Shown piece by piece: positions 1-64,000 of a stretch of 64,000 nt of DNA. Where the stretch lies: NCBI RefSeq assembly GCF_030269665.1, contig NZ_BSTS01000001.1:124001-188000 (forward strand). Reading direction: 5' to 3'. The notes beneath the pieces were generated by a model that worked only from the letters and a program-made list of their open reading frames with translations, was not told the origin of the DNA and searched no databases. The stretch's first letter is position 1. Every line of letters starts with the position of its first letter. Source of the stretch: Actinomycetospora sp. NBRC 106375. GTDB taxonomy: Bacteria > Actinomycetota > Actinomycetes > Mycobacteriales > Pseudonocardiaceae. Made by a program: the position numbers and the translations under genes.

Positions 1-1818
1 GACCAGCGTCACGACGGCGTGCAGACCGGCACCGTCGGGGGCGAGGACGTGCCCGAGCACCGTGCCCGTCGCCGCGGGTCGCTCGGCCGGCTGCTGGGCC
101 GGCTGGGCCGGCTGGGCCGGCTCGGCCGCCGTCGTCGCGACGACCGAGTCCTCGTGCGCGTATTTCCCGCCGCGCAGCAGCGAGCCGAACGCCGCGACCA
201 GGCAGCACACCGCGGCGAAGACGAGCGCGAAGGTCAGGCCGTCGGCGAACGGGCCGCTGATCAGCTGCGGGAAGAAGCTGCGGCCCGTGAGGTAGGCGGC
301 CTGGTCGGGGCCGATCTGGGCGAGTACCTGCGGCCCGAGCAGCGTCTGGATCGGGTTGTAGCCCAGCAGCGCGGCGAACAGCGTGCTCACCGGCGGCAGA
401 CCGGCGATCCCGGTGGCGACGTCGCCCGGGACGCCGTGCTGGGTCAGCCCGTTGTACAGCGAGGCCGGCAGGGTCGACGAGAGCCCGAGGATGAGCATCG
501 AGAAGAAGATGCCGATCGAGAGCACGGTCGCCGAGTTCTGGAACGTCGAGGTCATCCCGGCGGCGGCACCGCGCTGGTCCGGCGGGACGCTGTTCATGAT
601 CGCGGCACGGTTGGGCGAGGAGAACAGGCCCATCGCGAGGCCGTTGACCGCGAGGATCACGGCGAACCCGGCGTAGGCGAAGTCGACGGGCAGGAACTTC
701 AGCGCCAGGAAACTGGCGGCGGCCACGACCATGCCGACCGTCGCGAAGGTCCGGGCGCCGTAGCGATCGGACAGGATGCCGGAGAGCGGCCCGGCGACGA
801 GGAAGCCGATGGTCAGCGGGACCATGTAGATGCCGGCCCACAGCGGCGTCGACTCGTAGTCGTAGCCGTGCTGCGGCAGCCAGATCCCCTGCAGCCAGAT
901 GATGAGGATGAACTGCAGGCCGCCGCGCCCGAGGGCGGCGAGCAGGCTCGCGACGTTGCCGGCGGTGAAGGCGCGGATCCGGAAGAGCGAGAGGTGGAAC
1001 ATCGGCTCGGGGACCCGGGTCTCGATGACGGCGAACACCGCCAGGACCACGACCCCGCCGATGATCAGCGTCAGCACCATGGGGCTGGTCCAGCCCATGA
1101 CGTGCCCGCCGTAGGGCTGGATGCCGTAGGTGATGCCCATGAGGACCGCGATGAGGCCGACGGCGAAGGTGACGTTGCCCCACCAGTCGATGCGCGCGAC
1201 GTGGCGCTCCCCCGCCTCGCGGAGCTTGAGGTAGGCCCAGATGGTGCCGAAGACGCCGATCGGCACCGACACGACGAACACGAGGTGCCAGTTCACCGGC
1301 GCCAGGACCCCGCCGATGATCAGCCCGATGAACGACCCGGCGATCGCGGCGACCGAGTTGATGCCCAGCGCGAGACCCCGCTGGTGGGTGGGGAACGCGT
1401 CGGTGAGGATCGCCGTCGAGTTGGCGAGCAGCAGCGCGCCGCCGATGCCCTGCAGCACCCGCATGGAGATCAGCCACAGCGCGCCGGCGTCGCCGTGCAT
1501 CCACGTGACGGCCAGCAGGATCGAGAAGACGGTGAAGACCGCGAACCCGAGGTTGTACATGCGGGTGCGGCCGTACATGTCCCCGACGCGGCCGAAGCTG
1601 ACCACCAGCACGGCGGTGACCACCAGGTAGCCCATGATCAGCCACAGCAGGTAGCTGATGTTGCCCGGTGCCAGCGGGCTGATGTCGATGCCCTTGAAGA
1701 TGTCCGGCAGCGCGATGAGCAGGATCGACATGTTGATCGTGACGATCAGGACGCCCAGCGTGGTGTTGGACAGCGCCACCCACTTGTAGCCGTCGCCGAC
1801 CGGCTTCTCCGCCGTCAC
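1..1818 (-). CDS. MFS drug exporter, DHA2 (EmrB/QacA) type, with C-terminal carboxypeptidase-regulatory-like domain; partial
   Basis: Reading starts at GTG 1818, preceded by a GGGAGG ribosome site 5 nt upstream, and stays open to the window edge, so the 3' end is missing (606 codons visible). The protein has about 14 hydrophobic helices. The loop after helix 2 carries the MFS motif GRVGDMYGRT, as expected for proton-driven exporters of the DHA2 family in the plasma membrane. After the last helix comes an Ala/Pro/Gln-rich linker and then TGTVLGHVLAPDGAGLHAVV, the start of what looks like a carboxypeptidase-regulatory (transthyretin-like) domain. That soluble tail is cut by the window edge. The substrate cannot be read from sequence. 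No regulator gene lies beside it inside the window. Confidence 0.85.
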   Translation of the reverse strand, partial: MTAEKPVGDGYKWVALSNTTLGVLIVTINMSILLIALPDIFKGIDISPLAPGNISYLLWLIMGYLVVTAVLVVSFGRVGDMYGRTRMYNLGFAVFTVFSILLAVTWMHGDAGALWLISMRVLQGIGGALLLANSTAILTDAFPTHQRGLALGINSVAAIAGSFIGLIIGGVLAPVNWHLVFVVSVPIGVFGTIWAYLKLREAGERHVARIDWWGNVTFAVGLIAVLMGITYGIQPYGGHVMGWTSPMVLTLIIGGVVVLAVFAVIETRVPEPMFHLSLFRIRAFTAGNVASLLAALGRGGLQFILIIWLQGIWLPQHGYDYESTPLWAGIYMVPLTIGFLVAGPLSGILSDRYGARTFATVGMVVAAASFLALKFLPVDFAYAGFAVILAVNGLAMGLFSSPNRAAIMNSVPPDQRGAAAGMTSTFQNSATVLSIGIFFSMLILGLSSTLPASLYNGLTQHGVPGDVATGIAGLPPVSTLFAALLGYNPIQTLLGPQVLAQIGPDQAAYLTGRSFFPQLISGPFADGLTFALVFAAVCCLVAAFGSLLRGGKYAHEDSVVATTAAEPAQPAQPAQQPAERPAATGTVLGHVLAPDGAGLHAVVTLV

Positions 1819-1881
1819 CGCGCCTCCCGCACCGATAGTTAGCTCGCGACAACAATATGCCCCGGGCGGCGGTGCGGCACG

Positions 1882-2829
1882 TCAGGGTGCGAGCAGGACC
1901 ACGCGTCCGGTGGTGCGGCGGGCCTGGAGCTCCGCCAACGCGTCGGGCAGCTCGTCGAACGCGTACTCGGCGCCGACGAGCGGGTCGATCGCGCGCCGGT
2001 CCCACAGCGCCTCGATCTCCCGCTGCCACGCGGCCACCAGCTCCGGGGCCCGCTGCTGGTACGCCGACCAGTGCACGCCGAGCACGCCGTAGTTCTTCAC
2101 CAGCGCGTGGTTGGTGGGCGCGTCGGCGATCCGGCCGCCCGCGAACCCGATCACCAGCAGCCGGCCCTCCCACGCGACGACGCGGCGCACGGCGTCGAAG
2201 GAGTCGCCGCCCACCGGGTCGTAGACGACGTCCGCGCCGCGGCCGTCGGTGATCTCGCGGACGGCGGCGACGAGGTCGTCGGGGTCCACGAGGACGTCGC
2301 CCGCCCCCGCGTCCCGCACCACCGCCGCCTTGGCCCCGTCACCGACCACACCGATCACCCGCGCGCCGGCCGCCCGGCCCAGCTGGACCGCGGCGAGACC
2401 CACCCCGCCCGCCGCGGCCAGGACGAGCAGCGTCTCACCGGCGCGCAGCGTCGTGCGGTGGTGCAGCGCGCACCAGCCGGTCTGGTACGAGACGAAGAAC
2501 CCGGCGGCCTGGGCCGCACTCATCCCCTCGGGCCACGGCCAGGTGGTGCGCAGCACCGCCTCCTCGGCGAAGCCGCCGTGGGGCAGGGCCACCGGGCCGA
2601 AGACGCGGCGGCCGTCGTCGGTGACACCCGCGACCTCGAGCCCCGGGGTGAACGGCGGCGGCACGCGCTCCTGGTACTCCCCGGCGGTGTGCAGGATGTC
2701 GGCGAAGTTCAGCGCCGCCGCGGCGACGCGGACCCGCGTCTCCCCCGCGCCGGGCTCGGGGCGCGGCACGTCGCCGACCTCGAGGACGTCGGCGAACGGC
2801 CCGTACCGCGGCACCCGCCAGGCGCGCAC
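1882..2829 (-). CDS. NADPH:quinone oxidoreductase-like zinc-free MDR protein
   Basis: A 315-residue medium-chain dehydrogenase/reductase of the quinone oxidoreductase (QOR) branch. The N-terminal GroES-like domain contains LNFADILHTAGEYQERVPPP, typical of QOR, and the nucleotide-binding domain has the AAAGGVGLAAVQLG glycine motif near residue 140. The cysteine/histidine set of zinc alcohol dehydrogenases is absent, as is usual for QOR. The start GTG 2829 lies only 2 nt after the stop of the upstream SDR, so the two are translationally coupled, and the M20 peptidase gene overlaps the SDR in turn. The three form one minus-strand operon. It probably reduces quinones or enones with NADPH. The real substrate is unknown. 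Confidence 0.85.
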   Translation of the reverse strand: MRAWRVPRYGPFADVLEVGDVPRPEPGAGETRVRVAAAALNFADILHTAGEYQERVPPPFTPGLEVAGVTDDGRRVFGPVALPHGGFAEEAVLRTTWPWPEGMSAAQAAGFFVSYQTGWCALHHRTTLRAGETLLVLAAAGGVGLAAVQLGRAAGARVIGVVGDGAKAAVVRDAGAGDVLVDPDDLVAAVREITDGRGADVVYDPVGGDSFDAVRRVVAWEGRLLVIGFAGGRIADAPTNHALVKNYGVLGVHWSAYQQRAPELVAAWQREIEALWDRRAIDPLVGAEYAFDELPDALAELQARRTTGRVVLLAP

Positions 2830-2831
2830 GC

Positions 2832-3590
2832 TCAGCGTCCCGTCTCGCCGCCGTGGGGCGGGCGCGCGTCCGCCCCGGCGGGACGCGGAACGTCGGAGAA
2901 CCGGAACGGCTCGGGCTCGCGGCCGGGCCGCACGACCCAGCACTCCCCCGACGCGCCCCGCGCGAGCATGCCGCCGACGGCCTCGGCCACCTCGTCCGTG
3001 GTGCCGTCCGCGCAGGCCGCCATCACGCGCACCCGCTCGGGCGCCAGCGAGGCCGCCGCGGAGCGCACGTAGCCGACGACGGCGTGCTGGGCGAGCGCGC
3101 CGATCGCGTCGCCGGGCACGCCGGCGAGCCCGGCGGGCGAGGACGTCGCGATCACCGTGCCGCCCCCGGCGCGGCGCAGGGCGGGCAGCGTGGCGTGGAG
3201 GCCGAACACGACGTGGTCGACGGTGACGGCCGTCGTCCGGCGGTAGGCCTCGACGTCGAGGTCGTCGACCCCGGACCCGGCGCCGGGCGTCTCGGCGTGC
3301 AGCACGACGACGTCGAGGCGTCGGCCCCAGCCCACGACCTCGTCCACCGCGGCCCGGATCGCCGTGTCGGAGGTGACGTCGCAGGCCACGGCGACGCCGC
3401 CGCATTCCCCCGCCACGCGCGTCGCGGCCTCGGCGTCGCGGTCGACGACCGCCACCTTGTAGCCGTCGGCCGCGAGCCGGGTGCTGATCGCGGCACCGAT
3501 GCCCGACGCCCCGCCGGTGACCAGCGCGACGTGCCCGTGCCGCACCGCTCCGTCGGGTCGAGCTCCGCTCCGCTTCGTCTCCTGGCTCAC
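2832..3590 (-). CDS. SDR family oxidoreductase, divergent active site
   Basis: A 252-residue short-chain dehydrogenase/reductase. The Rossmann nucleotide motif TGGASGIG sits near residue 25 and an acidic VVDRD follows the second strand, which predicts NAD(H). The catalytic region is odd: where classical SDRs have Ser then YxxxK, this protein reads TSSPAGL and later ALAQHAVVGY, with no clear YxxxK. It may therefore be a poor catalyst or a non-enzymatic relative. The start GTG 3590 overlaps the stop of the M20 peptidase gene by 4 nt (GTGA), and the quinone oxidoreductase gene follows after 2 nt. This tight packing indicates a three-gene operon. Confidence 0.75.
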   Translation of the reverse strand: MSQETKRSGARPDGAVRHGHVALVTGGASGIGAAISTRLAADGYKVAVVDRDAEAATRVAGECGGVAVACDVTSDTAIRAAVDEVVGWGRRLDVVVLHAETPGAGSGVDDLDVEAYRRTTAVTVDHVVFGLHATLPALRRAGGGTVIATSSPAGLAGVPGDAIGALAQHAVVGYVRSAAASLAPERVRVMAACADGTTDEVAEAVGGMLARGASGECWVVRPGREPEPFRFSDVPRPAGADARPPHGGETGR

Positions 3591-4903
3591 GAGCGCAGCA
3601 GGATGCGCTCGAGCACCCGGGTGCCGAAGGGCAGCGCGTCCACGGGCACCCGCTCGTCGATGCCGTGGAAGAGCGCGGTGAAGTCGAGGTCCGGGGGCAG
3701 CCGCAGCGGGGCGAACCCGAAGCAGCGCATCCCGAGCTTGACGAACGCCTTCGCGTCCGTGCCGCCCGACATCATGTAGGGCAACGTGCGGGCCTGCGGG
3801 TCCTCCTCCTGCACGGCCCGGGTGATGACGTCGACGAGGTCGCCGGAGAACGGCGTCTCCACGGCCTCGAGGTTGCGGATCCACTCCCGCTCGACGTCCG
3901 GGCCGAGGAGCTCGTCGAGCTCGCGCTCGAAGGCCTCCTGGCGTCCGGGCAGCACGCGGCAGTCGATCGTCGCCTCGGCCACGGAGGGGATGACGTTGGC
4001 CTTGTAGCCCGCCTGCAGCATCGTCGGGTTCGCGGTGTCCCGGGTGGTGGCGCCGACGACGCGCGCCACACCGCCGAGCTTCGCGACCGCACCGTCGAGG
4101 GCGGCGGCGGAGTCGGTCGGGAACTCGATGCCGGTCAGCGCGCTGACCTCGTCGAAGAACCCCTGCACGGACTCGGTGAGCACGAGCGGGAAGCGGTGGC
4201 GCCCGAGGCGGGCGACGGCCTCGGCGAGGATCGTCACGGCGTTCTCGTCGTGGACCATCGAGCCGTGGCCGGGCCGCGAGCGGACCCGCAGCTTCATCCA
4301 GGCGATCGACTTCTCGGCGGTCATCACCGGGTAGACGCGGACGTCCTCGCCGAGCGTCACCGAGAAGCCGCCGACCTCCCCCAGCGCCTCGGTGCAGCCG
4401 GCGAAGAGGTCGGGGCGGTGCTCGGCGAGCCAGTGGGACCCGTAGGCCCCGCCGGCCTCCTCGTCGGCGAGGAACGCGAAGACGATGTCCCGCGGCGGCA
4501 CGGTGCCCTCGGCGGCGAACTGGCGCGCCAGCGCCAGGATCATCGCGTCCATGTCCTTCATGTCGACCGCGCCGCGGCCCCAGACGTAGCCGTCCCGCAC
4601 CGCGCCGGACAGCGGGTGGACCGACCACTCGCCGGCGTCGAACGGCACGACGTCGAGGTGCCCGTGCACCAGCAGCGCCGGTCGCGAGGGGTCCGCGCCC
4701 TGCAGTCGCGCGAAGACGTTCTGCCGGTGGGGGGCCCCGGACTCGACGACCTCGGTCTCGTACCCGACCTCCCGCAGCTTCGCGTCGACGTAGGCGGCGG
4801 CCTCGACCTCGCCGGTGGTGGTCTCGAGCTCTCCGGTGTTCTGGCTGTCGATCTGGATGAGCTCGCTGGTCAGCTGCACGACCTCGTCCTCGGCACGACC
4901 CAT
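3587..4903 (-). CDS. M20 family zinc metallopeptidase/deacylase
   Basis: About 438 residues, the usual length for the ArgE/DapE/carboxypeptidase G2 (M20) family of cytosolic di-zinc hydrolases. Visible family motifs are LLVHGHLDVVPFDAGEW with the first zinc His and the following Asp, GRGAVDMKDMDA with the bridging Asp, ADEEAGG with the catalytic Glu pair, and RPGHGSM in the dimerisation lid domain. The family hydrolyses peptide or amide bonds of small substrates. The exact substrate is not evident. ATG 4903 was preferred because AGGA lies 8 nt upstream. In-frame starts at 4912 and 4924 also exist. It is the first gene of a minus-strand unit with the SDR and quinone oxidoreductase and lies divergent to the tRNA gene. 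Confidence 0.88.
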   Translation of the reverse strand: MGRAEDEVVQLTSELIQIDSQNTGELETTTGEVEAAAYVDAKLREVGYETEVVESGAPHRQNVFARLQGADPSRPALLVHGHLDVVPFDAGEWSVHPLSGAVRDGYVWGRGAVDMKDMDAMILALARQFAAEGTVPPRDIVFAFLADEEAGGAYGSHWLAEHRPDLFAGCTEALGEVGGFSVTLGEDVRVYPVMTAEKSIAWMKLRVRSRPGHGSMVHDENAVTILAEAVARLGRHRFPLVLTESVQGFFDEVSALTGIEFPTDSAAALDGAVAKLGGVARVVGATTRDTANPTMLQAGYKANVIPSVAEATIDCRVLPGRQEAFERELDELLGPDVEREWIRNLEAVETPFSGDLVDVITRAVQEEDPQARTLPYMMSGGTDAKAFVKLGMRCFGFAPLRLPPDLDFTALFHGIDERVPVDALPFGTRVLERILLRS

Positions 4904-4967
4904 GCGCCGCATCCTGCCACCCACCGTGATCGGGCTGCGCGGCGTCGTCTACGCTGTCTCCTCGCAG

Positions 4968-5051
4968 GTCCGAGTGGCGGAATGGCAGACGCGCTAGCTT
5001 GAGGTGCTAGTGCCCGAGTAGGGCGTGGGGGTTCAAGTCCCCCCTCGGACA
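4968..5051 (+). tRNA. tRNA-Leu (anticodon GAG)
   Basis: A complete class II tRNA cloverleaf. The acceptor arm GTCCGAG pairs with CTCGGAC at 5044-5050, followed by discriminator A. The anticodon stem is CTAGC/GCTAG around loop TTGAGGT, giving anticodon GAG, which reads CUC and CUU leucine codons. A variable arm of class II length and the T-loop GTTCAAGTC follow. The discriminator is followed by CCC, so CCA is not encoded and must be added. A weak promoter with -10 TACGCT at 4950-4955 lies just upstream. Confidence 0.97.
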
Positions 5052-5173
5052 CCCTGGTTTCTCCCGGTCCGGACGACACGGATCACACCCTTTCTCCGCT
5101 CCACCCCGGACGGCCCCGGACACACGTCCGCGCCGGCAGCCCGAGGGCCACCGGCGCGGATGATCGTGCGACC

Positions 5174-5278
5174 TCAGACGGCGATCGGCTCCTCGCCGAT
5201 GCCGCCGTCACCCGCGTCGCCGCCGAGGGTCATCTCCGTGTGGGCGACGCCGCGGCGACGACGACGGTCCCGAAGCAC
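5174..5278 (-). CDS. possible small protein of 34 residues, unknown function
   Basis: In the 330-base gap between the tRNA and the VOC gene, one minus-strand frame starts at GTG 5278 and ends at 5174. Its N-terminus is basic (VLRDRRRRRGVAHTE) and its C-terminus acidic and glycine-rich (MTLGGDAGDGGIGEEPIAV). Eighteen of the last 19 sense codons end in G or C, more than the flanking frames show, which hints at real coding. No convincing ribosome site is visible. I do not recognise a family. The rest of this gap shows nothing I can name. Confidence 0.3.
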   Translation of the reverse strand: MLRDRRRRRGVAHTEMTLGGDAGDGGIGEEPIAV

Positions 5279-5385
5279 GCAGGAATACCCGGTCGCGTGC
5301 TGACCGGTCGTGCCCGTCCGGTCGGCCGGCCTCGTGCTCCCGGCCCCGTGGGACTCGGCGGACGCACGAGGGGGTAGTGGGTGGC

Positions 5386-6135
5386 ATGACCGTGACCGCG
5401 CGGGTGGCCGGTGCCGCGTGCTGGGCCGAGCTGGACGCCGGCGACAGCGCGGACCTCGACGCCGTCACCGCGTTCTACGGCGCGGTGCTCGGGTGGACCC
5501 CGGACGCGTCCCCGAGCGCGGAGCACCAGCAGCTCGCGGTCCACGCCGGGGGGGTGCCCGTGGCGGCGCTGGGCTCCCCCGGTGCGGCGACGCCGCCCGC
5601 CTGGACGCTCTACCTCGCCGTGGACAACGTCGACGCCGCAGCCGAGGCGCTCGAGGAGCTGGGCGGGCAGGTGCTCCACGGCCCGGAGGACGACCTGGCC
5701 GGCGGGCGGCTGCTCGTCGCGCTCGACGCGGGCGGGGCGGCGGTCGGGCTGTGGGAGTCCGACGACGCGCTGCCCGCGCCGGGGCCCGGGCGACTCTGCT
5801 GGGCCGAGGCGGCGTCGGCCGAGCCCGGGACGACCCGCACGTTCTACCGGGCGCTGTTCGGCTGGGAGATCGACGACGACGACGAGGACGGGGCCGGGCG
5901 GCTGGTCTGCCGCGGCGAGGACGGGCGGGCCCTCGCAGGGCTCGGTCTCGCCGGCGACGCGCTCCCCCACTGGCTCCCGGTCTTCGCGGTCGCCGACGCC
6001 GACGCGGCGCTGGCCGCCGCCCGGGATGCCGGCGGAACGGTGGTGACACCGGTGAGCGAGGGCCCGCGCGGCCGGCAGGCCACGCTCACCGATCCGGCCG
6101 GAGCACGGTTCGGGGTGATCCGGATCCCGGGCTGA
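5386..6135 (+). CDS. two-domain VOC (glyoxalase/bleomycin resistance) protein
   Basis: About 249 residues made of two tandem VOC modules, near residues 9-125 and 135-248. Both repeat the same pattern: CWAEL/CWAEA at the first strand, then TAFYGAVLGW and RTFYRALFGW. This is the layout of actinobacterial VOC proteins annotated as glyoxalase or hydroxylase-like. The usual metal-binding His/Glu quartet is not obvious, so activity is uncertain. ATG 5386 is used here. An in-frame GTG at 5377, with GAGGGGG immediately upstream, is an equally possible start. The gene is apparently monocistronic. Confidence 0.8.
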   Translation: MTVTARVAGAACWAELDAGDSADLDAVTAFYGAVLGWTPDASPSAEHQQLAVHAGGVPVAALGSPGAATPPAWTLYLAVDNVDAAAEALEELGGQVLHGPEDDLAGGRLLVALDAGGAAVGLWESDDALPAPGPGRLCWAEAASAEPGTTRTFYRALFGWEIDDDDEDGAGRLVCRGEDGRALAGLGLAGDALPHWLPVFAVADADAALAAARDAGGTVVTPVSEGPRGRQATLTDPAGARFGVIRIPG

Positions 6136-6217
6136 GGTGGGGCGGACCACCCCCGCGCCTCACCGACACCGTGCGGCTGGATCGGTACGGTCGATCACCG
6201 TGGAGCGAGGCGCCGCG

Positions 6218-7168
6218 GTGTCGTCGGCGCCGGACCGCCGTGGCGTCCTGGGCCTCCGCGCCCTCCCCTGGGCCCTCGTCGCGGTCCTGGGCGCGCTGCC
6301 GTGGGCGTGGTTCCCGCTGCGGGACGAGCTGGGTCTCGCCGGTGACGTCGTCGCCATCGTGCTGCCCGTCCTGGCGGTGATCGCCGCGATCGCGGCCGTC
6401 GCCCTCCTCGGGCGCCGGGGCGTCGTGGTGGCGGTGTCGGCGCTGCTCGCCGGGACGGTCGCGGTCGTCGCACCCTGGACACCCGCCGACGCCGGTCCGG
6501 TGCGCCCCGGCGCGGGCGTGACGGTCGCGAGCGCCAACGTCACCGCGATGCCGTCCACCGTGCCGGCCCTGCGCGCTTCGCACGCCGACGTGCTCGCCGT
6601 CGTCGAGAACGCCCCCGCGATCGACGCGGCCGTCGCCGCCGGCTACCCGTTCCACCTGTTCGCTCCGGGCTCGCCGTCGGTCGGGGTCTACAGCCGCTTC
6701 CCGCTGCGGCTCCTGCAGGCGCCGGGGCCGGGGTTCCCCGGGATGCGCGTGGCCGTCGCGGCGCCCGTGCCGTTCGTCCTCTACGCCATGCACGTGCCCA
6801 AGCCGTGGTGGACGGGCAGCGGCGGCTACTGGACCACCCCGGCCGAACACCACCGGCTCGTCGAGGACCTGGCCGCGCGGGCCGCCCGCGAGCCGGGCCC
6901 GGTCGTGGTGGCCGGCGACCTCAACTCCACCGACCGCGCCCGCGACTACCGCCTGCTCGTCGGCTCCGGGCTCACCGACGCGATGCGCGCCGAGGGCACC
7001 GGTCCGACGTCGGTGACGATGTGGCGCGCCCTCCTGCTCCGCATCGACCACCTGCTGGTCGGGCCGGGCTGGTGCGGCGACGCGCCACGGCAGTTCACGC
7101 TCCCGGACTCGGACCACGACGGCATCACCGCCACCGTCGGCCCGTGCGGGGTCACGCCGGCAGCGTGA
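6218..7168 (+). CDS. membrane-anchored endonuclease/exonuclease/phosphatase (EEP) family protein
   Basis: The start is GTG 6218, with GAGCGAGG 7 nt upstream. Three hydrophobic segments occupy the first 85 or so residues (for example VVAIVLPVLAVIAAIAAVAL), followed by an EEP catalytic domain facing outside. Active-site hallmarks are VLAVVEN (metal-binding Glu), YAMHVP, VVAGDLNSTD (the D-x-N motif), IDHLLV and the terminal SDHDG (catalytic Asp-His). Actinobacteria carry several such proteins with three N-terminal helices. Their physiological substrate, nucleic acid or phosphoester, is unsettled. The last 17 bases overlap the convergent MOSC gene. Confidence 0.85.
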   Translation: MSSAPDRRGVLGLRALPWALVAVLGALPWAWFPLRDELGLAGDVVAIVLPVLAVIAAIAAVALLGRRGVVVAVSALLAGTVAVVAPWTPADAGPVRPGAGVTVASANVTAMPSTVPALRASHADVLAVVENAPAIDAAVAAGYPFHLFAPGSPSVGVYSRFPLRLLQAPGPGFPGMRVAVAAPVPFVLYAMHVPKPWWTGSGGYWTTPAEHHRLVEDLAARAAREPGPVVVAGDLNSTDRARDYRLLVGSGLTDAMRAEGTGPTSVTMWRALLLRIDHLLVGPGWCGDAPRQFTLPDSDHDGITATVGPCGVTPAA

Positions 7169-7586
7169 CCTCGTCGCCCACGGCGATCGTCCCGGAGGTC
7201 AGCGCCCGCAGGATCGCGCCGCCCCGGCCGTGGAGCGCCGCCCGGGCACCCTCGCCGATCTCGGTGTCCATGACACGGCACGGCGCCGCCCGCCGGACGA
7301 CCTCCAGCACCACGTCGCCGACGACGATCCGCGCGCCGGGCTCGGTCGGCACGGCCCCGTGGTCGAGGGTCACGGTGCGGCGGGTCAGCCCCTCGGGCAC
7401 CGGGGCCCCGAAGGCCTCGGTGGCCGCCGCGAGCTCGTCGCGGCTCTGCACCGAGACGTGGCGGTGGCGGGTGCCGTGGTAGCGGTCGCCGACGACCCCC
7501 GAGCCCGCCTCGACCTCGATCCTGTCGACGGCCGTCATGGGCGCGCGGCGCTCCGGGGCGACGTGCAGCGCCGCCACGCGGGTCAT
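7152..7586 (-). CDS. MOSC domain protein
   Basis: A 144-residue stand-alone MOSC (molybdenum cofactor sulfurase C-terminal) domain. It shows GVVGDRYHG near residue 30, RRTVTLDHG, IVVGDVVLEVVRRAAPCRVM with the conserved cysteine, and the C-terminal GTIAVGDEV. MOSC proteins carry molybdenum-cofactor or sulfur-transfer functions, and some detoxify N-hydroxylated compounds. ATG 7586 overlaps the stop of the upstream LLM gene (ATGA), so it is the third gene of an htpG-LLM-MOSC unit with translational coupling at each junction. The 3' end overlaps the EEP gene on the other strand by 17 bases. Confidence 0.88.
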   Translation of the reverse strand: MTRVAALHVAPERRAPMTAVDRIEVEAGSGVVGDRYHGTRHRHVSVQSRDELAAATEAFGAPVPEGLTRRTVTLDHGAVPTEPGARIVVGDVVLEVVRRAAPCRVMDTEIGEGARAALHGRGGAILRALTSGTIAVGDEVTLPA

Positions 7587-8623
7587 GCCTGCTCGACGCG
7601 CGGGATCACCTCGGTGCCGAGCAGCTCGATCGAGTGCAGCAGGTCGTCGTGGGCGAGGCGCGGGTTGGTCATCTGCAGGTTGATCCGCTCGACGCCGCCG
7701 AGCTGCTCGGACACCCGCACCACCTTGGCGGCCACGGTCTTCGGGTCGCCGACGAAGAACGCGCCGTCCGGCCCGCGCATGGCGTCGAACGCGCCGCGGG
7801 TCGGCGGCGCCCCGCCGCGCTCCGCGGCGACCGTCGTGAACATCTCCTGCCAGCCGGGGTAGAAGGCGTTGGTGGCCTTGGCGACGTCGTCGCCCACGAA
7901 CCCGAAGCAGTGCAGGCCGACCCGCATCGCCTCCGGCGGGTGCCCGGCGTGCTCCCCGGCGCGGCGGTAGAGGTCGATCAACGGCGCGAACCGCCGCGGC
8001 TCCCCGCCGATGATCGCGACCATGAGGGGCAGCCCGAGCAGGCCCGCCCGCACGAACGACTCCGGCGTCCCGCCGACCCCGACCCAGATCGGTAGGTGCT
8101 CCTGCGACGGGCGCGGGTAGACCGGCTGCTCGGTCAGCGCCGGGCGGTGCTTGCCCGACCACGTGACGATCGGCGACTCGTTGATCTTCAGGAGCAGGTC
8201 CAGCCTCTCGCTGAACAGCTCGTCGTAGTCCTCGAACGCCAGCCCGAACAGCGGGAACGCCTCGACGAACGAGCCCCGGCCGACGACGAGGTCGACCCGC
8301 CCGCGGGAGATGAGGTCGATCGTCGCGAACTCCTGGAACACCCGCACCGGGTCGGCCGCCGACAGCACCGTGACCGCGCTGCGCAGCCGGATGTTCTCGG
8401 TGCGCGCGGCCGCGGCGGCGAGGATCACCGGCGGCGCGGCGTCGTAGTACTCGCTGCGGTGGTGCTCGCCGATGCCGTAGGAGTGCAGCCCGACCCGGTC
8501 GGCGAGCGCGATCTCCTCGAGGAGGTGCTCGAAGCGCTCCTCGGGGCCGATCTCCCGCTCGGTGTGGGGGTCGGTGACCCGGGCGACGAAGCTGTCGACG
8601 CCGAGGCGGACCGGTGCCGTCAC
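7583..8623 (-). CDS. LLM class flavin-dependent oxidoreductase
   Basis: A 346-residue luciferase-like TIM-barrel protein that would use reduced FMN or F420. Visible family landmarks are GIGEHHRSEYY near residue 50, the RVFQEFATIDLISRGRVDLV block, the GRGSF flavin-contact loop and PIWVGVGGTPESF near residue 180. The start GTG 8623 overlaps the htpG stop (GTGA), and the end overlaps the MOSC start. It is an ordinary member of the family. The substrate cannot be read. Confidence 0.88.
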   Translation of the reverse strand: MTAPVRLGVDSFVARVTDPHTEREIGPEERFEHLLEEIALADRVGLHSYGIGEHHRSEYYDAAPPVILAAAAARTENIRLRSAVTVLSAADPVRVFQEFATIDLISRGRVDLVVGRGSFVEAFPLFGLAFEDYDELFSERLDLLLKINESPIVTWSGKHRPALTEQPVYPRPSQEHLPIWVGVGGTPESFVRAGLLGLPLMVAIIGGEPRRFAPLIDLYRRAGEHAGHPPEAMRVGLHCFGFVGDDVAKATNAFYPGWQEMFTTVAAERGGAPPTRGAFDAMRGPDGAFFVGDPKTVAAKVVRVSEQLGGVERINLQMTNPRLAHDDLLHSIELLGTEVIPRVEQA

Positions 8624-10494
8624 AGCGTCTTCTGCAGGCGCTCGGCCAGGGTGTTGACGAACGCCGTCGGCTCCTTGAGCTCGCCGCCCTCGGCCAGCAG
8701 CGCCATGCCGTAGAGCAGGCGGGCGACATCGGGGTCCGCGTCGCCGGCGCCCTGCTTGTCGCGCAGACCGCTCACCAGGGCGTGCTGGGGATTGAGCTCG
8801 AGGATCCGCTTCGTGACCGGCGGCTCCTGGCCCATCGCCCGGTACATCTTCTCCAGCATCGGCGACATGTCGCCGGGGTCGCCGACGAGGCAGGCCGGCG
8901 AGCTGGTCAGGCGCGTGGAGAGCCGGACCTCCTTGACGTCGTCGGCCAGCTCGGTGCCCATCCAGGTCAGGAGGTCGTCGAAGCCCTCGGGCAAGCCGGC
9001 GTCGTCGCCGAGGTCGACGTCGCCCTTGGCGATCGAGGCCATCGGGGTGCCGTCGAACTCGGTGACCGTGTCGGTCCAGACCTCGTCGACCTGGTCGGTG
9101 AGCAGCAGGACCTCGTAGCCCTTGGCGCGGAACGCCTCGATGTGCGGGGAGTTCTCGATGCTCCCGCGGGTCGCCCCGGTGAGGAAGTAGATCGCCTCCT
9201 GGCCCTCGGGCATGCGCTCCTTGTAGGCCTTCAGCGTGGTGTTCTCGTCCGCCGAGTGGGTGGACGGGAACGCGCTCGCCGCGAGGATCGCCTCCCGGTT
9301 GTCCGGGTCGGTGATCAGGCCCTCCTTGAAGGCCCGGCCGAGCTCGCCCCAGAACGTCGTGTACTTGTCGGGCTCGTTCTCCTGCAGCGCCGCGATCGTC
9401 TGCAGCACCTTGCGGACCAGCCGCTTGCGGATCGCCTGGATCTGGCGATCCTGCTGGAGGATCTCACGGGAGACGTTGAGCGAGAGGTCGGCGGCGTCGA
9501 CCACGCCCTTGACGAAGCGCAGGTACTCGGGGACGAGCGCCTCGCAGTCGTCCATGACGAACACGCGCTTGACGTAGAGCTGCACGCCGCGGCGCGCCTC
9601 GCGCATGAACAGGTCCATGGGCGCGTGCGCCGGCAGGAACAGCAGGCCCTGGTACTCGAACGTGCCCTCGCCCGAGAGCCGCATGGTCTCCAGCGGCTCC
9701 TGCCAGTCGTGGCTGACGTGGCGGTAGAACTCGGTGAGCTCCTCGTCGGTCACCTCGGAGCGGGCCCGCGCCCACAGCGCCTGCCGCGAGTTGATCGTCT
9801 CCGGCTCGGGCTCCGGGGTCTCGTCCGTGGCGGGCGGGGTCATCCGGATCGGCCAGGTGATGAAGTCCGAGTAGCGCTTCACGATGCGACGCACCGTCTC
9901 GGGCTTCGCGTAGTCGTGGAGGCTGTCCTCCGCGTCCTCGGGCTTCAGGTGCAGGGTGATCGAGGTGCCCTGCGGGGCGTCCTCGACCGGCTCCAGGGTG
10001 TAGGTGCCCTCACCGGTCGACTCCCAGTGCACGCCCTCGCTCGTCCCGGCCTTGCGCGTCACCATCTCGACGCGGTCGGCGACCATGAAGCTCGAGTAGA
10101 AGCCGATGCCGAACTGGCCGATGAGGTCCTCGGCGTTCTCGCCCTTCTCGTCCTGCGACTCGCGGATCTGGGCGAGCATCTCCGCGGTGCCCGACTTCGC
10201 GATCGTGCCGATCAGCTCGACGACCTCGTCGCGGCTCATCCCGATGCCGTTGTCGCGCACCACCAGCGTGCGGTGCTCGACGTCGGGGGCGCTCTGCTCC
10301 AGCTCGATGCGCAGGTCCGAGGTGTCGGCCTCGAGATCCTTGTCGCGGTAGGACTCCAACCGCAGCTTGTCCAGCGCGTCCGACGCGTTGGAGATCAGCT
10401 CGCGGAGGAAGACGTCCTTGTCGGAGTAGATCGAGTGGATCATCAACTGGAGCAGCTGACGGGCTTCGGCCTGGAACTCGATCGTCTCGCTCAT
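8620..10494 (-). CDS. htpG: molecular chaperone HtpG (bacterial Hsp90)
   Basis: A 624-residue full-length Hsp90. The GHKL ATPase domain begins with FQAEARQLLQLMIHSIYSDK and contains LRELISNASDAL, RDNGIGM and GQFGIGFYS (the ATP lid). The middle domain has the catalytic-arginine region VKRVFVMDDC, and a C-terminal dimerisation domain follows. It is a cytosolic, ATP-driven chaperone for late-stage folding. The start ATG 10494 has GGAGAGGA 4-6 nt upstream. A possible -10 hexamer TATCCT lies at 10532-10537 but I see no convincing -35. LLM and MOSC genes follow with 4-nt overlaps, an unusual partnership for htpG. Confidence 0.97.
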   Translation of the reverse strand: MSETIEFQAEARQLLQLMIHSIYSDKDVFLRELISNASDALDKLRLESYRDKDLEADTSDLRIELEQSAPDVEHRTLVVRDNGIGMSRDEVVELIGTIAKSGTAEMLAQIRESQDEKGENAEDLIGQFGIGFYSSFMVADRVEMVTRKAGTSEGVHWESTGEGTYTLEPVEDAPQGTSITLHLKPEDAEDSLHDYAKPETVRRIVKRYSDFITWPIRMTPPATDETPEPEPETINSRQALWARARSEVTDEELTEFYRHVSHDWQEPLETMRLSGEGTFEYQGLLFLPAHAPMDLFMREARRGVQLYVKRVFVMDDCEALVPEYLRFVKGVVDAADLSLNVSREILQQDRQIQAIRKRLVRKVLQTIAALQENEPDKYTTFWGELGRAFKEGLITDPDNREAILAASAFPSTHSADENTTLKAYKERMPEGQEAIYFLTGATRGSIENSPHIEAFRAKGYEVLLLTDQVDEVWTDTVTEFDGTPMASIAKGDVDLGDDAGLPEGFDDLLTWMGTELADDVKEVRLSTRLTSSPACLVGDPGDMSPMLEKMYRAMGQEPPVTKRILELNPQHALVSGLRDKQGAGDADPDVARLLYGMALLAEGGELKEPTAFVNTLAERLQKTL

Positions 10495-10551
10495 GCGTCC
10501 TCTCCCGCGGTGGGTCGTGCGTGCAGGGTCCAGGATATCGGCCGGTCCGTG

Positions 10552-10566
10552 GGGGCCGGAGGCCCC
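10552..10566. terminator. short GC hairpin, possible terminator
   Basis: Perfect 6-bp stem GGGGCC/GGCCCC with a 3-base loop, 16 bases downstream of the stop of the small remnant reading frame on the minus strand and upstream of the htpG -10 candidate. There is no T-run, so this is a weak call. Confidence 0.25.
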
Positions 10567-10582
10567 GACCGCCCGCCCGGGC

Positions 10583-10770
10583 TCAGAGGCCGAGAGCGGC
10601 GCTGACCGCGCCGTCGATGCGGGACAGGGTGGTCGTGTCCACGGCACCCAGCCGCTCCCCCACCCACGCCCGGCACGGGCGGCTGGTCAGGTCGCCGGGG
10701 TCGAGGCCGCCCCCCGGACGAGCTCGACGGAGAACTCGTCGAGGGTGATGCTGACCCGCCTGCTCGCCAC
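10583..10770 (-). pseudogene. possible remnant of a MazF-like toxin with upstream antitoxin-like start
   Basis: Two short frames with high G/C third positions touch here. A GTG at 10770 opens VASRRVSITLDEFSVELVR and stops at 10687. In another frame, running on to the stop at 10583, GLDPGDLTSRPCRAWVGERL is followed by GAVDTTTLSRIDGAVSAALG, which resembles the C-terminus of actinobacterial MazF/PemK toxins. No catalytic N-terminal half exists. I read this as debris of a toxin-antitoxin pair joined by deletion or frameshift. The family assignment rests on pattern memory only. Confidence 0.25.
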
Positions 10771-10793
10771 GGAGGGCAGCTTACCGGCGAGTC

Positions 10794-11192
10794 TCACGCC
10801 GCGAGCTCGTTCGGCAGGGCGCGCACGTGCAGGAGGTCGAGCCGACGTTCGACGATCGTGCCCACCGGCCAGCCGGCCACGTACTCGGCGAGGTCGTCGG
10901 CTTCGTCGGTCGAGCAGCAGGCACAGGGATCCCAGCCCTGCGCCTGCAACGAGGATCGGACCGCCTCGACGTACTCGGGGCGGGTCAGCGGCACCTGGGC
11001 GACCCGCGCGGTCGTCGTCGCCCGGTGCGAGTTCAAGCCGGCGAACCCCCGCCCGCAGCCGCAGCCGCCGTCCGGGTCGTCCCGGTCCCTGCGACAGACC
11101 TCGCCGACGCGGACGAGCTCGCCCTCCGTCGCCCAGTGGTAGTCGTTCGCGCGTGCGCCCTGGGTCCGGGCGGTCGCCACCAGCACCTTCAT
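10794..11192 (-). CDS. conserved cysteine-containing protein, DUF7715-like
   Basis: A 132-residue cytosolic protein starting at ATG 11192 with GAGGGAGAG 4 nt upstream. The N-terminus MKVLVATARTQGARANDYHW and the block DPDGGCGCGRGFAGL near residue 45 match a conserved actinobacterial family I know as DUF7715. A second pair, CACC, near residue 97 could join the first in metal binding, but this is unproven. Function is unknown. It stands alone between two zones of decayed sequence and looks intact. Confidence 0.7.
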   Translation of the reverse strand: MKVLVATARTQGARANDYHWATEGELVRVGEVCRRDRDDPDGGCGCGRGFAGLNSHRATTTARVAQVPLTRPEYVEAVRSSLQAQGWDPCACCSTDEADDLAEYVAGWPVGTIVERRLDLLHVRALPNELAA

Positions 11193-11331
11193 GTCGCTCT
11201 CCCTCGTCCGCGCCGTCGTCCGAGGGGATAGCACCGAGCACCGACAGCGCCGGTGGGTGTCGGTGCGCCGATGATCGCTCCGGGTGCTCCTCCGACCCGA
11301 TGGCATGGGGTGGACGGAGCACCGGGGCGGA

Positions 11332-11526
11332 TCATGGAGCTGGTGTCCTCGGTCGGGCCGGCGGGCGGGCCCGCACCGCCCACCACGCGAACCACACCGC
11401 CGTCCCGACGATCGCGACACCGAGCGGGACGTGCACGGCGAGCACCCCCGTGTAGCCGAGAGCGATCTGCGCCGTCTCCGCCACCACGAGCGCCACCGAC
11501 ACCGCGATCGGCCACGCCGGCAGACG
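11332..11526 (-). pseudogene. C-terminal fragment of a small integral membrane protein
   Basis: The frame contains PAWPIAVSVALVVAETAQIA and GYTGVLAVHVPLGVAIVG, two hydrophobic helices typical of a four-helix actinobacterial membrane protein whose final helix carries LHVPLGVAI. It has no start, because an in-frame stop lies just upstream where the response-regulator fragment begins. It ends at TGA 11332. Without its first helices this cannot be a working gene. Confidence 0.35.
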
Positions 11527-11530
11527 CCCG

Positions 11531-11600
11531 GGACGTCGTCAGGACGAGCACCGCGGTGCCCGCGAGATCCGGGTCGGCGGTGATCGTCTCCAGACCGCGG
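11531..11600 (-). pseudogene. fragment of a response regulator receiver domain
   Basis: Over about 22 codons the minus strand reads GLETITADPDLAGTAVLVLT, matching the region around the fourth strand of NarL-type receiver domains, where ADPxLAGxxVLVLTTF is usual. The phospho-acceptor Asp and the output domain are absent. It abuts the membrane-protein fragment in a different frame. Confidence 0.35.
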
Positions 11601-11710
11601 CGACCGGGCGCGCCGAGGAGCAGGCGCGGCGGCGCGTCGAGACGGGGGCGGTGACCCCGAGGTGTCAGCGGGGGGCCACCGCGCACACCGGGCGTCCGTA
11701 GCGCCACACG

Positions 11711-11767
11711 CTCGCGGTCGCTCGCGGTCGCTCGGGGCGCTCGGGGCGCTCGGGGCGCTCGGGGTCG
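11711..11767. repeat. short tandem repeat, CTCGGGGCG-type units
   Basis: Two copies of CTCGCGGTCG are followed by three copies of CTCGGGGCG and a final CTCGGGGTCG, head to tail. It lies between the response-regulator and histidine-kinase remnants and probably arose by slippage. Confidence 0.85.
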
Positions 11768-11950
11768 CTACGCCGCGCCCGGGGTCGCGACGCCCTCGTG
11801 GGCCGCGACCACCCGCTCCAGCCCGACCCACACCGCGAGCAGCACGACGCCGACCGCGACCGAGCGGTGCCAGGTCAGCCGGCTCGCGACCGTGTAGACG
11901 GCGAGGACCACCATCAGCGACGTCGGGCCGTCGGGGTAGTGCGGGGGTCC
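11768..11950 (-). pseudogene. N-terminal membrane fragment of a sensor histidine kinase
   Basis: The frame ending at TAG 11768 reads PTSLMVVLAVYTVASRLTWH then SVAVGVVLLAVWVGLERVV, resembling the early helices of NarL-partner histidine kinases, where a PTxLxxxLAxYTVA motif is common. No DHp or ATPase domain follows. With the receiver fragment nearby it suggests a deleted two-component system. The remainder of 11193-12068 shows nothing else I can name. Confidence 0.35.
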
Positions 11951-12068
11951 TGTCGTCAGCGTTCCGACGTACGCGACCCGGGCATCTCTCGGGGTACGGC
12001 GGGACCGCGTGCCCAGGGGCACCTACGATCGACGGATCAACCCCTGGTAGACGAGGAGCGGGACACCC

Positions 12069-13343
12069 ATGGCGCGCGACGGCGGTACGACCTTCGAGAA
12101 GCAGGTGCTCGAGGCGTCGGAGCGTCTGGCGGGTATTGCCGAGCGCACCCCGCTGCAGCGCAACCCGCGCCTGTCGTCCGTCACGGGCACCCAGGTGTGG
12201 TTCAAGCGCGAGGACCTGCAGGTCGGCCGCTCCTACAAGCTGCGCGGGGCCTACAACCTCATCAGCCAGCTCGACGACGAGGCGCGCGCCGCCGGCGTCG
12301 TGTGCGCGAGCGCCGGCAACCACGCGCAGGGCTTCGCGTTCGCCTGCGCCGCGCACCGCGTCAAGGGCCGGGTCGTCATCCCGTCGACCACCCCGCGCCA
12401 GAAGCGCGAGCGAATCGTCGCCCTCGGCGGCGACATGATCGACCTCGTGGTGGACGGCGACACCTACGACGAGTCGTCCGCCGCGGCCACGCGCTGGTCC
12501 GAGGACACCGGGGCGACGCTGGTCCCGGCGTTCGACGACACCCGCACCGTGGCCGGCCAGGCGACGGTGGTGGCCGAGATCGTCGAGCAGCTCGGCGAGG
12601 CCCCGGACACGATCGTCGTCCCGGTCGGCGGCGGCGGGCTGCTCGCCGGTACCGCGACCTGGCTGCAGGCCACCCACCCGCGCACCCGCGTGGTCGGCGT
12701 CGAGCCGGCCGGCGCGCGCAACGTCGCCGCCGCGCTGCACGCCGGCAGCCCGGTGGTGCTCGACGAGCACGGGTTCGACCGCTTCGTCGACGGCGCCGCC
12801 GTGCGCAAGGCCGGGGCGGTGACCTACCCGCTGATCCGCCGCTCGGGCGCCGAGCTCGTCGCGGTGGACGAGGGCCTGGTGTGCACCGAGATGCTCGCGC
12901 TCTACCAGACCGACGGCATCATCGCCGAGCCCGCGGGTGCGCTGGCCGGCGCCGCGATCCGTGCCGACGGCCCGGGGCTGGACCTCGTGCCGGGCGAGAC
13001 GGTCGTCGTCGTCCTCTCCGGCGGCAACAACGACGTGTCCCGGTACGCCGAGGTCATCGAGCGCTCGCTGCGCTTCCAGGGCCTCAAGCACTACTTCCTC
13101 GTCGAGTTCCCCCAGGAGCCCGGCGCGCTGCGCCGCTTCCTCGACGAGGTCCTCGGCCCGGACGACGACATCACCCGCTTCGAGTACGTCAAGCGCGACA
13201 ACCGCGAGGCCGGCCCGGCGCTGGTCGGCGTCGAGATCGGGTCCCGCGACGACCTCGAGCCGCTGCTGGAGCGCATGGCCCGCTCGCCGCTGCAGATCGA
13301 GGCGCTGGAGCCGGGCTCGCCCGCGTTCCGCTTCCTGGTCTAG
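12069..13343 (+). CDS. ilvA: threonine ammonia-lyase (threonine dehydratase)
   Basis: A 424-residue fold-type II PLP enzyme converting threonine to 2-oxobutanoate, the first step of isoleucine synthesis. The PLP lysine is in GRSYKLRGAYN (about Lys57), the substrate loop is ASAGNHAQG, and the phosphate-binding loop is PVGGGGLLAG. A C-terminal ACT-like domain from about residue 335 (KHYFLVEFPQEPGALRRFL) gives allosteric control. This is the short, single-ACT actinobacterial form, so feedback by isoleucine may be weaker than in long IlvA. The start ATG 12069 has GAGGAGCGGG upstream. The 3' end overlaps the convergent GNAT gene by 4 bases. No attenuator or T-box is visible. Confidence 0.93.
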   Translation: MARDGGTTFEKQVLEASERLAGIAERTPLQRNPRLSSVTGTQVWFKREDLQVGRSYKLRGAYNLISQLDDEARAAGVVCASAGNHAQGFAFACAAHRVKGRVVIPSTTPRQKRERIVALGGDMIDLVVDGDTYDESSAAATRWSEDTGATLVPAFDDTRTVAGQATVVAEIVEQLGEAPDTIVVPVGGGGLLAGTATWLQATHPRTRVVGVEPAGARNVAAALHAGSPVVLDEHGFDRFVDGAAVRKAGAVTYPLIRRSGAELVAVDEGLVCTEMLALYQTDGIIAEPAGALAGAAIRADGPGLDLVPGETVVVVLSGGNNDVSRYAEVIERSLRFQGLKHYFLVEFPQEPGALRRFLDEVLGPDDDITRFEYVKRDNREAGPALVGVEIGSRDDLEPLLERMARSPLQIEALEPGSPAFRFLV

Positions 13344-13867
13344 CTCGTCTGTAGCTGCAGGGCCCAGCGCGTGGCCGGTGCCGACCACCCGGGCCCCTGG
13401 TACGGCTCGCCGTCCGCGTGCCAGCCGCGGTGGGCGTAGAACGCCTGGGCGCTCGTGTTCGCGGTGTACACCCACAACGTGGCCCGCGCGAAGCCCGCCG
13501 CCGCGAGGTGCGCGACGCCGGCGTCGTGCAGCGCCCCGCCGGCGCCGGTGCCGATGACCTCGGGGTCGAGGTAGAGGGTGTACAGCACGGCGCTGGTCCC
13601 GGTGGTGTCCCCGGCGAGCTCCGGGTCCCGCGACGGGCCGACGGTGCAGTAGCCGCGCACCCCGGCACCGTCCTCGGCGACGAACACCGCCATCGGCTCG
13701 GGGGCCGCGATCACCGACCGGCGGACCTCGGCGATCTCCGCGGCGTCGAGGGCGTCCAGACGCTCGTCGGCGACGATGCCGCGGTAGGCGTTCCGCCAGC
13801 CGGCGACGGTGATCTCGCCGATCCTCGCGGCGTCGGCCTCGACCGCGCGGCGGATGCTCCAGCCCAC
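13340..13867 (-). CDS. GNAT family N-acetyltransferase
   Basis: A 175-residue acyltransferase domain. It begins with IRRAVEADAARIGEITVAGW. The acetyl-CoA loop is present in modified form as VIGTGAGGALHDAG, and the C-terminal AQAFYAHRGWHADGE is the family hallmark. The substrate is unknown. The start GTG 13867 lies 4 nt beyond the stop of the MFS gene, so it is co-transcribed with it. The stop TAG is shared with the end of ilvA on the other strand. Confidence 0.85.
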   Translation of the reverse strand: MGWSIRRAVEADAARIGEITVAGWRNAYRGIVADERLDALDAAEIAEVRRSVIAAPEPMAVFVAEDGAGVRGYCTVGPSRDPELAGDTTGTSAVLYTLYLDPEVIGTGAGGALHDAGVAHLAAAGFARATLWVYTANTSAQAFYAHRGWHADGEPYQGPGWSAPATRWALQLQTS

Positions 13868-13871
13868 GGGA

Positions 13872-15080
13872 TCAGTGTCCGGAGGCGGCCGTCCGCACCG
13901 CCACGCGTTCGGGGACCGGCTCGTCGGCGACGGGGGTGACACCGATCGCCGCGAGCGGCGCGAGGGCGACCACGGCGAACCCGACCGCGTAGCTCGAGAC
14001 GCCGATGAGGGCCCCCAGGGCCGGCGGCGCGATGGTGGCGACGATGTTCTGGGTGGTGTTCTGCACCCCGAGCGCGCGCCCGGACCAGCCGGGCCCGGCG
14101 ATCTCGGCGGTGGCGACGAACGCGAGGCCGTTGTCGGCGACGGTGATGACCGATCCGGCCGCGATCCCGGCGACGGCGATCAGCCCGAGGGTGAGGTCGC
14201 CGACCGAGAACACGAGCAGCACCGCCGCGCTCGCCACGGCCAGCTGACGCATCGGGCGCAGGCGCGAGCCGACGCGGTCGGACCACCAGCCGCTGCCGAT
14301 GCGTCCGGCGGCGCCGGCGATCTGGGCCGCGGCCACGAAGACACCGGCCACCCCGGGCGACCAGCCCTGCTCGCGCACCAGGTACTCCAGCGAGAACGCC
14401 GAGATCGCGAACTGCGGGAGCACCAGCAGGGCGCTCGCCGCGTGCACCCGCGGCAGGACCGGCGAGCGGTACGGCGACGCGGGCGGGGCCTCCCCCGGCG
14501 CGCGCGGGGTGCGCGGCGGATCGGCGGCCACGAGCACCACCAGCACCGCGCAGACCACGCACGCCAGCGCGGGCCACACCAGCGCCTCGAACGACCCGTC
14601 CTGCTGGGCGAGCGTCGGCAGCACGAGCCCGCCGACGGCGACGCCGAGCGGCTGCGCTGTCTGGCGGATCCCCATGGCGAGGCCGCGTTCCTCGACGTCG
14701 AACCACCCCATGATCAGCCGCCCGCTCGCGGCGTTGACCGAGGCCGCGCCGATCCCGGCCAGCACCAGCAGCGCGACGGCGAGGGCGAGCGACGCCGGCG
14801 CGAGGAGGGCGAGCGCGCCGGTCAGGACGCCGCAGAAGCCGAGCCCGGCCGCCATGGGGAGGCGCTCGCCGACCCGGTCGACGACCGCGCCCCAGGCGAT
14901 CAGCGCGACGAGCAGGCCGAGCGTGGGAGCCGCGACCACGATCCCCACCGCCGCGAGGGAGAGCCCGCGCTCGTCCCGCAGGCTCGGCACGAGGAACGGC
15001 ACGCCGTAGACCACGGCGGAGGCGGCGGTCTGCGCCGCGACGCCCACGGCGAGGACGGCCCAGCGTCGACGGGATCGCAC
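13872..15080 (-). CDS. MFS transporter (12 helices)
   Basis: A 402-residue major facilitator with 12 predicted helices. The A-like loop DRVGERLPM follows helix 2, SDRVGSRLRPM repeats it in the second half, and there is a conserved NAASGRLIMGWFDVEERG segment, as in oxalate/formate-like or MucK-type symporters. The transported compound is unknown. The start GTG 15080 has no ribosome site. A -10-like TAGCGT lies 12 nt upstream, so the mRNA may have a very short leader. It is followed closely by the GNAT gene. Confidence 0.85.
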   Translation of the reverse strand: MRSRRRWAVLAVGVAAQTAASAVVYGVPFLVPSLRDERGLSLAAVGIVVAAPTLGLLVALIAWGAVVDRVGERLPMAAGLGFCGVLTGALALLAPASLALAVALLVLAGIGAASVNAASGRLIMGWFDVEERGLAMGIRQTAQPLGVAVGGLVLPTLAQQDGSFEALVWPALACVVCAVLVVLVAADPPRTPRAPGEAPPASPYRSPVLPRVHAASALLVLPQFAISAFSLEYLVREQGWSPGVAGVFVAAAQIAGAAGRIGSGWWSDRVGSRLRPMRQLAVASAAVLLVFSVGDLTLGLIAVAGIAAGSVITVADNGLAFVATAEIAGPGWSGRALGVQNTTQNIVATIAPPALGALIGVSSYAVGFAVVALAPLAAIGVTPVADEPVPERVAVRTAASGH

Positions 15081-15142
15081 ACGTGCTTGTCTACGCTATC
15101 GACGCCCATTCCGCAGGAAAGTCCTCCCACGATGTGGGACGT

Positions 15143-17065
15143 TCACCGTGATCCGAGACCCACCAGCAGGTCGGCGCGCCGGTCGGCGTCCTCGACGCGG
15201 GCGTGACGCGACCACGCGACCAGCACCACGACCACGCCCGCGAGCAGCGGCAGGTCGCCCAGCAGCCACGTGAGCACGCCGGCGAGGTGCTGGTCGGCCA
15301 GGAGATCCGGGGCCCAGGGCAGGCGCAGGCGCACGAAGAAGTCGTCGACGAAGACCTGGCCGCTCCCCCCGTCCGCGGGGAGCACCGGCGTCCGCGAGAT
15401 CGGGTGGTCCGCGGCGAGCAGCGCCAGCCCCACCAGCGCGTGCAGGGGCATGGTCGCCAGGAGGAAGGTCAGCCGGGCCAGGTACGGCAGGCCCGGCCCG
15501 TTCGGCGGGCCGGCGACGAGGGGGCCGAGGAACAGGACCCCGACCAGCAGGAACCACAGCGTCATCACCGGCTGCAGCCAGCCCAGCGGCTGGGTCAGCG
15601 AGAACACCGGCGTCAGGTAGAGCAGGGCCGGCGAGCCGACGACGAGCACGACGGCGACGACGGGGTGGCACGCCACGCGCAGGGTGGGTGCCGCCAGGAC
15701 GTGCTCGAGCCACTCCGCCGGGCCCTCGGGGCCACCGGGCGGGGCCTCGCGCAACGTCCGGCGCGCCAGCACGATCGGCGCGCCCAGCGCCCAGAGCAGC
15801 GGCACCGCCGTGGCGACGAGCATGTGCCCGGCCACGTGGATCGACAGCACCGCCGGGCCGTAGCGCCCGAGCCCGGACGAGGTGGCGACGACGAGCAGCG
15901 CGCACCCGGCGAACCAGGCCACCGAGCGCCCGACCGGCCAGCGCGCGCCCTCCCGCGCGAGCCGCCGCAGACCCCCGGCGTAGAGGGCGGCGAGCGTGGC
16001 GGCCAGCGTGAGCGAGGTCAGCTCGGGTCGCCAGGACGTCGCGAGCACCCACGGGTCCGGCGCCGCCGCGAAGCCGTAGCCCAGGACCGCGGTGGGGGCG
16101 CTCGTCGCCCCCGGCGCCTGGACCGGGGGCACCGCACGGGTCGCGACCGCCGACAGCCCGACGACGACCGCGAGCACCCCCAGCTCCACCGGCCACACGA
16201 CCCGCCCGGCGCGCCGTCGCCAGACCACCCCGCCCGCGACGACGCCCAGCGCGGCGGCGAGCAGGACGAGCACCGTGTAGTCCAGGTGACCCCCGACCCC
16301 GGTGCCGCCGGGCGCCGAGAGCGCGACCCCGGCGGCCACGGCCCCGGAGGCGACGGTCGCGATCCCCGCGGCGGTGCCGATCCGCGCGGCGCGCCACCAG
16401 GACCGCGGCTCCGTGTCCCCCGTCAGCGCCAGCACCCCGAGCGTCCCGAGCCAGACGGCCGCGGCGACGACGTGCAGCGCCGTCGCGGGCAGGGCGAGGT
16501 CGCGGCCCACACCGTCGGCGGCATGGCCGGTCGCCACCGGGGCGAGGAGGGCGGCCAGCGCGAGGGCGAGCACGCCGGCGCCGCCGGTCCAGCGCCGCAC
16601 CTCGCCCGCCGCGACCGCCGTCGCGACGCCCAGGACGGCCGCGATCAGCCAGCTGACCGGCTCCCCGCGGGCGAGGATCACCGTGACGAGCCCCGGGCCG
16701 AGCGGGAGGCGGCCCCCGACGGACTCCGCCAGCGTCGCGGGCACCGAGACGGCCGCCGCGGCCGCGCCGACCCACGCCGCCCACCGCGCGAGGCGCAGGG
16801 CCCGCGTCCCGGTCGGCGTGAACGCGGACCCGCTGTCCGCCGGCGGCGTGGCGACGACCAGCGCGACGAGCAGCCCGCCGACGGTCGCCGCTCCCGCGAG
16901 GTCGACCACGGCCCGCAGGAGCGGCACCGCGACCCGGAGCGCGGCGCCCGGGTCGTCGAGGCCCAGCTCGGCGTAGCCCACGGGCCCGCGGACCAGCACC
17001 GCGACGGCGGCGACGAGCAGCCCCAGTCCGGCGGCGGCACCGGCCAGGGCCGCGCCGCGGCTCAC
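15143..17065 (-). CDS. fused CopD copper-transport domain and CtaG cytochrome oxidase assembly factor
   Basis: A 640-residue polytopic membrane protein. The first half (about residues 1-310) is CopD-like, with ALHVVAAAVWLGTLGVLAL carrying the conserved His. The second half is the caa3-type CtaG domain: SIHVAGHMLVATAVPLLWAL, the RVACHPVVAV segment, PLHALVGLALL and a C-terminal ADQHLAGVLTW. CtaG delivers copper to the CuB site of cytochrome c oxidase and CopD moves copper across the membrane. Such fusions are common in actinobacteria. GTG 17065 overlaps the stop of the upstream membrane protein (GTGA). Confidence 0.92.
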   Translation of the reverse strand: MSRGAALAGAAAGLGLLVAAVAVLVRGPVGYAELGLDDPGAALRVAVPLLRAVVDLAGAATVGGLLVALVVATPPADSGSAFTPTGTRALRLARWAAWVGAAAAAVSVPATLAESVGGRLPLGPGLVTVILARGEPVSWLIAAVLGVATAVAAGEVRRWTGGAGVLALALAALLAPVATGHAADGVGRDLALPATALHVVAAAVWLGTLGVLALTGDTEPRSWWRAARIGTAAGIATVASGAVAAGVALSAPGGTGVGGHLDYTVLVLLAAALGVVAGGVVWRRRAGRVVWPVELGVLAVVVGLSAVATRAVPPVQAPGATSAPTAVLGYGFAAAPDPWVLATSWRPELTSLTLAATLAALYAGGLRRLAREGARWPVGRSVAWFAGCALLVVATSSGLGRYGPAVLSIHVAGHMLVATAVPLLWALGAPIVLARRTLREAPPGGPEGPAEWLEHVLAAPTLRVACHPVVAVVLVVGSPALLYLTPVFSLTQPLGWLQPVMTLWFLLVGVLFLGPLVAGPPNGPGLPYLARLTFLLATMPLHALVGLALLAADHPISRTPVLPADGGSGQVFVDDFFVRLRLPWAPDLLADQHLAGVLTWLLGDLPLLAGVVVVLVAWSRHARVEDADRRADLLVGLGSR

Positions 17066-17526
17066 GGGTCGATCTCGCTCGGGTACCGGGCGCGGTACTC
17101 GTCGAGGTGCTGGGACTTGCAGACGTGCTGCTCCTTCTCGTTCTGGGCCTGGCGCATGCACTCGTCGAGCGTCCGCACCCCGCCGGTCTCGAGGTAGGTC
17201 ACGGCGCCGGCGAGGGTGCTCCACTCCACGACCACGGCGATCCCGATCGCGACCACGCCCAGCGCGAGCCCGGCGAGCGGGCCGCGGCGGGGGTGCGCGC
17301 CGGCGTCCGTGCGGCCGCGCAGGCGGGCCAGCGCGGCGAGCGCGAGGATCACCGCGAGCAGCCCGAGCGCGAGCCCGCCCCAGCCCGTCCACGCGCTGAC
17401 CAGCGCCATCGCCCCGAGCACCAGCGCCGCGACGGCGATCGCGGGGCGCTGCGGACGCCCGGAGCCGGGCTCCTCCGTACCGTCCGCCGCGGCGGAGGCG
17501 GGCGTCGCCGTGGGGTCCGAGGGCAC
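17062..17526 (-). CDS. DUF4190-like small membrane protein
   Basis: A 154-residue protein starting at GTG 17526. A Pro/Ala-rich cytosolic head of about 28 residues is followed by three hydrophobic helices (AIAVAALVLGAMALVSAW, LALGLLAVILALAALARL, LAGLALGVVAIGIAVVVEW) in the repeat arrangement of DUF4190 proteins. A short extracytoplasmic tail has two cysteines (ECMRQAQNEKEQHVCKSQ) that could form a disulfide. It overlaps the CopD-CtaG start by 4 nt, so a link to copper or oxidase biogenesis is possible but inferred from position only. Confidence 0.7.
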   Translation of the reverse strand: MPSDPTATPASAAADGTEEPGSGRPQRPAIAVAALVLGAMALVSAWTGWGGLALGLLAVILALAALARLRGRTDAGAHPRRGPLAGLALGVVAIGIAVVVEWSTLAGAVTYLETGGVRTLDECMRQAQNEKEQHVCKSQHLDEYRARYPSEIDP

Positions 17527-17618
17527 GGACCGATCGTGGCAAGTCGGTCCGGCGACCTGCGCCGCGGGGGGGGTCGGTCGGAGGTCGGTCGGGCTCGGGA
17601 GGAGGGCCGATCCCCGGG

Positions 17619-17645
17619 GAGATGCTTCGGTTTTCGCAGCATCTC
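17619..17645 (-). terminator. stem-loop downstream of the RDD gene
   Basis: Perfect 7-bp stem GAGATGC/GCATCTC enclosing a 13-base loop, 34 bases after the RDD stop on the minus strand. There is no downstream T-run, but it is the only clear hairpin in this gap and is well placed to end that transcript. Confidence 0.45.
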
Positions 17646-17679
17646 GGTCAGGGTCGGCGTCTCGGGAGAGGCCGGGCGG

Positions 17680-18612
17680 TCAGCCGGGTGGGGCGAAGCC
17701 GCCGGTCGAGGGCGCGGGCGCCACGTCGTCACCGGGAAGGCTCGGCGGGGGCGCCGCGGGCGGCGGACCCCACGACGGACCGGCAGCGCCCGACCCGTTC
17801 CCCCACGGCGGTCCGGCGGCGCGCGTCCCGTTCCCCCACGGCGACCCGGCACCCAGGCGCGCGGTCTCGCGGCGGCGGCGTTCCCCCAGCACGGCGAGGA
17901 GGTAGGGCTCGGCCGGCACGCCCGACGGCGGGGGCGGGGCGACGCGGGCGGCGACGTCGCCGGCGAGGCGCTCGGCGAGCGACATCCGGACCGCGGGAGC
18001 CAGCTGGGGGGCGCGGACGAGGAACTGGCGGGCGGCGAGGGCGAGGTCGTCGGGCAGACGCGAGAGCTCGCACCCGGTGGCCCAGGCGGCGAGCCGCGGG
18101 TCGGCGGGCGGGAGGCCGGCGAGACCGGTGCGCGGGAGACGCTCGCGGACCACGACGGTGCCCGCGAGGAGGTCGCCGACCCGCTGACCGCGCACGGAGG
18201 TGGCGGACACGACGATCGCGATGATCCCCGTGAACGCCGAGAGCAGCCCGAAGTCGACGATGAACCCGGCGAGCGCCCGGGCCAGGGCGTGCCGGAAGAC
18301 GATCGGGCCGCCGTCGGTGCGGACCACCCGCAGGCCCATGGCGTACTTGCCGGGGGTCCGGCCGCGGGTGAGGGTCTCCCACAGCAGCGGATACCCGACG
18401 AACGTCACCACGAGCAGACCCAGCCCCACCGCCGCGGCGAGCGCGTCGTCGACCTCCGAGCCGACGAGCGACATCAGCAGCAGGAGGACGACCAGCAGCA
18501 CGACCATCAGCACGATGTCGATGCCCAGCGCCAGCGCGCGGCTGGGCAGGCGGGCCGTGCGGACGTCCAGCTCGACCGCTTCCCCGATCACCACGCGGTC
18601 CACGCAGGCCAT
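17680..18612 (-). CDS. RDD family membrane protein
   Basis: About 310 residues. The RDD domain at residues 15-155 has its signature residues in SRALALGIDIVLMV (Arg/Asp of helix 1), RTPGKYAMGLRVV and DFGLL. Three to four helices are predicted, then a long cytosolic tail ending in repeated Gly/Pro/Trp motifs (SPWGNG, PPWGNG, SWGPP). RDD proteins are small-molecule or ion-transport-associated membrane proteins. It is divergent from spoIIM with 48 bases between starts, the arrangement seen for Rv3695/Rv3694c in mycobacteria. ATG 18612 is used here. GTG 18603 is possible. Confidence 0.88.
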   Translation of the reverse strand: MACVDRVVIGEAVELDVRTARLPSRALALGIDIVLMVVLLVVLLLLMSLVGSEVDDALAAAVGLGLLVVTFVGYPLLWETLTRGRTPGKYAMGLRVVRTDGGPIVFRHALARALAGFIVDFGLLSAFTGIIAIVVSATSVRGQRVGDLLAGTVVVRERLPRTGLAGLPPADPRLAAWATGCELSRLPDDLALAARQFLVRAPQLAPAVRMSLAERLAGDVAARVAPPPPSGVPAEPYLLAVLGERRRRETARLGAGSPWGNGTRAAGPPWGNGSGAAGPSWGPPPAAPPPSLPGDDVAPAPSTGGFAPPG

Positions 18613-18660
18613 CGTGCCAGCGACGACGCCGTGCACCGGGCGGTGGGAGGATCGGCGACC

Positions 18661-19668
18661 GTGGACGTCGACGCCTACGTGGCCGCCCACCGGCCCGAGT
18701 GGGACCGGCTGGCCGACCTGCTCGACCGTCGCCGGTGGACCGGGGCGGAGGTCGACGAGGCGGTCGCGCTCTACGAGCGCACGGCGACCCACCTCTCCGT
18801 CGTGCGCTCCACCTCGCCCGACCCGGCGCTGGTCGCGCGGCTCTCGACGCTGGTGGCCCGCGCCCGCACGGCGATCACCGGGTCGACGACGGCGTCATGG
18901 CGCGACCTCACCCGCTTCGCGACGGTCGGCTTCGCCGTGGCGCTCGCCGCGTCGTGGCGGTGGTGGCTGACGACCCTGACCGTCTCGGCGGTGGTGATGG
19001 TCGCGGTCGGGGTGTGGGTCACCCGCTCCCCCGACGTCCAGGCCGCCCTGCTGCCGCCGGAGGAGACGCGCCGGCTCGTCGACCGGGACTTCGAGCAGTA
19101 CTACAGCTCCAACCCGGCGTCGTCGTTCGCCGCCCAGGTCTGGACCAACAACGCGTGGCTTGCCGCGGTCTGCCTCGTCACCGGGGTGCTGATCCTGCCG
19201 GTGCTGTGGGTGCTGCTGCAGAACGTCGTGAACGTCGGGCTCTCCGGCGGGATCCTCGCCGCCAACGGGCGCGCCGAGCTGTTCTTCGGCCTGATCACAC
19301 CGCACGGTCTGCTGGAGCTCACCGCCCTGTTCGTCGCCGCGGGCGCGGGCCTGCGGCTGGGCTGGTCGTGGATCGACCCGGGACCGTCGAGCCGCGCCGA
19401 GTCGCTGGCCCGGCAGGGCCGCACGACGGCCGGGATGGCGCTCGGGGTCGCGGTGCTCCTGATGGTCTCCGGGGTCATCGAGGCCTTCGTGACGCCGTCC
19501 GGGCTGCCCACCTGGGCGCGCGTCGGCATCGGCGTGCTCGCCGAGGCCGCGTTCGCCGCCTACGTCCTGTGGGGCGTGCACCTGGTCCGCCGTCACGGCC
19601 CGACCGCGCCGGCGCTGGCCGACCTCGCCGACGACCGCCGCGGCGCCGTGCTCCCGAGCGCGGGGTGA
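18661..19668 (+). CDS. stage II sporulation protein M-like membrane protein
   Basis: A 335-residue SpoIIM-family protein. A cytosolic helical head (VDVDAYVAAHRPEWDRLADL) precedes about five to six helices, with the family-typical SFAAQVWTNNAWLAAVCLV, NVGLSGGILAANGR and LITPHGLLELTA. In non-sporulating actinobacteria the family sits in this RDD/DUF58/MoxR neighbourhood and its role is unknown. It is not evidence for endospores. The start GTG 18661 has GGGAGGA 9 nt upstream. Confidence 0.9.
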   Translation: MDVDAYVAAHRPEWDRLADLLDRRRWTGAEVDEAVALYERTATHLSVVRSTSPDPALVARLSTLVARARTAITGSTTASWRDLTRFATVGFAVALAASWRWWLTTLTVSAVVMVAVGVWVTRSPDVQAALLPPEETRRLVDRDFEQYYSSNPASSFAAQVWTNNAWLAAVCLVTGVLILPVLWVLLQNVVNVGLSGGILAANGRAELFFGLITPHGLLELTALFVAAGAGLRLGWSWIDPGPSSRAESLARQGRTTAGMALGVAVLLMVSGVIEAFVTPSGLPTWARVGIGVLAEAAFAAYVLWGVHLVRRHGPTAPALADLADDRRGAVLPSAG

Positions 19669-19686
19669 GCACCTGGTGAGCACCCG

Positions 19687-20142
19687 ATGAGCACCGCGGT
19701 GCCCGAGGATCTCCTCGTGGGCCTGCGTCGGGCCCGCGACCGGATCGACCGGCACTACGCCGAACCGCTCGACCTCGACGCCCTGGCCGCGACGGCGGGC
19801 CTGTCGAAGTACCACTTCCTGCGCTGCTTCGACCGGACCTACGGGCTGACCCCGCACGCGTTCCTGGCCGAACGCCGCGTCGAGCGCGCCCAGGACCTCC
19901 TGCGCGCCACGAACCTCACGGTCACCGAGGTGTGCCGGCTGGTGGGGTACGAGTCGCTCGGCTCGTTCTCCACACGGTTCCGGCGGCTGGTCGGCTGCAG
20001 TCCCTCGGAGTACCAGGCCCGCTGGGCGCACACCGGGCCGCCGCGCATCCCCGGGTGCTACGTGCTGATGCACGGGCTGGTCGATCGCGCAATCGCGGAG
20101 AAGCCGGTGGAGGGCCTCCGCCCGGGAGAATCCTCCGCATGA
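19687..20142 (+). CDS. AraC family transcriptional regulator, DNA-binding domain only
   Basis: 151 residues, essentially the two helix-turn-helix units of AraC (LDLDALAATAGLSKYHFLRC and VTEVCRLVGYESLGSFSTRF followed by GCSPSEYQ), without a sensing domain. It lies 18 bases after spoIIM and overlaps the next VOC gene by 4 nt (ATGA), so it probably acts with that VOC protein. AraC-VOC pairs of this size are widespread in actinobacteria. The inducing compound is unknown. Confidence 0.9.
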   Translation: MSTAVPEDLLVGLRRARDRIDRHYAEPLDLDALAATAGLSKYHFLRCFDRTYGLTPHAFLAERRVERAQDLLRATNLTVTEVCRLVGYESLGSFSTRFRRLVGCSPSEYQARWAHTGPPRIPGCYVLMHGLVDRAIAEKPVEGLRPGESSA

Positions 20143-20573
20143 TCACGAACGTTTCCCTGGTCACCCTCTACGTCACCGACCAGGACGAGGCCAAGAAGTT
20201 CTACGTCGACGTGCTCGGCTTCGTCGAGGGCACCGACGTCACGATGGGCGAGGGCTTCCGCTGGGTGACCGTGCACCACCCCGACCACCCCGAGCTCGAG
20301 GTCACGCTGATGGTGCCGGGCCCGCCGCTGAACGAGGAGATGGCCGCCGCGGTCCGGCGTGCGCTCGCGGCCGGGTCGATGGGCGGGTTCGGGATCACCA
20401 CCGACGACTGCCGCGGCGACCACGAGCGCCTGGTAGAGCGGGGCGTCGAGTTCACCCAGGAGCCCGCCGAGCGCCCGTACGGTGTCGAGGCCGTGCTGCG
20501 CGACAACTCCGGCAACTGGCTCGTCATGGTCGAGCCGAAGCCCTACTCCGGCGAGGACTTCCCGCACGCCTGA
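20139..20573 (+). CDS. VOC family protein (glyoxalase-like)
   Basis: A 144-residue single VOC module. It has LVTLYVTDQDEAKKFYVDVL at the first beta-alpha-beta unit, FRWVTVHHPDHPELEVTLMV with a His and Glu pattern compatible with metal binding, and a C-terminal VEAVLRDNSGNWLVMVE with the last ligand Glu. It is probably a dioxygenase or glyoxalase-type enzyme or a binding protein. It is translationally coupled to the AraC gene. Confidence 0.88.
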   Translation: MITNVSLVTLYVTDQDEAKKFYVDVLGFVEGTDVTMGEGFRWVTVHHPDHPELEVTLMVPGPPLNEEMAAAVRRALAAGSMGGFGITTDDCRGDHERLVERGVEFTQEPAERPYGVEAVLRDNSGNWLVMVEPKPYSGEDFPHA

Positions 20574-21881
20574 CTAGAGCCGGCCCGCCGCCTTGAGCGC
20601 CAGGTAGCGGTCGGCGACGGCCGGCGGCAGGTCCTCGGGGGCGGCGTCCACGACCTCCACGCCCCGGCCGGCGAGGCGCTCCGCGACACCCCGGCGCGCG
20701 GCGCGGGCCGTGCCGGCGGCGGCCGCGGTGTAGATCGCCTCGGCGTCGCCGCGCCCGGCGGCCATGGTGGCGAGCCCCGGGTCGGCCACCGCGGCGAGCA
20801 TCACCGTGTGCCGGCGCAGCAGCGAGCCGAGGACGGGCTCGAGGCCCTCGACGACCGCGGCCTCGTCGAGCCCGGTCACCAGCACCACGAGGCTGCGCCG
20901 CCCGGCCCGGGCGAGCACCGAGGCGGCGAGCAGGCGCATGTCGGTCTCCACGAGCCGCGGCTCGAGCGGGGCCATCGCCGTCACCAGCGACGGCAGGAGC
21001 TCCCCCGCGGTGGCCCCGAGCACCGACGCCCGGACCTCGCGGTCGAGGGCGAGGAGGTCGACACGGTCGCCGCCGCGGGACGCGAGCGCGGCGAGCAGCA
21101 GCGCCGTGTCCAGGGCCGCGTCGAGGCGGGGGGCGTCACCCACACGGCCGGCGGCGCTGCGTCCGGTGTCGATGACGACGAGCACCTGCCGGTCGCGCTC
21201 GGGACGCCAGGTGCGCACGACCAGCTCGGCGGACCGCGCCGAGGCGCGCCAGTCGATCGAGCGGACGTCGTCGCCGGCGACGTACTCGCGCAGCGAGTCG
21301 AACTCGGTGCCCTGCCCCCGGATCTGGACGGCGCGCCGCCCGTCGAGCTCGCGCATCCGCGCCAGGCGCGAGGGCAGGTGGCGCCGGGAGCCGAAGGCCG
21401 GCAGCACCCGGACGCGGGCGGGCACCGGGTGGCGGCCCTGGCGCGCGGCGACACCGAGCGGACCGAGCGAGCGCACCGTCACCCGGACCGCGTCCCGGTC
21501 GCCGCGGCGGGTCGGGGTCAGCGTGCTGACGACCCGGCGCCGCTCCCCCGCCGGCACGACGAGCCGGTGCCGCGGCGGCGCCGCGCCGGCCGAGGGCTCC
21601 CACGCGTCGCGCAGCACGAGCGACGCCCGCCGTCGCCCGGGGTTCGCCACCCGCAGCGGCACCTCGAGCGACTCCCCCAGGCGCACGGTCACGACGGCGC
21701 CGGGCTCCTGCTCGCGGTCGAGGCGCAGCGACCGCACGGGCACCGCGGCCAGGGCGTCGGCCAGCGCCAGGACGACCAGGGCCCCGGAGACGACGAGCAC
21801 CCCGAGGCCCGACGGGAACAGCAGCCCCACGAACAGGGCGGCGAGCGCGACGAGCAGCGCGAAGCGCCCGGTGACGGCCAT
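20574..21881 (-). CDS. DUF58 domain protein
   Basis: A 435-residue protein with two N-terminal helices ([37 protein letters not shown]), an immunoglobulin-like segment, then the DUF58 core [20 protein letters not shown] with the highly conserved WRASAR, and a vWA-like fold with [11 protein letters not shown]58 proteins act with MoxR ATPases in envelope-related assembly. The moxR gene ends 13 bases upstream, so they are co-transcribed. It corresponds in order to Rv3693. Confidence 0.92.
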
Positions 21882-21894
21882 GGCTGGCGGGCCG

Positions 21895-22881
<987 letters not shown>

Positions 22882-22961
22882 CGCGCCATCCGATCACACG
22901 CTCCGTGTCGTGCCCGTCGCGCGGTCCCGGTGTTCCCCGGAGGACCTCACCCGCCCGGGGC

Positions 22962-24143
22962 CTACCGCACCGCGTCGCCCAGGCGGTCGAGGTCGCCCGC
23001 GAGCGCGACGAGCGAGGGGTCGTCCGGGGGCGGCGGTCCGGCCAGGAGCGCGCCGACGGCGGCCGGCGGCCACCCCGTCCGGCCCGCGGCGGCGTCGACC
23101 AGGGGGCCGACACCGGCGCCGCGCGGGACGCCGAGCCGGGTGGCGAGGTCGCGCCGGACGTCGGAGCGCAGCGCCTCGGCGGCACGGTCGCGGGCGCCCG
23201 CCCGGCGGTAGAGCCGGGCCCGCCCCCGCACGGTCTCGCCGGCGGGCACCACCACGGGCAGGTCCTCGGTGACCACGGGGCCGAGCCGGCGTCCGCGCCA
23301 GAGGGCGACGGCCAGGCCCGCGACGAGCAGTTGGACCGGACCCCAGACCCACCCCGGCGGCAGGAGCTCGGACGCCCCGCGCTCCTGGCCGGGCTCGGCC
23401 GGCGGGGGCACCGGCAGGTACCAGAGCAGGTCGGGGTGCGCGCCGAGCAGGCCCAGGGTGAGCGCCGCGTTGCCGCGCTCGTCGAGGACGTCGTTGGTGA
23501 AGGGGGTGGCGTCGCCGACGACGGTGACGGTCCGGCCGTGGACGCCGAGCTCGACCAGCGACGCCGCCCCGGTCGGGCTGCCGGTCGGGTAGCAGCGCTG
23601 CGCTCCCGGCGGCACGGTCGGGTCCAGCGTGTAGGCCCCGCCCTCGAGGTCGACGGGCCCGGCGCGCAGGGCGGCGGGCAGCGCGCAGGCCGGGTCGACG
23701 GGCTCGGGGAGCTCGATCGGCTCGGCGCGCACACCCGGGGCCAGCGCGGCCAGGGTGGCCTCGTCGGGGCGCACGAGCACGAGGTCGGCGCCGGACGCGG
23801 CGAGGGCGTCGCGCTGCCGGGTGCTCATCCGCTCCGGCGCGGCGACGAGCACGGTGCGGCCGGGGGCCGCGGTGGCGGCGTCGAGGTCGGTCACCGGCTC
23901 GACGCGGACCCCCTGGCCCTCGAGCACCCGGGCCAGGGCCATCGCGCCGTCGGGCGAGGCGGAGTCCGGACGCATGGCGCCGGTGCGGGTCGGGGTGGCG
24001 AGGACGGCGACGAGCAGCGCCCCGAGCAGCACCAGCGCCCCGATCAGCACCGGGCCCCGCCAGCGGACGAGCGGTCGCGGCGCCGACGTCTCCGGGGTCT
24101 CCGCCGGTGCTGACGTCGCCGGGGTCTCCGGGGTCGCCGTCAC
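22962..24143 (-). CDS. DUF4350 domain membrane protein
   Basis: A 393-residue protein. A Pro/Thr-rich cytosolic head and one helix (GPVLIGALVLLGALLVAVLA) are followed by an extracytoplasmic GATase-like fold typical of DUF4350 (TVLVAAPERMSTRQRDAL, VELGVHGRTVTVVGDATPFT, GNAALTLGLLGAHPDLLWYL), a second helix near residue 270 and a cytosolic tail. GTG 24143 overlaps the DUF4129 stop (GTGA). It is the equivalent of Rv3691 in the conserved cluster. Its biochemical role is unknown. Confidence 0.88.
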   Translation of the reverse strand: MTATPETPATSAPAETPETSAPRPLVRWRGPVLIGALVLLGALLVAVLATPTRTGAMRPDSASPDGAMALARVLEGQGVRVEPVTDLDAATAAPGRTVLVAAPERMSTRQRDALAASGADLVLVRPDEATLAALAPGVRAEPIELPEPVDPACALPAALRAGPVDLEGGAYTLDPTVPPGAQRCYPTGSPTGAASLVELGVHGRTVTVVGDATPFTNDVLDERGNAALTLGLLGAHPDLLWYLPVPPPAEPGQERGASELLPPGWVWGPVQLLVAGLAVALWRGRRLGPVVTEDLPVVVPAGETVRGRARLYRRAGARDRAAEALRSDVRRDLATRLGVPRGAGVGPLVDAAAGRTGWPPAAVGALLAGPPPPDDPSLVALAGDLDRLGDAVR

Positions 24144-24799
24144 GGGGCGGCCACGGCCCGCGTCGCCGCCACCTCGCGGTCGGCGGCCCGCAGGCGGGCG
24201 TCGGCGTCCTCGTCGGCGGGGCGGCCGCCGTAGACGGTCTCGTCGAAGATCCGGGCGGCGTCGCGCAGCGTGTCGGCGACGGCCGGCAGGGCCCGTCCGC
24301 CCTCCCGGGCCGCGTCGCCCGCGGTCCGTCCCCGGCGGGGCTCGAGGATCGTGCGCTCCTCCAGCGACCGCACGATCGCGCGCATCCGCTCCCGGACGGC
24401 GTCGTCCCACCGGCGCGCGGCGGCGTGGCCGTCGGCGAGGCGGCGGTGCTCGTCGGCCGTGCGCACGGCGTCCCCGAGGACGGCGCCGGGCACCGCGGCG
24501 GACCGCTCGAGCCTGCCGAACCGCCGCCGCACCACCAGGACCACGACGACCAGCAGCACGAGCAGCACCACGAGGCCCCAGGCCCCGCCGGGCGAGACCC
24601 CCGACGCGGCGCGCAGCAGGTCGTCGAGCCGGCGGGCCAGCCACTGCAGCGACGCCTGCACGGGATCGGGCGCGGCGTCGCGGTAGAGCTGCCGCGCGAG
24701 CTCTTCGCGGGCGAGCTCGCGGGCCGGGTCCGCGCCGAGGTCGATCGGGACCGCGCCCGGGGCGACGGGCCCGTCCGGCGGCGCGGGCACGGGCTGCAC
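24140..24799 (-). CDS. DUF4129 domain membrane protein
   Basis: A 219-residue protein with an outside segment containing ARELAREELARQLYRDAAPD, one helix of about 22 residues (LVVLLVLLVVVVLVVRRRFG) and the cytosolic DUF4129 core with DAVRERMRAIVRSLEERTIL and a late FDETVYGGRPADEDADARL. This matches DUF4129, a transglutaminase-associated module, here stand-alone. It starts at GTG 24799, 2 nt after the upstream stop, and overlaps the DUF4350 gene. It is part of the MoxR-DUF58 operon. Confidence 0.85.
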   Translation of the reverse strand: MQPVPAPPDGPVAPGAVPIDLGADPARELAREELARQLYRDAAPDPVQASLQWLARRLDDLLRAASGVSPGGAWGLVVLLVLLVVVVLVVRRRFGRLERSAAVPGAVLGDAVRTADEHRRLADGHAAARRWDDAVRERMRAIVRSLEERTILEPRRGRTAGDAAREGGRALPAVADTLRDAARIFDETVYGGRPADEDADARLRAADREVAATRAVAAP

Positions 24800-24801
24800 C
24801 G

Positions 24802-26232
24802 TCAGCGCCCGCCCGCGGCGGCGCGCTGCAGCTCGATGTCGAAGCCCTCCCGGCGCATGCGCTGGTCGACGTAGAGCAGCCCGGTGACCCCGGACTGGAA
24901 CGGCGTCGTCAGCGTGTAACCGATGATTGCCCCGAGGGCCGTGAGCAGCAGGACCGGCAGCGACGTCGTCGCGGCGGCCGGGTTGGCGGAGCCACCGGCG
25001 AGCAGGGTGCCGACGAGCTGGAACGGCGCGGTGATCACGCCGGCGATGACGAACGCGATGAGGCCGCCGAGCAGCTGGATACCGAACACCGGCCAGAACC
25101 GCCCGCGCACGAGGAACCACGAGCGCCGCAGCGCCTCGGTGACCCCGATCCCCTCGAGGACGTAGGCGGGAGTGGCCAGCGACAGCGACACCGAGATCCA
25201 GATCGCGACGACGATCGCGGCGATGACGCCGAGGGCGATGACGACCCCGCCGAGCGTGCCGTCGACGAGGAGAAGGAGCAGGCCCGGCACGGTGCCGATC
25301 ACCACGAGCCCGACGGCGATGAGGGCGACGAGCAGGGACACGCCGATGACGCCCGGGATCCGCGGGCGGGCCGCGCGCCACACCTCGCCGGCCTCGACCG
25401 GGGAGCCGAGCACCGACCGGCTGATCGTGACCATGAGGATGCCCGTCAGCACGGCGACGGCGATGATCGTGACGATCGTGGTGACGACGCCGGTGATGCC
25501 GGTGCCGGCCAGCAGGCTCGTGAGCTGCGCGAGGTCCGGCGTGGTGCCCGCCTGCGTCGTCGACCGCAGCACGAACACCTGCAGGACCGTCGCGAGGGCC
25601 TGGGTGATCACCGCGACCACGGCCGACGTGCCGAGCACGACCCGGGGGTGCGCGCGGATGTAGCCCAGTGCGCCGTCGAGGATCTCGCCGAGACCGAGGG
25701 GCCGCAGCGGGACGATGCCGGGCTTCGGGGCGCGCGGCGGCATCCCGAATCCGCCGGGGAAGCCCCCGGGAGCGCCACCGCCGTACGGGGCCCCGGGCGG
25801 CGGCTGCTGCCCGTAGCCCGGCGCGCCGCCGTAGGTGGGACCGGGCGGACCGCCGGGCGCGGGGTGCCCGAAGCCACCGGCTCCCGCGGGTCCGGGCTGC
25901 TGGCCTCCGTGCGGGGGACCTCCGTGGGGTGGGGCTCCGTAGGCCGGGCCTCCGGGTTGCTGACCCGCCGCCTGCCCGGTTCCGGCGTCGGAGCCCGCGC
26001 CCGGGTCCCAGGCCGGCACGGTCGTGGGGCCGGGGGTGCCGTGCGGTGGCGTGGGCTCGTCGCCGGGGACGTCCGAGGCCGCGGTCTGCTGCCCGGCGGG
26101 GCGCTCGACGGCCTGGTCCGGGGCATGCGGCCCGGTGGTCTCCGCGGCCTTCTCCGAGCCCGTGTCCGGAGTCCTCTCCTCGTGCTCTCCCCCGGACCCG
26201 TCCCCCGACGCCGGACCACTCACCTCGGGCAC
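24802..26232 (-). CDS. membrane protein with Pro/Gly-rich head and GPDPase-type membrane domain
   Basis: A 476-residue protein. The first 170 residues or so are a low-complexity cytosolic head rich in Pro, Gly, Gln and Tyr. After PLRPLGLGEILDGALGYIRA, the typical entry of the glycerophosphoryl diester phosphodiesterase membrane domain (PF10110), come six hydrophobic helices ending with GLLYVDQRMRREGFDIELQ. There is no catalytic phosphodiesterase domain, so enzymatic action is not implied. GTG 26232 has GAGAGG 5 nt upstream. GTG 26223 is an alternative. It is the first gene of the long minus-strand operon down to DUF58. Confidence 0.85.
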   Translation of the reverse strand: MPEVSGPASGDGSGGEHEERTPDTGSEKAAETTGPHAPDQAVERPAGQQTAASDVPGDEPTPPHGTPGPTTVPAWDPGAGSDAGTGQAAGQQPGGPAYGAPPHGGPPHGGQQPGPAGAGGFGHPAPGGPPGPTYGGAPGYGQQPPPGAPYGGGAPGGFPGGFGMPPRAPKPGIVPLRPLGLGEILDGALGYIRAHPRVVLGTSAVVAVITQALATVLQVFVLRSTTQAGTTPDLAQLTSLLAGTGITGVVTTIVTIIAVAVLTGILMVTISRSVLGSPVEAGEVWRAARPRIPGVIGVSLLVALIAVGLVVIGTVPGLLLLLVDGTLGGVVIALGVIAAIVVAIWISVSLSLATPAYVLEGIGVTEALRRSWFLVRGRFWPVFGIQLLGGLIAFVIAGVITAPFQLVGTLLAGGSANPAAATTSLPVLLLTALGAIIGYTLTTPFQSGVTGLLYVDQRMRREGFDIELQRAAAGGR

Positions 26233-26335
26233 GCTCCCCTCTCCGCGTCGGTGTCCCCCACGCCGGAGGAGATGACGTCGCGATCGTCCCACGCGTGTCC
26301 TCGTGGCACGCGCGGGTCGCCGCCGGGGTGTCTGC

Positions 26336-26341
26336 CACGAT
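26336..26341 (+). promoter_or_regulatory. -10-like hexamer CACGAT for a leaderless start
   Basis: CACGAT ends exactly 6 nt before GTG 26348, which has no ribosome site. The same hexamer-N6-start spacing recurs at several genes here and suits leaderless transcription. Confidence 0.35.
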
Positions 26342-26347
26342 CACGCC

Positions 26348-26938
26348 GTGGCCCTGAACGCGGCGCTGTGGCGGCGGCTCGACGTCTCCGACGGTCTCGC
26401 CCACGGCGCGCTCTCCGACTTCGTCCCCGACGCGTCGCACCCCGACGGCGCCTACCTGCTCGACGGCTCGGCCGTGATGCGCGACGGCGCCGGCGTGTGG
26501 TCGCTGCGGTTCTCCGTCGTCGCCGACCGGACCTGGCTCACCCGCACGGTCTTCGTCGAGGTGCTCGGCGACGACGGGCTGGAGCGCGTCACCCTGTCGG
26601 TGGACGCCCTCGGTGAGTGGACCCTCGACGGGCGGCCGTGGCCGGAGCTGCGCGGCTGCACCGACGTCGACGTCTCGGCGACCCCGCTGACCAACGCACT
26701 GCCGGTGCGCCGCCTCGGGCTGCCGGTGGGCGGGGAGGCGGCGATCGACGTCGCCTGGCTCGACGTGCCGTCGCTCGCGGTGCACCGCGTGCGCCAGGTC
26801 TACCGCCGCGGGCCCGACGACGCCCGGGGCCTCGCGACCTACACCTACGCCGACCCGACCTACGGCGAGTTCGCGCTCACGGTCGACCCCCTGGGCCTCG
26901 TGGTGGCGTATCAGGGCCTGTTCTCGCGGGTCGCCTGA
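26348..26938 (+). CDS. putative glycolipid-binding protein (DUF1089 family)
   Basis: A 196-residue soluble beta-rich protein. It starts WRRLDVSDGLAHGALSDF and contains YLLDGSAVMRDGAGVWSLRF, WTLDGRPWPELRGCTDVDVS, PLTNALPVRRLGL and the terminal YGEFALTVDPLGLVVAYQGL, all characteristic of the spiral-barrel glycolipid-binding fold (YpfJ/PA1994-like). No signal peptide is visible. It is probably leaderless, reading from GTG 26348. It is divergent from the GPDPase-membrane gene. Ligand binding is inferred from the family. Confidence 0.85.
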   Translation: MALNAALWRRLDVSDGLAHGALSDFVPDASHPDGAYLLDGSAVMRDGAGVWSLRFSVVADRTWLTRTVFVEVLGDDGLERVTLSVDALGEWTLDGRPWPELRGCTDVDVSATPLTNALPVRRLGLPVGGEAAIDVAWLDVPSLAVHRVRQVYRRGPDDARGLATYTYADPTYGEFALTVDPLGLVVAYQGLFSRVA

Positions 26939-26939
26939 G

Positions 26940-26945
26940 TACCCT
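26940..26945 (+). promoter_or_regulatory. -10 hexamer TACCCT for a leaderless start
   Basis: TACCCT lies 6 nt upstream of GTG 26952 with no ribosome site between. It overlaps the end of the preceding gene. Confidence 0.4.
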
Positions 26946-26951
26946 CGATCG

Positions 26952-27620
26952 GTGTCCGACCCGCGGCGTCCGCCCGGCCGCGCCCACTGGGTGGTGCTCG
27001 CGGTCGTGCTGCTGGCGCTGGTCGTGCTCGCGCTGACGGTGCCGCTGCCGACGCCGCTGGAGCTGCGCGACCGGGTGGCCGCGCTCGGGGCGTGGGCGCC
27101 CGCGGCGTTCCTCGCCCTGCACGCGGTGGTCACGGTGACCCCGGTGCCGCGGACGGCGTTCTCGCTGGCCGCGGGCCTGCTGTTCGGCCCGTGGCTGGGG
27201 CTCGGCCTCTGCCTCGTGGCCAGCACGATCTCCGCGGTGGTCGCCGTCGCGGTCGTGCGTCGCCTCGGCGGCCGGGCGGTGCGGCGCCTCGGTCCGGGCC
27301 GGGTGCGGATGCTCGAGGCGCGTCTGAGCTCGCGGGGCCTGCTCGCGGTGACCTCGACGCGGCTCGTGCCGGCGATCCCGTTCGCCCCGCTCAACTACAC
27401 GTTCGGGGTCACGACGGTGCGCTGGCGCCCCTACCTGCTCGGCACCGCGATCGGTCTGGTGCCCGGCACCGCCGCGGTCGTGCTGCTGGGCGACGCCGCC
27501 ACCGGGTCGTTCTCCCCGCCGATGCTGATCGTGTTCCTGGTCAGCGGCGCGATCGGGCTGGCGGGCGTGCTGCTCTGCGCCCGGGCGCCGGAGCGTCCGG
27601 GCGCCGAGCCCGCGGAGTGA
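26952..27620 (+). CDS. TVP38/TMEM64 family (DedA-like) membrane protein
   Basis: A 222-residue polytopic protein with about six hydrophobic segments and the VTT/SNARE-associated hallmark: TPVPRTAFSLAAGLLFGPW, a G-rich reentrant loop, then LVPAIPFAPLNYTFGVTTVR and GTAIGLVPGTAAVV. Relatives act as lipid scramblases or undecaprenyl/phospholipid transporters. The precise role here is unknown. It lies 13 bases after the glycolipid-binding gene on the same strand, but its own -10 TACCCT suggests separate initiation as well. Confidence 0.9.
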   Translation: MSDPRRPPGRAHWVVLAVVLLALVVLALTVPLPTPLELRDRVAALGAWAPAAFLALHAVVTVTPVPRTAFSLAAGLLFGPWLGLGLCLVASTISAVVAVAVVRRLGGRAVRRLGPGRVRMLEARLSSRGLLAVTSTRLVPAIPFAPLNYTFGVTTVRWRPYLLGTAIGLVPGTAAVVLLGDAATGSFSPPMLIVFLVSGAIGLAGVLLCARAPERPGAEPAE

Positions 27621-27624
27621 CGGC

Positions 27625-27912
27625 TCAGGGACCCGACGGCGCCGCGCTGGAGCTCGGCGCGGGCTCGGCGCCCTGCGGCGCCCCGGCGGGGGCCTGGGGC
27701 TCGTTCGGCGAGGGGCCGGGCTCGACCACCGGGTTCGGCGTGATGACGCCGGGCTGCGGTGCCGGGCCGGGCGGCGGGAAGCCCTCGGTCGAGTAGCCCG
27801 AGGGGCTGGCCGGCGAGTCCGGAGCGGGCTCGGCGGGGAAGCTGCAGGCGCTCAGGGCGGCGAGGCCCACGCCTCCGGCGAGCAGCACGGCGGCCATCCG
27901 TCGGTTCGGCAC
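27625..27912 (-). CDS. small proline-rich lipoprotein
   Basis: A 95-residue protein. The start GTG 27912 has GGAGGG 8 nt upstream. The signal peptide MAAVLLAGGVGLAALSAC ends in lipobox LSAC, so the mature protein is an acylated, membrane-anchored lipoprotein. The rest is almost entirely Pro, Ala, Gly and Ser (for example PPPGPAPQPGVITPNPVVEP), with no recognisable domain. It may be a wall-spanning tether. Its 3' end is 5 bases from the convergent TVP38 gene. Confidence 0.75.
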   Translation of the reverse strand: MPNRRMAAVLLAGGVGLAALSACSFPAEPAPDSPASPSGYSTEGFPPPGPAPQPGVITPNPVVEPGPSPNEPQAPAGAPQGAEPAPSSSAAPSGP

Positions 27913-28017
27913 TCGGGTGTCCCTCCAGATCGTCCCGGCGCACCCCGGGGCCGCGACCCCCGTCGCCGGCGCGGGCACGGTATCGCGTCCCCGCCCGTCC
28001 CGCCCTGCTCGCCCCAT

Positions 28018-28057
28018 GTGAGCGATCTTTGGTGTGATAGCCCGGAAGTTCGCTCAC
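28018..28057 (-). terminator. GTGAGCGA/TCGCTCAC hairpin over the flavoprotein stop codon
   Basis: Perfect 8-bp inverted repeat with a 24-base loop. The stop codon of the CrtU-like gene (28054-28056) lies inside one arm. It shares its GTGAGC end with the hairpins at 52975 and 60287. Confidence 0.5.
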
Positions 28058-29577
28058 GTACGGCGGCGGGCGAGGACGCCGCGGGGCGGGATCGAGCGCA
28101 TCGGTTCGGGGGCGGCGCCCTCCTCGCGCAGGACGTCGTTGGCGGCCGTGACCGCGGTGACCGCGGCGCGCTCCATGAGCGCCGACGGGACGTCGCTCGC
28201 CACCCAGTCGCCTGCCAGCCGCAGGCCGCGGGCGTCGGTGAGGACGCCGGGGCGCACGAGGTGGTAGCCGGGGTCGAAGCCCGGCGCGTTGGTGTACCGG
28301 TGGGCGTCGACGTCGAGCACGCGCAGGTCCCCCGCCTCGGGCCACAGCGCCGTGAGCTCCTCGCGCATGGCCGCCACCAGGGCGTCGAGGGACTCCCCCG
28401 CGGGGCAGGCGTAGGAGTGCAGCTCGACCACCGAGCCGCCGCGGTCCCGCGCCCACCGCGCCGCGCCGCCCTCGAGGCGGTGGAACAGGCTCACCGAGTC
28501 CAGGACCCGCTCCCGGGTGACCCCCGTGAACACCGCGCGGCCCGCGTCGACGTCGCCCTCACAGAACAGGCGGGCCACGACGTAGGGCTCGCCGCCGGGG
28601 AGACCGGCGATCCGCCGCGCGAGCCCCGGGGCCGTGGCGACGAGCTCGGGCGAGGCGGCGACGAGGTCGCGGGTGGCGGGGACGTCGGTGGCGACGACGA
28701 GGTGACGGGCGTGGCGGGCGGGCTCGCGGTCGACCTCCACGGCCCAGCCCCGAGCACCGTCCGGGCGCAGCGACACCGCCCGGGCGCGCGTCGTCACCGT
28801 CGCGCCGTGCTTCTCGAGCAGCCGCGTGAACGGCTCCCACAGGGCCGTCCGGTAGTCCTCGGTCGGGGCGTCCATGCCCAGGCCCTCGGGGTTGCCGGTG
28901 AAGTAGAAGTGGCACATCGCGAGGAACTCGGCCGCGGAGTAGCGCTGCTCGACGTTGAAGAACGAGTGCGCGAACACCTCGAAGAGCATCGCGCGGCCGC
29001 GGTCGGAGAACCCGAGCGAGTCGAGGAGCTCCTGCGCGCTGCGGTGGTCGTGCTCGGCGTACGTGCGCACCGGGTCGTAGCGCAGCATCGCGAGCGCCTC
29101 GTCCGCGTTGACGTGCCGCAGCTCGCGGAGCTTGAAGCTCGGTGAGCGCAGGACGAGCGCCGCGAGGTTGAGCAGCGGGGTGCGCGGCAGCGCGGTGAAG
29201 TCCTCGGACTCCCAGCCCACCGCGGGACGGCTCGCGATCGGGTAGCCGCCGACGTCGCGCAGGAAGCCGAGCGCCGGGTCGATCCGGCGCAGGACGTCGC
29301 GCAGCGTGTAGTACTGGCGGAAGAAGCCGTGGTAGCCGTGCTCGACGACGACCTCGCTGCCGTCGGGAAGGCGCCGGTCCCACGTGCCGAGCCGGCCGCC
29401 GAGGTGCGGCGCGGCCTCCAGCAGCTCCACCCGCACGCCGCGCTCGGCGAGCACCAGCGCGGCCGTCACGCCCGCGATCCCGCCGCCGACGACGACGGCG
29501 GTCGCGTCGGGTCCGACGCGCTGCGGGAGGTCGGGGCGGGCGACGACGTGGTGGTGGGGGCGGAACGGGCCGGACAC
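28054..29577 (-). CDS. FAD-dependent oxidoreductase, CrtU/amine-oxidase-like
   Basis: A 507-residue flavoprotein. The FAD motif VVVGGGIAGVTAALVLAERG begins near residue 28, followed by LGGRLGTW and the arene-carotenoid-desaturase-like HGYHGFFRQYYTLRDVLRRI, which recalls CrtU (isorenieratene synthase/beta-carotene desaturase). The C-terminal FAD-closing motif is GLRLAGDWVASDVPSALMER. No carotenoid genes lie nearby, so the substrate may differ. TAGGGT lies 8 nt upstream of GTG 29577 and no ribosome site is visible, suggesting a leaderless mRNA. Confidence 0.78.
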   Translation of the reverse strand: MSGPFRPHHHVVARPDLPQRVGPDATAVVVGGGIAGVTAALVLAERGVRVELLEAAPHLGGRLGTWDRRLPDGSEVVVEHGYHGFFRQYYTLRDVLRRIDPALGFLRDVGGYPIASRPAVGWESEDFTALPRTPLLNLAALVLRSPSFKLRELRHVNADEALAMLRYDPVRTYAEHDHRSAQELLDSLGFSDRGRAMLFEVFAHSFFNVEQRYSAAEFLAMCHFYFTGNPEGLGMDAPTEDYRTALWEPFTRLLEKHGATVTTRARAVSLRPDGARGWAVEVDREPARHARHLVVATDVPATRDLVAASPELVATAPGLARRIAGLPGGEPYVVARLFCEGDVDAGRAVFTGVTRERVLDSVSLFHRLEGGAARWARDRGGSVVELHSYACPAGESLDALVAAMREELTALWPEAGDLRVLDVDAHRYTNAPGFDPGYHLVRPGVLTDARGLRLAGDWVASDVPSALMERAAVTAVTAANDVLREEGAAPEPMRSIPPRGVLARRRT

Positions 29578-29670
29578 GGACGCCGACCCTAGCCGCGGGA
29601 GCCGGGGCGGGCCGGATGTCGCGGTAGGGTCCGGCGTAGTGGTGAGAGAGCTGACGACGAGGGAGTCGCG

Positions 29671-30369
29671 ATGCGCGCGGTGGTGCTGTCCGGCGGGTTG
29701 ACCCACGACTTCCCGGCCACCACGTCCTGCCTCGTCGAGCTGCTGCGCCCGCTCGGTGTGACGGCGGAGATCCACGAGGGCGTCGAGGGGGTCGACGCGG
29801 CGCTGCTCGCCCTGCCCGGCGCGGACCTCCTCGTGGTCAACGCGCTGCGCTGGACGATGACGGGCCCCGGGGTGCCCGACCGCTACCGGCAGCAGGCCGG
29901 CGCCGAGGGTGCGAGCCCGTCGCCGGCCGCCCGGGCGGCGTTCGCGGACCACCTCGCCGGCGGTGGCGGCGTGCTCGCGATGCACACCGCGGCGCTGTGC
30001 TTCGACGACTGGCCGGCATGGCACGCAGCCCTGGGGGCACGCTGGGTGTGGGGGCACTCGCAGCACCCGCCGCTGGGGCCGGAGATCGCGGTGTCGGTGA
30101 CGGGTAACGACGCCCTCGTGCACGGTGTGGACGACTTCTGCCTCGTCGACGAGGTCTACGGCGACATGGAGCTCGCCGCCGACATCGACCCGCAGCTCAC
30201 CGCACCCCAGCCCGGGCCGGACGGGCGCGTCATGCCCCTGCTCTGGGCCCGCGAGCACGGCGGCGGCCGCGTCGTCTACGACGCCCTCGGCCACCACCCG
30301 CCGTCGTACACGGTGCCCGAGCACGCGGAGATCGTCACGCGGGCCGCGCGGTGGGCGCTCGGTGCCTGA
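29671..30369 (+). CDS. ThuA-like domain protein
   Basis: A 232-residue ThuA-family protein (class I glutamine-amidotransferase-like fold) containing VVLSGGLTHDFPATTSC, LLVVNALRWTM, GGGGVLAMHTAALCFDDW and the late HGGGRVVYDALGHHPPSYT. ThuA proteins act in utilisation of trehalose and other sugars or of modified carbohydrates. The next gene (TIM-barrel isomerase-like) overlaps it by 8 bases and an SDR follows, forming a three-gene operon. A weak version of the cluster palindrome lies at 29641-29656, just before the GAGGGA ribosome site. Confidence 0.88.
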   Translation: MRAVVLSGGLTHDFPATTSCLVELLRPLGVTAEIHEGVEGVDAALLALPGADLLVVNALRWTMTGPGVPDRYRQQAGAEGASPSPAARAAFADHLAGGGGVLAMHTAALCFDDWPAWHAALGARWVWGHSQHPPLGPEIAVSVTGNDALVHGVDDFCLVDEVYGDMELAADIDPQLTAPQPGPDGRVMPLLWAREHGGGRVVYDALGHHPPSYTVPEHAEIVTRAARWALGA

Positions 30370-31162
30370 TCACATCCCTCCTGGCCACGCGCTGTCGCTG
30401 TCCGCCGGCTGCGTGCTCGACCTCGCCCCGGCCGAGGTCGTCGCCTGCGCGACCGCGGCCGGCTACGACCTCGCCGGTGTCCGCCTCGCCGACCCGCGGG
30501 GGCAGCGCGCCGCGGTCACCGCGGCGCTCGCGCGCGACGGGATCGGGCTGCTCGACGTCGAGGTCGTCCGGCTCGGCACCGAGCCCCTGGCCGACGCCGA
30601 CCGCGCCCTGGCGGACGTCGCCGCCGACCTGGGCGCCCGGTTCCTGCTGACCGTGTCCGACACCCCCGACGAGGACGTGACGACCGCCCGGGTCGCCGAG
30701 CTTGCGGCCCGCCTGCGCGGGTCGGGGACCCGGGTCGCGCTGGAGCCGATGCGTTTCACGGGCGTCCGGACCCGGGACGCGGCCGAGCACGTCGCCCGCG
30801 CCGTCGGCGACGGGGTCACCGTGCTGCTCGACCCGCTGCACCTGCACCGCGCCGGCGACGACCTCACCCGCCCCGCCGACCCGGCGCTGACCGGGTACGC
30901 GCAGCTCACCGACCTCGCCGACCCGGCCACCGTCCCGTCCGACCCCGACGCGCTCGTCCGCGAGGCCCGTCACGACCGCGTCCCGCCGGGGCACGGCGGG
31001 CTCGACCTCGGCGGCTTCGTCGCGGGCCTGCCGGCGGGAGTCCCGCTCGCGGTCGAGGTCCAGTCCGACCGGCTGGCGGCGACCACCGCGCCCCTCGAGC
31101 GCGCCCTCCTGCTGCGGCTGGCCGCCGAGACCGTCCTCACCGCCCGAGAAGGAGCCCGCTGA
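30362..31162 (+). CDS. sugar phosphate isomerase/epimerase-like TIM-barrel protein
   Basis: A 266-residue xylose isomerase-like TIM barrel (AP endonuclease 2 family). Recognisable are SLSAGCVLDLAPAEVVACAT, GTRVALEPMRFTGVRTR with the metal Glu, TVLLDPLHLHRAG with the Asp-His pair, and LPAGVPLAVEVQSDRL with the last Glu. Such enzymes isomerise or epimerise sugars, inositols or keto acids. Start GTG 30362 overlaps the ThuA stop, and the stop shares one base with the SDR ATG (TGATG). Confidence 0.8.
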   Translation: MPDHIPPGHALSLSAGCVLDLAPAEVVACATAAGYDLAGVRLADPRGQRAAVTAALARDGIGLLDVEVVRLGTEPLADADRALADVAADLGARFLLTVSDTPDEDVTTARVAELAARLRGSGTRVALEPMRFTGVRTRDAAEHVARAVGDGVTVLLDPLHLHRAGDDLTRPADPALTGYAQLTDLADPATVPSDPDALVREARHDRVPPGHGGLDLGGFVAGLPAGVPLAVEVQSDRLAATTAPLERALLLRLAAETVLTAREGAR

Positions 31163-31920
31163 TGGCCCGAGCGATCGCCGGCATGTCCGTTCTCGTCACC
31201 GGAGGGGGATCGGGCATCGGCGCGACCGTCGTGGAGCGCCTGGCCGCGGCGGGTGCGCGGGTGACCGTGACGGGGCGGCGGGCCGAGAGGATCGCCGCGG
31301 TGGCGCAGCGGTCGGGCGCGCGGCCCGTCGCGGGCGACGTCACGGTCGACGCCGACCGGCGCGCGATGGTCGACGCCGCGGTCGAGCACGGGGGCGGGCT
31401 GGACGCGATCGTGCACGGCGCCGCGAACATGTACCGGGGCGCGCTCGCCGAGCTGACCGAGCAGGGACTGCACGACGTCTTCGCGTCCAACACCGTCGCG
31501 CCGATGCTGCTCACCGGCCTGGCGCTGCCGCACCTGGAGGCGTCGGGCGGGGCCGTGGTGTTCTTCGGGTCGGTGCACACCCAGCGGGCCTTCCCCGGCG
31601 CATCCCCCTACGCCGCGACGAAGGGTGCGCTCGAGACGCTGACCGGGGTGCTCGCCGCCGAGCTGGGCCCGCGCGGCGTCCGCGTCAGCTGCGTGCGTCC
31701 CGGCGGCGTGCTCACCGAGATCAACCAGCGGGCGGGGCTGTTCGACGACGCCACCGCCGCCGAGCGCATGGAGGCGCTGGGCCCGGCGCACGCGCTGGGC
31801 CGCCCCGGCACGACCGACGAGGTCGCCGAGGCCGTCGAGTACCTGCTCGGCGCGGAGTGGGTGACCGGGAACGTCCTCACCGTCGACGGCGGGCTGGGCC
31901 TCGGCGTGACGAACGCCTGA
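31162..31920 (+). CDS. SDR family oxidoreductase
   Basis: A 252-residue classical SDR: TGGGSGIGA cofactor motif, VTGRRAERI (an Arg pair suggesting NADP), HGAANM in place of NNAG, catalytic Ser in FFGSV, and SPYAATKGALETL with Tyr and Lys. The C-terminal VTGNVLTVDGGLGLG is normal. It is the third gene of the ThuA operon and probably oxidises or reduces a sugar- or cyclitol-type alcohol. It ends 8 bases before the convergent TrmB gene. Confidence 0.9.
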   Translation: MARAIAGMSVLVTGGGSGIGATVVERLAAAGARVTVTGRRAERIAAVAQRSGARPVAGDVTVDADRRAMVDAAVEHGGGLDAIVHGAANMYRGALAELTEQGLHDVFASNTVAPMLLTGLALPHLEASGGAVVFFGSVHTQRAFPGASPYAATKGALETLTGVLAAELGPRGVRVSCVRPGGVLTEINQRAGLFDDATAAERMEALGPAHALGRPGTTDEVAEAVEYLLGAEWVTGNVLTVDGGLGLGVTNA

Positions 31921-31927
31921 GGCGCAC

Positions 31928-32803
31928 CTACCGTCGACGCCGGCGGGCGGGGGCCTCGTGCCCGCCGAGCTTGAGCAGCGCCGCGGGGATGCCGTGGTCG
32001 GCGCGCAGGCGCGCGATCGCGGGGTCGTTCGCCCAGAACGTCTCGAAGTCCTCGGGGGCGAGCTTCTCGGCGATGAGGTGCATGGCGATGTCGTGGCGCA
32101 CGTACTCGACCGCGACGAGGACGACGGCGGGATCGTCGGTGAACACGCCCCACGCGTCGTCGCCCACGACGCCCCCGATGACGGCCTGCTCGCGGTCGGC
32201 GGCGACCACCAGCAGCCGGCAGCCCAGGTTCTCGAGGGCGACCTCCGGCGACGAGAAGCGGTGCACGGTCGTCGTCCCGACCGGCTCGGGGTCCTCGCCG
32301 AAGCTGACCACGGAGACGTCGACGCCCTCGGTCTCCGCGCGGCGGGCCGCCGCCTTGAGCGGCGTGAGCTCCGCGGGCCAGCCCGAGAGGAAGAGGTCGT
32401 TGCGGGCCGCGCCCACGACGTCCCCGGCGCGGGCGAGCAGGGAGTCGCGGTCGGTGAGGTTGTGGACGATGCGCACCTGGGGCGGCGCGGCGAGCCGGGG
32501 CAGCTCGGTGTTCAGCGCGTCCATCGAGGCGTCGAACTCGCGGCGCATCCGCTCGAGCAGCGACGCCGGCGGCAGGGACAGGTAGCCGACGCTGCCCTCG
32601 CCCGCGTGCACCTCGTAGGCGGCGCCCCGGCCGACGAGCTTGCCGAGCGTCTCGTAGACCGTGCTGCGCGGCACGCCCGAGCGCTTCGCGACCTCGTAGC
32701 CGTTCAGCGGCGTGCCGGCGGCCACCAGGGCGACGTAGGCCTTGGCCTCGTAGCCCGACATCCCGAGACGGCCGAGCTCGTCGATGACGCTCTGCTGCGA
32801 CAT
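31928..32803 (-). CDS. TrmB family transcriptional regulator
   Basis: A 291-residue regulator. The N-terminal winged helix (TrmB, PF01978) is MSGYEAKAYVALVAAGTPLN and GYEVAKRSGVPRSTVYETLG. A coiled-coil-like linker (LLERMRREFDASMDALNTEL) and an effector-sensing domain follow. TrmB proteins respond to sugars or other small molecules. It lies 17 bases behind an SDR gene in the same orientation, next to the divergent amidohydrolase promoter that carries the 16-bp palindrome. That makes it the best local candidate to bind the palindromes, by position only. Confidence 0.88.
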   Translation of the reverse strand: MSQQSVIDELGRLGMSGYEAKAYVALVAAGTPLNGYEVAKRSGVPRSTVYETLGKLVGRGAAYEVHAGEGSVGYLSLPPASLLERMRREFDASMDALNTELPRLAAPPQVRIVHNLTDRDSLLARAGDVVGAARNDLFLSGWPAELTPLKAAARRAETEGVDVSVVSFGEDPEPVGTTTVHRFSSPEVALENLGCRLLVVAADREQAVIGGVVGDDAWGVFTDDPAVVLVAVEYVRHDIAMHLIAEKLAPEDFETFWANDPAIARLRADHGIPAALLKLGGHEAPARRRRR

Positions 32804-32820
32804 GGCCCCATCGTTCCAGG

Positions 32821-33609
32821 TCAGTGCTCGGTCGGGGCGGTGGCGGGGTCGGTGGCCGCGCCGCGCGGCATGGCGTTGAGGGCGCCGCGGGTGATCCCGC
32901 CGTCGACGGCGATCGTCTGCCCGGTGATGTAGGCCGCCTTGTCGGAGCCGAGGAAGAGCACGGCCTCGGCGACGTCCTGCGCGGTGCCGAGACGCCCGAG
33001 CGGGACGCGCCCGGACCGCGCCCGGCGCGCCGCGGGGTCGGCGTTGATCGGCTCCGACATCCCGGCGTCGATGAGGCCGGGCGCGACCGCGTTCACGCGG
33101 ATGCCGTGACCGCCCCACTCCAGGGCCATGTGCTCGGTGAGCTTGACGACCGCGGCCTTCGACGACGTGTACGCGCCGGCACCGGGGGCCGCGGCCAGCC
33201 CGTTGATCGAGGAGATGTTGACGACGGCACCGCCCGTGCCCTCGGCGACCATGCGCGCGGCCGCGGTGCGCGCCACGAGGAACGAGCCGGTGAGGTTGAC
33301 GTCCAGCGCGGCCCGGAAGTCGGCGGCGGCGAGCTCGAGCAGGGGGCCGAAGCGGACGATGCCGGCGTTGTTCACCACCAGCGCCGGCGCGGCGGGCAAC
33401 TCGGCCATCGCCGCCCGGACCGAGCTCTCGTCGGCGACGTCGACGACGTTCGGCACGCACGCCTCGCCGATCTCGGCCGACACCGCGCGCACCGCCTCGC
33501 CGTCGAGGTCCCAGGCCGCGACCCGGTAGCCCTCCTTGGCGGCGTGCCGGGCCAGGACGGCGCCGATCCCCCGACCCGCCCCGGTGATCACTGCCCACGT
33601 CGTCGTCAC
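32821..33609 (-). CDS. SDR family oxidoreductase
   Basis: A 262-residue classical SDR: ITGAGRGIGA, acidic AAWDLDGEAV (NAD-preferring), VVNNAGIVRFG, Ser in NISSING and the YxxxK in AYTSSKAAVVKL, with a C-terminal AAYITGQTIAVDGGITRG. The start GTG 33609 lies behind a possible promoter TGGACG-N17-TAGCGT at 33617-33645. It is co-transcribed with the TrmB regulator gene and divergent from the amidohydrolase operon, so its dehydrogenase activity is likely part of the same pathway. Confidence 0.9.
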   Translation of the reverse strand: MTTTWAVITGAGRGIGAVLARHAAKEGYRVAAWDLDGEAVRAVSAEIGEACVPNVVDVADESSVRAAMAELPAAPALVVNNAGIVRFGPLLELAAADFRAALDVNLTGSFLVARTAAARMVAEGTGGAVVNISSINGLAAAPGAGAYTSSKAAVVKLTEHMALEWGGHGIRVNAVAPGLIDAGMSEPINADPAARRARSGRVPLGRLGTAQDVAEAVLFLGSDKAAYITGQTIAVDGGITRGALNAMPRGAATDPATAPTEH

Positions 33610-33616
33610 GGTAACG

Positions 33617-33645
33617 ACGCTAATCGTGCTGATCGATCGCGTCCA
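33617..33645 (-). promoter_or_regulatory. promoter TGGACG-N17-TAGCGT of the SDR-TrmB unit
   Basis: The minus-strand hexamers lie 8 to 36 bases before GTG 33609. The TAGCGT -10 hexamer recurs at three other promoters of this cluster (40544, 44229, 47443). Confidence 0.45.
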
Positions 33646-33710
33646 TCACCGAGCGATCGGCGGTCCGTGTGGGACACTGAGACCCAGGTACGAGCGGGAG
33701 CACCACTAGT

Positions 33711-33726
33711 CGTCAGCATCCTGACG
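33711..33726. promoter_or_regulatory. 16-bp palindromic operator, site 1 (CGTCAG-CATC-CTGACG)
   Basis: Perfect 6-4-6 inverted repeat 25 bases before the amidohydrolase ATG, in the gap shared with the divergent SDR-TrmB unit. CTAGT precedes it, as at site 3. The other copies are at 37456, 40552, 44177 and 47440. Confidence 0.75.
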
Positions 33727-33751
33727 GCGCATGCCCGACCCGGGAGGCGCG

Positions 33752-35110
33752 ATGGCGAGCATCCTGATCCACGGCGGCACGGTCGTCGACGGCACCGGCG
33801 CCGCGGCGCGTCCCGGCGAGGACGTGCTGCTGCGCGACGGGCGCATCGCCGCCCTCGGCGCCGGAGCCGCCGCCGGCGCCGACGTGGCCACCGAGCGCGT
33901 CGACGCGACCGGGAAGACCGTCATGCCGGGCATCATCGACGCCCACACCCACCTCACCTTCGGCGAGCCCACCGGCAACGACGAGCTCTTCCACCACCGC
34001 ACCGAGGCCTACAGCTCGATGCTCTCGGCCTACAACGCCCGCAAGGTGCTGCGTGCCGGCGTCACGAGCGTGCTCGACGCCGACTGCCTCTGGAACATCG
34101 GTTGCGAGCTCCGCGACGCGATCGAGTCCGGGATCGTCGAGGGCCCGCGGATGCGCGCGGGCGGCCAGGCGCTGATGACGATGCTGGGCGGCACGGCCGG
34201 CCGGATGATCAAAGACGAGGGCCGCACGGGCTACGCGACGGTGGTCACCGGCCGGGACGTGATGGTCAACGAGATCCGGCGGCAGATCAAGTACGGCGTC
34301 GACTGGATCAAGATCATGGTCACGGGCCTCATCCCCTCGATGAAGGGCCCCGAGGTCAAGGTCTGGAACATCGACGAGCTGCGCACCGTCTGCGACACCG
34401 CGCACGAGCTGAACACCAAGGTCGTCGCGCACTGCCGCAACTCCGACTCCACCCGCGACGCCGCCCGGGCCGGTGTCGACCTGATCTACCACGCCTCCTA
34501 CCTCGACGACGAGGCCATCGAGGCCGTCGTCGAGGCCGGCGCGTCGATGTGCCCGACGTTCACGCTGCTCGGCAACCTCGCCGACTACGGCGAGAAGATC
34601 GGCACCGCGCCGGAGCTGCTGGACGTGTTCCGCGCCGAGATCGAGGTGACGGCGAAGCAGCTGACCAAGGCCCACGCCGCCGGGGTCCGCTTCCTCACCG
34701 GCTCGGAGACCGGCTTCGCGGTGACGCCGATCGGCGAGTGGCACGCCCGCGAGCTGGAGATGTTCGTCGACTACATGGGGATGACCCCGATGGAGGCGAT
34801 CGTCGCCGCGACCCGCAACGGGGCGTTCGCGATGCGGATGGAGGGCCCGGACGGGGTCGGCACGCTCGAGACCGGGAAGGTCGCCGACGTGCTGGTCGTC
34901 GACGGCGACCCGTTGCGCGACGTGAAGGTCCTCCAGGACAAGCAGAGGATCGTCGAGGTGATCAAGGATGGGCGCCGCACCGACCTCGTCACGCCGATCC
35001 CGGAGCACAAGCAGCGTGCGTCCGACCAGGTCCGCTTCCTCGCCGCCTGCCCGCTGACGCGCTCGCTCGCGCTCACCGAGGAGGACCTCGAGCGCCTGTC
35101 GCATGTCTGA
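33752..35110 (+). CDS. metal-dependent amidohydrolase (imidazolonepropionase-like)
   Basis: A 452-residue composite-barrel amidohydrolase. The metal site begins with GIIDAHTHLTF (His65/His67), continues with DWIKIMVTG (the lysine expected to be carboxylated), KVVAHCRN and LIYHASYLDD, and ends at FLTGSETGF. That last loop has Glu where most relatives place the catalytic Asp. The C-terminal strand GTLETGKVADVLVVDGDPLR is standard. It probably hydrolyses a cyclic amide, ester or hydrazide-like bond. The start ATG 33752 has GGGAGG 5 nt upstream. It overlaps the next amidohydrolase by 8 bases. Confidence 0.9.
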   Translation: MASILIHGGTVVDGTGAAARPGEDVLLRDGRIAALGAGAAAGADVATERVDATGKTVMPGIIDAHTHLTFGEPTGNDELFHHRTEAYSSMLSAYNARKVLRAGVTSVLDADCLWNIGCELRDAIESGIVEGPRMRAGGQALMTMLGGTAGRMIKDEGRTGYATVVTGRDVMVNEIRRQIKYGVDWIKIMVTGLIPSMKGPEVKVWNIDELRTVCDTAHELNTKVVAHCRNSDSTRDAARAGVDLIYHASYLDDEAIEAVVEAGASMCPTFTLLGNLADYGEKIGTAPELLDVFRAEIEVTAKQLTKAHAAGVRFLTGSETGFAVTPIGEWHARELEMFVDYMGMTPMEAIVAATRNGAFAMRMEGPDGVGTLETGKVADVLVVDGDPLRDVKVLQDKQRIVEVIKDGRRTDLVTPIPEHKQRASDQVRFLAACPLTRSLALTEEDLERLSHV

Positions 35111-36134
35111 GCCGGGCGTGCTCGACGGCGTGCTGGACGTGCACGCCCACGCCGTCCTGCGCTCGTCCGAGGGCGCGGCGGGGGCCGCCGGACCGGAGCT
35201 CGGCACGTCCGACGACGGCCGGCCGTTCTACCGCGTCGGCGACTACGTCCTGCACGGCGTCCGGTACGAGGGCAGCCCCTTCATGGACGTCGACGTGCGC
35301 CTCGCGGCCATGGACGCGGCGGGGATCGGGCGCCAGCTGCTCTCCCCCAACCCCCTGACCTACTTCGGCGACCTTCCCGTCGACGACGCCGTCGCCTTCG
35401 CGCGCCGCCACAACGACGGGCTCGCCACCCTCGTCACGAAGCATCCCGACCGGCTCCTCGCGGCCGCCCAGCTACCCGTCCAGGACGTCGCGGCGTCGAT
35501 CGCCGAGGCCCTCCGCGCGGTGCGCGACCTCGGGATGAGCGCGATCTACCTCGACACCGACCCGGCCGGGCGGACCCTCGACGACCCGGCGCTCGACGCG
35601 CTGTACGAGGCGGTCGTGGACCTCGACGTCCCGCTGTTCGTGCACCCCTCGCCGATCGGTCCCGACGGCCCGCCCGCCGACCCGCGACTGCGCCGGTTCG
35701 ACCTCGACCTGCAGTGCGGCTTCGCCTACGACGAGACCCTCGCGGTCGCCGCGCTGGTCTTCGGCGGCGTGCTCGAACGGCACCCGGAGCTGGACGTCTG
35801 CCTGTCCCACGGCGGCGGCGCCGCGGCGTTCCTCGCCGGGCGCTTCGCCCGGGCGGCCCGCAAGCGACCCTGGGCCTCGGAGGCGCTGCGCGAGCACGGC
35901 TTCGAGCCCTTCTTCCGCCGTCTCTGGCTCGACGTCCACGTGCACGACGAGGGCTCGCTCGCGCTGCTCGCGGACCGGGCTGACCGGGCTCGCCTGGTGT
36001 TCGGCACCAACTTCGCCGGCTGGGACTCGGACGCCGACGACACCCCGACCGGACCGTGGGCGCAGGAGCTGACGGCCAACGCCGAGCGCCTGCTGCGGAT
36101 CCCTACGGCAGTGGCTTCCTCGCCGTCTCCCTGA
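35103..36134 (+). CDS. amidohydrolase 2 / ACMSD-like protein
   Basis: A 343-residue amidohydrolase_2 family barrel related to aminocarboxymuconate-semialdehyde decarboxylase. Ligands visible are DVHAHAVL (HxH), LFVHPSPIG and LDVCLSHGGGAA. The final metal Asp, normally in G(S/T)D, is replaced: the strand reads FGTNFAGWD, with Asn in place of Asp and an Asp four residues later. Activity may be altered. The family performs decarboxylation or hydrolysis in aromatic ring-cleavage pathways. It is translated with the upstream amidohydrolase, and its last 32 bases overlap the convergent transporter gene. Confidence 0.85.
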   Translation: MSEPGVLDGVLDVHAHAVLRSSEGAAGAAGPELGTSDDGRPFYRVGDYVLHGVRYEGSPFMDVDVRLAAMDAAGIGRQLLSPNPLTYFGDLPVDDAVAFARRHNDGLATLVTKHPDRLLAAAQLPVQDVAASIAEALRAVRDLGMSAIYLDTDPAGRTLDDPALDALYEAVVDLDVPLFVHPSPIGPDGPPADPRLRRFDLDLQCGFAYDETLAVAALVFGGVLERHPELDVCLSHGGGAAAFLAGRFARAARKRPWASEALREHGFEPFFRRLWLDVHVHDEGSLALLADRADRARLVFGTNFAGWDSDADDTPTGPWAQELTANAERLLRIPTAVASSPSP

Positions 36135-37419
36135 GCGCGAGGACCGCCGGCAGCGAGACCACCGCCAGCACCATGACGTAGTACGCGCCGACCATCGTCG
36201 AGCCGGTGACGCCCCCGAGCCAGGTCAGCAGGTAGGGCGCCGAGCCGCCGAAGAGGGCGACCGACAGGTTGTACGTGATCCCGTGGCCGCTGACCCGGAC
36301 CCGGGTCGGGAAGAGCTCGACGAGGGCGGCGTTGATCACGGCGGCGTAGGCGCCGGCCAGCAGCCCGAAGAGCACCAGCCCGCAGGCGATGAGCCCGAAC
36401 GTCCCCGAGGTGATGAGCAGGAAGCTGGGGTACGAGAGCACGAGCAGGCCCAGGAGGCTCGCCAGCAGCACGGTCCGCCGCCCGACCCGGTCCGAGAGCC
36501 GGGCGCCGCCCACCTCGGCGACCAGGCAGGCCGCCAGCGCGATCACCGAGGGCGCGAAGGCCTGCACGCCGGTCAGCGCCAGGCTCTTCGTGGCGAAGCT
36601 GGGGAGGTAGCCGACGATCATGTAGAACGACGAGGCGTTGGCTGCGACCAGGAAGAACGCGATCACGAGCAGGCGGCGCTGGCGGTGGCCCGCCAGGGCG
36701 GCGCGCACCGGGTTCGCGGCCCGGGCGCGCTCCTCGCGCAGCGCCAGGAAGTAGGGCGTCTCGTCGAGCCGCCGGCGGATGTAGAGACCGACGAGACCCA
36801 GCGGCAGGGCGACCACCAGCGGGATCCGCCAGCCCCAGGACTGCATCTGCTCGGTCGTCAGCATCAGCAGCAGGGCCCCGGGCAGGAGGCTCCCGAGCAG
36901 GGTCCCGACGACCGCGCCGACGGAGATCATCCCGACGAAGAAGCCGCGCCGGTCGACGGGCGCGTGCTCGGCGACGAACGAGACGGCCCCGGAGATCTCG
37001 CCGCCCGCCGAGACGCCCTGCACGAACCGCAGGAGCACGAGCAGCGCGGGCGCCGCGAGCCCGATCGCCGCGTAGCCCGGCAGCAGGCCCATCAGCGCCG
37101 TGGCCGCGGACATCAGCAGGACCGTGAGCGCGAGGGTGCGCTTGCGCCCGATCCGGTCGCCGACCGCGCCCCACACGAAGCCGCCGAGCGGGCGGGCGAA
37201 GAACGCCACGGCGAACACGGCGAGCGTCGAGAGCAGCGCCGTCGTCGGGGCGACCGACGGGAAGAACACGGCCGCGAGCGTGGTGGCGAGCACCGCGTAG
37301 ACCGAGAACTCGTAGAACTCCACGAACGACCCGATGACGCCGCCCGCGAGCAGGCGCCGCAGCGCCCGCCGGGTGGTCGCGTCGTCGGGTGCCGGGAGGG
37401 CGGTCGATTCCGTGGACAT
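36103..37419 (-). CDS. metabolite:H+ symporter (MHS) family MFS transporter
   Basis: A 438-residue, 12-helix MFS protein of the MHS branch: FVEFYEFSVYAVLATTLAAV at helix 1, GDRIGRKRTLALTVLLMSAA as motif A, RFVQGVSAGGEISGA in helix 4 and RRLDETPYF in the central loop. MHS members import organic acids, betaines or aromatic acids with protons. A strong promoter (TTGACA-N18-TAACGT) with the 16-bp palindrome in it lies 36 bases upstream, so this is likely the uptake system for the compound degraded by the neighbouring enzymes. Confidence 0.92.
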   Translation of the reverse strand: MSTESTALPAPDDATTRRALRRLLAGGVIGSFVEFYEFSVYAVLATTLAAVFFPSVAPTTALLSTLAVFAVAFFARPLGGFVWGAVGDRIGRKRTLALTVLLMSAATALMGLLPGYAAIGLAAPALLVLLRFVQGVSAGGEISGAVSFVAEHAPVDRRGFFVGMISVGAVVGTLLGSLLPGALLLMLTTEQMQSWGWRIPLVVALPLGLVGLYIRRRLDETPYFLALREERARAANPVRAALAGHRQRRLLVIAFFLVAANASSFYMIVGYLPSFATKSLALTGVQAFAPSVIALAACLVAEVGGARLSDRVGRRTVLLASLLGLLVLSYPSFLLITSGTFGLIACGLVLFGLLAGAYAAVINAALVELFPTRVRVSGHGITYNLSVALFGGSAPYLLTWLGGVTGSTMVGAYYVMVLAVVSLPAVLALRETARKPLP

Positions 37420-37454
37420 CCGCGCTCCCGGACGTCGTCGTGGCGGGAGGTTAG

Positions 37455-37484
37455 ACGTTAGGTATCTGACGACGTACCTGTCAA
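37455..37484 (-). promoter_or_regulatory. promoter TTGACA-N18-TAACGT of the MHS transporter
   Basis: A consensus -35 TTGACA (37479-37484) and -10 TAACGT (37455-37460) on the minus strand. The palindrome at 37456-37471 covers the -10 and most of the spacer, so a bound protein would block polymerase. Confidence 0.6.
37456..37471. promoter_or_regulatory. 16-bp palindromic operator, site 2 (CGTTAG-GTAT-CTGACG)
   Basis: Matches site 1 with one base difference in the left arm (T for C). It lies between the transporter start and the stop of the metallophosphoesterase gene. Confidence 0.72.
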
Positions 37485-37509
37485 AGAACGGTGGACCACC
37501 GTCGACGGA

Positions 37510-38289
37510 TCATGCCGACGAGGGCCGGACGACCCGCCGCTCCACCGTGATCCGGGGACCGTCCGCGAGCCGGTAGGTGAGGTAGCCGGTGTCGGGATCC
37601 CCCGGCGGCGACGGGAGCTCCGGGACGGCGAACGCGACGCTCGGCGCGGTGATCTGACGCAACCCGTCGATCGTGTCGTCGCGGTGGCGGTGGACGTGCC
37701 CGCCGGCGACGACGGAGACGCCGGCGTCGGCCAGCCGCCGGACGAGGCGCTCCCGGGGACCGCTCGGCGGGACCGCCCAGCGCTCGGCCTCGCCGACGAC
37801 GGGCAGCAGCAGCGGTTGGTGGCAGAACAGCAGGGTCGGCTCGGCCGGTCCGCTCGCCAGCAGGTCGTCGAGCCAGTCCTCCTGCTCGCGCTCGGCGGAC
37901 AGCCCGCTCCCGAGCAGGAGCGAGTTGATGCCGACGAGCCGCCAGCCGGCGTGGCGGTGGACCCACCGGTCGCCACCCCAGACGCGCAGGTAGGCCACGC
38001 GCCGCTCGTCGGTGATCGACGTGTGGTCGCCGAGGTCGTGGTTGCCCGGCACCAGGAGCACCGGGACCGGGAGCTCCCCGATCGCCCGGCGGGCGGCCGC
38101 GTGGTCCTCGGTGCGGTCCGGGTCGTCCAGCACCATGTCGCCGGTGTGGACGACGAGGTCGGGCGGGTCGGCCCGGAGCGCGTCGCGCACCAGCACCCAC
38201 TGGGTGCGGGCCCGGGCGGGCCGGCCGTGCGGATCGTCGTCGGGGCGGGGCGCCGAGAGATGGGTGTCGCTGATCTGGGCGAGCATCAT
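37510..38289 (-). CDS. metallophosphoesterase, CpdA-like
   Basis: A 259-residue calcineurin-fold phosphodiesterase with all five signature blocks: DTHL (ISDTHLSAPR), GDMVLD, GNHDLGDH, FCHQPLL and GGHVHRHRD. It resembles class III cyclic nucleotide phosphodiesterases (CpdA, Rv0805) and may hydrolyse cAMP or another phosphodiester. It starts at ATG 38289 or 38286. It follows an SDR gene by 18 bases and is probably co-transcribed from the P450 unit upstream. Confidence 0.85.
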   Translation of the reverse strand: MMLAQISDTHLSAPRPDDDPHGRPARARTQWVLVRDALRADPPDLVVHTGDMVLDDPDRTEDHAAARRAIGELPVPVLLVPGNHDLGDHTSITDERRVAYLRVWGGDRWVHRHAGWRLVGINSLLLGSGLSAEREQEDWLDDLLASGPAEPTLLFCHQPLLLPVVGEAERWAVPPSGPRERLVRRLADAGVSVVAGGHVHRHRDDTIDGLRQITAPSVAFAVPELPSPPGDPDTGYLTYRLADGPRITVERRVVRPSSA

Positions 38290-38307
38290 GGGCAGGTCCC
38301 CCGTGCC

Positions 38308-39054
38308 TCAGAGCAGGGCCTGGTACGCCCCGCCGTCCACCGGGATCGCGGTCCCGGTGACGAACGCGGCCGGCGACGAGCACAGGAACGCGACCAGCGC
38401 CGCGCACTCCGCGGGATCGCCGAGGCGGCCGGCCGGCACGCCGGCGAGGGCCTCGGCGCGCACCGCGGGGTCGGCGTAGACCGAGCGGACGCGGTCGGTG
38501 TCGTGCAGGCCCGGGAGCACCGAGTTCACGGTGACCCCGTCCCCGGCCACCTCGCGGGCGAGGGTGCGCAGGAAGCCCGTCGCCCCGGCGCGCGCGGTGT
38601 TCGACAGCGCGAGGTTCGGATAGGGCTGGCGCACACCCAGCGAGGTGATCGCGACGACCCTCCCCCAGCCGCGCTCGCGCATCCCCGGCACCGCGGCCAG
38701 GCACATGCCGACCACCGCGAGCAGGCTGCGGTCCAGCGCGGCCTGGTAGTCGCCCAGCGCGGTGTCGGCCACGCGTCCCGGGGCCGGCCCCGGGCCGTTG
38801 ACGACGAGGACGTCGAGCCCGCCGTGGCGCGCCTCGACCTCGCGGACGAACCCCGCGGCCGCCTCCGGGTCGGTGAGGTCGGCGACGGCCCAGTCGGCGC
38901 CCAGCTCCGCGGCGGCCGCCTCGGCACGCCCGGCGTCGGAGCCGCAGAGGGTGACCTCGGCGCCCTCGGCGACGAGCGCCGCCGCGCACGCCCGCCCCAG
39001 CCCGGCCGTCCCGGCGGCCACCGCCGCGCGCCGCCCCCGAATCCCCAGGTCCAC
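38308..39054 (-). CDS. SDR family oxidoreductase, atypical
   Basis: A 248-residue SDR: AAGTAGLGRA cofactor motif, VVNGPGPAPG replacing NNAG (as in the 3-oxoacyl-ACP reductase FabG-like subgroup with a GPG loop), Ser in AITSLGVRQP, and SNTARAGATG, where the usual YxxxK lysine and tyrosine are replaced by Asn and Arg. The GPG/SNTAR pattern is known in a divergent SDR subgroup. The reaction is uncertain. It is followed by the metallophosphoesterase gene and preceded by the ferredoxin remnant. Confidence 0.82.
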   Translation of the reverse strand: MDLGIRGRRAAVAAGTAGLGRACAAALVAEGAEVTLCGSDAGRAEAAAAELGADWAVADLTDPEAAAGFVREVEARHGGLDVLVVNGPGPAPGRVADTALGDYQAALDRSLLAVVGMCLAAVPGMRERGWGRVVAITSLGVRQPYPNLALSNTARAGATGFLRTLAREVAGDGVTVNSVLPGLHDTDRVRSVYADPAVRAEALAGVPAGRLGDPAECAALVAFLCSSPAAFVTGTAIPVDGGAYQALL

Positions 39055-39074
39055 GTGCCCTCCCGCTCAGGTGC

Positions 39075-39303
39075 TCACGAGGCGAAGATGTCGATCTCCT
39101 CGCCAGTCCCGGCATCGAACACCAGCAGCGCGGTCGCCGGACAGGCGCGGGCGAGGCGCAGCGCCGTGTCGTCGGGCAGCGGCGGAGCGCCGGGCACCCC
39201 CTCGGCGACCTCGTCGTCGTCGAACCGGAACCGGTCGGGGTGCTCGGCGACGCAGCGCCCCGAGCTGAGGCAGATGTCCTTGTCGACCTCTGCGGTAGGT
39301 CAC
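39075..39303 (-). pseudogene. 3Fe-4S ferredoxin of the P450 system, with apparent +1 frameshift
   Basis: From 39290 down to the stop at 39075 one frame reads VDKDICLSSGRCV, AEHPDRFRFDDDEV, LRLARACPATALLV and EEIDIFAS: a three-cysteine 3Fe-4S ferredoxin typical of actinobacterial P450 partners. That frame has no start codon. It opens only after the P450 TGA. The well-placed start, GTG 39303 with GGAGG 6 nt upstream and GTGA overlap with the P450 stop, lies one frame off. Removing one base near 39291 restores a 75-residue ferredoxin. Either the gene is broken or the sequence has a one-base error. As written, the P450 lacks its local electron donor. Confidence 0.75.
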
Positions 39304-40511
39304 GACCCTCCTCCGAGCAGCACCGGGTAGGTCGCCCAGTACGGGCGGGCGGTGGTGGTGTCGCGCTCCGGCGAATGCTCGGGGTCGTGGCGGACCCCCG
39401 CCGCGAACAACTGACCCACGGCGCCGGTGACGAGACCGAACAGGTGGGTGTCGGGATCGGTGTCGGGGCGGGCCACGACGCCGGCCGCGAGGTCCTGGCC
39501 GATGCAGACGTGCATCCCCGCGGCGAAGCTCAGCCCGAACGGGGCGACGCCCGCGGGCACCGTGCGGTCCGGGTCGAACGCCGCCGCGTCGGGCCCGAAG
39601 AGCGTGGTGTCCCGGTTCACCGCCTGCAGGTCGATCACCACGGTGGCGCCCTCGGGGATCGTCGTACCCGAGCGCAGCGCGACCGGGGCGAGCGCCCGGC
39701 GCCTGCCGACCGGGCTCGACGGGTTGAGCCGCACCGTCTCGTGCACGGCGCGCTGCAGGAACAGCGGGTCGGTGTGCGCGTGCGCGCGTCCGGGGTGGTC
39801 GGCGAACCAGCCGAGCAGGTGGTCGACGGTGCGCACGAACGCGGTCGCGCTCGTGTGGGCCCCGGCGAGCAGGTAGAACGCGACCTCGCGGCGGACGACG
39901 TGGTGCGGCAGGTCGAGCTCGTCGGCGTGACGCAGCAGGGTGGTCAGGACGTCGCGGGGTGCCTCCGCGTCCCCGGCCGCCAGGATCTCCCGGCGCCGCG
40001 CGATCGACGGCGCGAGGAACTCGGCGTCCCACTCCTCGAGCGCCCGGGCCACCTCCGCGGCCTTCGCGGCCTTGTCGCCCGTGGCGTGCGCCAGCGTCGC
40101 GCCCTCGATGAACCGCATCATGTGCGCGTGCAGCCGGGCGGTCTCGGCGGCGGTGCCCTCCGGGCGGTCGATCCCGGCGGTGAGCGCGGCGAGGTTGAGC
40201 ATCAGCTCGTGGCCCAGGTGCACGAGGTCCACGTGGCCCGCGGCGACGTACGGGGCGAGCGTCTGGGCCGTGACCTCGGGGAACAGGTCGCGCTCGTAGC
40301 GCTCGAAGACGTCGCGGCGGAACATCCGGTTCTCCACGCGGCGCCGGTCGCGGTGCTCGGTGCCGTGCAGGTTCACCAGCACGTCGGCCATGACGACCTC
40401 GCCCTCGTCGTAGAGGGACTGGCGCAGGTCGCGGCTGCGGTAGGCGTCCTTGGCGTCGGCGAACGTGCTCAGGGTGACGACGACCGATTCCCCGGTGGCG
40501 GCTGTGGTCAC
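39300..40511 (-). CDS. cytochrome P450 (first of the His-type pair)
   Basis: 403 residues. Heme loop FAAGMHVCIG (Cys336), ExxR at ETVR 258-261 and VGRRR in the meander. The I helix reads AGAHTS (216-221): where P450s normally have an acidic residue before Thr, this one has His. The same is true of the P450 at 44279 (AGSHST), and the two share YRQHDLEQ/YRSRDLRQ-like N-termini and RRRVENRMFRR. Start GTG 40511 has GGGAGGA 5 nt upstream. GTG 40541 is in frame too. It is transcribed with the ferredoxin from a promoter covered by operator site 3. Confidence 0.92.
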   Translation of the reverse strand: MTTAATGESVVVTLSTFADAKDAYRSRDLRQSLYDEGEVVMADVLVNLHGTEHRDRRRVENRMFRRDVFERYERDLFPEVTAQTLAPYVAAGHVDLVHLGHELMLNLAALTAGIDRPEGTAAETARLHAHMMRFIEGATLAHATGDKAAKAAEVARALEEWDAEFLAPSIARRREILAAGDAEAPRDVLTTLLRHADELDLPHHVVRREVAFYLLAGAHTSATAFVRTVDHLLGWFADHPGRAHAHTDPLFLQRAVHETVRLNPSSPVGRRRALAPVALRSGTTIPEGATVVIDLQAVNRDTTLFGPDAAAFDPDRTVPAGVAPFGLSFAAGMHVCIGQDLAAGVVARPDTDPDTHLFGLVTGAVGQLFAAGVRHDPEHSPERDTTTARPYWATYPVLLGGGS

Positions 40512-40543
40512 GGCTTCCTCCCTCGACCCCGACGGGCTCACGG

Positions 40544-40571
40544 ACGCTAGTCGTCAGTCCCCTGACGTCAA
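40544..40571 (-). promoter_or_regulatory. promoter TTGACG-N16-TAGCGT of the P450-ferredoxin unit
   Basis: -35 TTGACG at 40566-40571 and -10 TAGCGT at 40544-40549 on the minus strand, 33 bases before GTG 40511. Operator site 3 fills the spacer. Confidence 0.6.
40552..40567. promoter_or_regulatory. 16-bp palindromic operator, site 3 (CGTCAG-TCCC-CTGACG)
   Basis: Perfect 6-4-6 palindrome. It overlaps the stop codon of the Gfo/Idh/MocA gene and lies between the -35 and -10 of the P450 promoter. Confidence 0.75.
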
Positions 40572-41603
40572 CCCGCCGTCGACGGCGTCGGCCACCCGCA
40601 GGGCGGCGACGCCGTCGGCGAAGGTCGGCAGATCCCCGGCCGCGTCGTCCCCGGCCACACGCGCGACGAGCGCCCGGACGAGCCGGGTGAACGGCTCCGT
40701 GGCGGCGCCGGCGGCGGCGACGATCTCGGTGACCTCCTCGCCGGCGCGGGCCCCGGAGAGCCGCACGGGGAAGTGCCCCGTGTGCCCGGCCGCCTCGGCG
40801 AGCAGCACCCCCTCGGAACCGTGCGCGACGAGCCGCCACCCCGCGCCGGCGGGCGCGACCCACGAGCTGTGCACCGAGCACAGGCCCTCGCCGTCGAGCC
40901 GGGCGACCCAGGCCGCCGAGTCGACGCTGTCGGCCGGCAGCGGCCCGTCGGGGCCCGGCCAGGAGGGGGCGCGGCGCGCCACCACGCCGCGGACGTCGGA
41001 GAGCCCGCCGAACACCCACCGCAGGATGTCGGCGGTGTGCAGCCCGTGGACCCGCAGCGAGCTCGCCCCGTGCGCGGCGTCGGCGCACCACCCCGAGCCG
41101 CTCACCGCGGCCGGCATCGTGAACGTCGGGTAGAACGCCTGGACCGCGACGTTGTCGACGCGACCGATCCAGCCCTCGGACACGCGGCGGCGGAGCTCGG
41201 CCAGGCCCGGCCAGAACCGCGACTGCATGTCGACCACCGCCAGCCGCCCCGAGACCGCGGCCGCGTCGGCCATCGCGAGCCCCTCCGCCGTCGAGCGGGC
41301 CAGCGGCGCCTCGCAGAGCACGTGCTTGCCCGCCGCGAACGCCGCCGTTGCCATCGCCGCGTGCCGGCTCGGCCGGGTCGCCACGTCCACGAGGTCGACG
41401 TCCGGGTCGGCGCACAGCGCCTCGAAGCCCACGTGGGCCCGCGGGACGCCGTGCGTGCGGGCGGCCTCGTCGGCGGTGTCGCGGTGCGCGGTCGCGACGG
41501 CGGCGAGCTCGACCAGGCCCTCGCGGACCAGCGCGGCGTAGACCGGGAGGTGCGTGCCGGCCGCGTAGTTCAGGCCGACGACACCGATGCGCAGCGGCGT
41601 CAC
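40554..41603 (-). CDS. Gfo/Idh/MocA family oxidoreductase
   Basis: A 349-residue NAD(P)-dependent dehydrogenase of the glucose-fructose oxidoreductase family: RIGVVGLNYAAGTHLPVY at the N-terminal Rossmann fold, VDLVDVATRPSRHAAMATAA, GKHVLCEAPLARS (the EKP motif reads EAP, so the usual Lys is absent), and ASSLRVHGLHTADILRWVFG in the substrate domain. The loss of the lysine could change catalysis. GTG 41603 overlaps the LLM stop (GTGA). It is part of the minus-strand unit FAD protein-LLM-Gfo. Confidence 0.87.
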   Translation of the reverse strand: MTPLRIGVVGLNYAAGTHLPVYAALVREGLVELAAVATAHRDTADEAARTHGVPRAHVGFEALCADPDVDLVDVATRPSRHAAMATAAFAAGKHVLCEAPLARSTAEGLAMADAAAVSGRLAVVDMQSRFWPGLAELRRRVSEGWIGRVDNVAVQAFYPTFTMPAAVSGSGWCADAAHGASSLRVHGLHTADILRWVFGGLSDVRGVVARRAPSWPGPDGPLPADSVDSAAWVARLDGEGLCSVHSSWVAPAGAGWRLVAHGSEGVLLAEAAGHTGHFPVRLSGARAGEEVTEIVAAAGAATEPFTRLVRALVARVAGDDAAGDLPTFADGVAALRVADAVDGGLTSGD

Positions 41604-42625
41604 GCGGGGACCGAGGGGACGGTCGACCGGTCGAGCGCGGGCAGCACCTCGGTCCCGAACAGCTCCATGGCCCGCAGGACCGACCGGTGGTCCGGGCCGG
41701 TCGGGTAGCGGAAGATCATGAGGAAGTCGTCGACGCCCGCCTCGTCGCGGAAGCGCCCGATGGTCTCGACGCACTCCTCGGGGGTGCCGAAGACGAACCG
41801 GTCGCGCACGAACTCCTCGAGGGTGATCTGGTCGGCGCTCGTGACGCCGGGCAGGTCGGTGATCGCGCCGTAGTCGAACAGGGTGCGGGCCATCGCGAGC
41901 GCGGTGTCGCCGAAGAGCTCCAGGGCCTCCTCGCGCGAGGTGTACGGCCAGCAGAAGCGGATCGAGGTCACGTGCGGGCGCCGGCCGGCGGCCTCCGCCG
42001 CGGCGCGGTAGTCGGCGGCCATGGCCTTCATGGTGTCCAGCGACATCAGGGCGTTGGTGATCCAGCCGTCGCCGAGGCGCCCGGCGCGGCGCAGGCCACC
42101 GGGCGTCCAGGCCGCGAGGTGCAGCGGGACGCCGCCGTCCTGCAACGGGCGCGGCAGCACGGCGAGGTCGTCGAAGCGGTGCAGCCGGTCGTCGAAGGAG
42201 AAGCGCTCCTGGGTGTGCGCCGCCCGCACGATGCGCACGGTCTCGTCGAAGCGCTGGGCCCGGTCGTCCCAGGGCACGCCGGCGGCGGCGTAGTCGACGG
42301 GCATGTAGCCGGCGCCGAGCCCGAGCCAGGCGCGCCCGCCGGAGAGCTGGTCGAGGATCGCGGCGTCCTGCGCGAGGACGACCGGCGCGTAGAGCGGGGC
42401 GATGGCGATCGCCGTCCCGACGCGGACCCGCTGCGTCCGGGCGGCGATCGCGAAGGCGAGGTGCAGGGGCGCGCCGAAGTACTCGTCGGAGTCCTTGTGC
42501 TCCGTGGTCAGCGCGGCCGAGAAGCCGAGCCGGTCCGCGGCCTCGGCCTGCTCGAGGATCTCCGCCAGCACGGTCTGCGGCTCGCCGGTGACCTGGCCCT
42601 GCGTGAACAACACTCCGACCGACAT
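41600..42625 (-). CDS. LLM class flavin-dependent oxidoreductase
   Basis: A 341-residue luciferase-like monooxygenase subunit: ALTTEHKDSDEYFGAP, VGTAIAIAPLYAPVVLAQDA, LDQLSGGRAWLGLGAGYMP and PLHLAAWTPGGLRRAGRLGD are conserved F420/FMN-contact blocks. ATG 42625 has GAGGAGA 6 nt upstream. It lies 28 bases after the FAD-binding gene and overlaps the Gfo gene. It probably oxygenates a ketone or other carbonyl compound in the cluster's pathway. Confidence 0.9.
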   Translation of the reverse strand: MSVGVLFTQGQVTGEPQTVLAEILEQAEAADRLGFSAALTTEHKDSDEYFGAPLHLAFAIAARTQRVRVGTAIAIAPLYAPVVLAQDAAILDQLSGGRAWLGLGAGYMPVDYAAAGVPWDDRAQRFDETVRIVRAAHTQERFSFDDRLHRFDDLAVLPRPLQDGGVPLHLAAWTPGGLRRAGRLGDGWITNALMSLDTMKAMAADYRAAAEAAGRRPHVTSIRFCWPYTSREEALELFGDTALAMARTLFDYGAITDLPGVTSADQITLEEFVRDRFVFGTPEECVETIGRFRDEAGVDDFLMIFRYPTGPDHRSVLRAMELFGTEVLPALDRSTVPSVPA

Positions 42626-42653
42626 CGTCGTCTCCTCGGGGGTCCGGGACTGC

Positions 42654-44111
42654 TCAGGAGGTGGGCTCGGGATCGAGCCGCACGAGCGCGATGCGGGTGT
42701 CGAGCATGCTCGGCAGCCCCGCGTGGAGGACCGATCCGTGGCCGCCGCCGCCCGCGACGTCGCGCGCCGCGGCCCGCCCGGCGACGCGGCCGAGCGTGAA
42801 GCCGCCGCTGATGTGGATCCCGCCGAGGTCCGAGACCGGGTTGAGCCCGCCCACGCAGTCGCCCGCGGCGAACAGCCCCGGGATCGCGTCGCCGAACACG
42901 TCGAGGACCTGCAGGTCGGTGGTGACGCGGAAGCCGCCGCAGCAGAAGTTGATGCCCTCCACCATCGGCACGGCGGTGAACGGCGCCCGGGTGCACGTCC
43001 GGCGACCGGGCGGGAGCACCACGCGGCCGAAGTCGGGGTCGCGGTCGTCCGTGGTGCCCGCGAGGAAGTCGTTCCACCGCGCGACGGTGCCCTCGAGCGC
43101 CGCCGCCGGGACGCCGACGGCCGCGGCCAGCTCGGGCAGGCTCCCGGCGGAGACCGGCGGCTCGGGCATCTGGCTGATCAGCGTGGCCTTCTCCCGGAAG
43201 ACCTCGTCGTCGACGACGTACCAGGCCCGGCGCCCGGGCTGCTCGTGGAGGCGGTCGACCCGCTCCTCGTACGGCCCGGCCTCGTCGTGGAACCGCTCCC
43301 CCGCGGTGTTGACCGCGATCGCGTCCTCGACGACCGACGACGAGACGATCACGAGCGGCGGCACGAACGTCATGTTGACCAGGTCGCCGCCCACCGCCTG
43401 GCCGAGGAGGTGGCCGTCGCCGCGGCACGTGTCGATGCCCAGGTAGGGCGCCCGGGCCACCACCTCGGGCTGGAAGCGGCGCCGCAGCTCGGGGTTCGAC
43501 TGGTAGCCGCCCGTGGCCAGGACGACGCCGCGGCGCGCGGTGACCTCCAGGGGCGCGTCGTCGTCGCGGCGGTGCGCCCGGACACCGGTGACGCGGCCGT
43601 CGGTGACGACGAGGCGGTCGGCCACCGTGCCGTACCGGACCGTCACACCGGGGCGCGTCGTGTCGGGCGCGAAGGCCCGGCCGAGCATCCAGCTGTCCTC
43701 CACCGCCGCCATCCGGTCGACGGTGTGCTGGCGCGGGCGCGGGATGAAGCGGCTGAAGCGCACGCCGCGCTCGGTGAGCAGCCGGTAGGTCTCGGCGCTC
43801 TCGCGGGCGAACAGCCGGACCAGGTCCTCGTCCCACTCGACGCCGAAGCGGTCGCGGGCCTCGTCGACCATCGCGCGGGCGTCCGCGACGAAGGTCTCCT
43901 CGTCGTCGACGAGGCCCTGCTCGCGCTGCATCGCCGAGTCGACGAACGCCAGGTAGCCGGTGGACCAGACCGCGTTGCCGCCGATGTGGTCCATGGCCTC
44001 GAGCACGACGACCGACGCGCCCTCGTCGGCCGCGGCGGAGAGCGCCGCCATGCCGGCGGGACCGGTACCGAGCACGACGACGTCGGCGTCGAGCGTCTCG
44101 ACCTCGGGCAC
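42654..44111 (-). CDS. FAD-binding protein, fumarate reductase / ketosteroid dehydrogenase type
   Basis: About 485 residues of the FAD_binding_2 family. The dinucleotide motif DVVVLGTGPAGMAALSAAAD is at residues 9-28, then GGNAVWSTGY and RGVVLATGGYQSNPELRRRF. The FAD-closing GLFAAGDCVGGLNPVSDLGG and GFTLGRVAG come near the end. The family oxidises or reduces C-C bonds next to a carbonyl (succinate, 3-ketosteroids). GTG 44111 with GGGAG 6 nt upstream was chosen. GTG 44153 is in frame. The divergent promoter region holds operator site 4. Confidence 0.88.
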   Translation of the reverse strand: MPEVETLDADVVVLGTGPAGMAALSAAADEGASVVVLEAMDHIGGNAVWSTGYLAFVDSAMQREQGLVDDEETFVADARAMVDEARDRFGVEWDEDLVRLFARESAETYRLLTERGVRFSRFIPRPRQHTVDRMAAVEDSWMLGRAFAPDTTRPGVTVRYGTVADRLVVTDGRVTGVRAHRRDDDAPLEVTARRGVVLATGGYQSNPELRRRFQPEVVARAPYLGIDTCRGDGHLLGQAVGGDLVNMTFVPPLVIVSSSVVEDAIAVNTAGERFHDEAGPYEERVDRLHEQPGRRAWYVVDDEVFREKATLISQMPEPPVSAGSLPELAAAVGVPAAALEGTVARWNDFLAGTTDDRDPDFGRVVLPPGRRTCTRAPFTAVPMVEGINFCCGGFRVTTDLQVLDVFGDAIPGLFAAGDCVGGLNPVSDLGGIHISGGFTLGRVAGRAAARDVAGGGGHGSVLHAGLPSMLDTRIALVRLDPEPTS

Positions 44112-44176
44112 GGCGACTCCCGCTACGTTGGGTCCGGCGGTGGGGCGGGTCACAGAGTGGGCAGATCACCGGGCGG

Positions 44177-44192
44177 CGTCAAGCACCTGACG
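44177..44192. promoter_or_regulatory. 16-bp palindromic operator, site 4 (CGTCAA-GCAC-CTGACG)
   Basis: One arm differs by one base from the consensus. On the minus strand its TTGACG could serve as -35 with CACTCT 17 bases on, for the FAD gene. It sits in the gap between divergent FAD and P450 genes. Confidence 0.68.
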
Positions 44193-44205
44193 ACGTCCGC
44201 GCCAC

Positions 44206-44240
44206 TCGACCAGCCCCTGGCGCGTTGCTAGCGTCGTTAG
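44206..44240 (+). promoter_or_regulatory. candidate P450 promoter with adjacent half-operator
   Basis: TCGACC (44206-44211), 17-base spacer, TAGCGT (44229-44234), followed directly by CGTTAG (44235-44240), the left arm of the palindrome. The right arm is poor (GCCACG). Confidence 0.4.
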
Positions 44241-44278
44241 TCACGCCACGCCGATGCCGGATCGCGAGGGAGCGCTCC

Positions 44279-45481
44279 TTGTCCACGATCACCCTGGACC
44301 GCTACGCCGACGTCCGCGAGGCCTACCGTCAGCACGACCTCGAGCAGGCGCTCTACGACGCGGGCGGCGTCGTCATGGCCGACTGCCTGCTCGTGCTGCA
44401 CGGGTCCGCGCACCGCACCCGGCGGCGGGTGGAGAACCGGCTGTTCCGGCGCGGGACGTTCCGCCACTGGGAGCACACGTTCCTGCGCGAGGTCGTCACC
44501 GACACCCTCGCGCCCTTCGTCGCCGCCGGGCACGCCGACCTGCTCGAGCTCGGCTACCGGACGGTCATGAACCTGACGGCGATGGTGGCCGGGGTGGACC
44601 ACTCGACCACCGACGTCACGGAGACCGACGCGCTCTACCGGTTCGCCAAGAAGTTCTCCGAGGGCGCGACGCTGGTGCACACCACGCGCGACCCCGCCGA
44701 GGTCCGCGCCGAGGTCGCGGCGGCGCTCGACGAGTTCGACAGGATCTTCCTGACGCCCTCGATCGCCCGCCGCGAGGCGCTGCTCGACCGGCTCGCGGCC
44801 GGGGAGGTCCCCGAGGACGACCTGCCGCGCGACGTCCTCACCGCGCTGCTGCGGCACCGCGACGATCTCGGCCTCGACCGGGACATGCTGCGCCGCGAGG
44901 TCGCCTTCTACCTGCAGGCCGGCTCCCACAGCACCGCCGACGCGTTCTCCCACGCCGTCGACGACTGGTTCGCGTGGCGGGCCCGCGACCCCGAGGCCGC
45001 CGAGGAGGCCCGCCACGACCCCGCGCTGCTGCAGGCGTGCGTGTACGAGACGTTGCGGCTGCACCCGGCGAGCCCCGTGGCACGCCGCCGCGCGCTGGCG
45101 GCGATCTCGCTGCGCGGCGGCACCGACATCCCGGAGGGGTCCGAGGTCGTCCTCGACATCGCCGCGGCCAACCGCGATCCGGAGGTCTTCGACCGGCCCG
45201 CGGAGTACGACCCGGCCCGCGACGTCCCGTCCGACGTCCCGCGCTGGGGGCACGCGTTCGGCGGCGGCATGCACGCCTGCATCGGCACCGAGCTCGCGGG
45301 CGGGGTGCCGGCCGCGGGCTCGGCCGAGGGCGCCCAGGTCCTCGGCACCGTCACCCTCATGCTCGACGCCCTGCTCGCCGCGGGGGCCCGACCGGACCCG
45401 GCGGCGCCGCCGCGCCGCGACCCGCACTCGGCGCGCGACCACTTCGCGTCCTACCCCGTCGTGTTCGGAGACGAAGCATGA
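44279..45481 (+). CDS. cytochrome P450 (second of the His-type pair)
   Basis: 400 residues if translation starts at TTG 44279, the only candidate with a good ribosome site (GAGGGAG 8 nt upstream). A TTG start is unusual here. Heme loop FGGGMHACIG (Cys334), ETLR 257-260, and I helix AGSHST (214-219) with His in the position normally held by Asp or Glu. It shares long blocks with the P450 at 39300, so the two are paralogues. No ferredoxin follows. Instead an NTF2-like gene overlaps its stop by 4 nt (ATGA). Confidence 0.92.
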   Translation: MSTITLDRYADVREAYRQHDLEQALYDAGGVVMADCLLVLHGSAHRTRRRVENRLFRRGTFRHWEHTFLREVVTDTLAPFVAAGHADLLELGYRTVMNLTAMVAGVDHSTTDVTETDALYRFAKKFSEGATLVHTTRDPAEVRAEVAAALDEFDRIFLTPSIARREALLDRLAAGEVPEDDLPRDVLTALLRHRDDLGLDRDMLRREVAFYLQAGSHSTADAFSHAVDDWFAWRARDPEAAEEARHDPALLQACVYETLRLHPASPVARRRALAAISLRGGTDIPEGSEVVLDIAAANRDPEVFDRPAEYDPARDVPSDVPRWGHAFGGGMHACIGTELAGGVPAAGSAEGAQVLGTVTLMLDALLAAGARPDPAAPPRRDPHSARDHFASYPVVFGDEA

Positions 45482-45909
45482 AGGGGAGCACGCCGATAGG
45501 GGAGCTCGACCATCGGCACGAGCCCGTGATGGCGCCGGTGATCGGCCGGTTCCTCGCCGCGGTCGAGGCCCGCGACGCCGAGGCCGCCGGCGCCTGCTTC
45601 GCCGAGGACGCGATGTGGGCGAACGTCCCGCACCCGCCGGTGGTCGGTCCGGCGGGCGTGCGGGACATGCTGGCGCCGATCCTCGCGCGGTCGGAGTGGG
45701 TGCGCTGGGACGTCGTCACCGCCGCGCACACCCCCGAGCGGTCATGGCTGGAGCGGGTCGACCGCTTCGGCATCGACGGCGAGGAGTACGCCGTCGCGTG
45801 CCACGGCGTCGTCGAGGTCGACCCCGTGCGGGACCTCATCACCGGCGTCCGCGACTACGTGGACCTCGGCGAGTGGCGGGCCCGCCTCGGCGCCGTGCTG
45901 ACGCTGTGA
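45478..45909 (+). CDS. NTF2/SnoaL-like protein (limonene-epoxide hydrolase-like)
   Basis: A 143-residue cone-shaped alpha+beta barrel protein: VIGRFLAAVEARDAEAAGAC at helix 1, CFAEDAMWANVPHPPVVGPA, RVDRFGIDGEEYAVACHGVV and a C-terminal ITGVRDYVDLGEWRARLG that resembles limonene-1,2-epoxide hydrolase (conserved Asp/Arg positions possible but not proven). It could open an epoxide or isomerise the P450 product. It overlaps the P450 stop by 4 nt, so it is made with it. Confidence 0.8.
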   Translation: MKGSTPIGELDHRHEPVMAPVIGRFLAAVEARDAEAAGACFAEDAMWANVPHPPVVGPAGVRDMLAPILARSEWVRWDVVTAAHTPERSWLERVDRFGIDGEEYAVACHGVVEVDPVRDLITGVRDYVDLGEWRARLGAVLTL

Positions 45910-45919
45910 CGGACAGGCC

Positions 45920-46918
45920 ATGACAGAGGACCTGCGGATCGGCCTCGGGCTCTGGAGCGGACAGCACGGCGACCCCACCGACGCGGTCGCGCTCGCCCGG
46001 GCGGGCGAGGACGCCGGCTTCGACGCGTTCTGGGTCACCGAGCACCACGGCCTGCCCGACGGCTACCTGCCCTCGCCGCTGACCGTCCTGGCCGCCTGCG
46101 CCACCGCGACCTCCCGCATCGAGCTGGCGACGGGCGTGGTGCTCGCCCCGCTGCACCACCCGCTGCGCCTCGCCGAGGACGCCGCGCTCGTCGACCGGCT
46201 CAGCGGCGGGCGGCTCCTGCTCGGCCTCGGGCTCGGGTACGCCGAGCACGAGTACCGGGCGTTCGGCGTCGACCCCTCGCGCCGCGGCGAGCGCCTCGAG
46301 GCGCTCGTGGGCGCGCTGCGCGCGGCGGGGACGGGCGAGCCGTTCTCCGCCCCGGCGCTGGGGCTGCACGACGTGCGGGTCACGCCGACGCCGGCGCGCC
46401 CGATCCCGCTGTGGCTCGGCGGCTACGCCGACCGGGCCGTCGCGCGGGCCGGGCGCCTGGCCGACGGGCACCTCGTCGGGCGCGGCGAACCGGCGATCGT
46501 CGAGGCCGCCTCGCGGACGCTGGCCGGGGTCCGGGACCCCGCCGACCCGACGTTCGTCCGCGGCGTCGTCGTCACCTGCGTGCTGGACGCGCCCGGCGGC
46601 GGCGCCGCGCAGGCCCGCGCCGGCTTCGCCCGCGCCCAGCAGGCCTACGAGGACATCCAGCGCGGGCGCGCGGTCTACGCGGGGCTCGCGGAGCCCGTCG
46701 CGGCGTCCGACACCGACGCCCACCTCCAGGTCCGCGGCGACGTCGACGAGGTCGTCGCCGGCCTGCGGGCCGTGGTAGCGGGACTCGCGGCCTGGTCGCG
46801 CGCCCACCTCGTGATCCGCCTGCTCTTCGCCGAGCCGGACCTCGACACCGCCCTGACCCGCGTCGCGACCGTCGGCGAGCGGGTGCTTCCCCGTCTGCGC
46901 TCCCCGGAGGCATCGTGA
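45920..46918 (+). CDS. LLM class flavin-dependent oxidoreductase
   Basis: A 332-residue luciferase-like protein: WVTEHHGLPDGYLPSPLTVL, ELATGVVLAPLHHPLRLAED, LVDRLSGGRLLLGLGLGYAE and PIPLWLGGYADRAVARAGRL. It lies 10 bases behind the NTF2-like gene and overlaps the next SnoaL-like gene by 4 nt. It is the second LLM enzyme of the cluster, not closely similar to the one at 41600. Substrate unknown. Confidence 0.9.
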   Translation: MTEDLRIGLGLWSGQHGDPTDAVALARAGEDAGFDAFWVTEHHGLPDGYLPSPLTVLAACATATSRIELATGVVLAPLHHPLRLAEDAALVDRLSGGRLLLGLGLGYAEHEYRAFGVDPSRRGERLEALVGALRAAGTGEPFSAPALGLHDVRVTPTPARPIPLWLGGYADRAVARAGRLADGHLVGRGEPAIVEAASRTLAGVRDPADPTFVRGVVVTCVLDAPGGGAAQARAGFARAQQAYEDIQRGRAVYAGLAEPVAASDTDAHLQVRGDVDEVVAGLRAVVAGLAAWSRAHLVIRLLFAEPDLDTALTRVATVGERVLPRLRSPEAS

Positions 46919-47415
46919 ACCCGGTATTCGGCCTTCGGCGCGGCAGCTCCGCTGCTCTGCGTGCCGCCCACGACCGCGCCGCGATCACCGACGTTCTGGC
47001 GCTGTACTGCGAGCGGATCGACTCCTACGACGTGGATGCCGTCGTGGACCTGTTCACCGCGGACGCCGTCATGGACTTCGGCCCCGGCCGCGGCGGGGTG
47101 CTGCGCGGCCGCGCGGCGCTGCGGGCGCGGTTCGCGGGCGGTCAGGGCGGGTTCCGGCGGACGCACCACCACCTCGGCCAGGTGCGCATCACCGAGGAAG
47201 CCGACGGGCGTGTGCACGCGGTGTCGTCCTGCTCGGCGGGGCACGAGCACCACGACGGGACGCAGTGGCGCGTGGGCCTGCGCTACGTCGACGTGCTGGT
47301 GCGCTCGGACGGCGCGTGGCGGATCGCCGAGCGCCGGATCGAGGCCGCGCTGGTCGAGGGCGGCCCGCGCGACGGGTGGACCTGGGTCGTCCGGAAGGAG
47401 CCCGAGACCGGCTGA
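46915..47415 (+). CDS. SnoaL-like (NTF2 fold) protein
   Basis: A 166-residue NTF2-fold protein with AAITDVLALYCERIDSYDVD and VDLFTADAVMDFGPGRGGVL, THHHLGQVRI (a His cluster where scytalone dehydratase-like enzymes keep their catalytic His) and WRIAERRIEAALVEGG. Enzymes of this shape act as dehydratases, cyclases or hydroxylases. GTG 46915 overlaps the LLM stop by 4 nt (GTGA). Confidence 0.83.
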   Translation: MNPVFGLRRGSSAALRAAHDRAAITDVLALYCERIDSYDVDAVVDLFTADAVMDFGPGRGGVLRGRAALRARFAGGQGGFRRTHHHLGQVRITEEADGRVHAVSSCSAGHEHHDGTQWRVGLRYVDVLVRSDGAWRIAERRIEAALVEGGPRDGWTWVVRKEPETG

Positions 47416-47418
47416 GCC

Positions 47419-47448
47419 TTGCCCGGCGCGATCGAGCGGCGTTAGCGT
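47419..47448 (+). promoter_or_regulatory. promoter TTGCCC-N18-TAGCGT of the SDR-P450-SnoaL unit
   Basis: -35 TTGCCC at 47419-47424 and -10 TAGCGT at 47443-47448, 46 bases before the SDR ATG. The -10 lies inside operator site 5. Confidence 0.5.
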
Positions 47449-47455
47449 CCTCACG
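47440..47455. promoter_or_regulatory. 16-bp palindromic operator, site 5 (CGTTAG-CGTC-CTCACG)
   Basis: One base in the right arm departs from CTGACG. Placement over the -10 resembles site 2. Confidence 0.55.
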
Positions 47456-47493
47456 ACGCATGAGCGGCGTCACAGGACTCGAGGAGGCGTTCG

Positions 47494-48336
47494 ATGGCGG
47501 CAGTACTGCGGGGGCTCGAGGGCAAGCACGTCCTGATCACCGGCGCGGCGAAGGGCCAGGGGCTCAGCCACGCGCTGGCGTTCGCCGACGCGGGGGCCGA
47601 CATCGCCGCGCTCGACATCACCGACCCGATCCCCGACATCTATCCGCTCGCCACGGGCCAGATGCTCGAGGACACCGTCCAGGCCGTGGAGAAGTCCGGT
47701 CGCCGGTGCCTCCCGCTGCCCTGCGACATCCGCGACGAGAGCCAGGTCGAGGCCTCGGTGGCCAAGGCGCTCGACTACTTCGACGGGCGCATCGACGTGC
47801 TCGTCAACAACGCCGGCGTCGCCGCCCTCGACACCATCCAGGGCATGCGGCCGCACGTCATGGACGCCGTGATCGACACGATCGTCAAGGGCCACATGTA
47901 CCTCGCGAAGTACGTGGTGCCGAACATGATCGGCCGGGGCGCCGGCAAGATCATCAACATCTCGTCCGGGGTCACCGGCTCCGGGCACGCCCAGCTGTCG
48001 CACTACGTCGCCGCCAAGCACGCGATCCAGGGCCTGACGTCGGCCTGGGCCTTCGAGCTCGCCGAGTTCGGCATCAACGTCAACGCGATCGCGCCGGCCA
48101 CCATCAAGCCGGGCGAGGGCCAGGGCTCCGGCATGGTGCTGGGTCTCGCGGGCGAGGTCGGGATGGCGCCCGACGACGCCTACGAGATGTTCTCCGCGGC
48201 CGGCAACATGCCCGGGGAGAAGTGGCGCACCGAGGTCTCCGACATCACCGACTCGGTGCTGTTCCTGGCGTCGGACAACGCCGACCAGATCACCGGGCAC
48301 ATCCTGCGCGTCGATGCCGGACAGGGGGCGAAGTAG
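47494..48336 (+). CDS. mycofactocin-coupled-type SDR oxidoreductase
   Basis: A 280-residue SDR: ITGAAKGQGLSHALAFADAG at the cofactor site, then the insertion ALDITDPIPDIYPLATGQML typical of mycofactocin-associated carveol dehydrogenase-like SDRs, which hold NAD tightly. Further blocks are VLVNNAGVAA, NISSGVTG, HYVAAKHAIQGL (YxxxK) and HILRVDAGQGAK. Relatives oxidise terpene alcohols such as carveol. ATG 47494 has GAGGAGG 6 nt upstream. It is followed by a P450 after 5 bases. No mycofactocin synthesis gene lies in the window. Confidence 0.92.
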   Translation: MAAVLRGLEGKHVLITGAAKGQGLSHALAFADAGADIAALDITDPIPDIYPLATGQMLEDTVQAVEKSGRRCLPLPCDIRDESQVEASVAKALDYFDGRIDVLVNNAGVAALDTIQGMRPHVMDAVIDTIVKGHMYLAKYVVPNMIGRGAGKIINISSGVTGSGHAQLSHYVAAKHAIQGLTSAWAFELAEFGINVNAIAPATIKPGEGQGSGMVLGLAGEVGMAPDDAYEMFSAAGNMPGEKWRTEVSDITDSVLFLASDNADQITGHILRVDAGQGAK

Positions 48337-48341
48337 CACCG

Positions 48342-49628
48342 ATGAGCACCGCGACGCGACCGACCCAGCCGATCTTCGACCAGGAACCGGACGCGATGCG
48401 GTGCCCGTACCCGCACTACGCCCGGCTGCGGCACGAGGCCCCGGTCTTCCACGACACCGAGCACGACATCTACGTCGTCACGCGCCACGCCGACATCGAG
48501 CGCGTCAACACCGCCCCGCGCCTGTTCTCCAGCCAGAACCCGATGGGCCCGACCGTCTCGGGGGCGGTGGCGGCGGTGGGCCGGGCGCTCTCCGACGCCA
48601 CCCCGGAATTCGCCGAGCGCGTGCGGGTCGTGATGAGCCGCGGCGACGTCCTGTTCACCCAGGACCCGCCCGACCACACGCGCCACCGCCGGATCCTCGC
48701 CAAGGCCTTCACCCCGCGGTCGGTCACGCGGATCGAGCCGCGCATCCGCGAGCTCTGCCACGGGCTCGTCGACGGCTTCGCGGTGTCGGGCGACCCGGGC
48801 GAGGTCGACCTCGTGCCGGCCTTCTGCTCCCCCGCGCCGGTGCAGGCGCTCGCGACCCTGCTCGGCGTCCCGGTGGAGAAGTCCGGTGACTTCGCGCGCT
48901 GGGCCGACGCCATCAACGCCGCCATCGGCACCACCATGACCGACGAGGCGCTGCTCGCGACGCTCGAGACCCAGATCGAGTTCTGGACCTTCTTCGAGAA
49001 CGAGATCGCCGACCGCGAGCGGGACCCGGGCGACGACCTGCTCTCGGCGATCGTGCGGGCCCGCGACGAGGGTGACGAGCCGCTGACGCGCAACGAGATG
49101 GTCGGCTTCTGCAGCCAGTTCATCGGCGCCGGCGCGGACACGACGACGAAGCTGATCGCGTCGTTCGTGCTGATGCTCTGCGAGAACCCGGACCTCATGG
49201 CCCAGGTGCGGTCCCGCCCCGAGGAGCTCCCCCGCTACCTCGAGGAGGCGCTGCGGCTGGAGTCGCCGGTGCAGGGGCTCTTCCGCGTCGCCACCGAGGA
49301 CACCGAGCTCGGCGGCGTCGCGATCCCGGCGGGCGCCCACGTGTGGGTCGTCTACGCCTCCGGCAACCGCGACGAGGAGGTCTTCGACGCCCCGGAGTCG
49401 TTCGACCCGGACCGGGCGCACCTGCGCTCGCACCAGGCGTTCGGCCACGGCCCGCACTCCTGCATCGGCGCGCCGCTGGCCCGCTCCGTCGCCCGCATCG
49501 CGGTCGAGGTGCTGCTCGAGCGCCTCGACGACATCGCGCTCGCCGAGCCCGGCTTCGTGCCGCGCTACGACCCGAGCTACGTCATGCACGGCATGCAGCG
49601 CCTGCCGCTGACGTTCACCGCCCGGTGA
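48342..49628 (+). CDS. cytochrome P450 (canonical type)
   Basis: 428 residues: CPYPHYARLRHEAPVFHDTE, DPPDHTRHRRILAKAFTPR (helix C), I helix IGAGADTTTK with the normal acid-threonine pair, EALRLESPVQGLFR (ExxR), and heme loop FGHGPHSCIG (Cys374). It is not closely similar to the two His-type P450s. It is organised as SDR-P450-SnoaL with 5-base and 4-base junctions, so the SDR may oxidise the alcohol it forms. No ferredoxin is encoded beside it. Confidence 0.94.
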   Translation: MSTATRPTQPIFDQEPDAMRCPYPHYARLRHEAPVFHDTEHDIYVVTRHADIERVNTAPRLFSSQNPMGPTVSGAVAAVGRALSDATPEFAERVRVVMSRGDVLFTQDPPDHTRHRRILAKAFTPRSVTRIEPRIRELCHGLVDGFAVSGDPGEVDLVPAFCSPAPVQALATLLGVPVEKSGDFARWADAINAAIGTTMTDEALLATLETQIEFWTFFENEIADRERDPGDDLLSAIVRARDEGDEPLTRNEMVGFCSQFIGAGADTTTKLIASFVLMLCENPDLMAQVRSRPEELPRYLEEALRLESPVQGLFRVATEDTELGGVAIPAGAHVWVVYASGNRDEEVFDAPESFDPDRAHLRSHQAFGHGPHSCIGAPLARSVARIAVEVLLERLDDIALAEPGFVPRYDPSYVMHGMQRLPLTFTAR

Positions 49629-50125
49629 CCGAGCTCGAGGAGCTCCGGCTCCGCCTCGAGGTCCTCGAGGCGGAGTCGGCGCTGCACCGGCTGCGCAACC
49701 GGTTCCACGAGTTCGTGAACACCGACCGGTGGGACGAGATCGGCGGGCTGTTCGCGCCGGACGCCGAGCTCGACTACTCCTACCTCGGGTCGGCGTCGGG
49801 GCGGGCGGCGATCACGGAGTTCTTCGCGGCGATCCCGCGGCTCCTGTCCGCCGGACCGGGGCAGGAGGCCGGCAAGCCGTTCGTGCGGCAGTTCATCCAC
49901 GGGCACGACGTCACCGTCGACGGTGACCGCGCGACCGGGACGAGCTTCCTGTTCGCCACCCCGATCTACCACGGGCAGAGCTTCGTGCTGTCCGGGCGCT
50001 TCGCGGACACGTACGCGCGCGTCGACGGCGCGTGGATGTTCGCGCGCGTCGCCCTGGAGATCGACTACTCGGTACCGCTCGCGGAGGGCTGGGCCGGCGC
50101 CGACCGCCACCGGATGGCCCTCTAG
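49625..50125 (+). CDS. SnoaL-like (NTF2 fold) protein
   Basis: A 166-residue NTF2-fold protein: SALHRLRNRFHEFVNTDRWD, GLFAPDAELDYSYLGSASGR, VRQFIHGHDVTVDGDRATGT and a C-terminal MFARVALEIDYSVPLAEGWA. It resembles SnoaL-like dehydratase/isomerase proteins of steroid and polyketide pathways. GTG 49625 overlaps the P450 stop by 4 nt. It is the last gene of the catabolic region and ends 6 bases before the convergent TetR gene. Confidence 0.85.
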   Translation: MTELEELRLRLEVLEAESALHRLRNRFHEFVNTDRWDEIGGLFAPDAELDYSYLGSASGRAAITEFFAAIPRLLSAGPGQEAGKPFVRQFIHGHDVTVDGDRATGTSFLFATPIYHGQSFVLSGRFADTYARVDGAWMFARVALEIDYSVPLAEGWAGADRHRMAL

Positions 50126-50131
50126 GTCCGG

Positions 50132-50710
50132 CTAGCCCCGGACGACGGGCAGCAGCACCTCGTCGACGATCGCCACCACCAGCGCGTCGTCGATGGGGTC
50201 GCCACTGACGAGCAGGCGGTGCCACAGCACCGACTGGCCCAGCTCGCGGACGAGGTGCACCGGCACGTCGGGGCGCGCCTCGCCGCGCGCCACCGCCCGG
50301 GCGATCAGCTCGCCCATCTCCTGCTTGCGCCAGCCGATCACGCCGTCGCGGAACGCCGCCGCGAGCTCGGGGTCCTCGGCGGTCGCGGCGATGACGGCGA
50401 CGAGCACCGGCGCGAGATCGCCGGTCATGGCGGCCGCCCAGCCGCGCAGCACCGCCAGCATGTCCGACCGGTAGCTCCCGGTGTCGGCGTGCGGGATCGC
50501 TTCGGTGGCCGCCGTGAGCAGCGTGTCGCGCAGGAGCGCGGCGCGGTCGGGCCACCGCCGGTAGAGCACCGGCTTGCTGGTGCGGGCCCGGGCCGCGACC
50601 GCCTCCATCGTCACCGCCGAGACCCCGCGGTCCCGGACGAGGTCGAGCACCGCGTCCCGGATCGCGCCCTCGAGCTCCGCGCCCCGGCGTCGCGTCGCCG
50701 TCGCCACCAC
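50132..50710 (-). CDS. TetR family transcriptional regulator
   Basis: A 192-residue TetR repressor: LVRDRGVSAVTMEAVAARAR, TSKPVLYRRWPDRAALLRDT as helix-turn-helix, then an all-helical ligand domain (TetR_C_16-like) with EDPELAAAFRDGVIGWRKQE. It is divergent from the DAPG-hydrolase-like gene. Two 6-4-6 palindromes beginning GAAACG lie between the starts, one next to each gene, so it probably represses itself and that neighbour. Confidence 0.92.
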   Translation of the reverse strand: MVATATRRRGAELEGAIRDAVLDLVRDRGVSAVTMEAVAARARTSKPVLYRRWPDRAALLRDTLLTAATEAIPHADTGSYRSDMLAVLRGWAAAMTGDLAPVLVAVIAATAEDPELAAAFRDGVIGWRKQEMGELIARAVARGEARPDVPVHLVRELGQSVLWHRLLVSGDPIDDALVVAIVDEVLLPVVRG

Positions 50711-50721
50711 GTCCTCCCGGA

Positions 50722-50737
50722 GAAACGGTTGCGTTTC
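50722..50737. promoter_or_regulatory. TetR operator copy 1 (GAAACG-GTTG-CGTTTC)
   Basis: Perfect 6-4-6 palindrome 11 bases before the TetR start codon. Confidence 0.7.
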
Positions 50738-50761
50738 TTGGCTGCCGGCCTCACCCTACAG

Positions 50762-50777
50762 GAAACGCCACCGTATC
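50762..50777. promoter_or_regulatory. TetR operator copy 2 (GAAACG-CCAC-CGTATC)
   Basis: Same half-sites with one mismatch, 14 bases before the GTG of the DAPG-hydrolase-like gene and 40 bases from copy 1. Confidence 0.6.
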
Positions 50778-50791
50778 CTGGGGAGGCTCCC

Positions 50792-51419
50792 GTGCTCGTG
50801 ATCCCGCCCGCGCGTCCCGTGCTCCACCCGCTGCGCGACCGCTCCTCCGCGCGGCTCACCCGCGTCGAGCGGCACCCGCACGGCCGTCGCCGCCGTCATC
50901 GACCACCGCCCCCTGGCCGGGGTCACGCCCGCCATGCTCCTGGACTGGTTCTCCCACATCGGCGAATCCATGACCTACGGCGGCGAGACGCTCCCCCGCT
51001 ATCTCGCGTGGCACCCGCGCGACCACATCGCCTGGAGCCTCGCCCGGGAGGCTCCCGGAGGCGGGGCGGCCGAGGGCGCCTGCTTCCACATCGTCGAGGC
51101 GTTCGACCGGCGCCCCGAGTACCGCTACGACGGCGTCGACCGGGTCGAGAAGCTCGACGAGACCGGCATCCGCCTCGTGCAGCGCGTGGCCGGCGTGGTG
51201 GTGGTGCAGCTCGAGCACACCTGGTCGGCGGGGGCCGACGGCACGCACTACGTCAGCGTCCTCGACGTCGGCGCCCGGTCGATCGCGTTCGCGCCCGTCA
51301 ACCGGGTCCTGCGACGACGCCTCCCCGACGACATGCTCGACGCCTGGATCGCCCACAACATCGAGGAGGTCGGGCACCTCGAGCAGCTCCTGCCGGGTCT
51401 GCACGCGGTCCACGCGTAG
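50792..51419 (+). pseudogene. DAPG hydrolase (PhlG)-like protein, apparent frameshift near 50885
   Basis: GTG 50792 with GGGGAGG 5 nt upstream starts VLVIPPARPVLHPLRDRSS and SARLTRVERHPHG, a normal family N-terminus, but the continuation AVIDHRPLAGVTPAMLLDWF, and everything to the stop at 51419, lies in another frame. The later part contains MTYGGETLPRYLAWHPRDH and LEHTWSAGADGTHYVSVLDV, with His and Glu positions expected of the zinc enzyme that cleaves 2,4-diacetylphloroglucinol and related C-C bonds. The break is near 50880-50890. If read without the upstream part, an ATG at 50934 gives a 161-residue truncated protein. Either a real mutation or a sequence error. Confidence 0.72.
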
Positions 51420-51440
51420 CGGCCGGGGCCCGAGGGCACT

Positions 51441-51468
51441 CCGCCGTCCGACCGGTCCCGCACGGCGG
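51441..51468 (+). terminator. GC-rich stem-loop after the DAPG-hydrolase-like gene
   Basis: 7-bp stem CCGCCGT/ACGGCGG with a 14-base loop, 21 bases after the stop and before the aldehyde dehydrogenase gene. Confidence 0.4.
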
Positions 51469-51491
51469 GGCGCGCTGACGGGAGGGGACCC

Positions 51492-52958
51492 ATGGCCGAG
51501 ACCGACCGCGAACGCCGAGTGATCGAGGACGTCACCAAGGGACTGATCATCGGCGGGTCGGTGCGCGACGCGACCGACGGGCGGACGTTCGGCGTGGAGG
51601 ACCCCTCGACCGGGGAGATCCTCTGCGACGTCGCCGACGCCTCGCCGGCCGACGGGATGGCCGCGCTCGACGCCGCGGCGTCCGCCCAGCCCGCGTGGGC
51701 GGCCACGGCCCCGCGCGAGCGCGGGGAGATCTTGCGGCGCGCCTTCGAGCTGGTCACCGAGCGGGCCGACGAGATCGCTCTGCTCATGACCCTCGAGATG
51801 GGCAAGCCGCTCGCCGAGTCGAAGGCCGAGATCACCTACGCCGCCGAGTTCTTCCGCTGGTTCTCCGAGGAGGCCGTGCGCATCAGCGGCGAGTGGAAGG
51901 TCAACGCCACCGGCAACGGGCGGGTGCTCGTCATGCGCCAGGCGATCGGGCCCTGCCTGCTGATCACGCCGTGGAACTTCCCGCTCGCGATGGGCACCCG
52001 CAAGATCGGCCCGGCGATCGCCGCGGGCTGCACGATGGTGATCAAGCCGGCGGGGCTGACGCCGCTGACGATCCTCAAGCTCGCCGACATCCTCGCCGAG
52101 GCCGGCCTGCCCGACGGCGTGCTCAACGTCGTCACCACCTCGTCCACGGGCAAGGTGATGGAGCCGCTGATCCGCGACGGGCGCATCCGCAAGCTCTCGT
52201 TCACCGGCTCCACCGAGGTCGGCCGGAAGCTCATCGAGCAGTCGGCCGAGCAGGTGCTCAAGACCTCGATGGAGCTCGGCGGCAACGCCCCGTTCGTGGT
52301 CTGCGCCGACGCGGACGTCGACGAGGCCGTCCAGGGCGCGATGCTCGCCAAGATGCGCAACATCGGCGAGGCCTGCACCGCCGCCAACCGCTTCTACGTC
52401 CACGCCGACGTCGCCGAGGAGTTCACCAAGAAGCTCACCGAGCGGATGGGCGACATGAGGGTCGGCCGCGGCACCGAGGACGGCGTGGAGGTGGGCCCAC
52501 TGGTGGAGTCCGACCAGCGCGACAAGGTCGCCGAGCTCGTCGACGACGCCGTGCAGAAGGGCGCCACCGTGCGCACCGGCGGGCAGATCCCGTCCGGCGC
52601 CGGCTACTTCTACCCGCCCACCGTGCTCGCCGACGTCCCCACCTCGGCCCGCCTGGCCAAGGAGGAGATCTTCGGCCCGGTCGCGCCGATCTTCACCTTC
52701 ACCGACGACGAGGACGCGGTGCGCGCCGCCAACGACACCGAGTTCGGCCTGGTCAGCTACCTGTACACGAACGACCTGACCCGGGCGATCCGCCTGTCCG
52801 AGCGCCTCGAGGCCGGCATGGTCGGCCTCAACCAGGGCATGGTCTCGAACGCCGGCGCCCCGTTCGGCGGCGTCAAGCAGTCGGGCCTGGGCCGTGAGGG
52901 CGGCAGCGTCGGCATCGACGAGTACCTGGAGATCAAGTACGTGGCGATGAACGTGTGA
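51492..52958 (+). CDS. NAD(P)-dependent aldehyde dehydrogenase, succinate-semialdehyde type
   Basis: A 488-residue ALDH: LLITPWNFPLAMGTRKIGPA, FTGSTEVGRKL (cofactor loop), ELGGNAPFVV with the general-base Glu, and the catalytic cysteine in NIGEACTAANRFYV. EIFGPVAPIFTF and GLGREGGSVGIDEYLEIKYV follow. The pattern matches GabD-type succinate-semialdehyde dehydrogenases. The start ATG 51492 has GGGAGGGG 5 nt upstream. It may finish a degradation pathway by oxidising an aldehyde to an acid. It ends before a strong bidirectional hairpin. Confidence 0.92.
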   Translation: MAETDRERRVIEDVTKGLIIGGSVRDATDGRTFGVEDPSTGEILCDVADASPADGMAALDAAASAQPAWAATAPRERGEILRRAFELVTERADEIALLMTLEMGKPLAESKAEITYAAEFFRWFSEEAVRISGEWKVNATGNGRVLVMRQAIGPCLLITPWNFPLAMGTRKIGPAIAAGCTMVIKPAGLTPLTILKLADILAEAGLPDGVLNVVTTSSTGKVMEPLIRDGRIRKLSFTGSTEVGRKLIEQSAEQVLKTSMELGGNAPFVVCADADVDEAVQGAMLAKMRNIGEACTAANRFYVHADVAEEFTKKLTERMGDMRVGRGTEDGVEVGPLVESDQRDKVAELVDDAVQKGATVRTGGQIPSGAGYFYPPTVLADVPTSARLAKEEIFGPVAPIFTFTDDEDAVRAANDTEFGLVSYLYTNDLTRAIRLSERLEAGMVGLNQGMVSNAGAPFGGVKQSGLGREGGSVGIDEYLEIKYVAMNV

Positions 52959-52974
52959 GGTGCGCTGCGCGCAC

Positions 52975-53014
52975 GTGAGCAGTTCGGCCAGCTATGACTG
53001 GCCGAACTGCTCAC
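52975..53014. terminator. bidirectional terminator hairpin with 17-bp perfect stem
   Basis: GTGAGCAGTTCGGCCAG pairs perfectly with CTGGCCGAACTGCTCAC around loop CTATGA. It lies between convergent genes. The stop codon of the DUF3616 gene is inside the right arm. This is the strongest hairpin of the window. Confidence 0.85.
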
Positions 53015-54066
53015 ATGGCCGCAGGCCACAGGTCCCCGACGAGACGGGTGCCGTCGAGGCGGTGCGGGGCCGGGGTGTCGTGCAGGACGAGCAGACCCTC
53101 GGGCAGGACGGCGAGGCCCTCGGGGCGGTCGCAGCCCCGGCCCACCGCCACCTCGGTGACCAGCGCGACCTCGTCGCCCGTGATCGCGGGCGGCAGCGGG
53201 CCCGCCGCGCCACCGGGCAGGCGCACAATGCGGGCCGGGCCGTCGAGCACCATCGTCGGCCCGGCCAGGATCAGCAGGTCGTCGCCCTCGCGGGCGAGGT
53301 CGCGCACCCCGAGGCCCTCGAGGTCGACGAAGTGCTTGGTCACGCCGTCGAGCACGAGCTTGCCGCCGTCCGCGTGCACCGCGACCTCGAGCAGCACCGC
53401 CCACCCGCGCAGCACCGGGCCCCGCAGCCCGAGCACCACGGCGCCGCCCGCCTGGGCGTCGCGCACCGCGACGCCCTCGACGTCGAAGCCGTTGTCCTTG
53501 CCGGGGATGTCGAGGAACGGGGCGAGGTGCTCGTCGTCGGCCAGGGCCGCGAGGAGTCCCTTCTTCCCGGCGGGCAGCCGGGCCGCCTCGCCGAGCCCCG
53601 AGACCTCCTTGCCGGCCCGGACGGTGTGCGGCCCCTCGGGCCCGTCCTTCAGCGGCAGGCGGGCCAGCACGCTGCGGGACGGTTGCGGGTCGACGTCGGC
53701 GAGCCGGGGCCCGACCTCGGCGGGCGCGGTGCCGGGCTTGATCCGCTTGCGCTTCGCGCTGTGCGAGCCCGCCACCCAGAGGTATCCGTCGACGACGTCG
53801 AGGCCCTCGGCGTCGACCTCGTCCTCCGGGCCGCCCTTGAGGTCCACCGCGTCGGTCAGCGGCACCTCCTCGGGCAGCTCCCAATCCAGCGAGCCGCCCG
53901 GGACCCGTCGCAGCCGCAGCAGCCCGGACCCCTCGTCGGGCGCGAGGAACATCGTGTCGCCGACGACGGCCACCCCGGAGAGATCCACCCCGGCGGTGGG
54001 GGCGTACGGGCCGAGGTCGAGGCGGACGGGCAGGGGCGTGCTCGGGACGGCGTTCATCGCCACCAT
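53011..54066 (-). CDS. DUF3616 domain protein (beta-propeller-like)
   Basis: About 351 residues without signal peptide or membrane helix. It contains TAGVDLSGVAVVGDTMFLAP, DLKGGPEDEVDAEGLDVVDG, WVAGSHSAKRKRIKPG and NGFDVEGVAVRD, the conserved repeats of DUF3616 proteins, which probably fold as a phytase-like or beta-propeller domain. Function unknown. ATG 54066 is used here. ATG 54057 is in frame. It appears monocistronic and ends inside the 17-bp hairpin. Confidence 0.82.
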   Translation of the reverse strand: MVAMNAVPSTPLPVRLDLGPYAPTAGVDLSGVAVVGDTMFLAPDEGSGLLRLRRVPGGSLDWELPEEVPLTDAVDLKGGPEDEVDAEGLDVVDGYLWVAGSHSAKRKRIKPGTAPAEVGPRLADVDPQPSRSVLARLPLKDGPEGPHTVRAGKEVSGLGEAARLPAGKKGLLAALADDEHLAPFLDIPGKDNGFDVEGVAVRDAQAGGAVVLGLRGPVLRGWAVLLEVAVHADGGKLVLDGVTKHFVDLEGLGVRDLAREGDDLLILAGPTMVLDGPARIVRLPGGAAGPLPPAITGDEVALVTEVAVGRGCDRPEGLAVLPEGLLVLHDTPAPHRLDGTRLVGDLWPAAM

Positions 54067-54130
54067 CGTCCCGCGCGCGGGTGCCGCGACGGAAGAAGAT
54101 CGCGGAGGAGCACCGGGCGGGGGCCCCGTC

Positions 54131-54523
54131 TCATCGCTTCGTGAAGGTGAAGACGGCCGTGCGCCCGTCGGACGACTCGAGACGCACCGTCGAGGAGTCC
54201 TCGACGAACGACCCGCCCTGGGGGATGCGGGTCACGGTGCCGTCGTCCTCGACGTCCACCCAGCCGGGCCCGATCGCGTTCACGCCGAAGTCCACCCCGT
54301 CGTTGTTCCGCGGCGGGCGCCGTGGCGTGCTGCTGCGCGTCCGCGTCGACTGGTTCGCGTCCGGCTGGGTGACCTCGACGGGTGCGCCACTGACCGTCGC
54401 GCGGCAGGTGCTGCCGCTGCAGCTGACCGAGGTGCTGGAGCCGCCGCTGCAGCCGGCGAGCGGGCAGCCCGCGAGGACGGCCAGGACCAGGGCGCCGGTC
54501 GGGGAACGGCGAAGGGCGATCAT
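54131..54523 (-). CDS. lipoprotein of unknown function
   Basis: A 130-residue protein. The signal peptide ALVLAVLAGC or the longer CPLAGC gives a lipobox (LAGC), so it is secreted and lipid-anchored. A disulfide-capable VSCSGSTCRATVSG follows, then a Pro/Arg/Thr-rich spacer and a small C-terminal beta domain ending DGRTAVFTFTKR. ATG 54523 with GGAGCGGGC upstream. No family recognised. It starts 46 bases downstream of the gltX stop on the same strand. Confidence 0.72.
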   Translation of the reverse strand: MIALRRSPTGALVLAVLAGCPLAGCSGGSSTSVSCSGSTCRATVSGAPVEVTQPDANQSTRTRSSTPRRPPRNNDGVDFGVNAIGPGWVDVEDDGTVTRIPQGGSFVEDSSTVRLESSDGRTAVFTFTKR

Positions 54524-54569
54524 GCCCGCTCCGACGGTCCGGAAGGAGCGGAATGTTCCGGGCGGACCC

Positions 54570-56222
54570 TCAGCCGGTGACGGCCCGCAGGCGCCGGACG
54601 ACCTCGTCGGCGCCGAGCGCCCGGGTGACCTCGTAGAGGTCCGGGCTGCGCTGCGCCCCCGTGATCGCGACCCGGGCGACGTTGGCGGCGTCGCGCAGCA
54701 TGCCCGGGTAGGCGTCGGGGTCCTTCTTGTACGTCTTCGGGTTCGGCGCGAAGCCGTGCCGGGCGGCGAGGTCGCGGATCTGCTGGAACCAGGTCGGCTG
54801 GTCGCCCTCGTGGGTGTAGGTGTCGGCGAGGTCGGCCGCGACCGTGCGCACGAGCGACGGGTCCAGCTCGCCGAAGCGCTCGTCGGCCGGGTCGGTGACG
54901 TCGGTGAACAGCTCCGGGAAGAAGAACCCGTAGGCGTCACGGAAGTCCGACCACTTCGCGAGGTCCTTGCGCGGGTTCTCCACGCCGACCCGCTCGACGT
55001 CGATCGCGGCGAGCGCCAGCTCGGGGTTCGCGTCGAGCACCTTGACGATCTCGGGGTCGTACTCGGCGGCCCAGGTGCGCACGCCGGCGAGCACGTCCGG
55101 ACCGGGCAGCGTCGCGATGTGGTCGGCGGAGATGTCGGAGAGCTTCACCGTGTCGACCAGCGGCCCGGCGAGCCCGAACTCGTCGAGGCGCAGCGGGGTC
55201 GCCAGGGCCTCGGCCAGCGGCATCTCCGCCAGGCGCGGGTTGGCCAGCCCGCGCAGGTAGTACTGCACGGCGGGCACCGGGAAGCCGGCCTCGAGGTAGA
55301 AGTCGACCGACGCCTCGGGGTCCTTGCGCTTGGAGAGCTTCCGCTTGGACCCGCCCTCCTGCTTCATCAGCGGGGCCAGGTGCGCGTAGTCGACCGGGTC
55401 GAAGCCCAGCGCGGCGAAGAGCTGGCGGTGCACCGGCACCGACGAGAGCCACTCCTCGGTGCGGACGACGAGGTTCGTGCGCATGAGGTGGTCGTCCACC
55501 GCGTGCGCGAAGTGGTAGGTCGGCAGCCGCACCGGGTTCTCCGAGGTCTTGAGGATGACCACGTCGTTGTGGTTGTCCTCGGCCTCGACGCGGCCGCGCA
55601 GGCGGTCGGTGAACGCGAACCGCTCCCCCACCAGGCCCAGAGACCGGAACCGCGCCACCCACGGCTTCCCGGCGTCCAGCGCCGCCGCCACGTCCTCGGC
55701 CGAGGCGTCGCGCCACGGCGCCCACCGGCCGTAATAGCCGGTCGGCAGCTTCAGGGTGCGCTGGGCGTCGGAGATCTCCGCCAGCTCCTCCTTGGTGGCG
55801 AAGCAGGGGTAGGCCTTGCCCTCGCGCATCAGCTCGCGCACGTAGGCCTGGTAGATCGCCGCCCGCGCCGACTGGTGGTACGGCCCGTACGCCCCGCTGG
55901 GCGCGGGGATGTCCCCCTCGTCGGGCATCAGGTCGAACGCCTCGAAGGCCCGCCGGAACTGCGCGTCGGCGCCCTCGACCTCGCGGCTCTGGTCGGTGTC
56001 CTCGATCCGCAGCACGTAGACGCCGCCGGTCGAGTGGGCGAGGTCGCGCGAGACCATCGCCGTGTAGAGCCCGCCGACGTGCACGAACCCGGTCGGACTG
56101 GGTCCGAAGCGCGTCACGAGCGCGCCCTCGGCCAGCTCACGCGGGGGGTAGCGCTCCTCGAGCTCGGCGGGCTCGGGCAGGTCGGCCGGGAACAGGCCGT
56201 CGACGAGGGCGCGATCGAGCAT
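54570..56222 (-). CDS. gltX: glutamate--tRNA ligase, long clostridial/mollicute-like form
   Basis: A 550-residue class I synthetase that charges tRNA with glutamate. HIGH-type site SPTGFVHVGG at about residue 42 and KMSKS-type RKLSKRKDPE near residue 300. Unlike the roughly 490-residue actinobacterial GltX, it has an N-terminal extension (LPEPAELEERYPPRELAEGA) and blocks such as YGPYHQSARAAIYQAYVREL and PTGYYGRWAPWRDAS, which I associate with the clostridial/mollicute form. It may be a second, horizontally acquired GluRS. TAGCCT stands 6 nt before ATG 56222 with no ribosome site, indicating leaderless transcription. Confidence 0.9.
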   Translation of the reverse strand: MLDRALVDGLFPADLPEPAELEERYPPRELAEGALVTRFGPSPTGFVHVGGLYTAMVSRDLAHSTGGVYVLRIEDTDQSREVEGADAQFRRAFEAFDLMPDEGDIPAPSGAYGPYHQSARAAIYQAYVRELMREGKAYPCFATKEELAEISDAQRTLKLPTGYYGRWAPWRDASAEDVAAALDAGKPWVARFRSLGLVGERFAFTDRLRGRVEAEDNHNDVVILKTSENPVRLPTYHFAHAVDDHLMRTNLVVRTEEWLSSVPVHRQLFAALGFDPVDYAHLAPLMKQEGGSKRKLSKRKDPEASVDFYLEAGFPVPAVQYYLRGLANPRLAEMPLAEALATPLRLDEFGLAGPLVDTVKLSDISADHIATLPGPDVLAGVRTWAAEYDPEIVKVLDANPELALAAIDVERVGVENPRKDLAKWSDFRDAYGFFFPELFTDVTDPADERFGELDPSLVRTVAADLADTYTHEGDQPTWFQQIRDLAARHGFAPNPKTYKKDPDAYPGMLRDAANVARVAITGAQRSPDLYEVTRALGADEVVRRLRAVTG

Positions 56223-56335
56223 GTGCCCAGGCTACGAGGTGGCCTCGTGCGTGACCCACGAGACGTCCCGCCGGGGAAGCACGCGCCGCCCCGCCGCGCT
56301 CCACGTCACGGTTCTCGCGATGGGGAGTGGTCAGG

Positions 56336-57265
56336 ATGACCGACACGGCACGCGCGGTCCGGTTCGACGCCTACGGCGACGTGGACGTCCTGGAGGTTCG
56401 TGAGGTCGAGGTCCCGCCGCCCTCGCGCGGCGAGGTGCAGGTCCGCGTCCGGGCCGCGGGCATCAACCCGGGCGAGAGCATCATCCGCTCCGGCGGCTAC
56501 CACTCGCGGCTGCCCGGGACGTTCCCCTCGGGCGAGGGCAGCGACCTCGCGGGCGTCGTCAGCGCGGTCGGCGAGGACGCCGGCGACTGGCGCGTGGGCG
56601 ACGAGGTCCTGGGCTGGACCGACCGCCGCGGCAGCCACGCCGAGCTGGTGACCGTGCCCGCGGACCACCTCGTGCGCAAGCCGGCCGCGGTGCCCTTCGA
56701 GGTCGCGGGCGCGCTCTACGTCGCCGGTGCGGCCGCCGTAGGGGCCGTCCGGGCGGTGGACCCGCAGCCCGGCGAGACGGTGCTGGTCAGCGGTGCCGCC
56801 GGCGGCGTCGGCTCGATCGCGGCCCAGCTCGCGCGCCGGGCCGGGGCGCGGGTGATCGGGGTGGCGTCGGCGCCGAACCACGCGTGGCTGCGCGGCCTCG
56901 GGATCGAGCCCGTGGCGTACGGGGACGATCTGCGGGACGCGATCGAGAGGCTCGCGCCCGACGGCGTCGACGCCGTGGTCGACGCGTTCGGCGGCGGGTA
57001 CGTCGCACTGGCCCGCGAGCTGGGCGTGCCCGGCCCGCGGATCGACACGCTCATCGACTTCGCCGAGGTCGGCGTGGGCGGCGTGCAGGGCGAGGGCGCC
57101 GGGTCGGCCAGCAGCGCCGAGACGGTGGCGTTCCTCGCCGACCTCGTCGCCCGGGGCGAGCTGCGGGTCGAGATCGCCGCGACGTACCCGCTCGAGCAGG
57201 TGCGCGAGGCGTTCACGCGGGTCGAGCGCCGGCACACGCGCGGCAAGATCGTGCTCGTCCCCTGA
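56336..57265 (+). CDS. quinone oxidoreductase-like MDR protein
   Basis: A 309-residue zinc-free MDR: VRFDAYGDVDVLEVREVEVP, AAGINPGESIIRSG, GEGSDLAGVVSAVG, and cofactor loop SGAAGGVGSIAAQLARRAGA. The C-terminal TYPLEQVREAFTRVERRHTR and GKIVLVP are standard. It is probably an NADPH-dependent enone or quinone reductase. ATG 56336 with GGGGAG 8 nt upstream. It is divergent from gltX and ends 2 bases before the convergent SPFH gene. Confidence 0.9.
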   Translation: MTDTARAVRFDAYGDVDVLEVREVEVPPPSRGEVQVRVRAAGINPGESIIRSGGYHSRLPGTFPSGEGSDLAGVVSAVGEDAGDWRVGDEVLGWTDRRGSHAELVTVPADHLVRKPAAVPFEVAGALYVAGAAAVGAVRAVDPQPGETVLVSGAAGGVGSIAAQLARRAGARVIGVASAPNHAWLRGLGIEPVAYGDDLRDAIERLAPDGVDAVVDAFGGGYVALARELGVPGPRIDTLIDFAEVGVGGVQGEGAGSASSAETVAFLADLVARGELRVEIAATYPLEQVREAFTRVERRHTRGKIVLVP

Positions 57266-57266
57266 G

Positions 57267-58442
57267 CTACACGACGTCGTCGGGCGGGATGTCGCTGGCG
57301 TGCCGCCCGGCGCCGTTGGCCGTCGGCTCCGAACTGGCCGCCTCGGCGCGCTGCTCGGCCGCGGCGACGACCTTCGCGATCTCGGGATCGGTGCTCGTGT
57401 CGAACCAGTCGGCGACGTCGTCGTCGGTCTCGCCGGGCCGCGTGGCGGATGTGCCGTCGTCCGGCGTCGGCTGGTAACGGAAGACGCCGTCCTCGCCGGG
57501 CGCCCCGAGCATCTTGGTGAAGCCCTCGAGCGCCTTGCCGAAGTCGCTGGGCACCACCCACATCTTGTTGGCCTCGCCCTGCGCCATCTGCGGCAGCGTC
57601 TGCAGGTACTGGTAGGCCAGCATCTCCGGGGTCGGTCGTCCCGCCTTGATCGCCGCGAAGGTCTTCTCGATCGCCTTGGCCTCGCCCTGGGCCTGGTAGT
57701 ACTGCGCGGCCCGGTCGCCCTGGGCGCGCAGCATCGTCGACTGCCGGTCGGCCTCGGCCTCGAGGATCGCCGCCTGCTTGGCGCCCTCCGCCGACAGGAT
57801 CGCGGCCTGCTTGTTGCCCTGCGCCTCGGCGATGGCGGCCTCGCGGTGGCCCTCGGCGGTGAGGATCATGGCGCGCTTCTCGCGGTCGGCGCGCATCTGC
57901 TTCTCCATCGAGTCCTGGATCGACGGCGGCGGGTCGATCGCCTTGAGCTCGACGCGCACGACCCGCAGGCCCCAGGGCCCGGTGGCGTCGTCGAGGGCAC
58001 GGCGCAGCCCGGTGTTGATCGTCTCCCGCGAGGTCAGCGCCTGCTCCAGGCTCATGCCGCCGACCACGTCGCGCAGCGTCGTCGTGGTGAGCTGCTGGAC
58101 GCCGTTGATGTAGTCGTTGATCTCGTAGACGGCGTTGCGGGGCTCGGTGACCTGGTAGTAGACGACCGTGTCGATCGAGACCGTCAGGTTGTCCTGGGTG
58201 ATCACCGGCTGGGGCGGGAACGAGACGACCTGCTCCCAGAGCGCCACCCGCTCGCGGATGCGGTCGATGAACGGCACCAGGAACGTCAGCCCGGGGGCGG
58301 CGGTGCGCTGGTAGCGCCCGAGCCGCTCGATGACGGCGGCCTCGGCCTGGCGGATGACGGTGATGCTCTTGACCACCGCGGTGATGATGAGGATGAGCGC
58401 GGCGGCGATCACCACGTAGAGCACGAGCGTGATCGGGTCCAT
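57267..58442 (-). CDS. SPFH/Band 7 (stomatin-like) membrane protein
   Basis: A 391-residue protein. One N-terminal helix (ITLVLYVVIAAALILIITAV) precedes the SPFH domain with VIERLGRYQRTAAPGLTFLV, QPVITQDNLTVSIDTVVYYQ and a long alanine-glutamate-rich coiled coil (residues about 190-260, AAIAEAQGNKQAAILSAEG), then a C-terminal acidic tail. Stomatins form oligomeric scaffolds in membrane microdomains. It is paired with NfeD just upstream (1-nt overlap, TGATG), the usual stomatin-NfeD operon. Confidence 0.94.
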   Translation of the reverse strand: MDPITLVLYVVIAAALILIITAVVKSITVIRQAEAAVIERLGRYQRTAAPGLTFLVPFIDRIRERVALWEQVVSFPPQPVITQDNLTVSIDTVVYYQVTEPRNAVYEINDYINGVQQLTTTTLRDVVGGMSLEQALTSRETINTGLRRALDDATGPWGLRVVRVELKAIDPPPSIQDSMEKQMRADREKRAMILTAEGHREAAIAEAQGNKQAAILSAEGAKQAAILEAEADRQSTMLRAQGDRAAQYYQAQGEAKAIEKTFAAIKAGRPTPEMLAYQYLQTLPQMAQGEANKMWVVPSDFGKALEGFTKMLGAPGEDGVFRYQPTPDDGTSATRPGETDDDVADWFDTSTDPEIAKVVAAAEQRAEAASSEPTANGAGRHASDIPPDDVV

Positions 58443-58924
58443 CAGCTCTCTCCCTGCAGGGGTGGGCGGGACGGCGCCGGGCCGGCGGAGGCCGCCGTGA
58501 CCACGGCCGTCGCCCCGCGGATGTCGACGACGACCACGGGGTCGCCGGAGGCGAGTGCGGCGCCCTCGTGCAGCGCCGTGGCGGTCCAGAGCGCGCCGCC
58601 GATGCGCACGGTGCCCGCGTCGTGGCCGGTGATCGGCTCGACGACCTCGGCCTCGGCGCCCAGGAGGGCCGCGGGGCCGGCGTTGACGGAACCGTCGGCG
58701 TCGTGGGCACGCATCCGCCGCTGCAGCGCGGGGCGGGCGAGCAGGACCAGCGCGGCGGACGCCACGCCGAACACGACGACGTCGGCGCCGAGCGGGACGC
58801 CCAGGGCCGAGGCACCGGCCGTGACCAGCGCGGCGAGCCCGAGCATGAGGAGGACGAAGGTGCCGGACACGAGCTCGACCGCGATCAGCACCACCCCCGC
58901 GATCGCCCACAGCAGCGGGATCAC
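58442..58924 (-). CDS. NfeD-like membrane protein
   Basis: A 160-residue short NfeD homologue. Two to three helices (LLWAIAGVVLIAVELVSGTF, VLLMLGLAALVTAGASALG, VVVFGVASAALVLLARPAL) are followed by an OB-fold domain with GAEAEVVEPI and GTVRIGGALWTATA. It lacks the serine-protease domain of long NfeD. It partners the SPFH protein encoded next. GTG 58924 is the likely start. No strong ribosome site is seen. Confidence 0.9.
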   Translation of the reverse strand: MIPLLWAIAGVVLIAVELVSGTFVLLMLGLAALVTAGASALGVPLGADVVVFGVASAALVLLARPALQRRMRAHDADGSVNAGPAALLGAEAEVVEPITGHDAGTVRIGGALWTATALHEGAALASGDPVVVVDIRGATAVVTAASAGPAPSRPPLQGES

Positions 58925-58965
58925 ACCGCCGAGTGTGCCAGACGCCACTGCGCCGGAGAGGCGAT

Positions 58966-59883
58966 TCAGGCGCCCACCGTCACGAAGTCGATCAACTGCT
59001 CCATGGCCGTGATCAGGGGCGTCTCGAGGTCGGTCCACGTCGACACCGAGCTCAGGACGCGCCGGGCGCCGGCCCGCTCGTCGCCCCAGCCGAGCGCCTC
59101 GCACACCCCGCGCTTCCAGTCGATGCCCCGGGGCACCGACGGCCAGGCCTCGATCCCCACCGCGCGGGGCTTCACGGCCTCCCAGATGTCGACGTAGGGG
59201 TGACCGAGGACGAGGACGTGCTGGGACGCCGCGCCCAGGTCCCGGCGCAGACCCTCGGCGATCCGCGATTCCTTCGACCCGGTCACGAGGTGGTCCACGA
59301 GCACCCCGAGACGGCGGTCCGGACCCGGTCCGAACCCCTGTGCCGCCTCGACCAGCACGTCCGCGCCGTGCAGGGGCTCGACGACGACGCCCTCGACGCG
59401 CAGGTCGTGGCCCCACACCCGCTCGACGATCTCGGCGTCGTGCAGGCCCTCGACCCAGATCCGGTGCGGGAGGGCGGTGCGGGCCCGGACGCTCTCCACG
59501 CGGCGCGACCCCGACGCCGACCGGTGCGCCGTCTCGTCCGGCCCCGCCGCGCGCTGCGGCGGGACCAGCGTCGCGGGGCGGCCCTCGTGCAGGAACGCGG
59601 CGGGCTTGTTCGGGAAGAGCCGCCGGCGCCCGGCCGCGTCCTCCAGCACCACCTCGCGCACGTCGGCCCGGATCACCGCGCCGCAGAACGTCTCGGCGGC
59701 GTCCTCGACGACCAGCCCGGGCTCGGCGACGACGGAGACGACCTCGCGCTTCGGCGTGTGCGGCGCCATCCCCGGCAGCCCGCCGGTGCGCCCCGACCCC
59801 GACGACGGCGCGCCGCCGCGACCCGGCGCCCGCACGGCCCCGCCGGTCGAGCGGAACCCGGGGTCTCCCGACGATCCGTGCAT
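58966..59883 (-). CDS. DUF3097 domain protein
   Basis: About 305 residues, cytosolic. The Gly/Ser/Arg-rich first 35 residues may include non-native sequence, as the start is uncertain. The core is strongly family-typical: REVVSVVAEPGLVVEDAA, ALPHRIWVEGLHDAEIVERV, RRLGVLVDHLVTGSKESRIA, VLVLGHPYVDIWEAVKPRAV and PRGIDWKRGVCEALGW. The fold is probably Toprim-like, suggesting nucleic-acid work, but no function is established. Confidence 0.88.
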   Translation of the reverse strand: MHGSSGDPGFRSTGGAVRAPGRGGAPSSGSGRTGGLPGMAPHTPKREVVSVVAEPGLVVEDAAETFCGAVIRADVREVVLEDAAGRRRLFPNKPAAFLHEGRPATLVPPQRAAGPDETAHRSASGSRRVESVRARTALPHRIWVEGLHDAEIVERVWGHDLRVEGVVVEPLHGADVLVEAAQGFGPGPDRRLGVLVDHLVTGSKESRIAEGLRRDLGAASQHVLVLGHPYVDIWEAVKPRAVGIEAWPSVPRGIDWKRGVCEALGWGDERAGARRVLSSVSTWTDLETPLITAMEQLIDFVTVGA

Positions 59884-60094
59884 GCCCCGGCCCTGCGTTC
59901 TCGCCACGGCCGGCGACGTTAACGGCGCGCGGTGATCGTCCGGGCCCGACACGCCCGTGAGCCGTCCGTGTGGTGGCGTGGGCCTGGCGACCCGGTAGTC
60001 AGGGATGCGCCGGCGAGGGGCACGTTGCGCATGATCGAGAGGCCCTGGCACCGGCCGGACGTGCTTCTCGCGATCTGGCGCGCGAGCGCCGCGC

Positions 60095-60147
60095 GGAGCG
60101 AGGGGCGCCCTCGATGCGTCCCATGCAGCGAGGGCGTCCTTCGCTCC
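60095..60147. repeat. imperfect 19-bp inverted repeat (53-base hairpin)
   Basis: GGAGCGAGGGGCGCCCTCG pairs with CGAGGGCGTCCTTCGCTCC, 17 of 19 positions, and the loop itself can form TGC/GCA. Its size suits a REP-like element or a structured RNA more than a simple terminator. Confidence 0.7.
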
Positions 60148-60286
60148 CTGGGGGCGCGGCCGACCGGCCGGCGCGGATGATCAGGGGCACCTCATCGACG
60201 ATGTGCGCGCGTCGGCGGTGCACGACGCTCTCCTGATCTCCGTCACCCCGGGCCCGGCGCGGCCGTCGACGGTGAAGATCTCGAGT

Positions 60287-60327
60287 TGGTGAGCGAATGC
60301 TCCGCTGACCGGAGCGATCGCTCACCA
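60287..60327. repeat. GTGAGC-ended hairpin, 10-bp outer and 5-bp inner stem
   Basis: TGGTGAGCGA pairs with TCGCTCACCA, and inside it GCTCC pairs with GGAGC around GCTGACC. It shares the GTGAGCGA/TCGCTCAC core with the hairpin at 28018. No gene stop is close, so a terminator role is less obvious here. Confidence 0.7.
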
Positions 60328-60438
60328 GGTGGAGATCGTGCGCGCCGCGACGCTGGTGACACTCTCGCGAGATCGACATGGAGAGCGCCGAGCGGTCGCC
60401 CCGTGCCGCTCCCCCGGCGTCCCCGCCCGCACCGCCCG

Positions 60439-60444
60439 TATCGT
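60439..60444 (+). promoter_or_regulatory. -10 hexamer TATCGT for a leaderless start
   Basis: TATCGT stands 6 nt before GTG 60451, with no ribosome site in between. Confidence 0.4.
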
Positions 60445-60450
60445 GATCGG

Positions 60451-61242
60451 GTGCCCTGCGCGAGTGCCTCCCTGGCCGTCTGGAGCGCGGCGTGGCTCGC
60501 CTGCGCCGCCGCGGCCGACGACGTCCTGGACGCGCTGGCCCCGTGGTCCGAGGCCCACGACGTGGTCGCCGCCGACGCCGCGACGGCCGCCGTGACCGAC
60601 CTGCCGACCCCGGACCGGGCGGGGGCGGGCCTCGCCGCGCTGCTGGTCCTGGCCCGTCAGCGCAGCGTGCCGACGGGGCCGGACGCGCGGCTCGTGATGC
60701 CCGTGGCCGGGGACGTCCGGGGGCTCCCGGGGCCCGCAGAGCTCCGGACCGCCGCGATGGCGGCCGGGGAGTGCGCCGTGCTGGCGGGCCCGGCGCTGGC
60801 CGCGGTCCCGGCGCCGGTCGCCGACGGCGTGCTGCGCTGGACCGTGCACCTCGTCGACGACGTGCCGCCGTCGGCGCACCCGAGCCTGCCCGACGCCGAG
60901 CACGACCTGCGCAGCTCGGTGCGCGACGCCGCCGACACGCTCGCGGCCATGGACGTCGCCAAGCCCCGGGCGGGCGTGCGGGAGGAGATCGCCGACAGCC
61001 TGCGCCGGCGACCCCGCCCCACCTGGCCGACCGGGACGCCCGGCCGGCCCCTGCGGGTGCTCCAGCACGCCGACGAGGTCGAGGCGATCCTCGTCGCCGC
61101 GTCGGGGGACGAGCCCGGCGGGGCGGTGTCCGCCTCCGCCGCGCTCGCCCGCACCGACGCCCTGCGCCCGCTGGCCACCGCCGTCCGCGCCGCCCGCGTC
61201 GCGGCCGTCGCCGAGACCGTCCGGGCGCTCACCGCCGCCTAG
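60451..61242 (+). CDS. conserved hypothetical protein, possible actinobacterial family
   Basis: A 263-residue Ala/Arg/Val-rich soluble protein with no recognised catalytic motif. It opens CASASLAVWSAAWLACAAAA and DDVLDALAPWSEAHDVV. It contains RLVMPVAGDVRGLPGPAELR and VLRWTVHLVDDVPPSAHPSL, and ends in helical VRAARVAAVAETVRAL. Codon bias is normal, so it is a real gene. It is probably leaderless from GTG 60451. Its stop overlaps the convergent FmdB-type gene. Confidence 0.75.
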   Translation: MPCASASLAVWSAAWLACAAAADDVLDALAPWSEAHDVVAADAATAAVTDLPTPDRAGAGLAALLVLARQRSVPTGPDARLVMPVAGDVRGLPGPAELRTAAMAAGECAVLAGPALAAVPAPVADGVLRWTVHLVDDVPPSAHPSLPDAEHDLRSSVRDAADTLAAMDVAKPRAGVREEIADSLRRRPRPTWPTGTPGRPLRVLQHADEVEAILVAASGDEPGGAVSASAALARTDALRPLATAVRAARVAAVAETVRALTAA

Positions 61243-61688
61243 TGGCCGTGCCCGTGGCCGTGACCATGTCCGTGGCCATGACCGTGGGACGGGCTCTCAC
61301 CGGACGGGGAATCCGACCCGGAGGGCTTCGTGTGCCCCAGGTACGGCTCCCCCGCCCGCAGCGGCGCCTGCTCGTAGCGGCCCTCGTGGGCCACGACGGG
61401 GCGGGAGTCCCCGCGGAGCTCGGGGTGCTTCGCCTCGAGCTTCTGGCGCTGGTCCCACTGGCGCTGCAGTCCGGTCACGTACTCCCGGTTGCCGCGGTAC
61501 GTGCCCTTCCAGGTCTGCGGCATCATCTCCTGGGAGGGGCCCGGGTCGGCCGTGCCGTGCAGAGCGGGACGCGACGGGACCTTCCGCGCCTCCCCGCCGC
61601 ACCCCGGGCACGGCGGGGTCGGCGCGTCGCGGCCGACGAGCGCCTCGAAGCGCACGCCGCAGCCGCAGCGGTAGTCGTAGATCGGCAC
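61239..61688 (-). CDS. FmdB-type zinc ribbon protein with His-Gly tail
   Basis: 149 residues. The N-terminal zinc ribbon MPIYDYRCGCGVRFEAL and CPGCGGEARKV supply four cysteines, as in FmdB/CxxC-CxxC regulatory proteins. A polar middle follows, and the C-terminus is HGHGHGHGHGHGHGH. That tail is suited to binding divalent metal, probably to store or deliver iron, nickel or zinc. The upstream neighbour is an iron-dependent dehydrogenase, 4 bases before its GTG 61688, so a metal-supply role is plausible. FmdB-like proteins commonly accompany methanol/formamide dehydrogenases. Confidence 0.85.
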   Translation of the reverse strand: MPIYDYRCGCGVRFEALVGRDAPTPPCPGCGGEARKVPSRPALHGTADPGPSQEMMPQTWKGTYRGNREYVTGLQRQWDQRQKLEAKHPELRGDSRPVVAHEGRYEQAPLRAGEPYLGHTKPSGSDSPSGESPSHGHGHGHGHGHGHGH

Positions 61689-61692
61689 GCGG

Positions 61693-62985
61693 CTACCAGT
61701 TCTCGATCGACTTGCGGAAGATGTCCGCGAGGTCGTCCTCGGTGGGCGTCTTCGGGCAGGTCGCGAGCAGCCGCTGCTGCTTGAGCGTCCCGTCCACCAG
61801 GTCGGGGATGTCGCCCTCGCCGAAGCCGACCTCGCCGATCCCGTTGGGGATGCGGATGTCGCGCATCAGCTCGGTGACGACGTGCGGCAGCTGCTCCGAC
61901 GCGTCGCTCTGGGTGTCCGCGGTCGGGCCGAGCAGCTTCGCCGCCGCCATGTGCCGGTCCGGCGCCGCCTCGAACGAGAACCGGAACGCCTCCGGCGCCG
62001 TCAGCGACACCGACATCCCGTGCGGCACCATCGCCTCGTCCGAGGGGTAGCCCGCGGGGTGGAAGTCCCGGACCTGGCCGGCGATCGGGTAGGCGTTGGC
62101 GTGCGGGATGTGCACGCCGGAGTTGCCGAAGCCCATGCCGGCGAACGTCGCCGCCATCATCATGTCCATGCGGGCGTCGACGTCGGACTCGCCCCGCTCG
62201 ACCGCGGTGCGGAACGAGCGCGCGAGCAGCGCCATCGACTTCTCGCACCAGAGGTCCGAGACCGGGTTGGACCCGCAGTAGGTCACCCGCTCCTCGGGCT
62301 TCTTGCGGTCGAACGTCGTGTACCAGCGCGCGGTGTACGACTCGAGCGCGTGGCACACGATGTCCATGCCGGCCGCGGCGGTGACCTCCGGCGGGAGGGT
62401 CATCGTGAGCAGCGGGTCGACCACCGCGAGCGTGGGCCGCAGCCGCCAGTGGCTGATGCCCGTCTTCACCCGCAGCGAGAGGATGTCCAGCACGCACATC
62501 GCGGTGGACTCCGAGCCCGTGCCGGCCGTGGTCGGCACCGCGATCAGCGGCTTGAGCTGCCCGGGCGGGGCCTGGGCGTTGCCGACCGGCTTGTTGACGT
62601 AGTCCATCAGCTCGCCGGGGAAGGTCGTCAGGAGGTTGACGGCCTTCGCGGTGTCGATGGACGAGCCGCCGCCGACCGCGACGAACCCGTCCCACGGCCC
62701 CTGCTGCTGGGCGTAGCCGACGGCCTTGTTCATCGAGTCGTCGGTCGGCTCGACGTGGACGCCGTCGAAGATCTCGACGGTCATGTCGTACCGGCGGATC
62801 TGGTCGGCGATGCGGTCGGGCAGACCGGTCTGCTGCATGCCCGGGTCGGTGATCAGCAGGATGCGCTTCGCGCCGTACTGGGCGAGGTCGAAACCGATCT
62901 CGTCGCAGGCACCCGCGCCGAACTTCAGCGGCGGGGCGCCCCAGGTGAAGACCGACTCTTCGGTGGGAACCGGGGGGACCGTCAT
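61693..62985 (-). CDS. iron-containing alcohol dehydrogenase, hydroxyacid-oxoacid transhydrogenase-like
   Basis: A 430-residue group III iron-dependent dehydrogenase. GFVAVGGGSSIDTAKAVNL is the cofactor region and PTTAGTGSESTAMCV the phosphate loop. The metal site is in GMDIVCHALESYT, GVHIPHANAYPI and AMVPHGMSVSL (Asp plus three His). Overall closest, from memory, to eukaryotic ADHFE1 (SNPVSDLWCEKSMALLARSF, GMGFGNSGVHI), which transfers hydride between 4-hydroxybutyrate and 2-oxoglutarate. An NDMA-dependent alcohol dehydrogenase is the alternative. ATG 62985 with GGAAGG 6 nt upstream. Middle gene of a three-gene operon. Confidence 0.92.
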   Translation of the reverse strand: MTVPPVPTEESVFTWGAPPLKFGAGACDEIGFDLAQYGAKRILLITDPGMQQTGLPDRIADQIRRYDMTVEIFDGVHVEPTDDSMNKAVGYAQQQGPWDGFVAVGGGSSIDTAKAVNLLTTFPGELMDYVNKPVGNAQAPPGQLKPLIAVPTTAGTGSESTAMCVLDILSLRVKTGISHWRLRPTLAVVDPLLTMTLPPEVTAAAGMDIVCHALESYTARWYTTFDRKKPEERVTYCGSNPVSDLWCEKSMALLARSFRTAVERGESDVDARMDMMMAATFAGMGFGNSGVHIPHANAYPIAGQVRDFHPAGYPSDEAMVPHGMSVSLTAPEAFRFSFEAAPDRHMAAAKLLGPTADTQSDASEQLPHVVTELMRDIRIPNGIGEVGFGEGDIPDLVDGTLKQQRLLATCPKTPTEDDLADIFRKSIENW

Positions 62986-62999
62986 GGAGGGCCTTCCGA

Positions 63000-63821
63000 T
63001 CAGGTGTAGTGGCCGCCGTTGCCCACGGTCTTGAGCTGGTGGATCTGCTCGGCGTCGTGCCCGAACACCACCGTGGCGTTGGTCTTCTCGGCGACGCCGC
63101 GGATCTTCTCGACCGACGAGTAGAACTGGCCCATGTCGTTGACGATCGCGGCCGGCGTCGTGGGCGGGCCGTAGCTCTCGCCCATGTAGACGGCGTCCGA
63201 CGTGAAGATCATCGTGCCGGTGTCGGGCAGGTCGACCTGCATCGACATCGTGCCGGGGGTGTGCCCGGGCGTCTGGAGCAGCGTGACGCCCGGCAGGAAC
63301 TCGGTGTCACCCGAGACCGTCTCCCAGGTCAGCTCCTCGTAGTCGGTCTTGAGGTGCGCGCCGTTGAACAGGCCGTCGAACCCGAACGCCCAGTCCTTCT
63401 CCTTGTCGGAGCAGACGAGCTTCGCGCTCGAGTCCTTGAACAGGTTCGCGTTGCCGCAGTGGTCGAAGTGCAGGTGCGAGAGCACCACGTAGTCGATCTG
63501 GTCGACCCCGACGCCGATCTGCTGCAGGCGCGAGTCGAGGTACTCCTCGTCGCTGACCTTCTCGTACGGGAAGAAGTCCTGCAGGCCCGTCGGGCCCCAG
63601 CGCTCCTCCCAGTCACGGGGGCAGCTGGTGTCCCACAGGATCGTGCCGTCGGGGGTCTCGACGAGCACGCAGTGCGTGGGGACGTCGGCCCACTCGGTGG
63701 GCTGGTCCCGCTGCTGGCGGGGGCGGATCGAGCGCCCGGGCTTGAGCAGCAACCACGTCAGGTCCGCGGTCATCTGACCGCAGTCCAGGATGCTCACCTT
63801 GATCTCGCCACTCGCAGCCAT
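63000..63821 (-). CDS. metallo-beta-lactamase-fold lactonase (AttM/AiiB N-acylhomoserine lactonase-like)
   Basis: A 273-residue MBL-fold hydrolase: zinc motif SHLHFDHCGN, second-shell LLQTPGHTPGTMSMQVDLP, TSDAVYMGE (bridging Asp) and VVFGHDAEQ (last His). The family opens lactone rings, including acyl-homoserine and gamma-butyrolactones. Gamma-butyrolactone opening gives 4-hydroxybutyrate, the substrate class of the next enzyme, so the pair may form a short pathway. ATG 63821 has GGAGGAG 5 nt upstream. First gene of the operon with the dehydrogenase and the zinc ribbon gene. Confidence 0.92.
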   Translation of the reverse strand: MAASGEIKVSILDCGQMTADLTWLLLKPGRSIRPRQQRDQPTEWADVPTHCVLVETPDGTILWDTSCPRDWEERWGPTGLQDFFPYEKVSDEEYLDSRLQQIGVGVDQIDYVVLSHLHFDHCGNANLFKDSSAKLVCSDKEKDWAFGFDGLFNGAHLKTDYEELTWETVSGDTEFLPGVTLLQTPGHTPGTMSMQVDLPDTGTMIFTSDAVYMGESYGPPTTPAAIVNDMGQFYSSVEKIRGVAEKTNATVVFGHDAEQIHQLKTVGNGGHYT

Positions 63822-63880
63822 CAGCGCTCCTCCGCAATGCCGCGTGCCGTCGGGGGACGCGGCCGGGAACCGCTGCACCA

Positions 63881-63896
63881 GTGATGCATGCATCAC
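63881..63896. promoter_or_regulatory. perfect 16-bp palindrome (GTGATGCATGCATCAC), probable operator
   Basis: Uninterrupted palindrome 60 bases before the lactonase ATG and 17 bases downstream of the -10, a position suited to blocking transcription. Confidence 0.7.
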
Positions 63897-63913
63897 CGAC
63901 CACGTGACGCCGG

Positions 63914-63942
63914 ACACTAGCCACGCTGACGATCATCGGCAA
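63914..63942 (-). promoter_or_regulatory. promoter TTGCCG-N17-TAGTGT of the lactonase operon
   Basis: -35 at 63937-63942 and -10 at 63914-63919 on the minus strand, with a 17-base spacer, close to the sigma-70-type consensus. The remaining bases to 64000 show nothing further. Confidence 0.65.
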
Positions 63943-64000
63943 CAGCCGGGTCCGCCGCTCGCCAGTGGCCCGCGACGGGTTGCTGCCAGGCCGTGGCGCT

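What the first reader, a model, noticed from the sequence alone, without database searches (positions are those of the whole stretch)
33711..47455. One 16-bp palindrome repeats in five promoters of a 14-kb catabolic region
CGTCAG-CATC-CTGACG (33711), CGTTAG-GTAT-CTGACG (37456), CGTCAG-TCCC-CTGACG (40552), CGTCAA-GCAC-CTGACG (44177) and CGTTAG-CGTC-CTCACG (47440) all lie in intergenic or start-proximal DNA, none deep inside genes. Three overlap a readable -35/-10 pair (TTGACA-N18-TAACGT, TTGACG-N16-TAGCGT, TTGCCC-N18-TAGCGT). This is the layout of repressor sites and defines a regulon: amidohydrolase pair, MHS transporter, P450-ferredoxin, divergent FAD protein and P450, and SDR-P450-SnoaL.
Basis: partly seen in the sequence, partly recalled or inferred. 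Interest (0 to 1): 0.78.

Follow-up and report, generated by a model that had tools for sequence, protein, structure and literature searches.

The report
Shared operator of a catabolic regulon
A short mirrored DNA word sits on the promoters of a soil actinobacterium's block of breakdown enzymes and recurs at the same genes in related species, which marks it as the binding site of one switch protein, most likely a TrmB-type regulator encoded in the block.

Summary
All five palindromes are at the stated places, at promoters: 8 strand-matches in the window against 0.18 expected, and 5 of the pattern's 12 places in the genome lie in this 14-kb block. Sites recur at the same promoters in six congeners; where present, half-sites are 93-100% identical while most spacers and flanks vary. 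The full operator is about 24 bp, TAGTCGTYAG-N4-CTRACGACTA. The likeliest binder is the TrmB-type protein 31928-32803: 7 of 18 genomes of the genus have it, and the same seven have clustered sites. A matrix trained on this genus finds the operator just upstream of trmB in 8 of 66 loci from other genera, against 76 of 9601 other windows. Against this, 39 of 80 trmB loci have no site nearby, including every Actinomadura and Streptosporangium locus fetched. Binding, direction of control, inducer and substrate are untested. Ordinary in kind; the regulator-operator pair was not found described in the papers searched.

The parts
29641..29656 (+).
   Evidence: matrix score 23.5; 11-12 of 12 matches at the same place in G001, G003, G014, G016; weaker hits (19.8, 21.3) at the matching place in G011, G012
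33711..33726 (+). Operator between divergent SDR-trmB and amidohydrolase units
   Evidence: exact palindrome; kept in G011 and G012; only degenerate versions seen in G001, G014, G016
37456..37471 (-). Operator inside TTGACA-N18-TAACGT before the MFS transporter
   Evidence: kept in 5 of 6 congeners, not seen at 11 of 12 in G016
40552..40567 (-). Operator inside TTGACG-N16-TAGCGT before P450-ferredoxin-SDR-phosphoesterase
   Evidence: kept in 6 of 6 congeners
44177..44192 (+). Operator between divergent FAD protein and P450; the variant half CGTCAA reads TTGACG on the other strand, a possible -35 box of the FAD gene
   Evidence: kept in G011, G012; a TTGACG half recurs at the FAD/P450 promoter in L111, L113, L120, L163
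44235..44250 (+). Weak possible second operator at the P450 promoter
   Evidence: matrix score 12.3; other genera have two sites 60-77 bp apart at this promoter, e.g. L111, L120
47440..47455 (+). Operator overlapping the -10 of TTGCCC-N18-TAGCGT before SDR-P450-SnoaL
   Evidence: kept in G011, G012
31928..32803 (-). TrmB-type winged-helix regulator, proposed binder
   Evidence: PF01978, 55.9 bits against a cut-off of 25.6
29671..31920 (+). ThuA, TIM barrel (xylose-isomerase-like), SDR
   Evidence: the TIM barrel start is not resolved
32821..33609 (-). SDR upstream of trmB, same strand
33752..36134 (+). Two amidohydrolases
   Evidence: nearest solved relatives
36103..37419 (-). MFS transporter of the metabolite/H+ symporter type
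37510..40541 (-). Phosphoesterase, SDR, ferredoxin (39075-39299), P450
40554..44153 (-). GFO/IDH, luciferase-like, FAD_binding_2 proteins
44225..47415 (+). P450, SnoaL, luciferase-like, SnoaL proteins
   Evidence: the P450 start is not resolved
47494..50125 (+). Mycofactocin-type SDR, P450, SnoaL
   Evidence: the SDR is below the NCBIfam cut-off

Best explanation
The palindromes are operators of one local transcription factor, most likely the TrmB-type winged-helix protein at 31928-32803. As a dimer it would bind the roughly 24-bp palindrome TAGTCGTYAG-N4-CTRACGACTA, whose halves lie about one helical turn apart. It would cover the -35/-10 spacer, the -10 box or the start region of the promoters of this block and block RNA polymerase. 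When a small molecule fed into, or made by, the P450/amidohydrolase pathway binds its C-terminal domain it would let go, and the operons would switch on together; the site next to the SDR-trmB unit could give self-control. Shown here: the sites, their conservation, their position and the statistical link to trmB. Inferred: binding, dimerisation, repression, inducer and catabolic role.
For: 8 strand-matches against 0.18 expected; all 3 exact 20-mers of the genome lie in the block. Sites at the same promoters in six congeners, half-sites 93-100% identical with spacers at 38-63% for MFS, P450a, AHa and ThuA (rows were chosen for having the site). Loci with a TrmB of 74% identity or more: 23 perfect palindromes in 23 loci against a mean of 0.1 and at most 2 for 40 permuted half-sites. 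TrmB is the only DNA-binding protein that Pfam finds between ThuA and the last SnoaL; the TetR at 50132 is absent from L061-L064, which keep the sites. TrmB in 7 of 18 genomes of the genus, the same 7 that have two or more perfect palindromes within 20 kb. Matrix trained on this genus: site of 15 or more within 150 bp upstream of trmB in 8 of 66 loci of other genera against 76 of 9601 other windows. Three sites coincide with -35/-10 pairs.
Against: No binding or expression data. 39 of 80 trmB loci have no site of score 15 or more, among them all 9 Streptosporangium and all 23 Actinomadura/Spirillospora loci, although the recognition helix is the same in all of these but L148. Two of the 23 loci with TrmB of 74% or more also lack it (L116, L119). 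Outside that group whole-locus counts of the palindrome do not exceed the best permuted half-site. 58 of 66 distant trmB promoters lack a site of 15 or more. Co-occurrence in the genus cannot separate TrmB from the rest of the block, which is inherited with it. A strict promoter scan finds no sigma-70 promoter in the region.
Confidence: 0.65

Rival explanations
1. The sites are operators of this TrmB-type protein, but it activates some or all promoters instead of repressing them.
For: Archaeal TrmBL1/Tgr proteins repress when the site is downstream of the TATA box and activate when it is upstream (passage of PMC4158304). Site 44177 lies upstream of the possible P450 -35/-10 pair at 44205-44234.
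Against: Three sites cover the -35/-10 spacer or the -10 box, and 29641 and 33711 lie close to the start codon, which fits blocking better.
Confidence: 0.17
2. The sites are operators of another regulator, encoded outside the block.
For: 39 of 80 trmB loci lack the site; genus-level co-occurrence is confounded by inheritance of the whole block.
Against: The operator stands just upstream of trmB in 8 of 66 loci of other genera; in L159, L167 and L174 no other gene of the block was detected, though the first two contigs are short.
Confidence: 0.16
3. Chance palindromes in GC-rich DNA, or conserved coding words.
For: One of the six places in the window (62626) is inside a gene, and a near-identical word recurs in five congeners without TrmB.
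Against: Shuffle expectation of 0.18; conserved half-sites with variable spacers at orthologous promoters in several genera.
Confidence: 0.01

Closest known systems
Archaeal TrmB / TrmBL1 / Tgr sugar regulators (Pyrococcus, Thermococcus)
   Same: TrmB-type HTH (PF01978); palindromic operators at core promoters, some autoregulated (passages of PMC4158304)
   Different: Archaeal motifs are TACT-N3-AGTA and TATCAC-N5-GTGATA, here CGTYAG-N4-CTRACG. The archaeal effector domain PF11495 is not found at E 1e-5, and NCBIfam TrmB models score 34-37 bits against cut-offs of 500-650.
Local catabolic regulons of actinobacteria under one repressor (KstR-type steroid regulons; recalled, from no call)
   Same: One regulator, one palindrome, several promoters in a block of oxidoreductase genes
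   Different: Those are TetR-type (recalled); here the only regulator in the conserved block is TrmB-type

Membership tests
TrmB family (DNA-binding domain) | TrmB-type winged HTH, PF01978 | tested here: met
   E 4e-15, 55.9 bits, cut-off 25.6; nearest solved chain is P. furiosus TrmB 3qph, E 4e-5
TrmB sugar-sensing regulators | C-terminal effector domain PF11495 | tested here: not met
   no match at E 1e-5; weak NCBIfam scores far below cut-off. Fold comparison could not be run
TrmB family operators | Binds a palindrome at its target promoters | not testable with these tools
   only statistical association; no binding data
Local regulon under one operator | Same site at several promoters, conserved at orthologous genes | tested here: met
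Local regulon under one operator | Cognate regulator identified | tested here: inconclusive
   association with trmB is strong near home and absent in 39 of 80 loci
Repressor operator | Site overlaps core promoter or start region | tested here: met
   three sites coincide with -35/-10 pairs; no strict sigma-70 promoter was found, and start sites are not mapped

The most novel reading that the evidence does not exclude
An actinobacterial branch of TrmB-HTH proteins without the archaeal sugar-binding domain controls P450/amidohydrolase catabolic blocks through a 24-bp operator. The pair is older than the genera, since the operator stands before trmB in Ilumatobacteraceae and Streptomyces, and part of the branch (Streptosporangium, perhaps Actinomadura) has changed operators while keeping the same recognition helix.
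Probability: 0.45. Interest if true: 0.55.

Novelty: new member of a known kind. Interest (0 to 1): 0.45.

Why it matters
It gives a testable regulator-operator pair for a bacterial TrmB-type protein; the listings (some capped, open-licence papers only) showed no paper on such a regulator in this bacterial family. The shared operator tells which P450s, hydrolases, oxidoreductases and transporter of the block work together, which is a handle on the unknown substrate, and with a known inducer the pair could serve as a sensor.

Tried and rejected
The TetR protein 50132-50710 as regulator: not found in L061-L064, which carry the same five sites. Site 62626 as a regulon member: inside an Fe-ADH gene, matrix score 11.3 against 10.6 as the best of five shuffles, and a word with the same halves recurs in five congeners without TrmB (G002, G006, G009, G015, G017, list truncated; that it lies in the same gene there was not checked). 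The perfect palindrome at G000 contig C10:28106: it lies between a MarR-like gene and an MFS-exporter-like gene (labels read by eye from the translations) and lacks the G..C flanks. A site of normal spacing at the SDR start near 33601: only a palindrome with a spacing three bases shorter is there (sequence). Coding/intergenic classification by codon bias: unreliable near gene ends, not used for a count. The substrate could not be named: the nearest solved relatives are prolidase/ochratoxinase-type amidohydrolases, ACMSD-type decarboxylases, DgpA and other GFO/IDH dehydrogenases, fumarate-reductase-like flavoproteins and assorted P450s.

Limits of the counts. The 7 of 7 against 0 of 11 co-occurrence was read by hand; of the 11, G004, G008 and G013 are incomplete (83, 84 and 59%), so absence there is weak. 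41 of 80 loci with and 39 without a site were counted by hand. The footprint rows were chosen for having the site: MFS 6, P450a 7, AHa 3, P450b 3, SDRd 3, ThuA 5 of 7 genomes. TrmB starts were set from tblastn match starts, so upstream distances can be off by some codons. The 80 loci are the best 80 of 112, found with two peptide words from the HTH, so the sameness of the helix is partly a product of the search.

Full report
What was claimed. Five copies of a 16-bp palindrome in a 14-kb catabolic region, at promoters, forming a regulon, with a TrmB protein as the suggested binder.

Check of the observation. All five words are where stated. The degenerate pattern gives 8 strand-matches (6 places) in 64 kb against 0.18 expected. 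The sixth place, 62626, lies inside an iron-containing alcohol dehydrogenase gene. The genome (6.79 Mb, 104 contigs, 97% complete) holds 12 places, 5 of them in the block. A matrix from 26 sites of this genus scores the window's five sites 23.4-31.1 (they are in the training set) and a sixth, 29641 (not in it), 23.5; the next are 16.8 (21516) and 12.3 (44235). Five shuffled windows reach at most 10.6. 21516 was not followed up.

Surroundings. Pfam gives, in order: ThuA, TIM barrel, SDR (+); TrmB, SDR (-); two amidohydrolases (+); MFS transporter (-); phosphoesterase, SDR, ferredoxin, P450 (-); GFO/IDH, luciferase-like, FAD_binding_2 (-); P450, SnoaL, luciferase-like, SnoaL (+); SDR, P450, SnoaL (+); TetR (-). 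Each of these units but TetR has a site in front, if 33711 and 44177 are counted for both divergent units there. Site 40552 overlaps the last 14 bases of the GFO/IDH frame.

Relatives. In 20-kb stretches of six congeneric genomes the same genes carry the palindrome at the same promoters. G001, G003 and G014 keep the MFS, P450 and ThuA sites; G016 keeps the P450 and ThuA sites, and its MFS site is not seen at 11 of 12. At the amidohydrolase promoter of G001, G014 and G016 only a degenerate site is seen. Among the rows that have the site, half-sites plus two flanking bases, spacer, and the next 20 bases on each side are identical to 100%, 63% and 45-52% (MFS, 6 genomes), 95%, 38% and 48-61% (P450a, 7), 100%, 58% and 38-45% (AHa, 3), 93%, 47% and 43-57% (ThuA, 5). 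At P450b and SDRd only three close genomes were compared, spacers are 83-100% alike and the test says little.

Which protein. TrmB orthologues occur in 7 of the 18 genomes of the genus, own included, the same 7 that have two or more perfect palindromes within 20 kb. In 200 family genomes TrmB at E 1e-30 is in 14 and the amidohydrolase at E 1e-150 in 8, all 8 with a TrmB of at least 75% identity, so block and regulator travel together and this test cannot separate them. The better test is trmB outside the genus. One search fetched 80 loci, the best of 112. Loci with TrmB of 74% or more hold 23 perfect palindromes in 23 loci against a mean of 0.1 for 40 permuted half-sites, at most 2; with one mismatch 66 against 5.6, at most 39. 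In the two more distant groups the counts (0 and 2 perfect; 11 and 27 with one mismatch) do not exceed the best permuted word (3 and 3; 27 and 49). With the matrix trained only on Actinomycetospora, 66 non-redundant loci of other genera (75 before removing near-duplicates) were scored: 8 have a site of 15 or more within 150 bp upstream of trmB against 76 of 9601 other windows of these loci; at 10 or more, 12 against 106; at 18 or more, 6 against 68. The 8 are L118, L157, L159, L164, L167, L169, L172, L174; some of them are close relatives. In L159, L167 and L174 no other gene of the block was detected, though the first two contigs are short.

Results against. 39 of 80 loci have no site of 15 or more, among them all 9 Streptosporangium and all 23 Actinomadura/Spirillospora loci, with the recognition helix the same in all but L148 (the search words partly impose this). 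Upstream of trmB, 4 of 9 Streptosporangium loci (L128, L129, L134, L148) show TTTAG-N7-CTAAA instead, read by eye.

How it works. Sites 37456, 40552 and 47440 coincide with TTGACA-N18-TAACGT, TTGACG-N16-TAGCGT and TTGCCC-N18-TAGCGT; a relaxed form of this pair occurs 3 times in the window, only here. The strict sigma-70 scan finds no promoter in the region. Sites 29641 and 33711 lie close to start codons. Site 44177 has the variant half CGTCAA, on the other strand TTGACG; the same variant recurs at the FAD/P450 promoter in L111, L113, L120 and L163, so it may double as a -35 box (inference). This is repressor geometry; activation at some promoters is not excluded.

What it is like. Archaeal TrmB proteins bind palindromes at core promoters and some regulate themselves (12 of 31 passages of PMC4158304 seen). 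The protein here has the HTH but no sugar-binding domain by Pfam, so I call it TrmB-type, not a TrmB sugar regulator. Paper searches: 1 paper; 20 of 1,169 listed; 1; 2; 12 of 210 listed; 0; 10 of 35 listed; listings and abstract starts only. None named this regulator or operator; most subscription journals are not held.

Verdict. A real, conserved, local operator with a probable cognate regulator; ordinary in kind, undescribed in the papers searched.

Noticed in passing
G000 contig C10:28106 (locus L075, 10107): A perfect palindrome CGTTAGATACCTAACG between a divergent MarR-like regulator and an MFS-exporter-like gene, probably that regulator's own operator (labels by eye).
   Followed up: partly
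window 62626-62641: The pattern inside an Fe-ADH gene; a word with the same halves recurs in five congeners without TrmB, so it probably reflects codon conservation.
   Followed up: partly
L128, L129, L134, L148, about 40 bases upstream of trmB: A different palindrome, TTTAG-N7-CTAAA, in 4 of 9 Streptosporangium trmB promoters: a possible change of operator under an almost unchanged recognition helix.
   Followed up: no
window 21516-21531: Matrix hit of 16.8 (GGTCAGCGTGCTGACG) 8 kb outside the block.
   Followed up: no
   Followed up: partly
window 40554-41774, 29671-31162: A GFO/IDH protein with DgpA (C-glycoside catabolism) among its nearest solved relatives, with a TIM barrel and ThuA in the same regulon: a hint of glycoside substrates, not tested.
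   Followed up: no
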